From NCBI GenBank assembly GCA_012845835.1, contig JABAKD010000016.1, positions 22,986,573 through 23,050,572 of the forward strand: a stretch of DNA of 64,000 bases, in the 5' to 3' direction. The stretch comes from Undaria pinnatifida. Its lineage: Eukaryota; Sar; Phaeophyceae; Laminariales; Alariaceae. A program made the translations under genes and the position numbers. Under the pieces are notes generated by a model. It was not told the origin of the DNA. It ran no database searches and saw nothing but the letters and a program-made list of their open reading frames with translations. This document shows positions 1 through 64,000 of this stretch, one piece after another. Numbering within the stretch: position 1 is the stretch's first letter; the number at the start of each line of letters is the position of its first letter.

Positions 1-747
1 TTATTCCCTTTCTCTTACTATTTGTCTTTTTTTTTCCAACTGACTAGCATATGTCGAGCGTATGCGTAGTGATATATTCCAGGTGTATTATTTTACTGGT
101 AGGCTTTCTTGGGTGGCAAGCGGTATAGTCGGTTTTTCCAGGCGCGAGTAATGAGACGAATGCACCGGTTTGGACCTGGCACATCGTAGACTGACTTTCG
201 ATTTCAATTTGAAAAATTTCCTGGTGGAGGCATGAATTGCGTAAGCTGTGATATACCCGTGTACCTTGGGTTGTTTGTGTTTCTTTCTGGGGTATTCCTC
301 AGCTCCAGAGGGACTGGAGCCTTTCCTGTGACCACAGACTTGATTATGCGAGTGAATGTGAGAACACCAACAACTCTGAAAATATTCAATTGTCAATTTG
401 ACCAGAATATAGTATAGTGTTACCTGTACAATGCACGTATACGACAGACGGCTAGAATGGGGGGCCCTACACTACGAATTTTTTCAAAATTAATGGAACT
501 AACTCTAAAATACCTACTACAGTATCATGGAAACATTTTGAGCAATTTTTTCGGGCGATTATCATTTTAGTTTTGAGGCTCCAGGAATTACGGCATCAGA
601 AATAATAGGGGGCGTCTACTAGTCTTTGCCTTCTGACTTTGAAAAAAAGTCTCATTTTAATTGATGGCTCTTGTTTTACTGTTGTTTTTTATTTTTGACA
701 TTGAGCACGTACGTCGTCGCCGGCGGCGTTAGGTCACCACCGCCTTT

Positions 748-835
748 GCTGCTGTGCTGCTGCTGTGCTGCTGCTGTGCTGCTGGTGTGGTGTGTCCGTG
801 TCGGTTTTATAGCGGTGGTGCTGCTGCTGTTGCGT
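748..835 (+). repeat. CTG/CAG-rich trinucleotide tract in Z copy 1
   Basis: The tract consists of interrupted CTG units (ctgctgtg repeated). The inverted Z copy has the matching CAG tract at about 36,466-36,565, so it is part of the element. The poly-Cys, Leu and Gln reading frames across it are by-products of the repeat. Confidence 0.8.
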
Positions 836-1028
836 TTGTGTGAGGACGAAGCTCTGTCTCGCACAAACCAAGCGCGTTCTGCGGTCATACGTGTGTCTGT
901 AATTCTTTGTTGTAGGTGGTGGGTGACGTATACAGCAGACACGTATCATACCAGCTACAGTATAGGCAGTGGTGACCTGTGATCCTTGGCACAAGGTACC
1001 ACCTCCTTTCCCCTCGCCGCCTTGGTAA

Positions 1029-1048
1029 GGCATGCTGCGAAGCATGCC
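1029..1048. other. Perfect 8-bp hairpin with a 4-nt loop, conserved in both Z copies
   Basis: GGCATGCT and AGCATGCC pair around the loop GCGA. A second small stem, CCTTG-GCA-CAAGG, lies just upstream at 984-996. The same hairpin is intact at 36,252-36,271 in the inverted copy. If transcribed from the plus strand here, the loop would be a GNRA tetraloop. Function is not known. Confidence 0.6.
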
Positions 1049-1943
1049 CTAGCAGGCTTGTCGCGAATAGGGGGGGCGGTCTTTCCAGCGGGTGTTAGGC
1101 CGGGCTCACCGTCGAGGAGTGATACTGTCTTGCTGCTGCTTGTGGCCGCGAGGCTTATTCGTGGCAGTAGAGTTGGGTCGTATGTGGTGTGTTAGGCATG
1201 GTCACCTACGATTTGCGCATCTAATTTAGCAGAAGCGGCGGGGCAGCAATGCATAATCGGGATGCTCGTACGTGGAGGCAGGCTCCACCACGAGCCCCGC
1301 TACAGCGCAGTATCGGTTTGCGTGGGGGAAACTGCGCCTGCCGGAGGCTGGATTCGACGACAAAGGAGAACGGCGTCTGGCCGTCGACGGGCAGAAAAGA
1401 GACGGATTGAACTCTCCCTGAACAAAAAATTATGTTTTTCAGATCAGGACCGCAAGATGCGTGGAGCATTTTTTTGGGGGGGACGGGGGAGAAGGAGAAC
1501 CAATTGGAATTGAGTGTCAACGAGAGCAAGTGCGAAGGAGCTCGACGAGTGAGCTAAGGAGTTGAGGCGGCCATGGAAAACCACAGTAGGAGGATAACAC
1601 ACGGAGACCCACGACCCGTACGTACACTATCATCATGAAAGTAGCGATAGTCTTTTTCTCAGTGTTTTTTTACGAGGCACACATGTTACTCACGTCACTG
1701 ATTTTTGTAAGTTTGCAGAAGAGTTGTAAGCCCTTCATCAGAAACGACCCACTGCAATTGTCATTTTTCAGGCACGGGCGTCGTAGCTTTGCTGCAACCT
1801 GTCAAATATCTCGGGAAGGCGGGGCGATCGTTGATAATTTTTTGTGTTTCATGATTCGATTTCTCTTGTGTCACTGCATGCCCTGAGGTCGTCAATCAGA
1901 CAGCACTCCAGACAGGAGGCGCGTTCTTCTGTGCAACAAAACG

Positions 1944-2767
1944 ATGGTCGAAAAAGTACTGGAGCAGTACTTCTCCCAAGATTGGACCTTGGAGTTTCCT
2001 AGGGACAAAGACGCGTACAAACTGGCGGTAGCCTCAGGTAACGCTGAGATGGTGGACATCGTAGCAGGATACATACCACATGATGATGAAGCGGTGAGCT
2101 TCCATGGGCTAAAGCAGGCAGCGGAGATAGGCAACTTAGGCAAGGCGAAGGTTCTCTGGCACACGTTTGTCGACCATCAAAGTAAAAGGGCGGTGGGAGG
2201 GATGAGTGCAGCGATTGAGGTTGCTGACGCACACGATCACTTTGAGGTGGCGGAGTGGTGCGTGTCGACCTTCACCGAAGCATGGACTTGTGTTCGCGGA
2301 ATGCCGTAAAAGGTCTGCGCCATTTATGTGTTTGGAGGCCACTAGGGCACTGGCTGCACGAGGAGGGATGGTTTTCTCGCTTAGGGAACTGGTTTCCCCT
2401 CATAGGGGCGAAGGAAGGGAATTTGGAGTGCGTGCTGTGGTGCTTTGAAAATCGGTGGGAGTACGAGGATGGGATCATTGAGTGGGCCGCAAAAGGAGGC
2501 CATTTGCGCGTGGTTAGGGGGTTGCTAAAGCGCGGCTACCGCTGGACCACAGAAATCTGCGGGTTACCAGCTGAAAGTGGGCAGGTGGAGTTGCTGAAGT
2601 GATGCCTGTTGAATGAATGCCCATGGTCTTGGAAGAAGGTAGTGGAGGCAGGGCAGTCGTACAGAGTTTTCACAAAAAACCGCGACTGGTGCGTCGATGT
2701 CAGCGGGGGGGAAGAACTGGTGGACAGAGTGTGGGTCCCCATGGTGGTTGCCAGTAGCAATGGGTAG
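1944..2767 (+). pseudogene. Ankyrin-repeat protein, degenerate copy
   Basis: The reading frame opens at an ATG at 1,944 and encodes ankyrin-like helices such as LAVASGNAEMV and LKQAAEIGNLGKAKVLW. Near 2,275 the ankyrin similarity moves to another frame (EGNLECVLWCFE, AAKGGHLRVVRGLLKRGY). That frame meets a TGA at about 2,600, then resumes in the same frame with LLNECPWSWKK and ends at a TAG near 2,765. The phrase 'ECPW' at the end of a repeat is typical of the large ankyrin families of brown algae and their viruses. One frameshift and one internal stop make a pseudogene the best reading; a pair of short introns is less likely because I see no good splice sites. Ankyrin repeats mediate protein binding, and no enzymatic domain is seen. 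Confidence 0.7.
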
Positions 2768-3930
2768 GTACAGGCTGTCCGCGTTACGTGCCTAGCTGTT
2801 CCGGATTCGCATATAAAACGTTAAATTCGAGAAGGGGTGTTTATTGTTGTAAAGGTTCGTGCTGCCTTGTTTGGGTACAACCGTCGGACGGCAATGCGAT
2901 GAAATGGTCTAATGTTTATGGGTTGCGAACGAACGTTGTACGGGCAGCACTGCCAACATGCAGTCGACCCCTGTATAACACAAATAAATAAGCGCGTTTT
3001 ATGCAAGGGACGTCATCGAGCATCCCCGGAGCCAATAGGTGCGCCGTGAGCGCGGGCGTCGCTGGGACGCAACGGAAGGCCCGCAGGCTGCCGCACAATA
3101 TATTTAAAACAATGGCGGCGGGCCTCTCAACGCACACGTCGATTTCATGATTTTTTACACGAGCAGCACCCAGCAGCACCGTGACTCTCGAAGACCACCA
3201 CGATTACGCACGGAAGTAGGCTTTTAACAGGAGAACAATAGGCAGAAGGAAAAAGTGTCTCATTCGCTGCGACCGCTGGCGCTCGTTGCTCCTTGTCCAC
3301 CACGGAGCCGCAACACCACTAGCGAGAAACGAATTGACAAATACGTCTAACGGGCATTCTTACTGTGCCCCAATGTGACAAGCCCACAAAGGCTAGCCCA
3401 CGATGACCCCCTCTGCCCATGTCGCCGCGCTCAACGTCGAGCTTTATTCGCTGTATCGTCCATCCCCGCCACAGACGTACCACCCATGATGGGTTTGGAC
3501 ACAAATATTTTCTCCCAAATTCTTACTCAATAGGCGGCCTGCGTACCAACCACAAACCTACCCCCACTGAGTGCCCACCATCAGTGGCAACACTTTAGGA
3601 CCCCCCCCACGCGCTCGCGGCACCTCCTTGGATAACGTGCTGTCCTCCCCCACGGCCGTCGCGCTGTTTCGTGGATGTTTTCCTCCTGGACGACCCTGTC
3701 TGTCTCTTGGCCTGGGGAGGTGGTAGTTGGTGGAGGAAACAACAGTTTTGCGGCGCTAAAGAAAGGCCCTGGCGGCTGTTTTCGCTATGCCACATTTCTC
3801 CATTCAGTCTAGATTGCCGGACACCCTCTGGCGCACAGGAGCTTGCCGTGTTGAAGCCGCTGACGCGAGATTAAAAGAAGCCTGCCCCACCCCGACACAA
3901 GGTGCGATGCTCATTTGTTGAAACGGCAAC
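2768..3930. other. No gene recognised
   Basis: The short ORFs in this stretch overlap on both strands and show no domain, repeat or convincing splice signals. It may hold the 3' flank of the ankyrin pseudogene and of the MULE relic. Confidence 0.5.
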
Positions 3931-3934
3931 GCCC

Positions 3935-5045
3935 CTCCTCCCCCGCTGATGGTGATAGCCGGAAGCCCCACGCCAGGGCTTTGCATGCCCACGGCTGACA
4001 CACCAGCGCTCCCTCCCCCCCTTCCTCCGGTGATGGCGATGGCCGGAAGCCCCACGCCAGGGCTTTGCATGCCCACGGCTGGCACACCAGCGCCCCTCCC
4101 CCCCCCTCCCCCGCTGATGGTGCTGGCCGGAAGCCCCAGGCCTGGGCTTTGCACGCCAACGGCTGACACACCAGCGCCTGCTCCCTTCCCTCCCCCGCTG
4201 ATGGTTCAGGCCGGAAGCCCCACGCCAGGGCTTTGCATGCCCACGGCTGACACACCAGCGCTCCCTCTCCCCCTTTCCTCGGTGATGGTAATGGTCAGAA
4301 GCCCCACGCCAGAGCTTTGCATGCTCGCGGCTGACACACCAACGCCCCCTCCCCGCCCCTCCCCCACTCATGGTAGTGGCCGAAAGCCCCACGGCAGGGC
4401 TTTGAATGCTCACGGTTGACACACCAGCGCTTCCTCCCCTCCCTCCCCTGCTGATGGTGATCGCCGGAAGCCCCAGTCCAGGGCTTTGCACGCCTACGGC
4501 TGACACACCAGCGCCCGCTCCCTTCCCTCCCCCGCTGATGGTGCTGGCCGGAAGCCCCACGCCAGGGCTTTGCATGCCAACGGCTGACACACCAGCGCCC
4601 CCTCCCCCCCTTCCCCCGATGATGGTGCTGGCCGGAAGCCCCACCCCAGTGCTTTACATGCCCACGGCTGTGACACCAGCGCCCCCCTCCCTCCCCCTCC
4701 CCCGATGATGGTGCCGGCCGGAAGCCCCAGGCCAGGGCTTTGCATGCCCACGGCTGACACACCAGCGCTCCCTCCCCCCCTTCCTCCGGTGATGGTGCTG
4801 GCCCGAGGCCTCACGCCAGAGCTTTGCATGCTCGCGGCTGACACACCAACGCCCAACGCCTCCTCCCCCCCCCTCATTCGCTCATGGTAGTGGCTGGAAG
4901 CCCCACGATAGGGCTTTGCATGCTCACGGTTGACACACCAGCGCTCCCTCCCTCCCCTGCCCCGCTGAGGGCTCTAGCCCCGGCCGCCTGTAGCAACGTC
5001 TGAAGCCCCCCACCAGGGCTTCGAACGCCCGCCGCTGAAACATCA
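3935..5045 (-). repeat. 84-bp minisatellite, about 12-13 units, at the 3' end of the MULE coding region
   Basis: A landmark (ctttgcatgcccacgg and variants) recurs at about 3,981, 4,065, 4,149, 4,233, 4,317, 4,402, 4,486, 4,570, 4,654, 4,740, 4,824, 4,916 and 5,020. Most spacings are exactly 84 bp, or 28 codons, and later units drift to 92 and 104 bp. On the minus strand the units read as Gly/Ser/Pro-rich repeats (VGMQSPGVGLPA) and an open frame joins them to the MULE tail (4,874-5,263). On the plus strand they read as Pro-rich repeats (GSPTPGLCMPTADTP). Confidence 0.9.
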
Positions 5046-5099
5046 GCGCCCGCCCCTCCCCTCCCACCTCCTCCTGCCGCCCCTCTCCAGCCACGTCCG

Positions 5100-5335
5100 T
5101 TCGCGCCCTCCAGGCCGGCCCCTCGGTTTTTCCCCCACCTAGAACGCCCGCCTGGCCTCGTTTCCTCCTGCGCTTCGGTTCCCATCGCAGGCCTGGTAAC
5201 GACTCCCTTGAACACCCGGGTCGTGGACGTGTCGTGCTGCGACCTCAACTCGACCTCGACCATCAGGCGCGCGTGGTTCTTGAGGTTCTCCAGGACGCGT
5301 GAAATGCCGGGAATGTTTTTGATGCCTGCTGTGAT
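5100..5335 (-). CDS. MULE C-terminal tail
   Basis: The segment reads ASITAGIKNIPGISRVLENL and NHARLMVEVELRSQ, then runs without a break into Gly/Arg-rich sequence and the 84-bp repeats. A possible small intron (donor gtgaga at 5,389, acceptor cagcag near 5,327) could join it to the SWIM piece. There is no domain hit I can name; position after SWIM is the reason for assigning it to the MULE. Confidence 0.4.
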
Positions 5336-5499
5336 GCTTGCGAGCTCCTTCCCGAAAGCGCAGCGGCTGGCCTACCTCCTAGCTCTCACCGTCGCTTTGG
5401 AGTGCGTAAAAACGCTGGGATCCGCAGGTGCAGTCAACAGGGTCTCCCGGAAGCCCCGCACATTCCGTCGCATCTACCGCGGGCTTTGCAGCGAGCCGT

Positions 5500-6023
5500 G
5501 ATATCGTCCACTCCTCAGTGCTGTCATGCCAGCGGTTAGCAAAAGATACTGCGGTGAAGCCGACGTCCCCGTCTTTCATGGCCTGGAGGGCATGTCGGCA
5601 GCCGAAACCGTCGGTCAGGATCCTCAGGCACGTGCACAGGAAGAAGCCGTTGGGTCCAAGTACGACGAGCTGACAGTACTGGGTTTGGGATCAATACGTG
5701 TCGGTGACGCGGACGAGTCGGTCCGCAAATTGTTCCCGCAGCTACTCCGCCAAGAACGTGATAGACGTCCGGGTGGTGAGGGTGACATCGCCGTCTTCGC
5801 CAGTGCCGTAACGCAGCCCCGCTCCAGCCGGGTTCGCCACGACATCGGCCAGCAGGCGTTGAACGTCGTTTCTACCCGTCGCAAGGGCCTTTGCCGTGAA
5901 CCTCATAGCCGCCAGGGCCTCGTCGGACATGTCCTGCCGGTAAAGGAAGGACGGAGCATCAAACCGGGGTACACAGGGGAGGGGAGGTTGAGGATGAAGG
6001 GCTGCCATTTCAGGAGGCATCAC
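5500..6023 (-). CDS. MULE C-terminal region with SWIM zinc finger
   Basis: Upstream (about 5,742-5,955) an open frame encodes SDEALAAMRFTAKALATGR. It ends in a TAG followed by the in-frame remnant LREQFADRLVRVTDTY. About 5,510-5,690, in another frame, the sequence reads VVLGPNGFFLCTCLRI, then GFGCRHALQAM. This is the C-x-C...C-x-H pattern of a SWIM zinc finger, which usually closes MULE transposases and binds DNA. The stop and frame change indicate decay, unless short introns are missed. Confidence 0.65.
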
Positions 6024-6904
6024 CCACGTTTGCCAAACAGTGCCACCCTATGGAAACGGAGCTGATACTATGGGAACACAACTGTTACCGAGTTCCGACA
6101 GCAGTCCGCGCATGTAGGGCAGCGGGGGGGATTTAGAGTGGTGCGATGCCTTCAAGATTCTCCAACCTATGAAAGCAAACCTCACCTTCATAGAGAACGC
6201 GCTGCACTTCGCCTGGCCCATGCCGTCCTGGACGAAGTCGAAATGTTGAAGCTACCGGGTCGTCGTTACCTCCCAGGTTGATGGAGTCGGGAAGCGCACG
6301 CGTTGGACGGGCCCCCCGGTGTTTTGATTTCAAAGACCACCGTACCAAGCACGCGGTTCAAAGGTAAAAAGTACAGGTTAGGGTCAGGAACACCTCGATG
6401 AAACGCGGCCCTGGTGTGAACATTGTGGGGGTGTCATCGTCACATTTAAAGCGAGGGTCCCCGAAGCGATAAGCCGCGGCACGGGAAAAAAAAGTGAATC
6501 TCTCCGTTTTGTTCCACGCGCGATGTGACCGACGCTATGTGACACACAACAAAAACAAAACAACGTCACGAACATCTTCGCACCCGTACAACGCCAGCCA
6601 GCCAAACAATTGGAGTCCAGCCCGCCCCTGCCCCCCCATTACAACGTGGACATGATAGGAGTAAAGGAAACCCTAATCCCCATGATACTGTGGTAGCCCC
6701 GCCCTTCCAGCGCAGGCCAACAACTGCATTCCGGGAACAAAACCCCAACAGAGGCAAAGAAAAAATACGGCTGGCGAAAGTCGACAACAAGATATCGGGG
6801 GAGAGGTGTTCCTTCAGCAGGCAGCCAGCAACAAACCTATCTACCTGATACATTTTTTCCCTTGCGTCCATATTGACGCAATTGCAAAAACAGATTCGAA
6901 AAAC

Positions 6905-7140
6905 ACCCCAAAGGTGAACCGCCGCCAACCTTGTCGTCTTGTTGGTGTCTTCTTTGACTTTCTTGGTGATGGCCCGGTGTACGTCGACTAATGTCCCCGA
7001 CCTGCTCATCGTCGGCTTCAAAGCGCTGTTGGTCGATTCCACTCGTTGCGAGGACGTGATGCCGAGCGTTGAGAGCCCTGGGTGCCCGTACCTCGCCCAC
7101 CGGTGCACCCACTTGTCGCGTGCGCCCGAACGGCTCCAAC
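6905..7140 (-). CDS. MULE transposase C-terminal core fragment (RVESTN block)
   Basis: The piece encodes WVHRWARYGHPG, then ITSSQRVESTNSALK, then SGTLVDVHRAITKKVKE. In MULE transposases this corresponds to 'W...Y...T.NRVESTN..LK' with the catalytic Glu in VESTN, followed by the 'GTL.D' helix. A continuing stretch below 6,905 (MYQVDRFVAGCLLKEH) may still be coding. Confidence 0.7.
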
Positions 7141-7869
7141 TTAGTGGGTGGACACAGCGAGAGCCGATTGCTAACTGGGTAAAACACTAATTCAAGCAAC
7201 AGCCCCCCTCCCCCCTTCCCTAGGCCACGGGTATCTCCCCCGCCGCGGGGAGCGCGAATGAGCAGAAAATCTAAAAATACAATTTTAACCCAACTCAAAC
7301 TCAACCACAACCCAACAAGACAGTCTCCGACGATATATCCTAACCAGTGTGCAGCCCGAGCGAGGCTGCTGCTGTATGCGCATCTCTATTTAGCTCAGCT
7401 CTCGACATGCCAGGAAGTGTTTACTTAGGGCCAAAAACATACTCCGCCATGTAGGTGTACATGTGGCTGCCTGGGGTCAGCAGATTAAAGAGGTCCTGCT
7501 TGGCCAAAAGGAACAGCTGAGACGCAGCGGAGAGAGCGGAGCAGGTGAAGGGGTGGAGAAAATGGGGCAGGAGTCAGAGGGCATTAAATGTGGAACGGTC
7601 CAATTCAAAGACCTTCCGGCTCCACGACAGTGCAAGGAAACATAACCGCCTGCACACGCAATACCTACTTAGACAACCCAATGCCCCAGCATCGTCCACA
7701 TGGCACCTGCTTGTTACAACCTCGTGGCAACTCCATAGCCCTTGCGTGGTCTCACGTACAAGACAACAGTAAGTCACTTTCGCTTTCGCATCACGGTTCC
7801 CCACTTACCTCCTCGGTACGAGGGAATGCTGCCTTGTTGAACATTCGAATCACCCCGGCAAGACACCCT

Positions 7870-7996
7870 CCCCAAGACCCTTGCTATGCTTCCTGACGTT
7901 CTCGTCCATGTGGAACAGGCACAGCTTGTGCCGCGACCGCGAGGACTCCCTCTGGATTGCCGCCATCGCAGCCGGAAAAGCATCAGAGAAGTTCAC
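7870..7996 (-). CDS. MULE transposase core fragment (H-x-LC-x-FH block)
   Basis: The exon appears to start after a good acceptor (ttgcag|GTGAAC) at 7,996. It encodes FSDAFPAAMAAIQRES followed by HKLCLFHMDENVRKH. This matches the MULE-domain pattern in which an Asp-containing strand precedes an 'AI..' helix and an H-x-LC-x-FH segment; the D of FSDAF would be the catalytic Asp. The open frame ends about 7,850. The 3' boundary is not clear. Confidence 0.65.
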
Positions 7997-8957
7997 CTGC
8001 AATTCGCCACGAGTGTGACCGACGCACATCACGGCCAGGAAAGCGAAACGATGTGGGAGACCTGAACTACGCAGTAACTAATGAGAACGTTCACAAAGAC
8101 CGTCATCCTCTTGTGGGCAACACAACCATAGAATCTCCTGCGGTCCTCTAGTCACACGGTGTATGCTGCACATGGATACTTGACTCAACTGTGGTTGCGC
8201 TCTCTCGATCAGTTCCCCTTAGACCCGCAGGAGAAAAATTCAAAGTCCTCTGACCGCTCGTTTGCAATCAGTGCCTGCATCGCGATGTGGGTGTAGTTCT
8301 CCTTGTCCACAACCACTATCAGTGCCAGATAATGTATTATCTGGTTGGAGGAGAACCAACATGTTGAGCGCAAACCGGACGTGCGAATGTCATGGCGAAA
8401 CCATTCTCAAAGCGGTAGGGGGGCGATGCTTTCGTTTCGTACGGAAATACTCAAATCGAACGGGTCAAAAGCCGAAAGGTCTCGGGGTTTATCACGCAAA
8501 AACTCCTTTCACTTGTTCGTGTTGGATGTGTTGTCCTGGATGAGCGGGTAGTACCGCAGCGCCGTCGTCCTCTGCGCTTCCAGCGCCTAGGCGACGCGGT
8601 TGATGCGCCCCTTGTCGTCCAGCGTAAAACTCATCCAGCAACCTTCCAGCTTAAGCCGTAGCTATAACCCCTGCGCGTCATGTGCCCCTCCCAGGGCTTT
8701 GGATTGTTTTTGTCCAAATCGCGACCTCATGGTTCTTATCTACGGCGACAATACACGCAGTTTCGGGCCGAGGAAACACGGTGACGGAGTGTTCATGACC
8801 AAGAAACCCCTACTTCTGTTGACATCATACGTACGCGCAAATCGAGGGCGACCAAACAATGAATGCTTCCGTGGGATGCCGCTGGGATCCGAACGTAATA
8901 TCTCTACGCCGCAAAACAACAGTACGCGCTACGTCGGGTATCTATCCTCACCCACTC

Positions 8958-9166
8958 ACCTGTTGTTTCCCTCTCGGACCCAGAATCAGCCCATAGCGCT
9001 CAACAGTCCTGTGAATCGACTTCGTGTCATTTTTTTCAAAGTGCAACAGACGAAGCATTTTGTCCTCCTGTTGAACCATCTCTGGTGTCATCGCGTTGTC
9101 CTTTTTTCGTGGGGGCTCGTGTTCCACGCGGCCGTCCTCTGAGTCTACGTTATGGTGCAGACACAA
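8958..9166 (-). CDS. Probable N-terminal exon of the MULE gene (charged, helical)
   Basis: This open stretch includes PPRKKDNAMTPEMVQQEDKM and HRTVERYGLILGPRGKQQ. It ends at a strong splice donor (CAACAG|gtgagt) at 8,958/8,957. The Lys/Arg-rich start and short helix are compatible with the DNA-binding N-terminus of a transposase, but no named domain is visible. Its place in the MULE gene rests only on strand, order and distance; it could belong to another gene. Confidence 0.4.
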
Positions 9167-9170
9167 GGAG

Positions 9171-10011
9171 GTCTGAGTCGTTGGGATTGAACAAGCGATA
9201 GATCCATGGTCGGCACATGAAGGGAAATGGAGGGGCGACCGAACAAGGGTGAGAGAATGAAAGGGATATTGATTTCAAACAACTTGATTGCAGCAATTTT
9301 GCGCAGCTACACCTTTACCACGAGCGACACAACGCGTGTTGCAACCAATGGGCGCTGGCTGCGGTCGGCTAAGCACACCCGACACCACTACTACTGTACC
9401 GCGGTCACCGATACGCCAACTCTATGTGTGCCAGTGGACACTGATACGTCAACCCTGCGTGCGCCAGTGGACTCACTGACAAAAGGGTAGGACCATCGGC
9501 GTTTCCTGGCCAGTTGAACGCCATCAGAAAGCCGCAACCAAGCTAGATTCCACACAACAAACAAGGGGCAAAATGCGAAATCACGGCGTTGGGCGGGCGG
9601 TTAACAATATGTCAGGTCACGGGCAGCGTCGGTATCTTCAAAAAACGCAACGGACATCACCTCTATTAACTTCGGCATCAATACCAAGCAATGTCTTACG
9701 GGGGTGCGATATACAGCAAGACGACAGCGAGGACGGGTGTCTGCCGTGAGGCCGGTACAACTAAATTAACGAAGAATAACATCTAAAAATATGGATGGCT
9801 AAGAGAACTGCCGTTCCACAAATCCACGAGAAAGGCATCTTTCCGTACCAATTGTAGAGGGACACACGGGACACGGTCGTACTTTGGCGATGGAAAGATG
9901 CGAGCGCGTCTGTTCCTTCAATAACAAAACAAATTTACTCAAACCAATCGATCACCACCGCTTTATACATAAACACGTACGCAAAGGTATATACAAACGC
10001 TGCTCCGGGGG
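9171..10011. other. No gene recognised
   Basis: A short imperfect duplication is visible near 9,420-9,475 (gtgccagtggac occurs twice). I see nothing else that I can support. Confidence 0.5.
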
Positions 10012-10838
10012 CTACAGCAACTTAGGCATACCATAACAGCAGTAGGAGTTCAGATTTTCATCAGACGTAAGTGCCGACAGTATCATGTACTGAGGTATAT
10101 TGGTGCAGCTCAGACGATGTTTGCCGTCCATCGGCGAACAGGTCAAGGGAAAATACAGAGGCGGCAAGGCTGCGTATTCTCTAAAGAGTGTCACGGCGAT
10201 ACCGGATACGGGGTACTATTTACTGCTGTGGGGCTGCTCAACACGAATAACTTCAGATCTTCAGAACAGCACCTTCTTCGTTGTAGTGTTCTTCGTCGAT
10301 TTCTTCACGGGAGCGTTGGCTCGGCCCGTAAGACCCCGTTTGTCTGGCGTCCCGCCTTGTTCGCAAACGGAGTGGACGGTCCTCCACCTGTTTTGGTTGA
10401 ACCGATTTGCTTCGGCGCTTCTAGAGTGAAGCTGGGGAGATAAGAGGGAACGAATTTCGAGACGGCATTTCCGGTCGGATGTATGTCAATGGTGTCGGAC
10501 ATGCGCTGGTAGACAGCAAGGTGTGTGTCCATGGTGGGTGGTGGGTACATGCAGCTTGCGCGTGCCATTCTTCACTGAAGGATTTGACGGGCGACGTGGT
10601 CAGTGCACAAGGAAGAATCAAATGCCGCAGCAGTCCTCAAAGTTTTCAAGCCCACCTTCACTTTGTTTCGGCGTGTCAAGTCGTATCCATGGCCGACGTA
10701 CGCGATGACCATGTCGACGGCGTTCTTCCATGTCGCCTCGCCAAAGTCTTGATCCGCTTTGTCTTCAAGGCGGGGGAACGACATCTTCAAAAGCTCCGGC
10801 CTTAGCTGCGACATCCCCGCTGTACATGACAATATCAA
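10012..10838 (-). pseudogene. Unrecognised coding remnant
   Basis: From 10,838 to 10,305 one minus-strand frame is open apart from a single TGA near 10,572. It includes FGEATWKNAVDMVIAYVGHG and, after the stop, MDTHLAVYQRMSDTIDIHP. A second frame (10,194-10,012) reads FPLTCSPMDGKHRLSC and NLNSYCCYGMPKLL and then stops. The composition looks like protein rather than random sequence, but I recognise no family. The context between transposon relics suggests a transposon-derived or dead gene. Confidence 0.35.
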
Positions 10839-11499
10839 TCGGAAGGATGGGGGCGACGCTATTGCAAGCCAGAACAGAGGGCTGATGGAAGCCTACTTGA
10901 GCCTGCTTGTACCCAATCTTTAACAATAAGAAAATAAAACAAACAGAAGTAGATCACTGCTGTATCGCATCGCGTATTGTTTTAGGCCTTCTCCCTTGGG
11001 ATCATGAAGCAAGCGCGTACTACTGCTTGTAGCCACGCTGTACTCAGGCGGCCCGCGCCTCAGCGAAAGGCGTCAATCCTTCCTTCACGACTGTCGGCAT
11101 GTCATAAACTATCATCCCACCTACGGATCGATCGCCATCGACTGCCACCACCTTGCAATGGGGACATTCACGCGAGGCGGTCGCGTCCTCGTCGCCATCA
11201 TCGTTTTTCTGGCGCTGTCCTCGCCCCGTCTTGCGGCTGAGTTGCCGTTGTAACGAGCTACATCGTCATCTACCACCATAGGCTCCTGGTTAATCCACGT
11301 CATACCTAGCTAGGTCGTGGGTGCATGTCTTTCATCCGAGTGTGCACTCCACGCCGTGCCTAGCGAGGTCACCGGTGCACAACTTTCGTCCGTCTCGCAA
11401 GGCGGCAAGGAAGCCGAGTTCGCGAGAATAGCAGCAGCACTTGCAGCAGCCTCCATGATGCTACGTAGATACCTTGGAGTTAACTACTGCGGTTCTCTG

Positions 11500-11820
11500 C
11501 TACGTGCGGCTACCTGCGGCTACGTGTGTTGGCTCTGTGGGCAGAGTGGGGGCGAAAATGTACTTCGCGGCCTTTTTTGCGCTCTTTTTGGAATTGAAAT
11601 CCGGTTCTGTGGAGTAGGTTCTGCAGGCATTTATCACAGCACGTAGCTCGCGGTGCAATAATTTAAAAAATGGTTCTGTAGAGAGGTCGTACAGGCGTTT
11701 TCTGTGCTGGCAGGGTATTCCTTCCAGCCAATGTTGGAAGATTCCCGGGCGCCGGTTTTTTTCATTAGGCCACTCTAGATCCATCATTCTTGACGGACAA
11801 CTCTTGCCTGCCCATTTCAA
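11500..11820 (-). CDS. Unrecognised ORF of 106 codons
   Basis: The open frame includes RPGIFQHWLEGIPCQHRKRL and FFKLLHRELRAVINACRTY. It has protein-like composition with a helical middle part, but no motif I can name. No start context or splice partners are clear. Confidence 0.25.
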   Translation of the reverse strand: MKWAGKSCPSRMMDLEWPNEKNRRPGIFQHWLEGIPCQHRKRLYDLSTEPFFKLLHRELRAVINACRTYSTEPDFNSKKSAKKAAKYIFAPTLPTEPTHVAAGSRT

Positions 11821-11999
11821 AGGTCACGTTGTGCGCGGCTCCATCCTCGTCGAGAAATATGAGTAGCTTCTGCAATGTCGCGAGGAAGAGCGCAAGAAAA
11901 CGGTAGCTGCATGACGGTCACTACAACAGCTCCTCCTGCTGCGTCGGTTGGCTTCTCGCGATTCGTGAAGCTACCGGAACCTGGACGTAACTTGCACAA

Positions 12000-14900
12000 G
12001 TGACCGCATTACACAAACGCCCCGAACAACGTGTTACTTGTGCTCGACTGCGTTAGGCCATCAGACGCCTTATTTCTTTGGTAGAAGAGTTGAAAGCGCG
12101 GATGAAACAGTAGACACTGCACTAGACGACTAGATGACAAAACGGTCTTACATGTATGATGTTCATTCGAACCAGGTTACGATTGTAAATAGTTGATGGA
12201 GGGTTCAAAATTATAGTCCTCATGAAACATTATTCTCTGCTTCAACTCTAGCATATATGTGGTGTATCTTATATTAACGATGCCGCCGCGCTTTAAATAC
12301 ACGTGTCGTACGATACGTTCTGTGTTGAAGACGATGTCTGCCGATATCTGTATACGTACAACACGGAAATCACATTAAAACATTTTCGACTGCAATATAG
12401 ACCACCAGACAATTGGCGGCTAGTTTTTTACAACAGTGCGTGTTGCCAGGTGTTTTACTGCTGCTTATTTCTGCTCGCTGCAGATGTTTTACTGCTGTGT
12501 GCTGCCTGCTGTAGATACCTCGTACATCACAGCAGCAGCGCGGAACTGTTGTTCCCTGTACCGGCTAGAAACGACAATATCAGGTGTTCAAATTGTGTAT
12601 CTTGCTTTGCAACCTTTTGCAGTACCGCTTAATTTACTCCTCCTCCGCGGTGAGCCATGCGCGGACGCCCCTGTTCTCCTCAAGAGAAGCGTGGCTGCGT
12701 AGCCCTGTCAGGCTAATCACAGTTGTCTCATTCCTGCCTACTATAATGGTGTGGTTAATCCCTCGTAGACCCTTCGAGTCTTCCCCCCCTTTGGCTCTTC
12801 TCTTTCAACCGGTCCTTTGAGACCCGACCTGTGGATTCAAGGCCATCTTGGTATTGAGGGCGTCGATCTCGAAGGTGGATGCGATCTGGGATTCCATGTG
12901 GCCGTCGGCCACAGCATGGGACTCCAGGGAGCGTCTAAGGGCGCCATTCGCAGAACTCCGCATGTCGTCGTTCTACACGGTAGGCAGGCGGCGTCCCTCT
13001 CTCACACAATGACTACCACCCCGCCAAGACCACGACCTTCTTTGCTTGCCACGATGCTGGTTTGAGGGAAGTGTGCGAGAAACCCTCGGGTCTTTCCGTG
13101 AGTAGTTCTGGTCAACTAGGCAAGGTCTGGCATGCCACAAAATTCTGGCTGGATTTTTTTGCTAGAGACTAACGGTAGCATCTACGCCGGCCTCCTCGCA
13201 AGCCGAGAAGTCCCAGATACATCAGCGGTGCGACATGTGAAACGGTCGGGCAATCTGGACACAACAAGTGAAATCCTTCTGCCTTTCATTTTCAGAGGAT
13301 AACTCGAAGCTTCAAAAAAGTGGAGACCGGGTTCTCCATAAGTGGAGACCAGCTGCCTCAGGGGTGGAGACGGGCTGCTCCCGGGCGAAGAAGACGCAAC
13401 GTGTATTTGGTCTGCCTTGCTTGGTGTTGTCCTGCTTTTGATCTCCGAGATTTTTTTTTTTATTTTGCAATGTTTTCGCGGGTTTTTCATGTACGGGTGT
13501 GGCTTTTCGATTCCTGAGCAGACTGCTCAACAAAAATCTGAAAGGCCACTCTACTATTACTGCTGTTGGTGGGCTGCAAACAGGCTTTGCTGCGGGCCAG
13601 GGGTGGGGCCGGTAGAGTCTTCCGCACCAGTGGCGTTGGCGTGGGTGGAGCGCTTGTGTGCAAGCCACAGCTCGTCGGTCTCCAAAGAACGTAAAAAGAG
13701 CCTTCTGGTTTCGAAAACTGTTTGCTGGATGTTACGTGTTCGTAGCAAGAGCAAAAATTTGCGCCGCTTCGGGCGCTGTTGATGACGCGTCAGCCTGTCT
13801 GCCGTAGACAATCCCGCAGAGCGTCCACCAGGAACCTGGCAGCCTCTTCAGGAGACTGCTTGAGTGTTGTGGATGCCTGTGTGTAATGATGTATGCCTCG
13901 ATGTGTTGGTGTCCTGCCTGGTTGGTCGATTGCTAACTTTTTTTATATGGGATTTTACTACGTTTTTCCTTCCTCGTAAACAGGGCCATCACCAAACATT
14001 AACCGAGTTAATATTGTCACGATTTTTTTCCCGCCACAAACCAGATAACGATATAAAATCCTTTATGAAAGTAGCGTTTAGACGTAAACGAACGAGTATG
14101 ATCCAGCCAAGGCCCACAAATATCCAGCATAACTGCACCGTGGGCTCTGTGACGTTATGGCGTATGATATGTCCTGAAGACGGCTGCCGTCCGTCCATGC
14201 CTCATGATCGTGTTTTTTGGGTCTGTCAAGCCTCCGAAGTGCCTGATGCGTTAGAGAAAGGGTTATATGCTAACGCCGGTAACTGATCACCAATCGTAGG
14301 GAGTGGCGTGTTTTCCTCGTCACAACTAGACGTACGATGTAGAATGCGCAAGGCTCGTGTCTCGTGTTAACGTTCAAACATTGGTTGAACTACCTCCCCA
14401 CCTAAATGCGAACGCCCTCGTATGCTCAAGGATTTTGTATTGACGCGGGTACCGGTAATAGCACACAAATAGACCTATGCAGACCACCGGATAAGCCATT
14501 TAAGCGCAGGCACAACGCCAGCCGAACTACTGAGCACAACAACACCGGGATGTCACCGTACGGAATACAGTGTTGATATGCCTGCACCGTGCAGTCCTTA
14601 CAAAAACCTCACCAACCATTATGGATTCGCTATGTACTCCATCGCGCGATATTAATCAAATATTTATCGCCCCCCTAGGCACTTCCTACGACGTCAATAT
14701 TCATTTCGCCCCTCAGAGCTTGGAGAGCATCGCTTACGACCCGTAAGAGACTGTTCTGATAAATTGACGACAAGACGGCGGAGTCACCATATGCGTGCCT
14801 GCTACGCATCGTAGCTTGTGGCTTTCAATCGATTCCAGGTATCAACCTTTACCTCTCAGCTATTCTAATCCCTGATAGTTCATGGTGTTACTATAGATAT

Positions 14901-15258
14901 CATCGACGACGAGGGCACAACCATAGATGCTGAAACGCCTCGGCACCCAGAAACCCACAGCGTGCCGCCAGGAACCCCACCGCGTTATACTGCATGAGGT
15001 GGGGAGAGGGGGGGGGGGGGTCACCAGTCATCTGACGCAATGAGCCAAAGCAAGTTCTACCTCTTGCCCCTCAGCCCTCCAGAATGCCCAGTCATACGAC
15101 CTTCGTTTATGTGTACCATCACCGGTACCGTGCCCGATGTCTTATAGTAAATCGGTTATACCCAAAATGTTGCAAACAGCAGACAGCGGAGCGTTGCACG
15201 TCTCATTCATGGCCGCATTGGGCAGATGCGCGGCTACAGATGCAGGTGGATAATTGCG
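12000..15258. other. No gene recognised; 3' flank of the LRR-EGF-VWD gene
   Basis: Overlapping plus and minus ORFs at 12,436-12,820 and 13,312-13,782 have no family signal, and CTG-rich stretches (about 12,460-12,540) generate Cys/Leu-rich frames. A G run lies at about 15,007-15,020. The region next to 15,259 should contain the 3' UTR of the large minus-strand gene. Confidence 0.5.
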
Positions 15259-16184
15259 TCAGGTAGTGCTGTCAATTTTCTTGGCTAAGAGCGCGAAGTC
15301 GGTGCCGAGGGGGCTTGACACGCGGTAGTCTTCGACAATTCCACGGATCGCCTCATACCCCTGCATTATTTTATGCCCATCCTTGTCCAGAACCGGGCGG
15401 GCCGTCTCACCCAGAATGCCGCTGAGCGACTCGTTGTCTAGAGACAGACCGTCTAAACCCACGTCCATCTGCCAGAACTCCATGTCGGGGAGGACACGAC
15501 CATCCCAGTCAACGTCCCCATTGCCTTGAAAGTTTGTGCCGACGTGAAGGCGCACCGTGACAGAGGTAGTAACTATCTTGAAGACCGAGTAGATGGACTG
15601 CACATCGGCGAGGTCTTTCTGTGAGATGAATTGCGTGCACCAGTCGGGGGCGGCCATGTGGTCGAAACGCAGAATCCAGTCCTCGAACGTTTCCTCCACG
15701 GCCAATTCGCGCTTGCCGTGCAGCATCTCGTCGTACATGCGTGCCCATATCTTGTCGCCTCCGAACTGCCGACACTCTACAGGTAGGTTGGAAGCCGACA
15801 GAGCAATGCCGTCCGTCACATACTCGTCTTTGGAGAAACGGAGAAGGCTGTTCACCTCCTCGCCGTCGACAACAGCGCGAAGTCCGCCGTTGGAAAGGCA
15901 GGTGGACATGCTGGGGGGGCAGCCGGCGGTGTGAACATCGTACGGGTTCATCACCTCGATAACGAGCGAATGACCCTGTGACATGACGCTAAGGCCGGTA
16001 ATGAGCTGGCGGTCTGGAAACTCTACGGGTAGAGGAGCGTTGAGCCGGACGTTGACGCTGATGCTGTCGGTGTCATCGGAGACGATGCAGTACCAGCTGT
16101 TGTCGACACCGGACCAGTCAATCTGCTGGCCGCGGAAGCCTTGCATGTGTGGGTCACCACACATGCTTGTTCCTGGGTCGCACA
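15259..16184 (-). CDS. Terminal exon: von Willebrand type D domain
   Basis: The exon starts after atgcag| at 16,184 and runs to TGA at 15,259-15,261, giving about 308 residues. Near the start it reads MCGDPHMQGFRGQQIDW, the conserved 'C-GDPH...F-G' opening of VWD domains. VWD domains form disulfide-linked extracellular assemblies in mucins and von Willebrand factor. There are about nine Cys, two acidic clusters, and a C-terminal segment (GTDFALLAKKI) with no membrane anchor. The 1-phase entry matches the EGF exon. It is the longest open frame in the window and the most securely coding piece of the gene. Confidence 0.85.
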
Positions 16185-19100
16185 CTGCATAGTGTAAAAA
16201 AGCGGCGGGATATCATGGCGGATGATGCTGGTGATGTACGTAATACAATGGTTTGGCGCATCTACGAAGGGTTGAACTGCAGGCAAACTTTCACTGGCAC
16301 TCTTTGCGGACACAGTTGCGTCGTCATAGGGACAGCGTGTGACATGCGGTACGATCGGGGTACCGCTGTTCGGGCCAACATATGAATGAATTCTGAGCTA
16401 CTTGACTGTAAAGAAGTTCGGAATACCGTTTCAACACAATTTGCGTTGCAAAGTTGATATCGCCAACCTTGAGCATTTTCCTCCGTCTTCATTTCAGCAA
16501 TTTCTCTGTATCTTTTTTTTTGTGGGGTATAGAGGTCCCCAAGTTAAGGCCCTCACAGCATGCAGCCGCTACCCCTCTCGTATCATTGGTCCTCAAAAAT
16601 ATTTGAGCCTTGTCTAACGTCCCGTAGAAGCAACTTGGTGTTACTAGTGGCCACGATTCCGTTTTCGTTTTATAGGCGGGGAGCCAAATTTCTGTTCATT
16701 CATGAAACAAGGCCTTGATATGAACGGAGAGGAACGATTGTTGATGCTGTTGATTCTGGGCTACATGAGGGCGCGTTTCAAATATTTCAAACATGTTTCT
16801 TGTTGGCGAAAAACTGGGGACGTTGCGATTGGCTTATTTTGGGGACTTTCCGCAAGCGGCTTCTGCCTCGAACGATGCCCGTACGCCGTACAGCAGGCTC
16901 ATGTGTTAAAATATCAGAATTGTTCAGATCAACGAAAGACTACTCAAGTGCCTCGTCTCTTGTTGTTGTAACATTCCCAACATGTCCTACACATAAATAT
17001 CGGTCGCAAGATGTGAAGAGTCACAGCAGGCGCATGGCACGTTGTGTCTCGATTGACGCCGATCATCACACGGTTGGACGTTTAGTGGAGGTGCATTTTT
17101 CTTTCTATTGGTCGCCCTTCATTCTTGCCTTCCCTACCCTTCGTCATGTTGGTGGACGTGCTGCCCATGGTTTCGTCTACTTGAGTACCGTAGAGACAAG
17201 AACACCAGATGCTACACGCTGACGGCATTAGCGACTTGTGAAAGGAATTTAAGTTCCATGAGAGACTTACTATTGCAAGTGTAACCGTCGGCTCCAGGCA
17301 CACAAGTTTGCCCATCTCCACACGATACCGCTGTGGGTGGGTCACATCCTGCTTTCCGAGGCGTGTGCGACAGAGAACAGAGAGAACGACAGGGCAGACA
17401 TGTGTTGGGCACGATTAGGCCGTGTTATCGGGTACGTCGGCTACATAGATCAAACCGTGTGCGAAACTGCAGACATTTGTCTAAGTCGCGAAAATAACCT
17501 AATGATGGAGATTCTGATTACAATATAGGGTACATATAGGTTCTGAAAGAAGGAACCACTGCGCCCCTTGATTATTCTAGCTCAACGCCCTTATCGGTTT
17601 CCGTTGATAACGACATGACGTCGATAACAATGATAGGCATTCTTCGCGGCCGACGTTTGCGGAAAGAGGTCCGCATTTCGACTTGAACTCTGCCGACTCT
17701 TACCGCACACGCCAGAGGGGTCAACCTGTGGAGCGTCAGCTGACATCGAGGCGTCGGAGAAGGTTCTGCGTTTGCCAAACCGGCTCAAAAAGGGGGTCGA
17801 CGATGCAAGCACAGTTGTTGTTTAGGGCAGATCGTCGGAATAAAACACTAGTGTATACACGAGGCGACGCTGTTCATGAACGATTAACCATTCCCGTCTC
17901 AATCGGCATTGACTCCGCATTGTACACGAACAAAAAAATACCATACAAAGCCAATAATCAAAGCGAGTGATGAACAACTCCGTCCTTCACACATCTTCCT
18001 GATTTATATTTAGCACTGTACGATTGCTTGCAATCTAGGTCAAACCAAAGGCCGCAGGCGAATATCACCCGTCCATACATGCATATGAACAATAAACAAT
18101 GATAATCCATCCCCCACCCACGTCACTTACACGGACGGGATGCATTGCAGGTCCGTGTTTACACTTAGATACCTGAATGGAAAGAAGGAAGGTTTCCGCA
18201 ACAGCAAAGAAAGGTAGACATGGGTCAACAAAATGGGTGGATGTAAACACGTTAACGCGCTGTGATTGACCCACGAAGACCACAGGTAGGCCCGAGCGTG
18301 CTGACCCAAGGCAGCAACAGTGGCTGTGTTTATGATCGACATGCAATGTGCAGCGGTTAACTACGTCGTGTTACCAAACGGTTGGCGTCTGGATTGTTAG
18401 CCATATGACCGTTGAACAGCGAACATGTGAGAGAGCGTAACGATACGTAGCCACGTTCTTCGTAGTTTCGCTTGCGTACACTGAAGTCAGGAAGATCGGT
18501 TTGTGACACCACCAACGGGCACTCACAGCTCCTCCATGCTTCCGTTGGACCCCAAGCTCTCGAATACTCCCTCAGGAAGCGTCGTCAGATCGTTGGACAG
18601 CAGGTACCTGTCGATTCCGATTGAAGAAGGGGAACATAAGTTAAAGTGGCAGCGAAGAAATATACCGTCTATACGCGTGGTTTTTGCTACAGGGGGTATT
18701 CTCGATGTTTTTATTGACTCGTGTTGAATTCGCAAACTGTTTATAACAGATCGATATTCCTTCGCCCTTGGTATAATCCACTTCCCATACAGTTTGGTTT
18801 GAAATATCGCCGATCTATGCCATAGGCGAAGCCATCGAAGGCGTATCTAACTCTACAAGTGACCACCGCGTTCAGTTGGCCTCCTTCAGCGGGCGGCCGC
18901 CAGTCCACACGGTTCACCGTATTGTAGGCATTTTTGTCATCGATGGTATTTTAAAGAGAGTACTTTGGTACTGTATTTATGGGTAAAAGGGTGTGGTTTG
19001 TCGAACCTCAATCGTTTTGGACTGCCTACACCTGAATCGTTTACTTGCAATCGATGAACGTAATGTACTCCCAGTGCTTCTTGCAGGCACGACGCAACCG

Positions 19101-22100
19101 ACCATGCACCCCAGGATATAAAGGCCCATTGAGTATGCATACATATAACCGTCTCCTGTGAGTAGTTGTAGGGCAAATGACGCGAGCTACGACAGAAGAG
19201 CACCGCTTGCTTTTTGAGGTCCATAAAAAATGTGAGCATAATACCTTTTCCAATAACACAATTGGGGATAATTACAAGTGCTGGCCATTGAACAATCCCA
19301 TAGCCTAGGTACACCACGACCATCAGGCAAACCCTTGACCTGTTTCCGACGATTTTGCCATAAGGAGCATCACCATTCAAAAACGTTTCAAACATAAAGT
19401 GCTCTATCGGTCATAGCACGCGTCAAATCGGTATATGCAAGGGCCGTTAGCTCTCAAACGACAAAGCATCTAACAAAGGTTGCATCGGACCTTTTTGGAG
19501 ATGAATGTTCTTTTCGTTGAGATCGGTATACAAGGTCGGGGTGGTATCTACGGCACTCACACGGTTTCCGCAGACCATAAGCCAGTAAAGGCGTCCACGG
19601 GCAGGCTGGAAATATCGTTATAATGCAGGTACCTGACAAAGTCTCGCGGCGCCATCGGAAAACAGAATATTTCATACATCAAGGGTACAGATATCTGTGC
19701 GGGATTTTCTAGGAACTAAGATGACAATGCAAAAAGTTGCATTGGTGTTCGGGAAGTGTTTCATGCCTAGTCTCGTGCCTTGTATGCATACCCATTCCCT
19801 AGCAAACTGAACAAGAAGAAGGCATACCCTGCCGCACGACGGAGTGCAGTCGTACCATTCCGCCAAAGCGGACACGGCTTTGGTTCCAAACGCCCGTCTC
19901 GTTGATTATTGCACTTGGTACCTTCGGCCGAACCTGTCTCAGGGCGTTCGATAAAGTGGCAGCAGCAACGATGCTATTCCGCAGCTTTACACAGGCCGGA
20001 ATGGGCCATTGGTGGGCATCGCAGAAACGAAAGTAAAGTATTTCGTGTGACATAACACGGTCTCCCGCCGTCAAATTACACGTCGCCACGAATAATCTTT
20101 TTTGTATGGTAGATTTTGCTTCCTCCTCTATGTCAACAGATGTTAGTTGGTACTCCAGCGCCACCTCAGCCTTTCACGACCTGTTGGTACAGAATTTCGT
20201 GAACCCTGCTCAAACATATTGGAGTAATCGGCGCAGCGCCGGGTTTCTCCGTACCTACTCTCTCGTTAGAGTCATCGGCCGTTCAGCCTGAACTTGTTCA
20301 GAGGCCAACGTGCGGTTCAACCACGGTCTGTCTGTATAGAGTAAAAGTCATTTCGCGCCTTGAAAACGGTAGAGTGGAAGTGAAGAGAGCGCGTACCAAC
20401 TTTCCAGGGTAGCATGTGGTAATACTCACAGATGGGTCAGAGCTCCCAGACCGGCGAAGACGTTCGATGGGAGGGTTGCCAGGTTGTTCGAGTTAAGGTG
20501 CCTTATGTACATGGCGGAAACCGTGGCGTCAAGAGGGAAAAAATGTCACGAGGTCAGCAATAGTAAACAATTCTGATGGTGTCGTCGGTGACAGTTCATT
20601 ACCGTGGGTTAGTGGTACGCCGAACATCCATATCCCGTGTTTGTTGTGCGAGCGCATTAGTCCCACATTTGATTAGGTGATAATCGAATGCCTAACCCTA
20701 AAATATAGGGTTGGAGCTGGAGCGGTCACTACCATAGGACAGAACGGCCACACCGAGCGTAATGTAATGACGTTGACCTCGCAAGGCGTTTTCGTTGTTA
20801 CACGGTATATAGACTAACCCAGATGGGCTTATGGTGAAATCCATGCTCCTGAAGTGCCACCACAACGTTTTGAAACCTGCTGGTATATAATTTGGTTAAC
20901 CCTGCTCTAATCTAGTTTTGGAGTAGTCGACGAGTCGCGAGATTTCTCCGTGATTTTGAACGGCTCAAATCATTGACTGTTTAGCCCGAACTACTCCAGA
21001 GACCAACGTGTGGTTCAACCACGGTCTGCCTGTGTAATGTGCCGGTGATTTCGCGCCTTGAAAAAGGTGGAGAACAAGTGAAAAGAGCGTGTACCAACTG
21101 TTCAAGGGTAGCTTCTCGTTATACTCACAGATGTGTCAGAGCTCCAAGGTCGGCGAAGATGTTCGTTGGAAGGGTTGCCAGGTAGTTCGAATTAAGGTGC
21201 CTTATGTACGTGGCGGAAGTCGTGGCAGCGGGAGGGTGAATATGTGGCCGGGTCAACAATCGTAAACAATTATGATGGTGTCGTCGGTGACAGCTCCTCA
21301 ACGTGGATTGTTGATGGTACGCCGAACATCCATGTCCCGTGTTCGTTGTGCGAGCAGTAGGTTTTCTACGCCCCTTGTACCGTACAGGTTCCTATACAAG
21401 GTAACGTGAAATGACACTGATCTGAGTCATAGGGAGAACGATCGAAGGCGTACGTTGGCATGCAGCACAATTTTTTCTCGCGCTAATATACCAGCTCATA
21501 TTCGTATCAAACTCTACAAGTGACCACCGCGTTGTATTGGCCTACTCTGGCAGGCGGCCGCTAAACCACACGGTTCACCGTAGTGTAGGCATTTTTTTCA
21601 TCGTTGGTTTTTCACGGAAGGGAGTGTTTTCGTACTGCAAAAAACGATGGAGGTGTGTGGGATGTCGAACCTCAACCGTTTTGGACTGCCTACACCTGCA
21701 TCGTGTGCTAGCAACTGATGAACATCATGTACTCCCGGTGCCGCCCCCAGGCACAACGCACCCACCCATGCACGAAAGGAAGAACACGCCCATGGGCTCA
21801 ACCTATGCCTACATCTAACTCTCCCCTGTGAGTTGTTGTAGTGCAAATTAATTGTGCAACGAGAGAAGGGCATTGATTGCTTCCTGAGGTCCCGAATAAA
21901 AGCCCGCATAAGACCTCTTCTTAGACCAAAATGGGGGAAAATTACAACAGCTACCGCGTGAAAAATCCTATGGCCTAGGTACATCACGACCATCATCAGG
22001 CAAAACCGCGACCTGTTCCCGACGATTTAGCGATAAGGAGCACGACCATTCTGGAACCATTTCAGACATAAGGTGTTACCTTAGTAGCACGCGTCAAATT

Positions 22101-25100
22101 CGTATATGTATCAAACGCCGATGTAAGAGATGTTTGCCCTTGAACGGCAGAGCATCTAACGAAGGCTGCATCGAAAAATTTGAAGATGATCGTTTTTTTG
22201 GTTAAGAACGGTATACAGCGTCGAGGTGGTATCTACGGCACTCACAGTTGTTCCACAGACCACAAGCCAGTGAAGGCGTCTACGGGCAGGCTGAAAAAAT
22301 TATTATGATTCAGGTACCTGACATAGTCTCACGGCGGCATCGGAAAACAGAAGATTTCGTACATCAAGGGTACAGATATCTATGCGGGATTCTCTAGGAA
22401 TTAAGATGACAATACAAAATGTTGCATTCGTGTTCTGGAAGTGTTTCATGCTTAGTCTTCTGCCTTGTATGCATACCCATTCCCTAGCAAAATGAACAAG
22501 AAGAAGGCATACCCTGCCGCACGACGGAGTGCAGTCGTACCATTCCGCCAAAGCGGACACGGCTTTGGTTCCAATTGGCCGTCTCCTTGATGCTAGCACT
22601 TGGTACCTTCGGCCGAACCTGTTTCGGGGCGTTAGACAGTGTGGCAGCAGCAACGATGCTATCCCGCAGCTTTACACAGGCCGGAATGGGCCATTGGTGG
22701 GCATCGCAGACACGAAAGTAAAGTATTTCGGGTGACATAACACGGTTACCCGCCGTCAAATTACACACCTCCCACGCATGGACTTTTTTGTATGGTATAT
22801 TTTGCTTTCTCCTCTATGTCAACAAGTGTTAGTTGGTGCTCCAGTGCCACCTCAGCCTTCCACGACCTGCTGGTGCAAAATTTCGTGAACCCTGCTCTAA
22901 CATATTGGAGTAATCGGCACAGCGCCGGGTTTCACCGTTTCCTTTCTCGCGTTAGAGTCATCGACCGTTCAGCCTGAACTTGTCCAGAGGCCAACGTGCG
23001 GTTCAACCACGGTCTGTCTGTGTAATGTGAAAGTCATTTCGCGCCTTGAAAACGGTAGAGTGGAAGTGCAGAGAGCGTGTACCAACTTCCCAGGGTAGCT
23101 TGTGGTGATACTCACAGACGGGTCAGAGCTCCCAGATTGGCGAAGACGTTCGATGGAAGGGATGCCAGTTTGTTCGAGTTAAGGTACCTTATGTACATGG
23201 CGGAAGTTATGGCGGCGGGAGGGTAAAAATGTAACGGGGTCAGCAATCGTAAACAATTATGATGGTGCCGTCGGTGACAGTTCATTAACGTGGGTTAGTG
23301 GTACGCCCAACATCCATGTCCCGTGTTTGTTGTGCAAGCAGTAGGTTCCACATTTGGGTAGGCGAATGATCGAGTGCTAAACATGTAAAACATAGGGCTG
23401 AAGCAGGAGCGGTCACTACCATAGGACAGATCGGCCACACCGAGCGTGATGTAGTGACATTGACTTTGCAAGGCGTTTTCGCTCTTACACGGTTGATGGA
23501 CTAACACAGATGGGCTTATATAAAAGCCCATGCTCCACACAACCCGACTTTGTGGGTTGTATTTTATTCGGTACGGACTATATCGTGTCTGAGCAGACTG
23601 CTAGTTGACAGCTGTGTTAGACAGCAACGCCCATGGGTATGGAACCTTCCGTATATGGGTGAGCTTTTGGGATGTGTCATCAAGGCGGGTGGGGGGGTAT
23701 TTTTTTTCGTGTAGCAGCTAGCTGTCAGAGAGAATTTCCACGTGGGGGAGAAGTCGGGGGCATCAGTGTTGTATCAGAAGCAAAGCCCGGAGGGTTTAGC
23801 CTTGCAGGTGCATCATAAGCTGATGCCGTCGTAGTATTGAAAGGCCTCCACAACGTTTCAAAACCAGCTGTTACAAAACTTGGTAAACCCTGCTTCAATC
23901 TCTTGAAAAAATCCACAAGGTGCGGGGTTTCTCCGTCTTTTCTCATCGTTTACAATCATCGACCGTCTAGTCTGGGCTGCACAAATAAGGCCAACGTGCG
24001 GTTCAACCACGGTTTGTCTGGGTAATGTGCCGATCATTTCGCTTCTTGGAAACAGTATAGTAGAAGTGGAGAGAGCGTGTACCAGCTTTTCAAAGGCAGC
24101 TTGTTGATATACTCACAGTTCGGTCAAAGCTCCCAGATCAGCGAAGAGGTCCGCTGGAAGGGTTGCCAGGTCGTTTGAAGAAAGGGACCTTATGTACGTG
24201 GCGGAAGCCGTGGCGGTGGGAGGGTAAGAATGTTGCCCGGTCAACATTCGTAAACAATTATGATGGAATCGTCGGTAACAGTTCATTAACGTGGGTTGGT
24301 GGTACGCCGAACATCCATGTTCCGTGATTGTTGTGCGAGCAGAAGGTTCCACATTTGGGTAGGTGATGATCGAATGCTAAACTTTGAAATTAGGGCTGAA
24401 GCAGGAGCGGTCACTCCATTGGAGTGATCGGCCACACCGAGCGTGATGTAGTGACATTGACTTTGCTACACGTTTTCGCTATTGAACGGTTGATGGACTG
24501 ACACAGAAGGGATTAAAATAAAATCCATGCTCCACACAGCCCTATCGTGTGCGTTGTTTTTGATTCGGTGCGGACTGTCGCGTGTCTGAGCGGACTGCCA
24601 GTTGACAGTTGTGTTAGACGACAACGCACATGGGCACGAAAAGTTCCGTATATGGGTGAGCTTTTAGGATGAGTCATCGAGGCGGATGCGGGGGTATTTT
24701 CTTCGTGTAGCAGCTACTTTTCAAAGACAATTTCTAAGTGGGGGGGAGTCGGAGAATTCAGATTGAAATCGTACGCAAAAACCCGGAAGATTTAGCTTTG
24801 GAGGTGCACTTTAAGCTGCCGTCGTCCGTCGATTCGTGACGCTGACGGGCCTATACCGTTGGTTATATCCGGGTTCTAGGTGTCCCAGTTGGCGCGGGAG
24901 TAATGGTGACCACGAGGCATTTTCTCTCTCCTTTCTTCACGTGTTTCGATAGTACCCATTGCTGTCTCTGAGGTGGCCACAACACACAAAAACTAAGTAG
25001 CGCTGTCATCCACACAAAATGAAGTATGCACAAGGTCTCGAAGTCCTTCTTATTTGCAGTTGTTGAAAAGATGCAGTACACACTATGCGCGACAGGTAAA

Positions 25101-27882
25101 AAATCTCACGGAGCTTTGCGCTTGGTGCAAGCAATGTCTCCCTGGTTGGTGAACACCTGATGTGCTCCGTCCCGGCACGCTAGGGATGCGAGGAGTTTTA
25201 GTGATATCACAACGGCCGTACACAAACTGCGTACACCCGCCCCTGCCAGAGCCGTGGGGGTGCTGTACATGTTTCTTTTGAGTTGGCGAGGGTGCGTGTA
25301 ACATAGCTCTTCATTTGAAACATGTGTTGAGGAATGTTTAAACAGCGCCGAAAACCTTTTTTGCAGCCGTATCTCGCACCGAGCGTCTTCTAGCCGCCGG
25401 AACACCGTTTAGAAGTTAATCTGACATTTGGTTGTAATGGACTCAGCATCTAGTACAGAAAAACGCCCCTAAAATACAAGTGATCACGGAATCCCCGCTG
25501 TATCTGGGTATGCGCGATAAGTACAACCTCAGAGGTCCTTCGTAAAGGAAAAACGTTATTGACTATTGGAACAATAACAACAGATACAACAAAAACAGCG
25601 ACAATATTGACCGAGTAGCAGAGATGCAATGATACATACATGACATTGGGGGCAATGCAACCATTTATCCGAGAACCGATCTCGTGCCGCATGAGTTTCG
25701 AACGGAGATATACCGGCAACTTTGAAGGAAGGCGAGAAGCAAGGGACGAGAAGCGACACTAACCAAATCCTCAGGGCGCCCATAGGACCGAAAATATCGG
25801 CAGATATCGTTGCATACGCCGTCGGTATTCAATCGTCCACGGGTTGGCATGCGTAACATGAGGTGCAGTGGGAAGGGTGGCGTCAGAGAGAGGGAAGCGG
25901 AATCGCCAGCGACATACAAACGCGAGAAGTCGTTCGCCGACGCTGTCGTCTTTAAACGGCGTATTTGCGATTACAGACACACTTGCGCGACCGACACCCT
26001 TGGGCGAATCCAGGCCGCACGATTATTGTATTCATATCGCTAACACTCTGGAGGCTTTTGCGCATCAAAACACATGCCTAGTTTACCATCGCATGCCACC
26101 ACAGACCGCTGTTGTTGCTGTTTGATTTCCCTCAATCACGCTCCACATAAAAAAAAAAGGAAGAGATCCCACAGCTACGCTACAGGCACCTACACTCAGA
26201 CTTGAGATCCAACTATCGCTCCCGCGCCAAAAAGGATATTGATATTCTGAACGCCAAGTTTCGACCTACTTCTGCACCGCTGCTGACCATGTTCAGTACC
26301 AACGACGGCAGCGGAGATTGGCCAGACGCAAGACGTGATAAACTTCTGTCTCATCACCACCCTCAACAGTATGCACATATGTCACGCAGGGGGGCACTAT
26401 AACAATCGTCAAACGGAGAACAGCTAGGAGACTTTTGACGAACATTTCGAGTATGGAAACACAATAATCCAAGGCGCATGTTGCGATAGGGTTTACGTTG
26501 ACATTGGTTGAAGACCTGCAGCTTGAATTGTTCATTTGGATGAAAGTTTGCATTTTTCCCCACTGTTTGGTGTGGGTTTCAAAATGGACCTCACCAGTTT
26601 GGTGTGGAGATCTCAAGGCGGGCATCTTCAGAAAATAAACATCGGCCCCAATCGTACCACCCGTCGCCTCATATTCTTAGCAATATTTCCAGTTACACGT
26701 TTCCGGACAAGCTTACTGGCATCGCATAGCTAACAGTGTTGATTAGCGCTGCCTTCGACGCGAAAGCATAAGTCACAGTGATTACAACACACTTTTCTTG
26801 CCCGTCTTCGAACAACAGGGAAACGTACATGCTGGTGACGCCGCTTCGTCCAATATCGTCCAAACACGTGCTGATGTCGGGGAGGTCATCGTCTGTAAGC
26901 CCACAGTAAACTAAGTACCTGAATAATGTGGCAACGAAGACGAAGATATTTATTGTCGACGAGGGTGGAATAGACCTCTACGTGGCGTATTCGCGAAGCT
27001 TTGAATACCGTAGTACTCGTACTGTAGCTTTCGCACGAGAGGGCATTCAAATGGTACTAGAGATTCACACCAGAAAAAAGCCCCCCTCGAGTAATTTTCG
27101 GTACGTGTCGACGGTGCACCAGTGGGAGTCCCAGTAAGTTAGCCTTGTGACCACAGCTCCGGCAAGATGTACATACCTGAAGCTACAGCACAGTGTGTGT
27201 TGTCAAAATTCACCAACAGAAAAAGTTGAACCTACAGTGTACAGCAAAATCTGTGAAGGTGCCAACCGTTCGGCCAAGGGTCTCTTCTCAAAGACCATAC
27301 GGGTAGGTTACTTAGGGAAATGGTATAAAGGGGCTAGTCGAATTCCATGCAATTTGCACATAACTTCCCGGGGAAGACGTATGGAACGCTCTCACTCACA
27401 CTTGTGTCGTTGGCGTGCAGTCTGTAAGACATGAGTTGAGACCTGGATCAGGGACAGCAAGACAGGTGCCCAAGTGGATATGTGGGAATAATTGAGTCAG
27501 TTAAAGGACGGTGTCTTGTGCGCACCTGCATGAAACATTTCATCGTCGCTTCTACGTTCGGAGGATCGGTTGGTCAGTGCACACCCCGGAACACCGCGAG
27601 AACGCTTCGTCCGCCAGCATGGCGATCTCCATTTTGTGGTATCGGTGTGTTTGTTGGAATGGGTATGCTTGATGTGCTCGGCACGAAAGAGTCGCAGAAC
27701 GCAACTTTTGCTACAATCTGCCCGGTATTGAGAACCTTCTCACGTAGCGTTCATAGTTGTTATACATTTTTCTATCATGATACAGTAAACAAGAGACGAC
27801 TTGGACATTCCAGCTCACCGTTCACGGAGATACTGAAGGTTACCGCCAACAAGGCCGTAAGCGTCTTAGTCAACCGAACCAT
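15259..27882 (-). CDS. Secreted LRR-EGF-VWD protein gene (multi-exon model)
   Basis: The joined model reads, 5' to 3': a signal-peptide exon (27,819-27,882, or alternatively 25,110-25,270), a possible LRR N-cap (26,829-26,918), LRR exons at 24,117, 23,116, 22,246, 21,129, 20,430, 19,561 and 18,527, an LRR end piece (18,131-18,172), an EGF-like exon (17,271-17,348) and a VWD exon (15,259-16,184). All junctions are GT-AG. The LRR exons are phase 2-2 and the EGF exon is 1-1. No transmembrane segment is seen in the coding pieces, so secretion is inferred. LRRs bind ligands, and EGF and VWD modules are extracellular. Uncertain points are which first exon is used, the phase gap between 18,131 and 17,348, and whether exons above 25 kb belong to the same gene. 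Confidence 0.65.
17271..17348 (-). CDS. EGF-like exon
   Basis: This 78-nt exon, phase 1-1, lies between gcag|GA and A|gtaagt. It encodes CDPPTAVSCGDGQTC followed by VPGADGYTC. The spacing of the four Cys and the 'DGYTC' end match the start of an EGF domain. A 1-1 phase is usual for EGF modules. Confidence 0.7.
18131..18172 (-). CDS. LRR C-terminal partial repeat exon
   Basis: The exon follows attcag|G and encodes YLSVNTDLQCIPS, a half repeat ending in 'LQC.P' as in LRR C-terminal caps. The consensus donor (GT|gtaagt) leaves phase 2. An alternative donor two bases earlier leaves phase 0 and would allow a 22-nt microexon (17,704-17,725, VDPSGVC) to lead in frame into the EGF exon. I cannot decide between them. 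Confidence 0.6.
18527..18607 (-). CDS. LRR exon 7 (type C, 81 nt)
   Basis: The exon is bounded by gacag|G and CT|gtgagt, phase 2-2. It encodes LLSNDLTTLP and VFESLGSNGSMEEL, three residues longer than the others. The extra length lies in the convex loop, which fits the last full repeat before the LRR end. Confidence 0.75.
19561..19632 (-). CDS. LRR exon 6 (type B)
   Basis: This 72-nt exon lies between cag|G and GT|gtgagt, phase 2-2. It encodes LHYNDISSLP and AFTGLWSAETV. The final codon is completed as Val rather than the usual Leu. Confidence 0.8.
20430..20501 (-). CDS. LRR exon 5 (type A)
   Basis: This 72-nt exon lies between ataag|G and CT|gtgagt, phase 2-2. It encodes LNSNNLATLP and VFAGLGALTHL. 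Confidence 0.8.
21129..21200 (-). CDS. LRR exon 4 (type A)
   Basis: This 72-nt exon lies between ataag|G and CT|gtgagt, phase 2-2. It encodes LNSNYLATLP and IFADLGALTHL. It lies about 700 bp from the type A exon at 20,430, with related intron sequence between the two. Confidence 0.8.
22246..22317 (-). CDS. LRR exon 3 (type B)
   Basis: This 72-nt exon lies between cag|G and CT|gtgagt, phase 2-2. It encodes LNHNNFFSLP and AFTGLWSVEQL. It is the block-duplication partner of the exon at 19,561. The two differ at 14 of 72 bases, while about 245 bp of the adjoining intron differ at about 16 positions. Confidence 0.8.
23116..23187 (-). CDS. LRR exon 2 (type A)
   Basis: This 72-nt exon lies between ataag|G and CT|gtgagt, phase 2-2. 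It encodes LNSNKLASLP and VFANLGALTRL. It is the block-duplication partner of the exon at 20,430. The two differ at 7 of 72 bases, of which 6 change amino acids. Confidence 0.8.
24117..24188 (-). CDS. LRR exon 1 (type A)
   Basis: This 72-nt exon lies between ataag|G and CT|gtgagt, phase 2-2. It encodes one 24-residue LRR with the parts LSSNDLATLP and LFADLGALTEL. The shared intron sequence upstream marks it as a member of the type A family. Confidence 0.8.
25110..25270 (-). CDS. Alternative first exon with signal-peptide-like start (proximal)
   Basis: ATG at 25,270 opens a frame with the hydrophobic run LCTAVVISLKLLASLAC about 15 residues in. The exon ends at a donor (GCTCC|gtgaga) in phase 2, exactly the phase needed to enter the LRR exon at 24,188. 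It may be an alternative first exon, or the first exon of a gene separate from the 26.8-27.9 kb pieces. Two other frames across the same stretch are also open, so the call is tentative. Confidence 0.35.
26829..26918 (-). CDS. Probable LRR N-terminal cap exon
   Basis: The exon is bounded by attcag|G and AT|gtacgt and is 90 nt long, phase 2 in and 2 out. It encodes YLVYCGLTDDDLPDISTCL, then DDIGRSGVTSM. The 'C.LTD.DLP...CLD..GR..VT.L' arrangement resembles the segment that leads into the first LRR in algal LRR proteins (from memory, not a search). Its phase lets it splice directly onto any of the LRR exons downstream. Confidence 0.5.
27819..27882 (-). CDS. Candidate first exon with signal peptide (distal)
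   Basis: ATG at 27,882-27,880 opens MVRLTKTLTALLAVTFSISV, followed by Asn and a split Gly codon. This is a textbook signal peptide: a basic start, a hydrophobic core and a small-residue end. The exon ends in a canonical donor (AACG|gtgagc) in phase 1. The next LRR-type exon (26,829-26,918) is entered in phase 2, so one more exon is probably missed in between. That this exon starts the LRR gene is inferred from strand and proximity. Confidence 0.5.
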
Positions 27883-27949
27883 CCTGAGTCGAGTTTTCGA
27901 CGCTTGTTGTTGGGGATGTCCTGGAGGGCGCTGATTCTGCCAGAACGAA

Positions 27950-30076
27950 AGGACACCCGACACCCACACCCACCGTGCGCGAAACGCGCCGGTTAGGGCC
28001 CACGTAAACGAAGAAAATCTGCAATTTAGATTGAAACTTGAACGGAAGTAAATCACGAATAGATCACAGTGATGTGGGATGAGGGGGGAGGGCATGGGAG
28101 GGGGAACAAGTATCCCGTCCAAACGGGGCAAATACCAAAGGAAACATCCCTGACTTCACAACGAGTAAACGGTCGGCAGAAAGGACGGCGTCGATGCACC
28201 CCCGAAACTAAGGTAGACACGGCGCCTCAGCTGTAAACAAGGTCTACGTGCGTGACTACAAAACTACGCGACCATACCCTGCTTCTACAAGCCATCCGGT
28301 ATTTTAAGCGGCAGATTAAAAGATATATAAAGTGCAGATGCTGGCCACACGGCCTAAAAAATGCTTTGAACAACCGGCCTCCGCAGGCTGTACAGCAGCA
28401 TTCAATTCCGCCGGGAGCGGCACCTTGAGCGGCAGGTTTGACTACGGTGATCATAGCTGCGTCTCACTGGCACCAGCCGCACCTTGACCGTGTATTTTCT
28501 ACATTGTGCATCTATGCGCGTCGTGTGTACGATAGAGTAAGTATTATTGTGCAAGAACGTGTTCTCGAAGACCGGGCTCCAAACCTTGAAATCGTCGAGT
28601 TGTCGTTCTTTCTGTGCATTAACGAAAACCTTGTGAATGTGGGCCATGAATATGGCCATCGGGTTACTTCGGGTTAAGGTCGCGGCTGCCGTACGCCGTA
28701 ATTTTGTGGGGCCTCGAAATGCAATGGCACGGAGTCATTCGCGCAAGTTATCCTCCTATCCATCTTTGCGGTCTTAATGCGGTCTTACGTTTATTTCGCG
28801 TTGTTTCTGATGCCTGAATGAAACGCGAGTGGAATGGTAGGCTTTGCAGCGCCTAACAAAAAATCCAATTACCAAAAACAAACGTCGAGATTCAGAGTCA
28901 CTCGGACGAGTTGCTCAAACCCACTGTCGAAACACGGGGTATCCCTCTTACCGCCGCCATCGGCGGTACTCAGCATACATTTTGGGCGAAGTGTTAACTA
29001 GCTCGGCAGGTAGGTGAGGACCTTCTGGTACAAGATGGATGCACTTTCACAGTAACATGCCTGTGTTGAGTCTGATCTGTGCGGAGCGTTCGATGATTGC
29101 CGATCGGTAAATGAAATGCCCGAAATAATCGTGGTTTTCTACTCCTACATGGGCAAAGTCAAATTCCTGGGGGCTCGATGTGATATGTGACCGATTAGAA
29201 GCAGCGAATATTTCCAAGTCGGTTTTGATTCTGTTATCAGGTTTTGCTTTAAAAACCTAAACGCTCCGTTTGTTTGGAGCCTTGCACAAAGGATGATGTA
29301 GCTGCAACTGTGGTGCCGATTGATCATGCTCGTCCCTCACTCAGAGCGGGCGGAACGAGGGGGGGTCAAAGCGAGCCCTGGGGCTGGCGTCCGCACAGCC
29401 CTGTTTTTACATCCGTATACACCCATGTCCACCACCACTCGTGGTGGGGTCGTATTTGCCGACTTTCATGGCAAATATGTGGTTGGGGTTCGCAAAAAAC
29501 GTCAGGAAGGGGCATGAAGCGAGGACGAGCTGACTGTCTTCCATGACCTCAATTTTCGTGGTAATTTAGGAATATCGTCGCAACTGCACGCCGGGAACCT
29601 TCTTAAGTAGTACAAAATTGCCGGCAGAGTGGAGCTCTACCAGGCATACGTACGTTTTCCTGCGATACCACGCCGGCCGCCTTGTGCATGACGTTACGCA
29701 AAATGCATGGTTGTACTACCCGAAGGTTGGTGTGACTACTTCTTTTCAAGGTTCAAATCCATGCCGCGTCACGGGTGACATTCCAATCCATGGGTGTGTA
29801 TAAATTTCCCATCGTTTTGTTCTTCGAGTTCCCTTCCACGGCGGCCGAGCGTGCGTTCTCAGGCTTTGAGCTACTGGGCACGATTGTGGATATGTCGGTG
29901 AAGTAACAGGTGTGACCAGATCCCGCTCATTTTCTATTCCTCGCGCTATGAGCGTGGCATGTACCGCAAACGACAATTTCCTGAAGACATCTTAATAAAG
30001 CTCTTATGTATTCAACCCCGGATCCCCGGTGTTCCTCTTAAAATATGATTCACCGATCTTGTTCCGGTCGCGTCGA
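27950..30076. other. No gene that can be assigned
   Basis: At 28,402-28,677 both strands are open (plus: LEDRAPNLEIVELSFFLCI; minus: HIHKVFVNAQKERQLDDFKV), and I cannot tell which is coding, if either. A short plus-strand frame near 29,420-29,517 (VVFADFHGKYVVGVRKK) is also protein-like. Nothing else is recognisable. Confidence 0.4.
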
Positions 30077-30506
30077 CTAGCTAAGTTTGAAATGTACACC
30101 GGGTATTTTGATCTTCTCCAGACTCGCGCAAAAACTAGAGACGTGATGAAGCTCATTCGTCTTGGGTGCACGTATGACAGGTAGGTGCCACTCGATGCGA
30201 AGCACACCCAACTTTGTATACGATAACAAATCTTTTTGGAGCATAATACCGGTAGGGTTTTCTGCCATCTCAACGCCACCACCGTAGCGTGTCAGCAGGT
30301 CTGCAAAGCCTGGACATCCCGGCCACGTAACAAAAAGCAAACACTGTTCGAGTGAGTCATTCGCGCCCGGGATCAGGTTGCGCTCTTCTCTCTCGACGAC
30401 TCCCCGAAACAAAACCACGAGGCTCACGACCTTTGTCCCCATGCCCTCGTTGCAATGCTCAGAGTTAGAAATTTTCGGCGGCCAATGGCCACATGCCAAC
30501 GACAAG
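30077..30506 (-). CDS. Hypothetical protein exon
   Basis: The frame is open for 142 codons to a TAG. It follows a pyrimidine-rich acceptor (tcctctttag|C) at about 30,506. It contains TKVVSLVVLFRGVVEREERN, CLLFVTWPGCPGFADLL and GVLRIEWHLPVIRAPKTN. The composition is protein-like and the acceptor is good. I recognise no family. Confidence 0.4.
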
Positions 30507-30576
30507 CTAAAGAGGAGTAGCCGCCGCTACCCCTTCGTGCCGAGGCTCGGATTGGGTTCCTGCAACATTGCTAAAA

Positions 30577-30858
30577 TTATCTTTCGCAGACACTACTATA
30601 CTGAAATACTGTTGTGCGCTTCCCGGTCGCACACGTACAGCGACTCAATTTTTCACCTTTCCGAAAATCAACTTCAACTGAAATCGGATTTATCTCCCTC
30701 GAGAAGATGGAGGGGTCGAACATATGGCGTCCGAATTTCACGTCAAGACGACTTCGCCGTTGGGGAGGCGAATTTTCCCGTATTAACGCTGTCATCTCAA
30801 ACATGAAATCATGTACTCGTGCCTGACCACCCCCTTTTTCCCGAAGCCCAAACATCAA
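30577..30858 (-). CDS. Hypothetical protein exon, possibly upstream partner of the 30.1-30.5 kb ORF
   Basis: The frame is open for 93 codons and includes HDFMFEMTALIRENSPPQRR and FGRHMFDPSIFSREINPISV. It lies just 5' of the previous ORF on the same strand. No splice donor is certain and no family is recognised. Confidence 0.3.
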   Translation of the reverse strand: MMFGLREKGGGQARVHDFMFEMTALIRENSPPQRRSRLDVKFGRHMFDPSIFSREINPISVEVDFRKGEKLSRCTCATGKRTTVFQYSSVCER

Positions 30859-31249
30859 AACATAGAGCGTGCGTCATGTATCTTATTCGCGGCGTCCTTG
30901 CCTCTCTTATCAATCATCTGCACCTAGTACCTGTGTTGGGATCGAAATTGAAATACCTGTTGTAGGAGTTTGATGACTACTAGAAAAGTCATTGCCTCTA
31001 TTTTGACGTGAGCGTCAACGGCTGGGGAAGACAACGCTGCAAGCCCAACGCATTGGTGCTGCACCAAAGGTAATTATTCATCCAAACAATTGTCAAAAAT
31101 GTGTGAAAAAAGCTGTGTATTCTTGATTGTTTGACTAAAATGTTTTTGCCGAACTTTGTGTAGGCTCCTGTTGAACAATCACCGTCAAACACTAGACTCT
31201 ATATCTTCCTTAGTGGCTAGGAGCCATCCTCCGGGAGGGGTTGTGCTTT

Positions 31250-31420
31250 ATGGGGCGAACATGGCTGTCCGGTTGAGCTTGCTGTACCATCGGGTAGTAT
31301 GCTGCTGTAACGAGTGTGTTCGGTTTAGGACTAAGGCACAGAAACGGTAGTGGGATTGCGCGCACGGATGCCTTGGAAGTCATGTTTCTGGTGAGATATG
31401 TAACTCCTCATGTCACTCAC
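31250..31420 (-). pseudogene. Degraded relative of the ORF at 53,330-53,638
   Basis: The minus strand reads YISHQKHDFQGIRAR where the 53-kb ORF has SISHPKHGLKGIRSR, and base similarity extends over about 150 bp, including the phrase gctcaaccgg. The frame then meets stops, so this is a fragment. Confidence 0.5.
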
Positions 31421-31789
31421 GTCAGTAGCTTTTAAGCTACTGCTGCCCCCTAAAAGCCTAATCCCCCCATCCCATCGCCGGTTATACGACTAATGGGATA
31501 CAAATGATAACTGATGCTGAATTGCTTCCAGAGCAGCCAGATTATGTCCCCTTCAAAAACGGTGTTCTTTATTATGGAGATCTACTGTTAACAGGATGAA
31601 ACCACACTCAAAAAAGTTATTGTTATCACCATTTTTCACACGAGCTCTCTTACGCTACGACTGTGTTCGATTAAGTGCGCTGTATGGATGGGAAGACCGG
31701 TCAACCAAAAATACCTTAATCAAACGCTCATACTAAACTTGGGAGCTGTTTTGCCGCCCTACATTTTTGATAATCGGTCCTGCTAACAG

Positions 31790-33050
31790 CAGGTCTTGGC
31801 AATACGTTCCTCACGAGGATTGATTGACAACACGCTGTTGACCCTCGTGCAAGCTACACTGTATTCTAAAGGGTATCGCCGACCTATGTCTTTAATGAGG
31901 ACACACACTCAGGCGTACGCGCGTTTCGGGGTATCACACACAGCTAACATGCATATGAGTTCCGACAAAATCTTGGACCTTTGCATAGCTTGCGTGTAGA
32001 TGAAACTTGGAATATATATCCTGGTTATCCTTCTACAACGGTAGTTGCTTGCGCTGCCGGAGTAGTAAGGGGGACCACCGGTGGCGGCAGCTCGCGCTCT
32101 TCTCGCTATCACGGGAGGTGAAGGAGATTTCAGCTTGCGCTGGATTAAGAATGCAGATGGACTTAGTTCATACACAACGTGTATGGAACAAATGGGAGTG
32201 TTACGATCTCGAGCGACTTCTTGCTCATCCGACGGAGGATGAAAACATGAATTATATATATCCTTGTATTTATGGAGGTCTCCTCCTCCGGTGATGTCGG
32301 CCTTGTGACCTAAACGTCTTGAACGCCGCCCTCCCACCCTTTTCTTTCTTCTTCGTTCTTTCTTGCTCAAATGCCCCATTTGATATCGAAATCCGACAAA
32401 GTAAAAAACACTTCCACGCCCTGAACATTACGTCATTATCGTTTACTCGCCGTCCATGTCGCTGCTGCAATTCCTACCCCTCTGCCGCCCCCAACGCCTC
32501 CTCCTTGCCCACCATCCGCACCAGCGCCTAGGCATATCAACACGCGTATAGCAAACCCTTACATCTATGTGACCTTAAGCCCCCCTCCCCCGGGCTGCCC
32601 CCCCCCCAACCTTTTTCCTCCTCACCCCCACAAAAAGAATTTATAGTTTTCACGCACAAGTCAAGCTACCCAACCCGTCCGCCCCCACCTCTCCCCCCGC
32701 CACCCGTTTGATCAAAATCAGGCCTTCACGTCCTCAAAAACTCCGCCCTTCTCTCACCGGATATTCGACTTACAGTATTCACTTGATAAACAGATGCGTT
32801 TCCTTCCACAACTGTCAGATTTTGTCCCCCTCAGAAACGCGTTCTAGAGTTTCCGCGGACAGACTGCCTAACATTACCCTGTTGACCCTGATAGCTACAT
32901 AGTAGTTGCGATGGGAGTCGCCGACCTAAAATCATACTGAGGACACACAACCCGTAATACGCGCGATCGGAGTATCACACATAGCTTGCGGAGATGAGTT
33001 TCGATTTCATATTCGATCTCACAGCTGGAGTGTATTACATTTTTTTTAAT
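31790..33050 (-). repeat. Family X repeat block, C-rich orientation
   Basis: The block holds the reverse complement of the X end sequence (about 33,045-32,700 and again near 31,990-31,800) and C-rich tracts at about 32,320-32,720. It matches 36,935-39,705 in reverse. No coding capacity is seen. Confidence 0.7.
31995..32265 (-). repeat. Family Y repeat copy (diverged)
   Basis: Shared features with the other Y copies are cgctgccgg(g/a)gtagtaa, a Ser/Arg-coding-like purine stretch and a tccg(c/a)cggagg hairpin-like phrase. It is nested in the X block. Confidence 0.5.
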
Positions 33051-33059
33051 ATAGCTGCG

Positions 33060-33245
33060 GCCTGGTGGCAGATATCACCAACTTGGTGGAGACATGAATT
33101 GCGTCATCTGTGATATATGCGTGTACCACGTTCGTAGGTTGTTTGTGTTTTCCCTGCGGTGTTCCTCATCTCCAGAGTGACTGGAACCTGTCCTGTGTCC
33201 ACGGACTTGATTATGCAATTTAATGTGACAACAACAACTATTATA
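33060..33245 (+). repeat. Family Z end fragment, direct to copy 1
   Basis: This segment matches 225-370 (gacatgaattgcgt, tgtttgtgttt, gacttgattatgc) and sits directly next to an X end. Confidence 0.7.
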
Positions 33246-34017
33246 GTAGTAATCACTAGCTACCAGATTACGCATGTTTCTAAAGTTCCGTACCAGGTAC
33301 AAAATTCACCCTTGCATCCTAACTTCGAATATACGTCCAACCGCCATCATAGTATTTAAGTACCCCATTTGAGGGGACACCAAATACTCCGTTTTCCGGT
33401 TCCACAGCAAAACCAACCATCATTCCCCCCCCTATTTAATCATCCAAGCAGCAGTTTTATGCTTACAACAAGCTACTGGGGATAAACATGCAGCAAGGAG
33501 CGGCCAACTACATGAAAACATGATGGGGCGGACCGGGCCGACGGCTCGGCTGGGCCCAACCACCCGGTCGCCCAGGTGGCGTATCAGGTTATCCTCGAGC
33601 CTGGTATAGAACAGCTGCGTGAGTTCGAGCCCCTCCGAGTCCATACTCGTACAAATTAGTTGGGGCTTTTTCTTGTGGACAAATTGACTTGCGGAAAGCG
33701 CGAGAGCGTGAGTTAGCAACACTCGATGAAAAATCGACGAACAGTGGGATCGCTGAACCCTGCGTGCGACAAAAATTGAAGGGATGACACCTGTGACCAC
33801 GGCTTGTCCAGAAGCTGGAAAGCAGAAGTGTAAACAAAAAAAAAAAACTGGGCCGGCTCTAAAAGCGTCGGTCAATGATAAAATCTGGATAATTCTGAGT
33901 TCAGAAATAATCGAGGCCAGAAATGAGCGGATTTGCTGATTTCAGAGCCCAGAATCAACAGCGCTTCAAATTTCTCAAGACTGGGATTACTCGACTCATG
34001 CATACTGTTGTTGTTTT

Positions 34018-34233
<216 letters not shown>

Positions 34234-34449
34234 CTTTTTCAAATCATCAGCTCTTGTGAAAAAATAGTCCGTGGTCACACACAAGTATTGAAGCCTTAAG
34301 AAGATTCTATATACCAAATTGAATCAAATCCACCCGGTATTTACAACGTTTTCTCGTTTAAAACGCACAATACCAAGAAGGCGCACAAGTGAAAATCTTG
34401 AATGTGCAAACTATACTCACATCGCCGCGGGTATCCAATCAAGTACAGG

Positions 34450-34850
34450 AAGTATTATGTCGAGATATTAGTGGGGTATTAGTCCGTTTGACTAAACTTG
34501 CCGAAAGGTAACCGATAGCTTACTCAAACTAAGCTATGTAAGACTTTTTCCCCCTAAAACGGCGGGATAGCAGGTCGGCCGGATATGCGGGCGGACCTGC
34601 CAATTATCCAAGCCGTCTCATTTGCTGGGTTTACCGGGGAGAGTTTTTTTTCAAGTTCGACATGAGGAGAGTCTGAGAAAGTTTTTTCATAGGTGGACGT
34701 GGGATTTAAACCCGCGACCCCAAAAACCCATGGTCTGTCGACGACTCCATTTGTTATGTTTTTAGTGGGGTATTATTAGTAGTCCGTTTGACCACTTCCC
34801 GAAGGTTATCCAATAGCTTACCTAAACTAAGCCTTATAATGATAGAGTTC
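34450..34850 (+). repeat. Imperfect direct repeat of about 80 bp, two copies
   Basis: The phrase gtggggtattag(tag)tccgtttgac...accgatagctta(c)ctcaaactaagc occurs at about 34,469-34,545 and about 34,766-34,835. Between them, on the minus strand near 34,696-34,710, is a tRNA T-arm-like phrase (gcgggtttaaatccc). Confidence 0.6.
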
Positions 34851-35029
34851 CGGGGACCAACGCCCGAATGGGTAGGGTGGATCGTAACCGGACCAAGTCC
34901 GGCGGAAGGCTGTTTTCTCATGGCCAGGGGTTTTGTTAGTGAGTGAGTTTATGCAAGTCCCACACTACCCGGAAATACGACATTCCGGCTGGCTATCTCC
35001 ACCGAAGCTGACCCTCAGGGGACAAACCG

Positions 35030-35280
35030 GGTTGATATACAGACGCACCCGTATACAACGGAAGCTTTCGCTGCCGGGGTAGTAACGAGGACGGCTGATA
35101 AGGACAACTCACGCTATCGCTATAGTGGGACCCGAAGGATGCGCCAGCTAGCGTTGAGTTGGGAAAGCAACTGAGTTAATTCGACACACGACGCGTATGA
35201 GTAAACGTGGAAGTGTGGTGAGCTTAAGCTTTTTTTATCCTCGTTCGCCGGAGGATAAAAAGGGGGGAAAAAAAATAGTT
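35030..35280 (-). repeat. Family Y repeat copy
   Basis: This is the reverse complement of 48,045-48,240. Shared phrases include gctagc...gttgagttg, actgagtt, acacacgacg and the tccgccggagga end. It abuts Z copy 2. Confidence 0.75.
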
Positions 35281-35384
35281 CCCCCGTTCTCACAACTAAC
35301 CAACTCGCGGCTAAAAACTACAGTGGTTGGGCTGTCTGCACCGTACGAACCGCACATTAATCGTAAACACAGACGACCGCGCCT

Positions 35385-36900
35385 CCTGTCTGGAGTGCTG
35401 TCCGATTGACGACCTCAAGGCGTGGAGTGAAACAAGAGCAATCGAACTATAAACCACAATATAATAATCAACGATCGCCCCGCCTTCCCGAGGTTTTTGA
35501 CAGGTGCAGCGAAGACACAACGCCCGTGCCTGAAAAATGACAAATGCGGGGGGTCGTTCCTGATGAAGGATATAAAACTCGTCTACAAACTTACAAGAAT
35601 CAGTGACGCAAGTAACATGTGTGCCTCGTGAAAAAACCCTGAGAAAAAGACGATCGTTACTCTCATGATGATGGTGTACGTGCGGGTCGTGGATCTCCGC
35701 GTGCCATCCTCCTACTGTGGTTTTCCATGGTCGCCTCATCCCCTTAGCTCACTCGTCGTGCTCCTTCGCACTTTCTCTCGTTGACACTCAATTCTAATCG
35801 CTTCCCCTTCTCCCCCGTCCCCAAAAATCAAAATGCTTTACGCTGCTTGCGGTCCTGTTCCGAAAAACAAAAATTTTGTTTAGGGAGAGTTCAATCCGTC
35901 TCTTCCTCGCCCGTCGACGGCTAGACGCCCTCCTCCTTTGTCGTCGAGTCCAGCCTCCTGCAGGCGCAGTTTCTCCACGCAAACCAATACTGCGCTGTCG
36001 CGCGGCTCGTGGTGGGGCCTGCCTCCGCGCACGAGCATCCCGATTAAGCATCGCTGCTCCGCCGCTTCTGCCGAATAAGATGCGCAAATAGTAGGTGACC
36101 ATGCCCAACACACCACATACGACCCAACTCTACTGCCACGAATAAGGCTCGCGGCCACAAGCAGCAGCAAGACAGTATCACCCCTCGACGGTGAGCCCGG
36201 CCTAACACCCGCTGGAAAGACCGCCCCCCCTACTCGCTACAAGCCTGCTAGGGCATGCTTCGCAGCATGCCTTGCCAAGGCGGCGAGGGGAAAGGAGGTA
36301 GTACCTTGTGCCAAGGATCACTGGTCACCACTGCCTATACTGTCGCTGGTATGATACGTGTCTGCTGTACACGTCACCCATCACCCACAATAAAGAATTA
36401 CAAACACACGTATGACCGCATAACGCGCTTGTTTTGTGCGAAACAGAGCTTCGTCTCACACAAACGCAACAGCAGCAGCACCACCACCATCAAAACCGCA
36501 ACAGACACCCCACACCAGCAACACAGCAGCAGCACAGCAGCAGCACAGCAGCAGCACGGCAGCAGAGGCGGTGGTGACCTAACCATGCCGGCGACAACGT
36601 ACGTGCTAGATGTCAAAAATAAAGGACAAAGGTAAATCAGGAGCTATCAATAAAAATTACACTACTTTTCAAAATCAGAAGGCAAAGACCAATAGACGCC
36701 CCCTATTATTTCTGATGCAGTAATTCTTGAGCCTCAAAACTACAAAAATAATCGCCCGAAAAAATTGCTCAAAATTTTCCATGATAGTAGGTATTTTTGT
36801 GTTAGTTCCATCTATTTAAAAAAAAATCGTAGTGTAGGACCCCGCATTCTATTCTATTCTAGCCGTCTGTCGTATACCTGCATTAAACAGGTAACAATAT
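35385..36900 (-). repeat. Family Z repeat, copy 2 (inverted), first part
   Basis: This is the reverse complement of about 415-1,932. It is interrupted at about 36,900 by an X block and resumes at 39,735. The hairpin at 36,252-36,271 is conserved. Confidence 0.85.
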
Positions 36901-36929
36901 ACGTCCTTGAAAACTAGTTTTAGAGTATG

Positions 36930-38770
36930 ACAAAAAATGAAAATACGCTCCAGCTGTGAGATCGAAGATATCGCGAAACTCATCTTTGCAAGCTGTGTGT
37001 GATACTCCGATCGCGCGCGTATTACGAGTTGTGTGTCTTCATAAATCGGCGACTCCCCTTACACTACACTGCTGGAGCTATCAGCGTCAACAGGGTGATT
37101 TAAGTCAGTCTGTGCGCGGGAACTATAAAAGCCGTTTCTGAGGGGGACAAAATCTGACAGCTGTGGAGTGAAATGTTACCTAATATCAAGTGAATCCTTG
37201 AAGTCGAATAACCGGTGAGGGGGGGGGGTGGAGTTTTGAAGGACGTGGGGGCCTGGTTTTGATCAAAAGCGAGCAGGGTTGGGGGTTGGGGGTCGGGGGG
37301 GGATGAGGGGGGGAAGGGGGCGGACGGGCGGACATTGTGTGCGTGTAAGCTATAAATCTATTCAAGGGGATAAATCTGACGGATTAGGGGAAAAAATATA
37401 AATATATGAAAAAAAAAAAAAAATGCCCCAGTTTATCATGGGGTGGGGGTGGGGGCAGGGGTCGGGCGTGTGGGGCAGCTCAATCTGTGCGTGCAAACTT
37501 TCATATATTTTGAGGGGATAAATGTGACAGTTTTGGAAAAAACGCATCAGTTCATCATGTATTTCCTAGGGTAAGTCGTACAATCAGTGAGTAGAGAGAG
37601 GGCGGAGTGTTCAAGGGGGTGGGGTTGGGATGGGTTGAGGGGGTTTGGGGAAGCCGGGGGTTGGGGGAGGGGGCGGGGGGGGGTGAAAGGGTTTTAGGTG
37701 AGGGGTTTGTTATACGTGTGGTACTAGGCCTAGGCGATTGTGCGGGTGGCGGGGAAGAAGGGGGCGTTCGGGGCGGGGGGGGGTGGGGAAGCAGCGGCAT
37801 GGATGGCTTTCGAAAGATAATGAGGTGATATCCAGTGCGTGAAGTGTTTTTTAATATGTCGGATTTCGATATTAGGTTTGGCGTTCGAGCATGGGAGAGC
37901 AAAAAGGGGGGGGGACGGGGACGGGGGGGGGGGTTATAGAGGTTTAAGTCACAAATAATATTTAAGTACACTTCGGCCGTGAGATCAATGGAATGTATGG
38001 GCTTGTTGTACGCGTGTTGTTAGGTCTGGGCGATCGTGCGGGTGGTTGGAAAAGAGGGGGCGTTGGAGAGGGGTTTCTTACTCTGGCCGATTTCGATTGG
38101 GAGTGGGGCGTTTGGACAAACTAGGCGGAAGGAGGAGGGGGTGAGGGGGGGGGGAGGGGGGGGGACGGGGGGAAGGGTTTTTTTTTTTTTTCAACAAGAG
38201 GGGTCAAGGGAGGGGTACAGGAGAGGGGGGGCCAGGGGGCGGGTCATTTCAATATGTGCGCATAACTAAAACTCCTCAAAGGGGACAAACCTGGCGATTG
38301 AAGCAATAAGACATCCCTTTATATCATCTGCCTGATCAAGTTTACTATTCTAGAAGGTTTGATGTTAGATGCAGTATGCAACGTAGTGTTTAGGTGTACC
38401 TGGTAGTAAATACCGTGTTAAATCTTCTTAATTTGTTGCTGTATGATACATGGATCGAAAGATAGAATATTTCAATATACAAAATGAAGTAAAGTCCAGC
38501 TGTGAGATCGAATATTTCGTCAAAACGTATCTTTGCAAGCTGTGTTATGCGTATTACATATTCTATAGATTATTTGTAGTTACCATTATTTTCTGGCTCT
38601 GCTGATGATAAGAAAGAGGTACGTATTGACAGATACGACAGGCGAGGTGATGTGGTCATGCACTACAGTGTTTGTCACCATCATCATACAGCAGTTACCA
38701 TTTTTTTCTGACATCGCTAATTTTACGGAAAAGATACGTATTGCCAAAAACATGCGAGGTGATGTAAAAA
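36930..38770 (+). repeat. Family X repeat block, G-rich orientation, unit 1
   Basis: The unit begins with an end sequence (gctccagctgtgagatcgaa) followed by a stretch conserved in all X copies (gcaagctgtgtgtgatactcc). Long G-rich tracts follow at about 37,210-37,320, 37,610-37,790 and 38,130-38,180. A second, partial unit starts about 1.84 kb later. No protein is seen. Confidence 0.75.
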
Positions 38771-39705
38771 TTGAAAATTCGCTCTAGGTGTGAGATCGAA
38801 AATTTGGTCGAATCTTATCGTTGCAAGCTGTGTGTGATGCTCCGATCGCGCGTTTTACGATATGTGTGTCCTCATTAAAGATATAGGTCGTCGACTCCAC
38901 TTACAAATACAGTGTAGCTATCACGGTCAACAGGGTGATTTTAGGCAGTCTGTGCGCGGAAACTAAAAAAAAACCGTTTCTGAGGAGGACAAAATCTGAC
39001 AGCTGTGAAGGGAAATGTATCCTTTTATCAAGTGAATCCTTCAAGTCAAATAACCGGTGAGGGGGTGGGGGAGTTTTGCAGGACGTGAGGGCCTGGTTTT
39101 GATCAAAAGCGAGCAGGGTTAGAGAGGGGGGGGGGGGGGGGGGGGGGAAGAGGGGGGGCGGACGGGCGGGCAATTGGTCCGTGTAATCTAAAAAATATTT
39201 TCAAGGGGATAAATCTGACTGTTTTTGGAAAAAAAAAAAAGAAGTATAACTGAATTATAATTCCCACCAGTTTATCATGGGTGGAGGGGGGGTTGGGGCA
39301 GCGGTCTGACGTGTGGGGCAGCTCAATCTGGGCGTGAAAAGTATTTTTAGGGGATAAATGTGACGGTTTTGGAAAGAACGCCTCAGTTTATTATGTATAT
39401 CCGGGGGTAAGTCGTTCAATCATTGAGTAGAGAGAGGGCGGAGTGTTCAAGGGGGTGGGGTTGGGATGGGTTGGGGGGGGGTTGGGAAGGTGAGGGGTGG
39501 GGGAGGGGGCGGAGGGGCAGGGGGGGGGGGGGGGGGGAGGTGGGCGGTGGGGGGGGGGAAGGAAGGGATTTAGGGGAGCGGTTTGTTATACGTGTGGTGC
39601 TAGGTCTAGGCGATGGTTCGGGTAGTGGGGAAGAAGGCGGCGTTCGGGGCGGGGGGGGGAGTGGGGGCAGCGGCATGGATGGCTCTCGGAAGATAATGAG
39701 GTGAT
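38770..39705 (+). repeat. Family X repeat block, unit 2 (partial)
   Basis: This repeats 36,935-37,830 with about 1,835-1,840 bp offset. It includes a 22-base G run at 39,126-39,147 and dense G tracts at 39,470-39,560. It ends against the resumed Z copy 2. Confidence 0.75.
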
Positions 39706-39734
39706 ATCCAATGTATATATTCTGGTAAAAATGT

Positions 39735-40115
39735 CAATTGATATTTTTGCAGAGTTGTTGGTGCTCTCACACTAACTCGCGTAATCAAGTCTGTGGTCAC
39801 ATGACAGGCTCCAGTTACTCTGGAGCTGAGGAATACCCCGAAGAGAAAAACAAGCAACCCAAGTTACACGGATATATCTCAGCTGACGTAATTCATGCCT
39901 CCACCAGAATTTTTGTTTAGGTGAAATCGAAAGTCAGTCTTCGATGTGCAAGGTCCAAACCGGTGCCTTCGTCTCATTACTCGCGCCTGGAAAAACCGAC
40001 TATACCGCTTGCCACCCCAGAAAGCCTACCAGTAAAAATTTACACCTGGAATATATCACTACGCATACGCTCGACAGATGCTGGTCAGTTAGAAAAAAAA
40101 AAAAAACCAATAAGA
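39735..40115 (-). repeat. Family Z repeat, copy 2 (inverted), outer part
   Basis: This is the reverse complement of about 5-400. It contains the phrases cctggaatatatcactacgc and ggtccaaaccggtgc. It ends in an A-rich stretch followed by a purine tract. Confidence 0.85.
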
Positions 40116-40270
40116 GGAAGGGAATGAAAGAAAAAAAAAAAGAAAAGAAAGCGAGACAAGAAAACAAAAGAGGAAAGGAAAGAAAAGAAAAGAAAAGAAA
40201 AGCAAATAAAGGCAAGACATGAGAATAAAAGAAAAGCAAGAAAAGGCAAGACAACAAGACGCAATAAAGG
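40085..40270 (+). repeat. Purine-only low-complexity tract
   Basis: A- and G-rich sequence with a clear (AAAAG)n section near 40,140-40,200. It has no coding meaning. Confidence 0.9.
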
Positions 40271-40530
40271 AAAAGGGAAAAATGAATTGTTAAACTAGCA
40301 GACCATAGAAACTGACTAAACACGGCATAGGGCATAGGGCTTATTATGGAGGGCATCAAGTGCATCATCAACGGCACTGGGGAGAGAACGCAACATTCTG
40401 AAGAAGTCAGGCCAGTCTTACGGTAAAATAACAAAGTTTATATCTTGCGAAGGCCATTGGAAAACCTAAAATATACAAGACGATGACGGCCAAACCCAGA
40501 CTTCAGTCTCTTGGGAATGACGTCACCCCT

Positions 40531-40551
40531 CCCCCCCCCCCCCCCCCCCCC
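40531..40551 (+). repeat. C21 homopolymer
   Basis: An uninterrupted run of C. Its length may be affected by sequencing. Confidence 0.9.
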
Positions 40552-40559
40552 TTTCCCTT

Positions 40560-41630
40560 CTTCCATACCTCTTTTTTAGTATACAGCAATGAGTGGTTAT
40601 GCAATTCCAACGGAGATTACCAGATACTGCAATGCGCATGCACACTCACCGTACATATTACAAGTACGGCAAACACGCGTCATGAACGCATTGCAACGTG
40701 TGAAAGAGTCGTGGTGCCGGATGAGTGAGAGGAAAGGAACGGAGGGGTGTCAGCCTCGCTTGGAAAGAGCACCGGTTCTTCTGATTTAAAGATTCCTCAT
40801 TATTGGCATTGAGCTATGAGAAGATCGAGGAGACAAGAAAGGAGAAGGAGGAGGGGGAGGAGGAGTGAGAGCACGAGGGTGGCGTGAAGCTCACAGAGTT
40901 CGCTTCACCCCAGCGTTGCTGCTGAGCTCTCTTCTGGAACTCTACCTAAAGAACGTACACGAAACGTTTTCGTAGACGTTCTATATTTCCATGAGAGCCC
41001 AACGCGCTTAATTCTTTCTATATTGTCCAGAGGAACGTTCCATTACCGAGAGCGCTATTGTGGTATAAGCTTGCTTGATTCTACGGGTTTCCTGTCCACT
41101 AAGAATATTCCGCTTAGGAGAATCTTCTTGTGGTCCAACAGACCGTGACTCTGCGGACTATCATATCGAATCTTTGGTCAGCTGAAGTGACACCCTATTA
41201 CACTAGCCCACCCTGACTAGTCGTATATGCAGACCATCTTGCAATCATATAGCGTCATCAAAACATACATAATTGTGAAGGGGATCGAAGACGCGGCTAT
41301 TCGAAACAATCGCAGCCATCGCTGCTTGGTTGGCGCGCTTGCTGGTATGTTGTGTGTGAGGCAGCACCAGTGGGACCATGTGACGACAGCGAAGCAGTGG
41401 TTAAAATTGAAAAATGCGGCTCTAAAAAGAAAATAAAAACAACGGTTTCACCTTCTCCAAATCCAGTACCATATGGTGTCGTGAAGTTTCTAAAACCTGG
41501 AACTTGCTCTGTAGCAAAGACGCGTGGTTGTGCATACGCGCGCTGATTGGCCGATTCCCACAATGTTTTCAGTAACATTGAGATCCTAGTGGTTCGAATT
41601 TTATAACTGGAACACGGAATGTTAGTTTGA
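40560..41630. other. No gene recognised
   Basis: Short ORFs on both strands show no family signal. Confidence 0.5.
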
Positions 41631-41639
41631 CAGCTGGCC

Positions 41640-41945
41640 CAGCTCGTCTGTTAAATATGCGGTAAACCACACTACCAGCTTATTAAGTAAGGTATTCCGT
41701 AAATACCGTCTGCGTGATCCCCTGCAAACCCATGACAAGTGGAGTATGATTAACGACGTAACGACATGAAGCGCGTCTACACGAAGTGTTCCTTTTAAAA
41801 CACGAACGATTCGCATTTCTCCCTTTCCTTCTCAATGGCGGTGACATTGCATGAATAACTACATCACCTGTCCTGTTGTATTCATCAATATGTATATCTT
41901 CCGTATAATTAGCGACGTCAAAAAATAATGGCAACTACATGATTG
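41640..41945 (-). repeat. Family X internal segment, inverted
   Basis: The phrase cgtataattagcgacgtcaaaaaa near 41,905 is the reverse complement of a segment near 38,705-38,730, with similar flanks on both sides (acatcacct and atggcaact). Confidence 0.6.
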
Positions 41946-42189
41946 TACCTCTCGATTGAATTATTTTATCTTTGGATTTATCAACAACATTTTTTTCAAC
42001 GATTTCAATACGTTGTTTACTACACCTAAACAATGGGTTGCATACTACATGTATCAAACCTTCTACAATACTAAACATTATCAGGCGAATGATATAAAGG
42101 GGTGCCTTTTTGTTACAACCGTCATATTGGCCCTCCTCAAGGGTTTACACTTCCCGCATAAAAAATTGAAATGACCTCCCCCCACCCAC

Positions 42190-43535
42190 CCCCCCCCGAT
42201 CCCTCTTGTTCAACCGCCCCACATTAAATCAACATCTTCCAGAGTAGTATACACTACCAGCCAGCTGATATATTCCTGCTATATTTTTAGCCGCCCATGC
42301 CGTAGCACCAACTCATCTCCGCCCTCCTCCCCGCCGCCCCCCTTTTTGTTCCCTGCCCAGTTTGTTCAAACGCCCCACTTACACACGAAATCGGCCAGAG
42401 TATTGAACACTTTTACGTTGTTATCTATATACTTCTCCATGACGTAGCTTTCTTTCATTACCCCCCCTTTCCTGCCCCCGACGTCCCCTTCTCCCCCACG
42501 CCCCGCACTATCGCCTAGACCTAGCTCTGCGCGTATAGCAAGCCCCTATATATAGTACTAATACGCGTGATCGGCGCATCACACACAATGTTGCCAAGAT
42601 GCGTTTCAACGAAGTCTTTGATATCAAACCAGGAGTGTATTTTCATATTATATGTTACCTAAACCTCTTCAAACCCCCCCCCCCCCCCGCCCCCCTTTTT
42701 TCGTTTTTCTTTTTCCCTCGCTCTCTCTTTCTCAAGCGCCCTATCAAACATCGAAATCTGCAACAGTATAAAACACTCCCACACGCTGGATATCACCTCA
42801 TTATCTTTTTAGAGGCTCCATCCATGCCGATGCTGCAATTAACCTCCTCACCCACCCAACGACCCTTTCTTCCCCACCATCTACACCATCGCCTAGACTA
42901 AGCACCACGTTTATGGCAAACCCCTACATCCATGCGACCTATCGGCGTTGATAAAAATCCGGTTCCCTCCTTCCTTCTCCCTCTCCCCCCCCCCCACCCC
43001 CTCGAACGCTCCACCCTCTCTCTTCACTGGTTGTACGACTTACAAGATATACATACCAAATTGGTGCATTCTTTTTTAAACCGTCTGGTTTATCACCTCA
43101 AAGTATTTAAAGTTTTCACACAGATATTGAGCTTTCCCGCCCGTCCCGCTCTTCTCTTTCCCCCCCGCTCCCCCTTGACCAAGCCCAGGCTCCCACGTCC
43201 TTAACAACTTCACCCTTCCCTCACTGGTTTTTCGATTTACAGGGTTCACTTGATAAACAGATGCATCTCCCACCACAGCTGTAAGATTTTTTCCCCTTCA
43301 CAGACAGGTTGTATAGTTTCCGCGCACTGACTGACTTACATCACCCTGTTGACACTGATAGCTGCGCGGTAGTTGCAAGAGACGTCTCCGACCTATATCC
43401 TAACGAGGGCAGACAACCCGTAATATGCTCGATCGAAGTATCACACACAACTTGCGAACATATGTTCCGACAAAATCTTCTTTTTCACAGCAGGAGTGTA
43501 TTTGTATTTTTTGTAATTTCAGGCAATGTAACTTC
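42190..43535 (-). repeat. Family X repeat block, C-rich orientation, second copy
   Basis: Reverse-complement X end sequences occur at about 43,400-43,510 and about 42,545-42,660, with C-rich tracts at about 42,175-42,210, 42,330-42,520, 42,675-42,720 and 42,975-43,020. The layout matches 31,790-33,050. Confidence 0.7.
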
Positions 43536-43574
43536 TAATCGGAGATCCTGTTTCGTTTTGTTCAAATGTCAGCC

Positions 43575-43930
43575 GGTCGCCCCTGTGGTCAAGTGGTTTT
43601 ACCCTCAAAACCTTCAAACGTTTGTTTGTCCTTGAGTTCGATTCCCACCATGATGATGAGATTTGCCTCGAGTTTCAAATATATGTGAAAAAACAAAGGG
43701 TATATACCGCTAAGAGCACTCAGCATCGTCGGTAGTAGTCGACGAAGGAAGAAAATGCCGCAGTCCTCTCGCGATGAAAACAAGAAAAAATAAGACACGT
43801 ATGTGCCAAAGTGGGGAGAGAGGAGGAGGCCCCGCTATGTGAGCCCGAATCTGAGTTGCCACTGGGAGAAAGCGCGAGAGAGAGGGGTGGGAGGATAAAA
43901 AATGGGATTAAGGAAAACAAATGTTGCAAA
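43575..43930 (+). repeat. tRNA-derived SINE, copy 1 (best head)
   Basis: An RNA polymerase III A box (TGGTCAAGTGG, 43,586-43,596) fits the consensus fully. A B box (GAGTTCGATTCCC, 43,634-43,646) follows at normal tRNA spacing. The body continues with a phrase shared with the other copies (gtcgacgaaggaagaa) and (actgggag...gggcgagag) related sequence. No tRNA acceptor pairing is seen, so it is a SINE head, not a tRNA gene. Confidence 0.75.
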
Positions 43931-44604
43931 GGTATGGTACTACTACCACACACAGCAGCCCTATCTTTTGACGAGATTGATTTATTCGTATGTGTTCATT
44001 TTTCTTTCGATAGATGACTTTTTTTTTGGTGCAGTTACTTAGTATGAGTAGTACAGCCTGAATGAAAAAACTCAAAAGTGTCTGCGCCTATTTTTTTTCT
44101 GAAGTTCACTTTCAGCCGGAAATGAAAAAATACTAAACATCGACCTTTCTTTCCCGCTATGCGCATAATCGAAACGATAAACTACTACCATCAGTGTAGA
44201 AATATATTTTAGTCTTTTAGGTAAAAAAGAAACACGGCACTGTCAGCAACCGTCATGGTAGAGACACTCCGAGTAATTTTTTGCAGGGGGGCACGTCCTA
44301 TTTTGACAACGTGACAGCATCCGCGAAGCAAGGACAGGAGACACACATATCCGGATCCGCGACGCTGATTTGCCATCCAGTCTTTCACCGGTGTTGCGCT
44401 AGGGGCGCTCGGCAGGTTTCCGGCTTTAGAAGAGCCATTTTCCCCCTTGGCGCAAAAGTATATTTAACTTAGTATAGGATTTGCCTTTGGCCTCTTGAAA
44501 GGATTCAAGCACGTATCAGCCCCAATATACAAGAAAATACCTCATTAGATCGATAGGCACGTTTCAGGCACATCCAGACACCTCAGGCATATACTGAGTA
44601 TATT

Positions 44605-44735
44605 AAAAAAATGAAAATACACTCCAGCTAGCTGTGAGATTGAAGATTTCGTCGAAACTCATCTTTGCAAGCTGTGTGTGATACTCCGATCGCGCGCATT
44701 ACATGTTGTGTGTCCTCATTCATATATGCCTATCC
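44605..44735 (+). repeat. Solo family X end
   Basis: The conserved X end (gagattgaagatttcgtcg, gcaagctgtgtgtgatactcc) stands alone here without G-rich sequence after it. Confidence 0.7.
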
Positions 44736-44739
44736 ATAT

Positions 44740-45660
44740 GCTTATATCACACTTCGTCGCCTGGGGGCGTGCACATCCCCACGTGCGTGAAAGCACCTAC
44801 CTGCGGCGTGGCTGGAAGACTATGGCCTGACTAAGCTACCGGGGCCCAAGAAATCGCCAGAATTAACTATTTCCTCCAATCAATGAGATACAGAGTCGCC
44901 CGTGGAGTGAATCTAATCCAGGAGGAATAATGGGGGGGCTCCCGCTACAGTGTAGCTTTGGGCATTTATTGTTGTTTCACTCTGACACCGAAATAGAGGT
45001 GCTCTGTAATAAATCGGCCCAAATGCGCTCACACACATTCCACGCGCAACCTCGTGACAAATCGCATTGCACACGAGGACACCCGAAATGAAAAACAAAA
45101 CTACACTTTTCAGACCGATAGCCACGAATATTTACTCTTATTGCGTTCAGCAGGGACTCGTCTTGATTTCTAGTCCCACCTTGCGTTTTGTTAACGCCCT
45201 CGTAGGACCTGGTGTCGGTCAGATAGAGAGGCTTCCCGGCGATCGAACTCGGACGTAATTGATCCACACCTACTATCATTTATGCACGGGACAACGAACA
45301 ATACCGGCAACGCGAAAGCTCTAGGAGAAGAAGACGGTTCGTCATTGGAGTATCCAGGTTCGAATTCAAAGTGTATATCACTACAGAGTGACATGGCTCC
45401 ACTAGATCAGTCCAAAGGCAGGAGGAGAACACAAAATGGCAAGAGTCTGCTGATACGACATGAATATCACACATCACACATCAGCCGGAGGGAACTAGCA
45501 ACAGGAGCAACAATGAACAATTCATTGCTTTGCCTAGTCTACTAGGTAAACGCTCTAGGGAACGGAAACAACTTGAAAACACCGAGTATGTCAATTTTAA
45601 CAATAATACACACGGTGGCCCCGATTATCTATTGATTTCAATAGTGTTTGCACTCGGATA
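44740..45660. other. No gene recognised
   Basis: A minus-strand frame (45,279-44,977) reads IAGKPLYLTDTRSYEGVNKT but has no known family, and two tRNA B-box-like phrases (near 45,237 and 45,357) lack A boxes. Confidence 0.4.
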
Positions 45661-45664
45661 CATT

Positions 45665-46010
45665 TAGTCTAGTACTATTAAAATAGTGTTTGTCCCTTAT
45701 TTCAATTCGCACCATGATGATGACATTTATTTGACTCTGTTCGCAAAAACGTCTACTACAGAAAGGGTCACATTTTGAGAGCGCCTATCGGCGGGGGCAG
45801 GCACAATTCAACGACAGTCGACGAAGGAAGAACTGACCTGGATAATTCTTTCTGTAAATTTGAAGGCACGTGCGGCCCTAGATATAAGAGAAAGGGGGTG
45901 CGGGCCAATGCAACCCCATATCTGAGCTACTACTGGGAGGAAGGGCGAGAGTATAGAGCAAAAAAAAATGGTATGGAAAATATGGAAAAATATGTACAAG
46001 CCGGTCGACC
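45665..46010 (+). repeat. tRNA-derived SINE, copy 2
   Basis: The head is worn (ttcaattcgcaccatgatgatga matches copy 1 just after its B box). The body shares gtcgacgaaggaagaa and a conserved end (ctgagctactactgggagg). Confidence 0.65.
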
Positions 46011-46024
46011 CATTAGTGATCTAT

Positions 46025-46330
46025 TTAGTTTTTGACTCCGAATACTGCCAGCGTTGGTCGTTGAGTTCGGATCTCACTACTAACTGTGGTGACATTTCGT
46101 TTTATTTCTAAACAGATCAAGTGCATGCAGCTGCGTGGTGGCTACGTGCAATTCTCGACGCAGTTCGAGGAGGGAAGAAAATGCAATTTTTTTACTACTA
46201 CAAAAACGACGGCACGTACTGTAGTGGGGAGAAGGTGAAAGGTTCGCCTATGTTGCCTAGTTTCTGGGTTACTACTGGGAAGGAGGGCGAAAGTAAGGCG
46301 AAGAAAATGCATGATATATATGTCGGAAAA
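46025..46330 (+). repeat. tRNA-derived SINE, copy 3
   Basis: The head has a B-box-like phrase (gagttcggatctc, near 46,057). The body shares ggagggaagaaaatgc and ggttactactgggaagg with the other copies. All three copies point the same way. Confidence 0.65.
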
Positions 46331-46399
46331 AATGTATATTCTATTTATATACATAATATATAGCCTTTCTCCGTTGAGAAGCACCGTGAGTCAGAAACA

Positions 46400-48040
46400 A
46401 GGCAAAACAACGTGCTTCAAAATCGAAACAACACAGAAATGTAGTATGCATGGCGTAAGTGACATGCGCTGCGGACACACTTGCCGTCTTAAGGCTTTGA
46501 CCAAGAATAATGGGCGGTTGTGAATGTCGTTTCGGGCAGTGTGTAGAACCATTTTCGCTTGCGCTTGCATAACACGCATTGCGTCGCCAGTTTGTGTCAC
46601 CATCGGATAGCTACCCGAACCCGGCAGCAGCGAAAGCGCCCAGCCAGTACTAAAGCTGTAGTAGCGTAATGCGACCAGCCACAAGTGCTGTAATGTAGTT
46701 GTGTAATGATGTGGAAAACAAATCAACATCACTCCCCGTTCGGATACGTTCACGAAGCCGACAACTCACCCTTATTTACCGTATAGATAGGTTTGCCGAC
46801 TTGTGGTCTCGATGGCTTGCGCCTCTGTTGCTGCTGCTCCCTCGCTATTCCTTGACACTGCGACCAGGATCGCTCTAGTGTGTGAAAGGATCTCGGGGGA
46901 AAACGTGCTGCGATGGTGTGATAGGGTGGGGGCAGAAGAATACCGTAGGCAAATGGCTGACGTGGCTTGTGTTTCTATCAACGAGTGACAGGTGCCTAGG
47001 TCGTGGGTGTGCGTGCCGGCATACTCTGCATGGAGTGGTTTTGCGAGGAATCACGAAATAAACTTTAGGAGTTACAACCAACCCGGTGGCCGTTACGCGT
47101 ACATGCACGTCTCCAAAGGTCGTCAGATTACCAGTATCACCTGTCATCACCCAGTACGTAGTAAATTTTGAAAAAAGACGGACTGAAAAAAAAAATTCTC
47201 GGCTGCACTCCCATGGTCGTACCTAATCTCCCGAAGTCTAAGGGTTGACCAATGATTTTTTTTTCCTTTCGTCTTGGCCAATCATCTAGACTACACCTCC
47301 AAAAAGTACGTTCCACACGGGTCCCGATCAGAAGCCTGTCAGATCTGTGCATTCTCCATCAATCGATGGAGTTGGGCGTGGGACAGGCGCGGCGCGATTC
47401 TGCTGTGGGCTTGCTGCCTGTGTGTTGTTACTGGTTGCTGAATCTCTGCGATGGTTTACGACAAACTGATGCTGCTCGTATGTCGGCTAAGTCGGTGCAT
47501 GTCGTCGTGCTGCTACTTGTTTCTCGTATGTCGCCCTACTCGCCGTTGTTGCGATATGCCTGGTGGAAGGCCAAAGGGACCGAAAAACTCATCTGGGTTG
47601 CAACGACCTGGCCCTGAAAGTCGTCTGGAGAAGGGTCGCACGGTGGCCGGCGCAAGCAGCACCCGAGCTGATTGAGAGAGGATGGGGATGTCGGCAGTTC
47701 AGCACAAGGAAGCGCTTCAGCAGGAAGGAGGGGGTCATCACGTGGTGGAACATCCGCAGGTAGAGCAGGTCATGATAGCGCTGGTGGTACATGCGGCGAT
47801 GGAGGAGGCCACGGTGCAGGTGGAGGGACCGGTGCTGCCGTCGTTGTCGGAGTTGATGCGGTGAGACTATTGCTTGCCTCTGCAGTGGGATCCTACAGCT
47901 CTCTGCTGGTGGGTAATTGCCTGTCTATTCTGCCGAAAACAAGTATCTAGCTCGTACCTACCAGAACAGCAACACCACGATCAGGTCTAAATTCTCATGG
48001 TGCCTGGTACTCGAGTAACGTACTTCTGCGGGATATCTAT
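46400..48040. other. No gene that can be assigned
   Basis: Protein-like short frames occur on the plus strand at 46,803-46,988 (CERISGENVLRWCDRVGAEE) and on the minus strand at about 47,030-47,150 (LTTFGDVHVRVTATGLVV). No family is recognised and no gene model can be built. Confidence 0.35.
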
Positions 48041-48044
48041 TATA

Positions 48045-48240
48045 GCAAAAAAACAGTTTTTTTTTTTTTTATCCTCCGGCGAATGGAGAAAAAAGAAGCA
48101 TTAGCTCATCACACTTCCAGGTATTTTCATACACGTCGTGTGTCGATTTAACTCAGTTGCTTTCGCAGCTCAACGCTAGCTGGCGCACCCTTCGGGTCCC
48201 ATTGTTGGTATAGCTGTCCCCATCAGTGGTCTCCGTAATA
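48045..48240 (+). repeat. Family Y repeat copy
   Basis: This matches 35,030-35,280 in reverse complement. The same 90-bp head (ctccggcg...agctcatcacacttcca) also closes the M modules at 55,868-55,955 and 58,645-58,732. Confidence 0.75.
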
Positions 48241-48249
48241 AGAGCCAGA

Positions 48250-49130
48250 CCCAACACGATTAGGTTTCTTGTTTGAGGAAAAGTACGTTCTACACTAACG
48301 TCAGGATCTACACTAACGTCAGAACGACTGCTTCCGACGTGCTTATTTCCCTGTAAATGCCAGCCTGCCTATTATGTTACCCCTGGATACCCGGTTCTTA
48401 TTATCAATAATAGCGTCCTGTACTTGTAGTGGATACATATTTTTTTGCTGGGGGATGTCGCACCAGGTGTTCGGTAAGAATCACCTGGTAGTCCTAGCAG
48501 CCTGTAATGTCGGGCCTACGGTCATATCATGTACAGTGCAGGACGCCGCCAAAGGAACAGAAGTACGAACAAGGCTGTGTTTCCTTTTTGAAAAGGGTGC
48601 GTTCTATACTGATGTCGGCAATACTGCTCCCAAACCGTTTGTGTCTCATTGTAGTCAGGTTCCCTCATTACCCTGTGTCTTGTTAGTCGTCTTGTTCTGT
48701 GTACTATGTCAATGCTTGTAAGCTACCAGTACCACGTACGTAGCAGGTACCTGGTCCGTCGTGAAATATACTAGGTACAACCTGTCAGAGCATATGATAC
48801 CAGCTTGTATGTGTGCTGTTGTACAACAGAACAACAACAGTAGTACCGGACCCTTGATGGGAAACAGAAGTATGACCCGGACTGGGATTCTTATTTGGGA
48901 AAGTGTGCCTTCCACGACACTAGAACAAAACCGTTCCCGATCCGCCTCTCCTTCGTAAATTCCAATCTTCTTGCTTTCTGGTTACCCCTTTATTGTTCAG
49001 TGTCATGTACCAGGTACAGTGCGGGACGTCTAGTATTGGTGCAAAGAACAATAGGAATGCTGGCTCAGAATTGATATTCCCCTAGAAAAGGTGCGTTCTG
49101 CACTTAGTGACTACACCAACTTCAGTACAT
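48250..49130 (+). repeat. Degenerate tandem repeats of about 200-300 bp, about four copies
   Basis: The phrase pattern 'catgtacagtgc(a/g)ggacg...aacagaagta...gaaaagggtgcgttct' recurs in worn form near 48,270-48,320, 48,525-48,610, 48,850-48,915 and 48,995-49,105. The short ORFs across it are not convincing. Confidence 0.55.
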
Positions 49131-49565
49131 CGGCCCCCGACTTCCCATGTAGACTATAGACCATGGGCTCTCCCCGGAAATTCCTAATTTCAGTCTGGAA
49201 CGCGACGAGTACCATGAGGATGGCATGATTCACGACACGGGCAACGAGAAAATGCTGCCTTGTGTTGAGCCGCCATCTCCGCCACGTTCAGGAGTTACTA
49301 TAGTGTACAGCAATACTACAATTGCGCATCCTGCAGTCGTGGTCTGGTGTATGATGTTTGCTCTAAATATAGACTATACTGCTTTAGTGTACGTTTACGA
49401 GTAGATGAGCACTCAAGGCTAGTCGTCTGGTCAGTATGTACATAGTCTACATTGTTAGATTTTCTTGCCCTACGTACTCGTACGCTCTCGTTCCGCTATC
49501 CGGAGGCAGGCGGCACTGTGCTTGTTTCTATGGTACAGACGTTATGACACGAACGGCCGCTCCGC

Positions 49566-49655
49566 TCATGTTTCTGTACTTGGTATACCAGGAGGCGTCT
49601 TCGACGTCGCTCATGTCTCTGTACTTGGTATACCAGAAGGCGTCTTCGACGTCAC
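49566..49655 (+). repeat. 45-bp tandem duplication, two copies, in frame
   Basis: Two 45-bp units differ at a few bases. In an open plus-strand frame they read LYLVYQEASSTS and LYLVYQKASSTS. The period is 15 codons, which is compatible with a coding sequence, but the gene is not recognised. Confidence 0.7.
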
Positions 49656-49759
49656 AGGACGAGTTTCTGGTCCAGATCGAACGTGAGATCCGCCAAACGA
49701 CGGCAGGCACACTGATTGGCTCAAATCCGTACAACAACTTGTAGGTACATCCTTCCGAT

Positions 49760-52700
49760 CCCATGAAAGCGCGCAACACGGCGTAAGTCGGCGACAACCA
49801 CCTCCGTTCCGTGTTCGTCGCGGTGCCCCAGCAACCTCACCCTCGTGGCTTATCCGAAGGGAGGCCACTCTGGCGGCATTGCAAGACAACAAGAGACGTG
49901 ATTGTCAATACATGGACGCAGAATCTGACGCGGAGAGTAATTTTCTACATGTTTCTGTTGCGACTTTGTAGACTTCTGCGACAATGCCGGGACTGATGAG
50001 AGAACAACAAAAGGAAGCCTAAGGCGGGTTGTTTTCCCAAATGCTTCGGGATACTATTATCCTTTTAAGCGCAGAAGCAACTAATCGCGTGCACAACCGC
50101 TTCTCCTAGCACAAGCTGCCGACCTCCCCTCCTCGTGATTACCGCCGTTCTCTTGTTCTGTTTGCCATCTCCAGCACGGCCAGGCCCGGGCTGCAGAGTC
50201 GTTACAAGGATGGGATGCGAAGGGTACTACCGCAGTTTCCGTTCCTCGTCCAGGACCTCTTCTCTTTTATCTTGGGAGGAACTGCAGTTCACCGCGACGT
50301 GATGTCAGAGGTGTATGCCAGCGTTGTGTACGCCATGGGCTTTGTTGCGTCAACTGATGTCTTGGCGCAGGCGCGTCCGAGAATGTTTCACCCATGCAGA
50401 AGTAATATGCTACAACAGGATAGTGCGAGCTAGGGGCCGGCGCTTGGTCAAACACCAGCGTGAAACGGGTTTGAGTGCTTCGATGATCCGCACGGATACA
50501 ATGGTATTTGTTCTTCAGCAATCTACCTGTTTAAAGTGTGGTGCGAAGCGATGGAGAGAGCACTCGTGGCGAAACTCGACCAGCTCGTCTAAGAGTGGAA
50601 GGCCAGGTGTGTTCGGGCGAATTCAATGGGGAAAAATAATGATATAATGTTTGTGGGGGGTGCAGGGTCTCTCGTTTGTCTGGCGGAGCTTTTAAAATCA
50701 TATTTTTATGGACAAAATTGCTTGGTTTTCTGTGCTTTCATTCTGGCAGTAAATAGACGGGACAATTTCATTCAACGACGCCAAACGTAAGTCAACAGGA
50801 TCATGCTGAAAAACGTGGCCGCCTCCAACAAGCGTGCGGAGCTGCTTCGAATGCGTGCTGCTGGCGCTAGTTCCGACCCAAGGCCAATTCAATGCGTTGT
50901 CACGTTCGTCAACGAGTTATGGAATATTTTACCGGTGTTCAGCAATGATACAGCAGGTACTCCGGCGTAGTGTTGGATTCATCCCCAATTGCGGTAGTCA
51001 CACGGCCGCTATAATTCCGCTACGATTGCAACCATAGGTAAAGTGCCAACTACCTTGGAATTCGTCTGCAATTTGTTTAACAGTTATACAATGGTTGTAT
51101 CGCAGTGTCTTTCTACGACTGACGACGCAAACTACTCATGTACCCCTTGAAACCGGCGGTGATACAGGCACAACGACCACGTCAATGCCAGGGAAACTCG
51201 TGGCCAGCTCGGGCACACGATACGCCGGGGATAAAGTTTAGATGTCTTGGGTTCGGAGCTAATACAACAACTTATCTCTCCTTTCCTAGCACCTACTTGG
51301 TGCTGACCAGCCCTCCTCAGGCCAAGGGGAGATACTTCCTGGTCAGTAGACCTTGCCTAGCTTGGGCGTTTCTACAATTATCGATAATTCAGGTTGAACA
51401 CACGGACGTTAGTCGGGGAATTTATTCTGGTACGATTGCGACAGCGGCAAGCAGGTAGGTGTGGATTGGGCCCCGTTCCGGCAGGAAGCCCTCTGACCCG
51501 ATGAGGGCGGGGTCCATATGCTGCCTCAGGACCCCGAACGAGGTCTGCTGTGGTGGTACGAGCGGCCGTTAGAGACGATGTCCCAGCATTCTACCAAGCG
51601 TGGAGGGGCTGCAGCAGCAGGCTCCACATCTGATGATGGCGAGGTTCGAATCGGGTTGATTTGCCATTAATTGGTTCTGTGATACCTCGCAGTATAGGCA
51701 CGATTTGATCCGCTGGAGGTTCAACTCGGGCCGCAAAGACACACCCGCCGATCACGAGGGCTCACGGCTTTTGGGGGCCGTGCTGGCCAGATGAAAACAC
51801 AGAAACGCGGTGACTCAGCGGTGCCGACTGAGGGCTGTCGCGTCGCTCGTCCCCAGGGGGGAGGTGCGCCATAACGTGCGAAGCGTATGATTGTGCCCAA
51901 CGCGGCGAGATGCTTCAATCTCCCCATAGTCTCACTTCTAGATCGTCACGAGGATATCCACTTCGGGAGGCAGAGCGAAGAGTGAGGAAATCACACGTGT
52001 TTACAGCTATTCGAGAAGGCGGCTGCGCTTTGTATTTCAGAATAGGGGGAGCTGGAGTGCCGCTGAAGGGGGGTGATTGATAGCTCAAATGCTGCATGGC
52101 TCTTGTTTTTTGCGAAGGCCATGTGCTGACTTGGCTTCCAACAAGTAGCCCGCGCACGTCTTGCTTTGAAGGTATAAATTTTATTTGTTTTTGAAGATAC
52201 TGTTGTACCTGTATTTGTCGCGTGCCTTGTCGTGTCGTATATTTGAGCTTTTATGATCGGTAGGCCTCTTCTCAGTCTCCCCGTTTCAGTTAGTTTCAAG
52301 GTTACCACATTCACCGTAACTTGCTTTCGTACAACTACTGCGCATTTTTTTTTATGTTGGTCGTCGCTCTACAAATCCCAGTGTACTCTTGTGCTCTCTC
52401 TCTGTTTCTATAATCCCTCGGCTGTTTCGGATATTTCCACAAAACCATCGGCAAACGAAGGCTGTATGGGGGAGGGCATAAAAAACAAAATTATAGTCTA
52501 TAGTACGTACTACTACCGGCACGTACCATATAGTATAATGGTGATCAGCAGAGGGCTGCATTGTGCTGCAAAAAAACGTTGAAATGTTCCTCGTAGGGTT
52601 AGGCACCTTCATTCGGACATCCCCTTGTTCATGCTTCTCGTTGCAGCAACTATTGACATGACCTGATGCGTCGGAGGATTTTCCGTGTTAAAGGCTGCAC

Positions 52701-53320
52701 GTGGGAAAAAAAAACAAAAATCAATTTGCAAACAAACTGAAGCTAGGTGTCAAAACGTCAAACATGCCTAAATATCCACCACTTTCGAGCTTAAGGAATG
52801 CTTCTAGTGCACAGGCCTCAAAAGTGACTCCTATAACTCTTTCGAAAAGCCCACCGGTTGAATTAGATACACAAGAGGGCTTCGCCGGCGTCCGAGTAAG
52901 GGCCGCCGTCTAATCAAACGCCCTCAGGCATCAAAGCAATAGCTGCAAATAGAAGTTTTTGATGCCAAGGGCTGCTTATCTTGCAGGCCCGTTGAATGTC
53001 CGACTACTGACGGACATATCGAATAGTGATGGAAACAAGGACCGTTCAAGTTAAAACAAGCACTATTATCACGATATAGCATTGCACAACGGGAGCACGC
53101 GGATGCAGCATTTATTCAGAGCACGCTTGTTCGCGTTACTCAAGAACTCGTTTCTAGCTAACGGTTGATCATTCATATGTGTCCATCAGCTTTTGTTCTG
53201 TGCCGACGCCGAGATTGCAGCAATCAGCTCTACTACGTACGCCAATAAACTCAGAACGTATGAATGAACAAATAGAAAGTGAGCGTACGTAGAATTATCC
53301 ACCTATTTCACTGTCGGGGT
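49760..53320. other. No gene recognised in most of this stretch
   Basis: Scattered ORFs of 60-110 codons lie on both strands without family signal. The most protein-like is the plus-strand frame 52,701-52,913 (MPKYPPLSSLRNASSAQ), which ends in a TAA. A B-box-like phrase (gaggttcgaatcggg) near 51,643 has no proper A box. Confidence 0.4.
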
Positions 53321-53329
53321 GGCACTTTT

Positions 53330-53638
53330 TCAGCCAAGAAAAGGTATACCTTGCCGGTTGAGCTCCGCATGTGTGGAACTACCGGTAAAGCTAACAATTG
53401 TTCGAGTAAAATTGCTTTCAAGTCTAGGGCATAGGAGCCTGGTCTGGTAGCGCGAGCGAATGCCTTTTAAGCCATGTTTCGGGTGAGATATGGAGCTCCT
53501 TACTTTAGAAGCAATACACGTTCCGATACACCCATACCGTGGGATGCCTCTACGTTCATTTCTACGGAACCACGCTGAAATAGTAGTGATGTGTCCCACT
53601 TTAGCACAGGTTCCATTATCTGTCAAGGCACCGCACAA
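53330..53638 (-). CDS. Possible small cystine-knot protein (bursicon/DAN-like), uncertain
   Basis: The frame is open for about 100 codons to a TGA. It has one Cys, then about 25 residues later the segment GIPRYGCIGTCIASK, which contains the C-x-G-x-C of cystine knots, then about 30 residues later YQTRLLCPRLESNFTRTIVS. This resembles the spacing of bursicon-type knots, but the expected CC is CP and the closing C-x-C is missing. The start codon and upstream exons are unclear. It could be a chance match or a decayed copy; a related fragment lies at 31.3 kb. Confidence 0.3.
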   Translation of the reverse strand: MCGALTDNGTCAKVGHITTISAWFRRNERRGIPRYGCIGTCIASKVRSSISHPKHGLKGIRSRYQTRLLCPRLESNFTRTIVSFTGSSTHAELNRQGIPFLG

Positions 53639-54124
53639 TAAAGGGACTGTTACGGTTCAGTGACAGTTTCAAGAGTTACTATGACAGGCGTTTTTGTTAT
53701 AGTAGGGGACGCGCTATTTATGTCCCCTCCCCTAGTCGGGTGTGGCTGCCCCACCCTGCCAACAATACTTTCCAATTCTAATTATACAATTCCTCAAGTC
53801 CTTGGGTTCACGTTCATAAACCTTCGGATCAGCAATCAAGTTACTATTTCCACGCTACCTTCTCGGGAGACTTCCCATCCTGAGCACTTGCACAAGGGAC
53901 TTGCTCTCTTTCACCGAGGAACGCTCAAGCGCCTTCTGAACTCGGTCGTATCGGACCTACGGAGGTCAGTCATTATGAATACCTGATGCGGGCTACCTAT
54001 TGAGCCTGTGTGTGGACCTTGCGATGCTAGTAGGCTAGATACCTTCGTCTTTTTCGCCATGAATATACTCGCATGTCCACCCTGATCCCAGACTGACTCC
54101 GCCATTCAGGCTCCGATTCGTAAC

Positions 54125-55955
54125 ATGGTGTCCATCCGGGATACGCGCTTGCCCTCGCTGGTGATCACCCTGTGTATCTCCCTCTAGTTTTGGGTTTCTC
54201 GTCGTGGTTCTGTTTGCTGCTTTTTCTGCTGCTGCTTCTTTTGTGCTCCTCTGCTGCTGTATCTTTTGTGCTCCGAGCGCATCATCGCTCATTTTGTTCC
54301 TCTCTGTCAGAGCGCGTGAGCGCGACTTTTTGCGCGCGCTCCTGGGAGCCCAGCCTGTCTAGCAGAAGTCAATTGGGCACGGTGCATTGCAGCAGTTAGG
54401 TGGACACGGTGCCGCCTTTGCACGCGTCCCGCGTCGATACCCAATTGCGTCGCTTTCAACATGCTGTTATCTCGTCTTTTCTGGGCGTTTTTGTTTCTTG
54501 TTTCACTTGTACATTGTCTTGGAACTTTTTTGCGAGTGGATCTCATATTACAACGCAGTAGTATTGCTGCTGTGAGACTGTACTATTTCGACCCGTATCC
54601 GCTGATCTTTTGGGGTCCACGGCACACCCAGGGGAGCACGCTACCCTGGAGTGTGTCTGCATCGTTGCTCTCACCAAGGCGCTCTCCAGTTCCGATTGCC
54701 CTCTCTGTCGTTGTCGAATGGCACAGGTGGGAGTTAAACAGCAGTACACCCGGTTAGGCCCCCGCCCTAGATTTTCCGGCAGCCAGCTGAAAAATGATAT
54801 AAGAAAAGCAAAGAGCATAAGTCCGAAGTGATGCGGGATAGTGGTTTCAGTGCGCGCCACGGGTGTACTGGCTGCGGAAACTCCCAGGCCTTTTATCCGC
54901 ACGTGTGTCTCTGCCGTCGCTGCCGTTGCTGCTGTTGCCGCGCGTTGCTGCTGTTGCCGCGCGTTGTTGCTTGCGTTGCTTGTTCTCCACTGTTTGTGGT
55001 GCCGTCGCTGCCGTTGCTGCTGTTGCCGCGCGGTGCTCCTGTTGCCGCGCGTTGCTCCTGTTGCCGCGCGTTGCTGCTGTTGCCGCGCGTTGCTGCTGTT
55101 GCCGCGCGTTGTTGCTTGCGTTGCTTGTTCTCCACTGTTTGTGGTGCCGTCGCTGCCGTTGCTGCTGTTGCCGCGCGTTGCTGCTGTTGCCGCGCGTTGC
55201 TGCTGTTGCCGCGCGTTGTTGCTTGCGTTGCTTGTTCTCCACTGTTTGTGGTGCCCCGTGAGCACTGCCTACAGCAGGAGAGGCCAATAGTCGTACAATG
55301 TTCGAAATTTTACACCGACAACAACAGCAATGCCTTGCGCTGAGAGAGTAGACAGCAGTGATGTACGTGTCTCGTGTTGATAAAAGGGGAACCTCGCGAC
55401 ATCGTAACTACTGAACCAATGCCTGACGTACTTGAGTTGTGTTCCCCAGCCACAACGGCACAATGGGAGGGTCTGTGCCTGGTTGAGCCGTGTTGTTGTC
55501 CCCCATGTTGGGGGAGACGACAACCAGTCTCCTCTAGGCCTGTGTCCTCCCGAGCTGTAACGCTATTATACATACTGCTACTGCTGTATTTTACATGCCC
55601 CACTTCCTGCGACTGTTATTTAGCCTGCAATCGGAAGGTCTGCGCCTGGTGGAGCCGTGTTGTTGTCTCCTATGTCGAGGGGGACAACAACCAGTCTCCT
55701 CTGGGTCTGTGCCTTCCCTCGTCACAACGTTACCTGATATATTACCACTGCTGTATTACTAACATGCTACTCGTCTTCCCAATGTTCCCTGTTATATTAC
55801 CACTGCTATATTGCTGACATGCTACTCGTCTTTCCACTTCAGGAGCTGTCACTCAATTGATTATTTCTTTTTATTTTTTTTTTTTCTCCGGCGGATGAGG
55901 AAAAATGAAGCTTTAGCTCACTACACTTCCACGTATTTCCATACGCGTATAATTA
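54125..55955 (+). repeat. M module, copy 1 (unclassified repeat)
   Basis: This is a direct duplicate of 57,004-58,732 (period about 2.88 kb, similarity above 95 percent by eye). It contains a Cys-rich open stretch (about 54,610-54,831, with SSSDCPLCRCRMAQVGV) in both copies, a 19-bp minisatellite, and closes with the family Y head. Confidence 0.85.
54920..55260 (+). repeat. 19-bp minisatellite with higher-order units in M copy 1
   Basis: Units of GTTGCTGCTGTTGCCGCGC alternate with a longer phrase (cttgttctccactgtttgtgg). Three long phrases occur here and two in M copy 2, which explains the roughly 100-bp length difference between the copies. Confidence 0.9.
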
Positions 55956-57003
55956 AATTTATTTCATTTAATTCAATTCAATTCAATTGTTGGCGCTGTG
56001 GTACGCTGAGCTTACTGCAGTTTGTGTCATTGTTGTTTTGCTCGATATGCTCTCTGGTATCGCTTGCGGATTCATTTTTAATAGTGAACCGGGTACACAT
56101 GACTGGATGCTGATCACGGTTTTCTGGTGATGTTTTCACCTGCCCTCCCGCTAATGTTGATGTTTCCCTGTTTTTGCATCCACTTCGTTCGTGATCAAAC
56201 CGGTGATGTTTGACCTGAGCAAACACGTTAACCCCTGATCACGCACGTTTGCCTGTGATCAAACCCAACTCCATGTTTGCTCGTGATCAAGCTGGAGGTG
56301 GCCGCTGTTGATCAATAAAAATAAAAAAAATGACGTTTGTCAATTGGTCACGTACGCTATGCACGCCTACCTTCATCTGTCATTTCATTTTGCCGGGAAG
56401 TCGATATGCTCTCTGTGATCACTTGCGGATTCCTCAGTGTACCGGGTACACATGACTGGATGCCGATCACGGTTTTCTGGTGATGTTTTCACTTGCTCTC
56501 TCGCTAATGTTGATGTTTCCCTGTTTTTGCATCTACTTCGTTCGTGATCAAACCGGTGATGTTTGACCCGAGCAAACACGTTAACTCATGATCACGCACG
56601 TTTGCCTGTGATCAAACCCAACTCCATGTTTGCTCGTGATCAAGCTGGAGGTGGTCTCTGTTGATCAATAAAAATGTCGCTTGTCACTTGGTCACGTACG
56701 CTATGCATGCCTTCCTTCATTCTGTCATTTCATTTTGCCGGGAAGGGTTCCACTGTTGTTACTGCTGCCGCGTCGGGTTGTGGTTGCGGTTGGGACTACC
56801 GCGACATCGTTTCTGTGTGATGCAGTAGTTGCTGAACCGCTCTCCTGTTTTTACATCCCTTCCTGTGTTTCCTTTGCCCCATTACTTTGTGCTCCGTTTT
56901 GGATGCAGGCGATGATTGCGGTGTGGACATTGCTGTCGTCAGACACAGCAAGCAGTAACCACATAGTCGGCTCTCTCTAGGATGAGTCAACGACACGGAT
57001 ACT
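55956..57003 (+). repeat. N modules 1 and 2 with clustered TGATCA palindromes
   Basis: Two related segments (about 55,975-56,330 and 56,385-56,993) share gatatgctctctg, accgggtacacatgactgg and a run of TGATCA sites (six in about 200 bp in the first). A third copy is at 60,072-60,755. Confidence 0.8.
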
Positions 57004-58732
57004 ATGGTGTCCATCCGGGATACGCGCTTGCCCTCGCTGGTGATTACCCTGTGTATCATCCCTCTAGTTTTGGGTTTCTCGTCGTGGTTCTGTTTGCTGC
57101 TTTTTCTGCTGCTGCTCCTTTTGTGCTCCTCTGCTGCTGTATCTTTTGTGCTCCGAGCGCATCATCGCTCATTTTGTTCCTCTTTTTCAGAGCTCGTGAG
57201 GGCGACTTTTCGCTTGCGCTCCTGGGAGCCGAGCCTGTCCAGCAGAAGTCAATTGGGAACGGTGCATTGCAGCAGTTAGGTGGACACGATGCCGCTTTTG
57301 CACGCGTCCCGCGTCGATACCCAATTGCGTCGCTTTCAACATGCTGTTGTCTAGTATTTTCTGGGTGTTTTTGATATTTTGCTCACTTGTACACTGCTGT
57401 CTTGCAACTTTTTTGCGAGTGGATCTCATATTACAACGCAGTAGTATCGCTGCTGTAAGACTGTACTATTTCGACCCCGTATCCGCTGATCTTTTGGGGT
57501 CCACGGCACACCCAGGGGAGCACGCTACCCTGGAGTGTGTCTGCATCGTTGCTCTCACCATGGCTCCCTCCAGTTCCGATTGCCCTCTCTGTCGTTGTCG
57601 GATGGCACAGGTGGGAGTTGAACAGCAGTACACCCGGTTAGGCCCCCGCCCTAGATTTTCCGGCAGCCAGCTGAAAAATGATATAAGAAAAGCAAAGAGC
57701 ATAAGTCCGAAGTGATGCGGGATAGTGGTTTGAGTGCGCGCCACGGGTGTACTGGCTGCGGAAACTCCCAGGCCTTTTATCCGCACGTGTGTCTGCCGTC
57801 GCTGCCGTTGCTGCTGTTGCCGCGCGTTGCTGCTGTTGCCGCGCGTTACTGCTGTTGCCGCGCGTTGTTGCTTGCGTTGCTTGTTCTCCACTGTTTGTGG
57901 TGCCGTCGCTGCCGTTGCTGCTGTTGCCGCGCGTTGCTGCTGTTGCCGCGCGTTGCTGCTGTTGCCGCGCGTTGTTGCTTGCGTTGCTTGTTCTCCACTG
58001 TTTGTGGTGCCCCGTGAGCACTGCCTACAGCAGGAGAGGCCAATAGTCGTACAATGTTCGAAATTTTACACCCACAACAACAGCAATGCCTTGCGCTGAG
58101 AGATTAGACAGCAGTGATGTACGTGTCTCGTGTTGATAAGAGGGGAACCTCGCGACTTTCGTAACTAATGACGACTTTCGTAACTACTGAACCCATGCCT
58201 GACGTATTTGAGTTGTGTTCCCCAGCCACAACGGCACAATGGGAGGGTCTGCGCCTGGTTGAGCCGTGTTGTTGTCCCCCATGTTGGGGGAGACGACAAC
58301 CAGTCTCCTCTAGGCCTGTGTCCTCCCGAGCTGTAACGCTATTATACATACTGCTACTGCTTTATTTCACATGCCCCACTTCCTGCGACTGCTATTTAGC
58401 CTGCAATGGGAGGGTCTGCGCCTGGTGGAGCCGTGTTGTTGTCTCCTATGTCGAGGGGGACAACAACCAGTCTCCTCTGGGTCTGTGCCTTCCCTCGTCA
58501 CAACGTTACCTGATATATTACCACTGCTGTATTACTAACATGCTACTCGTCTTCCCAATGTTCCCTGTTATATTACCACTGCTGTATTGCTAACATGCTA
58601 CTCATCTTTTTACTTCAGGAGCTGTCACTCAATTGATTATTTCTTTTTATTTTATTTTTTTTCTCCGGCGGATGAGGAGAAATGAAGCTTTAGCTCACCA
58701 CACTTCCACGTATTTTCATACGCGTATAATTA
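57004..58732 (+). repeat. M module, copy 2
   Basis: Duplicate of 54,125-55,955. Its minisatellite lies at about 57,800-58,010. It ends exactly where the inserted LTR element begins. Confidence 0.85.
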
Positions 58733-59094
58733 TGGGTCACAGGTACACTTTCTACCGTTACGTAGACAGATCTTCTCGTGAAGATTTGTATGAACGGTAG
58801 CCGTTCCAGAGGTATTGAATATCGTGTCTTGTTGTACTAAAAGTGGTCGTGGAGTCTCCGTAGATTCTGATGACAGAGAGGCGGGTAATTACGTCTCCCG
58901 CTGACAAGTAATCTCTGTCGACTCTCTGTTTTGCCTGCGAAGCACCTTTCGTTGCCTCAAGGCACTTCTATCGTTACCGTCGCTTGGTTCGCCGTCGAAC
59001 CTTGCTCCAACCTGGCGTGTCCTTCACGCTACGAAGAACAAGAAGAGAAGTGGTTGCAAGTTGCGAGTCGAACCTGGGATACCCCAATCCCTCA
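58733..59094 (+). repeat. 5' LTR-like repeat (362 bp)
   Basis: Begins TGGGTCACAGG and ends CCAATCCCTCA. On the minus strand it contains a tRNA B-box-like phrase (AGGTTCGACTC) near 59,065. Confidence 0.8.
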
Positions 59095-59708
59095 TCTGGC
59101 GTCGATAAGGCAGGACGTCAGCGTATCGCCCACAAGGCAATTCAGTGTTAGAGCGTGTGCATAGTACAATGCATAATATGTTGGCGATGTACGTAAACGT
59201 CAAATACGACAATTGGGCAGAATTGTTACCGTTTATTCAGCTTGCCCATAATACCGCCTACAACAAGACGCTCGAGGAAACCCCTCATTTTTTAATGTTC
59301 GGCCGTAGAGCTGGTTGACCATCCTTGCGAGCCACGATGGTGACGGGAGATCCCCACGGGCTAGAGCGCTCCTCTATTATATCATCGTTGACACATGAGC
59401 CGCAACACTCATGAGTCCTTTTTTTTTCCGGAATAATATTTCTTCGTTCAGAAAATAATGACTCATGCTGTTTTTGGTTTCACCATCTGGGACGGGTACG
59501 GTAACAGGTGCTTTTACGTATTCGATATACGGACCGAACTCAGCACGTTGTTCTTCCAGTAATTTTTCTGGGTCAAGCAACGGAAACAAAGACACTGCAC
59601 TAGCAAACAATTCGCTATCATTCTGTACAAGGTCTACGTCTTCGAGGTTTTGTGAAGATACTTGGAAGTCGTATCCAGTATGTAGCGTTCAAACACTGGG
59701 GGGCGATA

Positions 59709-60070
59709 TGGGTCACAGGTACACTTTCTACCGTTACGTAGACAGATCTTCTCGTGAAGATTTGTATGAACGGTAGCCGTTCCAGAGGTATTGAATATCG
59801 TGTCTTGTTGTACTAAAAGTGGTCGTGGAGTCTCCGTAGATTCTGATGACAGAGAGGCGGGTAATTACGTCTCCCGCTGACAAGTAATCTCTGTCGACTC
59901 TCTGTTTTGCCTGCGAAGCACCTTTCGTTGCCTCAAGGCACTTCTATCGTTACCGTCGCTTGGTTCGCCGTCGAACCTTGCTCCAACCTGGCGTGTCCTT
60001 CACGCTACGAAGAACAAGAAGAGAAGTGGTTGCAAGTTGCGAGTCGAACCTGGGATACCCCAATCCCTCA
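59709..60070 (+). repeat. 3' LTR-like repeat (362 bp)
   Basis: Identical by eye to 58,733-59,094. Confidence 0.8.
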
Positions 60071-60071
60071 T

Positions 60072-60755
60072 ATTTAAATTTAATTTCATACTCCGGAGTT
60101 TAATTCAATTCAATTGTTGGCGCTGTGGTACGCTGAGCTTGCTGCAGTTTGTGTCATTGTTGTTTTGCACGATATGCTCTCTGCTATCGCTTGCGAATTC
60201 ATCATTAATCGTGTACCGGGTACACATGACTGGATGCCGATCACGGTTTTCTGGTGATGTTTTCACTTGCTCTCCCACTAATGTTGATGTTTCCCTGTTT
60301 TTGCATCTACTTCGTTCGTGATCAAACCGGTGATGTTTGACCCGAGCAAACACGTTAACCCATGATCACGCAAGTTTGCCTGTGATCAAACCAAACTCCA
60401 CGTTTGCTCGTGATCAAACTGGGGATGGTCGCTGTCGATCGATCTTTGTAAATTTGTTACGTACGCTATGCATGCCTATCTTCATCTGTCATTTCATTTT
60501 GCCGGGAAGGGTTCCACTGTTGTTACTGCTGTGTCGTCGGGTTGTTGTTGCGGTTGTGGCTACCGCGACATCGTCGTGTGATGCAGTAGCTGCTGAACCG
60601 CCCTCCTGTTTTTCCATCCCTTCCTTGTTTCCTTTGCCCCATTACTTTGTGCTCTGTTTTGGATGCAGGCGATGATTGCGGTGTGCACATCGCTGTCGTC
60701 AGACACAGCAAGCAGTAACCACATAGTTGGCTCTCTTTAAGATGAGGCAACGACA
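60072..60755 (+). repeat. N module, copy 3
   Basis: Matches 55,960-56,330 and 56,480-56,993, again with clustered TGATCA sites (near 60,318-60,416). After 60,755 it diverges from the sequence that follows N2. Confidence 0.8.
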
Positions 60756-60759
60756 CGGA

Positions 60760-62060
60760 TACTAGAGCCGCTTGATGATGTATCTTGTTCTTTTTTTATT
60801 GAACCGGATGTCATGTGCGCACGCATAGTTTCGTTTCTTCGTATATATTGAAAGGCTCGCATGCTCCGCTGTATTTGTCAACTCCCTCCCGTTTGCACTC
60901 ATCTCTCAAGCAATGTATTCTGCTGCTAGGCGACTGTTTTCTGCTATTGTTGTTGCTGTCTGACCGCCTCCGCCTGTCTCTACAGCTGGTGGTTTTGGTT
61001 CACATGTCCTTCCCAGAATTGCATGATTGTGCACATACTTTTGCGCTCCGTTGTACAAAGACTCGCATACTGCGCCATATTCCTCAGTTAGCTCGTTCAC
61101 TCATTCCTTGTGTTGCTTTCCGCTGCTGTTCTGCTGTTGCTTTTTGCCGCGGTTGCTGCCTTGCTGTGCGACGTGCGCTTATTTTTTTATTTTTGCCTTC
61201 CGTTTCTGCGCTTGTTCTTCTTTTCGTTCTGTTTTTTTTTGTGTGTGCTCGTGTTGCTTCTGTTCGATATGACGTGTTTGTTCGGCAAGAGGGGGAATGT
61301 CTTTTTAAATAGGGCTCAGCACTTTTCGTTGGGACCTTTGTTGCCGTCTCCAATTCTTAAGGACGGCGGCAACCCGGCCCCTGTCGGCTGAGTAGCTTCA
61401 TTATTTACCGCCGTCCCGTTAACGTCCGTACCCACAATTGTTGCAATGGTCCCTCTGTTCCTTTCTCTCCATAAATTTTCAATTCGTGAAGGGGGGGAGG
61501 TGCCGCCGACGTCCGAAGCCGGCCACGGCACGGAATTACCCGACACCAAACAACGGGTACCAAGCTTGCATATCTAACGCGAAGGCGATGGAAGCACACC
61601 AATCTAGACCAGCCCTTCCCCACGCGCAGTTCCCTCGCGTCGAACCCTGGCTTGTGCGCACTCTCCCGTTCCGAACTCCCGTCCGCGCGCTGTTCCCTCG
61701 GCCCGACGCTTTGCCCGCGCGATGCTCCTTCGTTCCAAAGCCATGCCCGTGCACCGATCGCTCCCTCTGAAGTCTGGCCCGTGCGCTGTTCCGCCGTTCC
61801 TCTGATCCGAACCCTTGCCCGTGCGCTGTTACGCCTTCCCTTCGCTCCGAGCCCTTGCCCGTGCCTCCTTCCCACACCAGCAGTAGCGATCTCAGCGTCT
61901 ATCTTGGGGAGGTGCTTTCAGCAGGGGGGGAGGTCCCTCGCTCGTCGGAAGCTCACCAAGTCATGGAGACACCGGCCATTCACCGGGCGGTGCGAGTTCT
62001 CACCAATCCCGCAACCCTCGCGCGACGACAGCAGGACGACACAAATTTGGGTCAGATTCC
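60760..62060. other. No gene recognised
   Basis: Pyrimidine-rich sequence (60,900-61,300) yields Phe/Cys/Leu-rich frames, and a GC-rich stretch (61,600-61,900) has repeating ccgtgcgctgttc-like phrases that keep several frames open at once. I see no domain. Confidence 0.5.
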
Positions 62061-62726
62061 TTGGTACCCTTGTCAGCGGAGACAGAACAGAGCGGTGGCG
62101 TAGACAACTTCGTGGAGCGACGCAGACAGAACCTCCGAGAAGTCCGTGTCGCGCTCGAGAAGCAGCACAAATTGAGGGTAACCGCGAGAGCCCGCGCCAA
62201 CGCTTCCGTTTCAAGGCCCTCAGCCGGAGTCGCTCTCGAGAAAGGAAGCCTGGTGCTGGTGCGCGAGTCCGAGAGCAGCAGGCATCGCGACAACAGGGGG
62301 CGCGGACCTCAACACGACCTCTACACAGGCCCTTGGAGAGTCACAGAAGTATTACAGACAGGCCTTAGCATGCAAGTAACGATGCGTGGTAGAAAACAAT
62401 GCACCCGAAATGTGTCCACATCAGACGTAAAGCCATACTACCTCCGACCCCTTTCTCTCAGACATTCACTAGCTGACGAGTTTGCGCAGTATGCTTGGGG
62501 TTCCGGTTTCAGAAAGGCGTTGGAAGCGGTGAACCCTTCGCATTTCGACTCTCTTGTTGATTGTCGCCGAACGAAATCCCCATCCGGTGTCGCTAGGTGG
62601 GAATACAAGGGGAGGTCGAATGATGGGGTAGAGTCGAGCTGGTTGTCTGAGAATGAGATGTTTCACCCCCTTGCAGCTAGATGGCTTTATTGTACTATGG
62701 CATGTGTACAACCCCCAACCTGCTAG
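62061..62726 (+). mobile_element. Ty3/gypsy-type retrotransposon remnant: integrase C-terminus
   Basis: The frame encodes a basic helical segment, KGSLVLVRESESSRHR, then YTGPWRVTEVLQTG, the GPY/F module of gypsy-type integrases. A later segment (PSGVARWEYKGRSNDGVES, then WLSENEM) resembles a chromodomain, as in chromoviruses. Only the 3' end of pol is visible. The rest of the element is not found in the window. Confidence 0.75.
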
Positions 62727-63194
62727 CGATTCAGTTCCCGTCTCAGTCAACCCTCGTACCCCTATCTCTCGCCGTCAAGCCTTGACCCTGTTCCCAATAG
62801 GTTCCACCATCTGGAAAGACTTTGGCGGTGGTCTCAGACTGCAAGGGCAGGTGTACGACTACAGAGACCGCTACTGGCGACTGCGCTAGAACGACCATAA
62901 CTGGGTCGGCCGACAATGCGAAGAGTTTCTTACCCTGTTCTGCTTCTCGTATTTTAGTTGTTCAGTTACACTTTGACCACGAGTCCTGTTGATAAGTTTT
63001 TGAAGGAGGAATGGTACATCCAGTTGGTGGCAGCTGTTCGATTTGGAGTAGAGTAGTTCCGTCAAAAAAAAATATTATGATGCTTTGTTGCAATAGCGGG
63101 GTGAATGTTATGTGTGGGTATCTGTATCTAGAAAATTACTCTGGTGTGCGAGACGTATGTTCACGTGTTTGGTCATAGTAATTGGTGAGGCCGC
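62727..63194. other. No gene recognised
   Basis: Sequence between two unrelated retrotransposon remnants. The boundary of each is not visible. Confidence 0.5.
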
Positions 63195-63353
63195 CGGAGC
63201 AAACACATAGATGTGCGGTTCCATTTCGTCCGAGAGCTACTTCGTGCGAAGAAAATTGATATTCAATTTGTAGCTTCGGAAGAGCAGCACGCGGATATTT
63301 TGACGAAATCCCTCGCTGCGACCCCTTTTAATCTCACTGTAAGTTTTTGTTGA
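63195..63353 (+). mobile_element. Ty1/copia retrotransposon remnant: end of pol (RNase H)
   Basis: The frame reads SKHIDVRFHFVREL, then IDIQFVASEEQHADILTKSL, the conserved end of copia-type RNase H, and stops at 63,351-63,353. Upstream pol is not found in the window. Confidence 0.85.
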
Positions 63354-64000
63354 ACCTACCGTTGGGTGATGAGTAAAGGGTGTGAGCATTATTCGTACCA
63401 TGTTTTGAGTTATGCGAGGAATAATTTGTCAGGCCGCCACCCCACGCTACTTTGAGGCGTATGGGTGAGTAGGGCGCTACTTGGCATTTTAGTTTCTGGC
63501 CATGGTAATCGTTTGAATGCGGCCATTGTTGCAATCACAATGGTTTGGAAGATATAAGACATACAGGGGGTTTTGACCCGGTGGCCAGGTTTCCTCCTGC
63601 GGGACTGTCGTTAGCTGTCCGTTGGGCGTAGCTTTTCGTTTTGGATGAAGTGGGGTCGGGGGGAATGCCGTTTTGTTGTGGGTCAAGACGGGAATCACCC
63701 GGGCACCGGTTGGCCGGGTGTAAAACAGTATGGGGCAGCAAGATGTGTGTTATTTTACAATAGTGCGACGACGTTGTGAACGCTGTTATACTTGGGTTGG
63801 GTGCGAGTGTTGGAGTTGAATTCCTTTTTTTTCATTTTTTTTATTGGCACTACTCTATAAAGGGTGCGAGCTACTATTGGTATGAAGTCTCTTGAACAGT
63901 GACGAGTTTGTAATAAGTGGTTGGATAGGGCTTGATTTTGACAGGCGAACAGGTGGTTGTTCGTCAGGAGGCTGTATACTACGTGCCGCTGTAGTCCTTC
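63354..64000 (+). mobile_element. Probable untranslated end and 3' LTR of the copia element (runs off the right edge)
   Basis: In copia elements the 3' LTR follows the end of pol closely. A purine-rich stretch (gaagtggggtcggggggaatg) near 63,646-63,666 could be the polypurine tract. The second LTR is not in the window, so the boundary cannot be set. No gene is seen here. Confidence 0.4.

Follow-up and report, generated by a model that had tools for sequence, protein, structure and literature searches.

The 64,000-nucleotide stretch of Undaria pinnatifida DNA analysed here (the window) carries on its minus strand a gene that probably belongs to a large kelp family of secreted, soluble recognition proteins, whose LRR solenoids are built from exon-intron cassettes. 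The predicted protein has a signal peptide, a Cys-capped LRR solenoid, a short linker that weakly resembles EGF and a tail predicted to have the VWD fold.

Exon anatomy and predicted protein

With splicing predicted from the sequence, 14 exons with GT-AG borders, running from 27882 to 15259 on the minus strand, form one open frame of 605 amino acids. They are given below with the relic of one further exon.

27819..27882, minus strand: exon 1, start codon and signal peptide (MVRLTKTLTALLAVTFSISVN), 64 nt, phase 0-1, aligned to two paralogs
27400..27442, minus strand: exon 2 (N1), which opens the Cys-containing N-cap, 43 nt, phase 1-2
26829..26918, minus strand: exon 3, LRR N-cap (CGLTDDDLPDISTCLDDIGR), 90 nt, phase 2-2
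25764..25836, minus strand: relic of an N-type LRR exon, aligned to six intact N-type exons of paralogs; 73 nt with one base extra, splice sites lost, outside the predicted mRNA
24117..24188, minus strand: LRR exon E1, type A, 72 nt, phase 2-2
23116..23187, minus strand: LRR exon E2, type A, 72 nt, phase 2-2
22246..22317, minus strand: LRR exon E3, type B, 72 nt, phase 2-2
21129..21200, minus strand: LRR exon E4, type A, 72 nt, phase 2-2
20430..20501, minus strand: LRR exon E5, type A, 72 nt, phase 2-2
19561..19632, minus strand: LRR exon E6, type B, 72 nt, phase 2-2
18527..18607, minus strand: LRR exon E7, type C, the last LRR, 81 nt, phase 2-2
18131..18172, minus strand: C-cap exon 1 (YLSVNTDLQCIPSV), 42 nt, phase 2-2
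17704..17765, minus strand: C-cap exon 2 (TFSDASMSADAPQVDPSGVC), 62 nt, phase 2-1
17271..17348, minus strand: EGF-like exon, 78 nt, phase 1-1
15259..16184, minus strand: last exon, VWD-fold domain with a helical insert, 926 nt (308 residues and stop)

The original prediction had placed the gene at 24188..15259. All the exons it had named were found again on the minus strand: seven LRR exons in phase 2-2, flanked by AG and GT, of which six measure exactly 72 nt and the seventh 81 nt; the EGF-like exon (78 nt, phase 1-1); and, after it, the 926-nt last exon. The gene begins at 27882, however, and five exons had been missed: three at the 5′ end (signal peptide, N1 and N-cap) and the two C-cap exons, which separate the EGF-like exon from the last LRR. 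The borders of N1 and of C-cap exon 2 were settled only by comparison with paralogs; two of these carry the same N1 exon with intact splice sites, and C-cap exon 2 is homologous to the matching stretch of the Undaria gene models P0003 and P0004. A model of 584 amino acids was dropped when the homologous exons of paralogs showed that two of its small exons were wrong, which led to the 605-residue model; the homology searches and the first Pfam run had the 584-residue version as query, and Pfam was repeated with the longer one. When the window gene and nine paralog regions were scanned for LRR exons, 42 matches lay in the sense direction (7 in the window gene and 35 in the nine paralogs, with just one in the paralog G40) and none in the antisense direction, which served as the control for chance.

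The N-terminus of the protein is hydrophobic and no later segment of 19 residues exceeds a mean hydropathy of 1.2. Cysteines 26, 30, 41 and 54 precede the LRRs and cysteines 247 and 271 come after them, while the LRRs themselves were matched by Pfam LRR_8 with an E-value of 1e-43 in the 605-residue version. Judged from sequence and hydropathy, the signal peptide, the Cys caps, the 24-residue LRRs and the lack of a transmembrane or cytoplasmic domain are those of an extracellular LRR protein. The protein is probably secreted, as had been predicted, considering that the signal-peptide exon is conserved and that there is no other strongly hydrophobic segment. VLR-A was among the solved structures matched; SHOC-2, an intracellular LRR protein, was also among the nearest solved LRRs, and this counts against an extracellular location. 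No ROC-COR tandem was found after the LRRs, and at E-values up to 1 Pfam gave only LRR families in the 605 residues; the window protein does not have the composition of a ROCO GTPase.

The last exon begins with CDPGTSMCGDPHM, and by structure prediction it folds as a VWD domain, in agreement with the tail proposed at the outset. Pfam VWD gave no match at E-values up to 1 in this exon or in any of 43 relatives, one of which matched RGM_C at an E-value of 0.16, and a profile of the tail searched against PDB sequences gave nothing better than 0.53; such a miss by a profile is compatible with the VWD fold. The closest known systems for the tail further include the VWD domains of mucins, VWF, FCGBP and RGM. 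In the motif CGDPHM of the tail (15259-16184, minus strand), D, P and H are nearly invariant in the 43 relatives, and the GDPH motif resembles the one at which some mucins and RGM proteins cleave themselves. Among the relatives, WSC and VWA are other heads joined to VWD tails. A full-length model of P0003 reached a pLDDT of 70.2 and a pTM of 0.51; the LRR strands are visible in it, and its domain arrangement is untrustworthy. One VWD-tail protein of brown-algal type, P0013, is filed under a Hyphomicrobiales MAG and is probably algal contamination of a bacterial bin.

In the EGF-like stretch the cysteine spacing is C-x7-C-x5-C-x8-C-x2-C-x6-C with GYTC, and the sixth cysteine adjoins the GDPH of the VWD domain. 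Canonical EGF domains have one residue between the fourth and fifth cysteines, and Pfam EGF gave no match in the 605-residue protein. The exon announced as EGF-like is present, but the label itself is weak.

The window has a GC content of 49.97%. Elsewhere in it, units of 84 nt are repeated in tandem over 3932-4968 (12.2 copies, 81% matches), mostly inside an open minus-strand frame of 260 amino acids (3871-4653) that has no Pfam match. The region 54179-60398 holds recent direct duplications, mostly 94-100% identical, with offsets of about 2.8-2.9 kb and 0.98 kb, and a further pair of copies about 4.1 kb apart. Positions 3-1933 share a long inverted similarity with 35368-40125 (up to 486 nt at 93%), with related blocks near 32-45 kb, and these blocks look like dispersed repeats. 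Pfam gave no match above its curated cut-off in eight window reading frames outside the gene (of 194 of at least 90 amino acids).

The family in the genome and its cassettes

One Undaria pinnatifida assembly of 511,146,479 bases was searched. The last exon matched the assembly 131 times, with some of the matches being fragments of a single copy, and 40 of them cover 301 or more of 307 residues at an identity of 79% or higher. These closest VWD exons are distributed over four scaffolds, with 14 on C22 (21.8-23.6 Mb), 18 on C28 (9.0-9.4 and 12.8-14.6 Mb), 7 on C30 (1.6-2.3 and 8.2-8.4 Mb) and one on C26. Considering that 27 of the 131 match rows carry stops (counted by hand, some rows being pieces of one copy) and that G40 keeps a single recognisable LRR exon among the nine paralogs, the array could be thought to consist of decaying pseudogenes. 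We find this very improbable, because 39 of the 40 closest VWD exons have no stop, the mean dN/dS of the VWD exon is 0.18 over 29 of 30 loci (one with a stop was left out) and the window gene is open over all 14 exons.

The signal exon had 40 scored genome copies of 42 candidates. Thirty-six of the 40 pair one-to-one with a distinct VWD exon 10-27 kb downstream on the same strand, and these VWD exons comprise 35 of the 40 closest and one broken copy. The other four, at C28:13642906, 13663531, 13679527 and 13710370, are followed by no VWD exon on their own strand over the next 30 kb, and two of them have an N-cap match beside them; they are possibly headless-tail or truncated members. With the N-cap as query there were 23 matches, five on C28 and one per gene in 18 genes of C22, C26 and C30. 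The VWD exons of these 18 genes comprise one broken copy and 17 with an identity of 90% or more; an EGF-like exon was found by pattern, within a flank of 1.5 kb, in 15 of the 17 closest loci. The window gene (L001, C22:23001834) and its neighbour L002 (C22:23151565) lie 150 kb apart on opposite strands with VWD exons that are 96% identical, and the observed string of cassettes is nAABAABC in both. The LRR exons of the C28 paralog at 13.157 Mb are, letter for letter, those of the JGI Undaria model P0004; P0003 and P0004 are paralogs of the same species and thus give no independent evidence from another one. A scan of viral contigs gave no relative. A search for the COR-A family found none in the genome, which says nothing about the number of ROCO genes since COR may be split by introns.

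The LRR exons sit in exon-intron cassettes of about 1 kb that fall into a few types (A, B, C and others). Four DNA queries of type A (best 40 of 96, 90, 73 and 82 candidates) led to at least 59 distinct places, the type B query had all 32 of its candidates scored, and the type C exon (E7) had 21 matches, at most one per gene. All 59 A copies and 30 of the 32 B copies lie between the N-cap and the VWD exon of the 18 genes on C22, C26 and C30, with the remaining two B copies upstream of VWD exons on C28 and C30; among the matches listed, then, all 91 scored A and B copies fall inside the family. The paralogs examined on C28 and C30 have types N, D and E (72, 75 and 72 nt) in front, followed by A, B or C. 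The 18 genes gave 14 different cassette strings, from which five C-type and five N-cap matches of other genes on C28 and C30 were left out. The string nAABAABC was observed in the window gene, in its inverted neighbour and in one more gene, and among the others are nAABABC, nBAABC, nAAAABAABC and nAABAAAABC. The differences may in part be due to missed units, possibly including the C exon absent from 2 of the 18 strings. Spacing is regular, with A-to-A distances of 696-1033 nt in 23 of 30 steps and A-to-B distances of 839-913 nt in 22 of 28; steps near 1980 suggest unscored units, so that the cassette counts are lower bounds.

Inside the window gene the cassettes are mosaic. Upstream of the exon, E2 tracks E1 over the whole 480 nt (78-92%) and E5 keeps up for only about 360 nt; downstream, E2 tracks E5 (85-98%), and E1 against E2 drops to 30-63% past 240 nt. 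It was also possible to see a two-unit block of A and B (E5-E6 and E2-E3) that recurs with an offset of 2.66-2.69 kb. These mosaic borders and the recurring block support unequal recombination or conversion with exchanges near the exons, a process that would add, remove and mix units and so leave different arrays in different paralogs. Because every LRR exon has phase 2-2, the reading frame survives the gain, loss or skipping of any one of them. Alternative splicing of the cassettes is possible.

The structure could also be taken as ordinary one-LRR-per-exon organisation, as in the vertebrate gonadotropin receptors, with no meaning as a repertoire, and phase-2 one-LRR exons are indeed reported from animals in the excerpts of Teng 2024 (PMC11378527). 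This reading is improbable in view of paralogs that vary in the number and order of their cassettes, of the mosaic cassettes and of an exon that decayed in place. The shufflable repertoire first proposed from the window gene holds up in that many paralogs carry the same LRR cassettes in different numbers and orders, with mosaic borders of the units.

Divergence of the concave face

We compared the divergence of 41 LRR exons in seven sets (128 non-independent pairs), with means weighted by the number of exons and with G40 left out because its one exon stands alone. Positions 1, 3, 4, 6 and the last were taken as concave, in line with LRR geometry and with the sites given in the excerpts of Teng 2024 (PMC11378527). 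Mean divergence was 0.50 for concave nonsynonymous sites, 0.33 for introns, 0.31 for exon synonymous sites and 0.16 for the other nonsynonymous sites. Concave nonsynonymous divergence was higher than that of introns in 118 of the 128 pairs and the other nonsynonymous divergence was lower in 122, and in the five 72-nt sets only 5 of 33649 possible subsets of five positions score as high as the concave one. Local pN/pS was 1.13 on the concave face against 0.57 elsewhere, the former being no higher because synonymous change is also high there (0.45). Neither the A37 set (three exons) nor the pair E4-E5 has a concave excess, which counts against the pattern. By these comparisons the concave positions change faster than the introns, and the data support selection that holds the tail and the LRR frame constant and favours change on the concave face.

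It is notable for the function of the family that two other roles would share part of this evidence. The proteins could belong to the kelp wall matrix or to adhesion, with VWD tails forming networks, LRRs binding wall polysaccharides or proteins and a turnover of the arrays that is mostly neutral. The secretion signal, the predicted VWD fold, the WSC and VWA heads on relatives with VWD tails and the recombination of tandem units agree with such a role; we hold it unlikely, although with an appreciable chance, given that the concave amino acids outpace the introns while the rest of the LRR is slower, which is not expected of neutral turnover. The proteins could also serve in gamete, spore or self/non-self recognition, in which case reproduction or fusion, and not microbes, would drive the diversification. 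Secretion, clustering and a large number of paralogs whose binding faces change fast are no less compatible with this than with immunity, but some 40 close genes on four large scaffolds would in general be more usual for non-self recognition, and we regard it as rather unlikely. These alternatives overlap with one another and with the reading we prefer, and their probabilities need not sum to one.

By our preferred reading, that of a secreted recognition family, selection would keep the tail and the LRR frame and favour change on the concave face. This face would bind variable extracellular ligands, with surface molecules of microbes or of other non-self origin as the most likely ones; the VWD tail might multimerise, anchor the protein to the matrix or relay a signal.

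Comparison with known systems and meaning for kelps

The exon-shuffled candidate receptors proposed for brown algae (ROCO and NB-ARC-TPR) are intracellular. LRR-ROCO GTPases with shuffling LRR exons are said to have been described in these algae by Zambounis in 2012. According to the excerpts of Teng 2024 (PMC11378527), the LRR exons of ROCO are 72 bp long and of phase 2, four sites of their concave face are under selection, there is alternative splicing in Ectocarpus, and the vertebrate gonadotropin receptors likewise have phase-2 one-LRR exons. The kelp family has the same features, namely one-LRR exons of 72 nt and phase 2, variable arrays and diversification of the concave face; unlike LRR-ROCO, it lacks ROC-COR and carries Cys caps, a signal peptide and a VWD tail. 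In the kelp LRR exons the conserved Asn falls at residue 5 of 23, and it would be about residue 20 in ROCO if sites 14, 16, 18 and 19 of Teng 2024 flank the LxLxxN strand, so the exon register seems to differ, as far as can be inferred from those excerpts. Since all 91 scored A and B copies among the matches listed fall within the family, no exchange with the intracellular ROCO pool is visible at this DNA similarity. The claim that the same exon logic serves both kinds of protein is thus sustained by the 72-nt phase 2-2 exons, but not by the register, which seems different, nor by any visible shared pool.

The logic of one-LRR exons is not new, as the excerpts of Teng 2024 (PMC11378527) already describe such exons; what remains of the proposed novelty is the secreted LRR-VWD family. 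We found no description of a family built in this way, of its size or of its tail in a literature coverage that left most subscription papers outside. The same excerpts report 15 non-ROCO sequences of Saccharina japonica with shuffling 72-bp LRR exons, so that in a kelp these exons also occur outside ROCO; they are described mostly as LRR motifs and a possible reservoir, and signal peptide, cap and VWD tail go unmentioned in this part of the text. Some of the 15 may belong to the secreted LRR-VWD family.

Three unnamed products of Ectocarpus, P0084, P0189 and P0190, share a hydrophobic N-terminal stretch, a similar N-cap, LRRs and an EGF-like stretch, and the LQCVPS C-cap occurs in P0084 and P0189. 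Their sequences end in a Cys-rich tail with a hydrophobic end, like a membrane or GPI anchor, and have no VWD tail. A search with the Ectocarpus N-cap (P0084, residues 20-110) returned only 4 proteins. From these three closely related proteins, heads and tails may have been exchanged between lineages. The Cys-rich tail of P0189 has weak matches at C19:4048715-4049032 (E 3.8e-5) and C24:6611628-6612020 (E 4.6e-4), and a version with the Ectocarpus type of tail may be present in the Undaria genome too.

The variable lymphocyte receptors (VLRs) of lampreys are likewise extracellular, with variable LRR modules in their solenoids. They are put together somatically from flanking cassettes, whereas the kelp cassettes are, in the one assembly searched, exons of complete germline genes. 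A bolder reading, which we put forward as possible but doubtful, is that kelps have a combinatorial extracellular immune repertoire made of dozens of clustered germline genes with frame-neutral LRR cassettes, diversified by recombination near the exons and by alternative splicing into many soluble secreted recognition proteins upon a common VWD tail that would act as effector or multimeriser; its logic would be like that of Dscam or of VLRs, and its evolution is proposed to be independent.

Taking into account the large family, the differing sets of cassettes and the fast binding faces, the secreted recognition family may be a repertoire that works outside the cell. If this is true, a secreted family with fast concave faces would give kelps an extracellular layer of recognition, and frame-neutral one-LRR exons would serve two kinds of protein in one lineage, with concrete, testable genes now named in a farmed seaweed.
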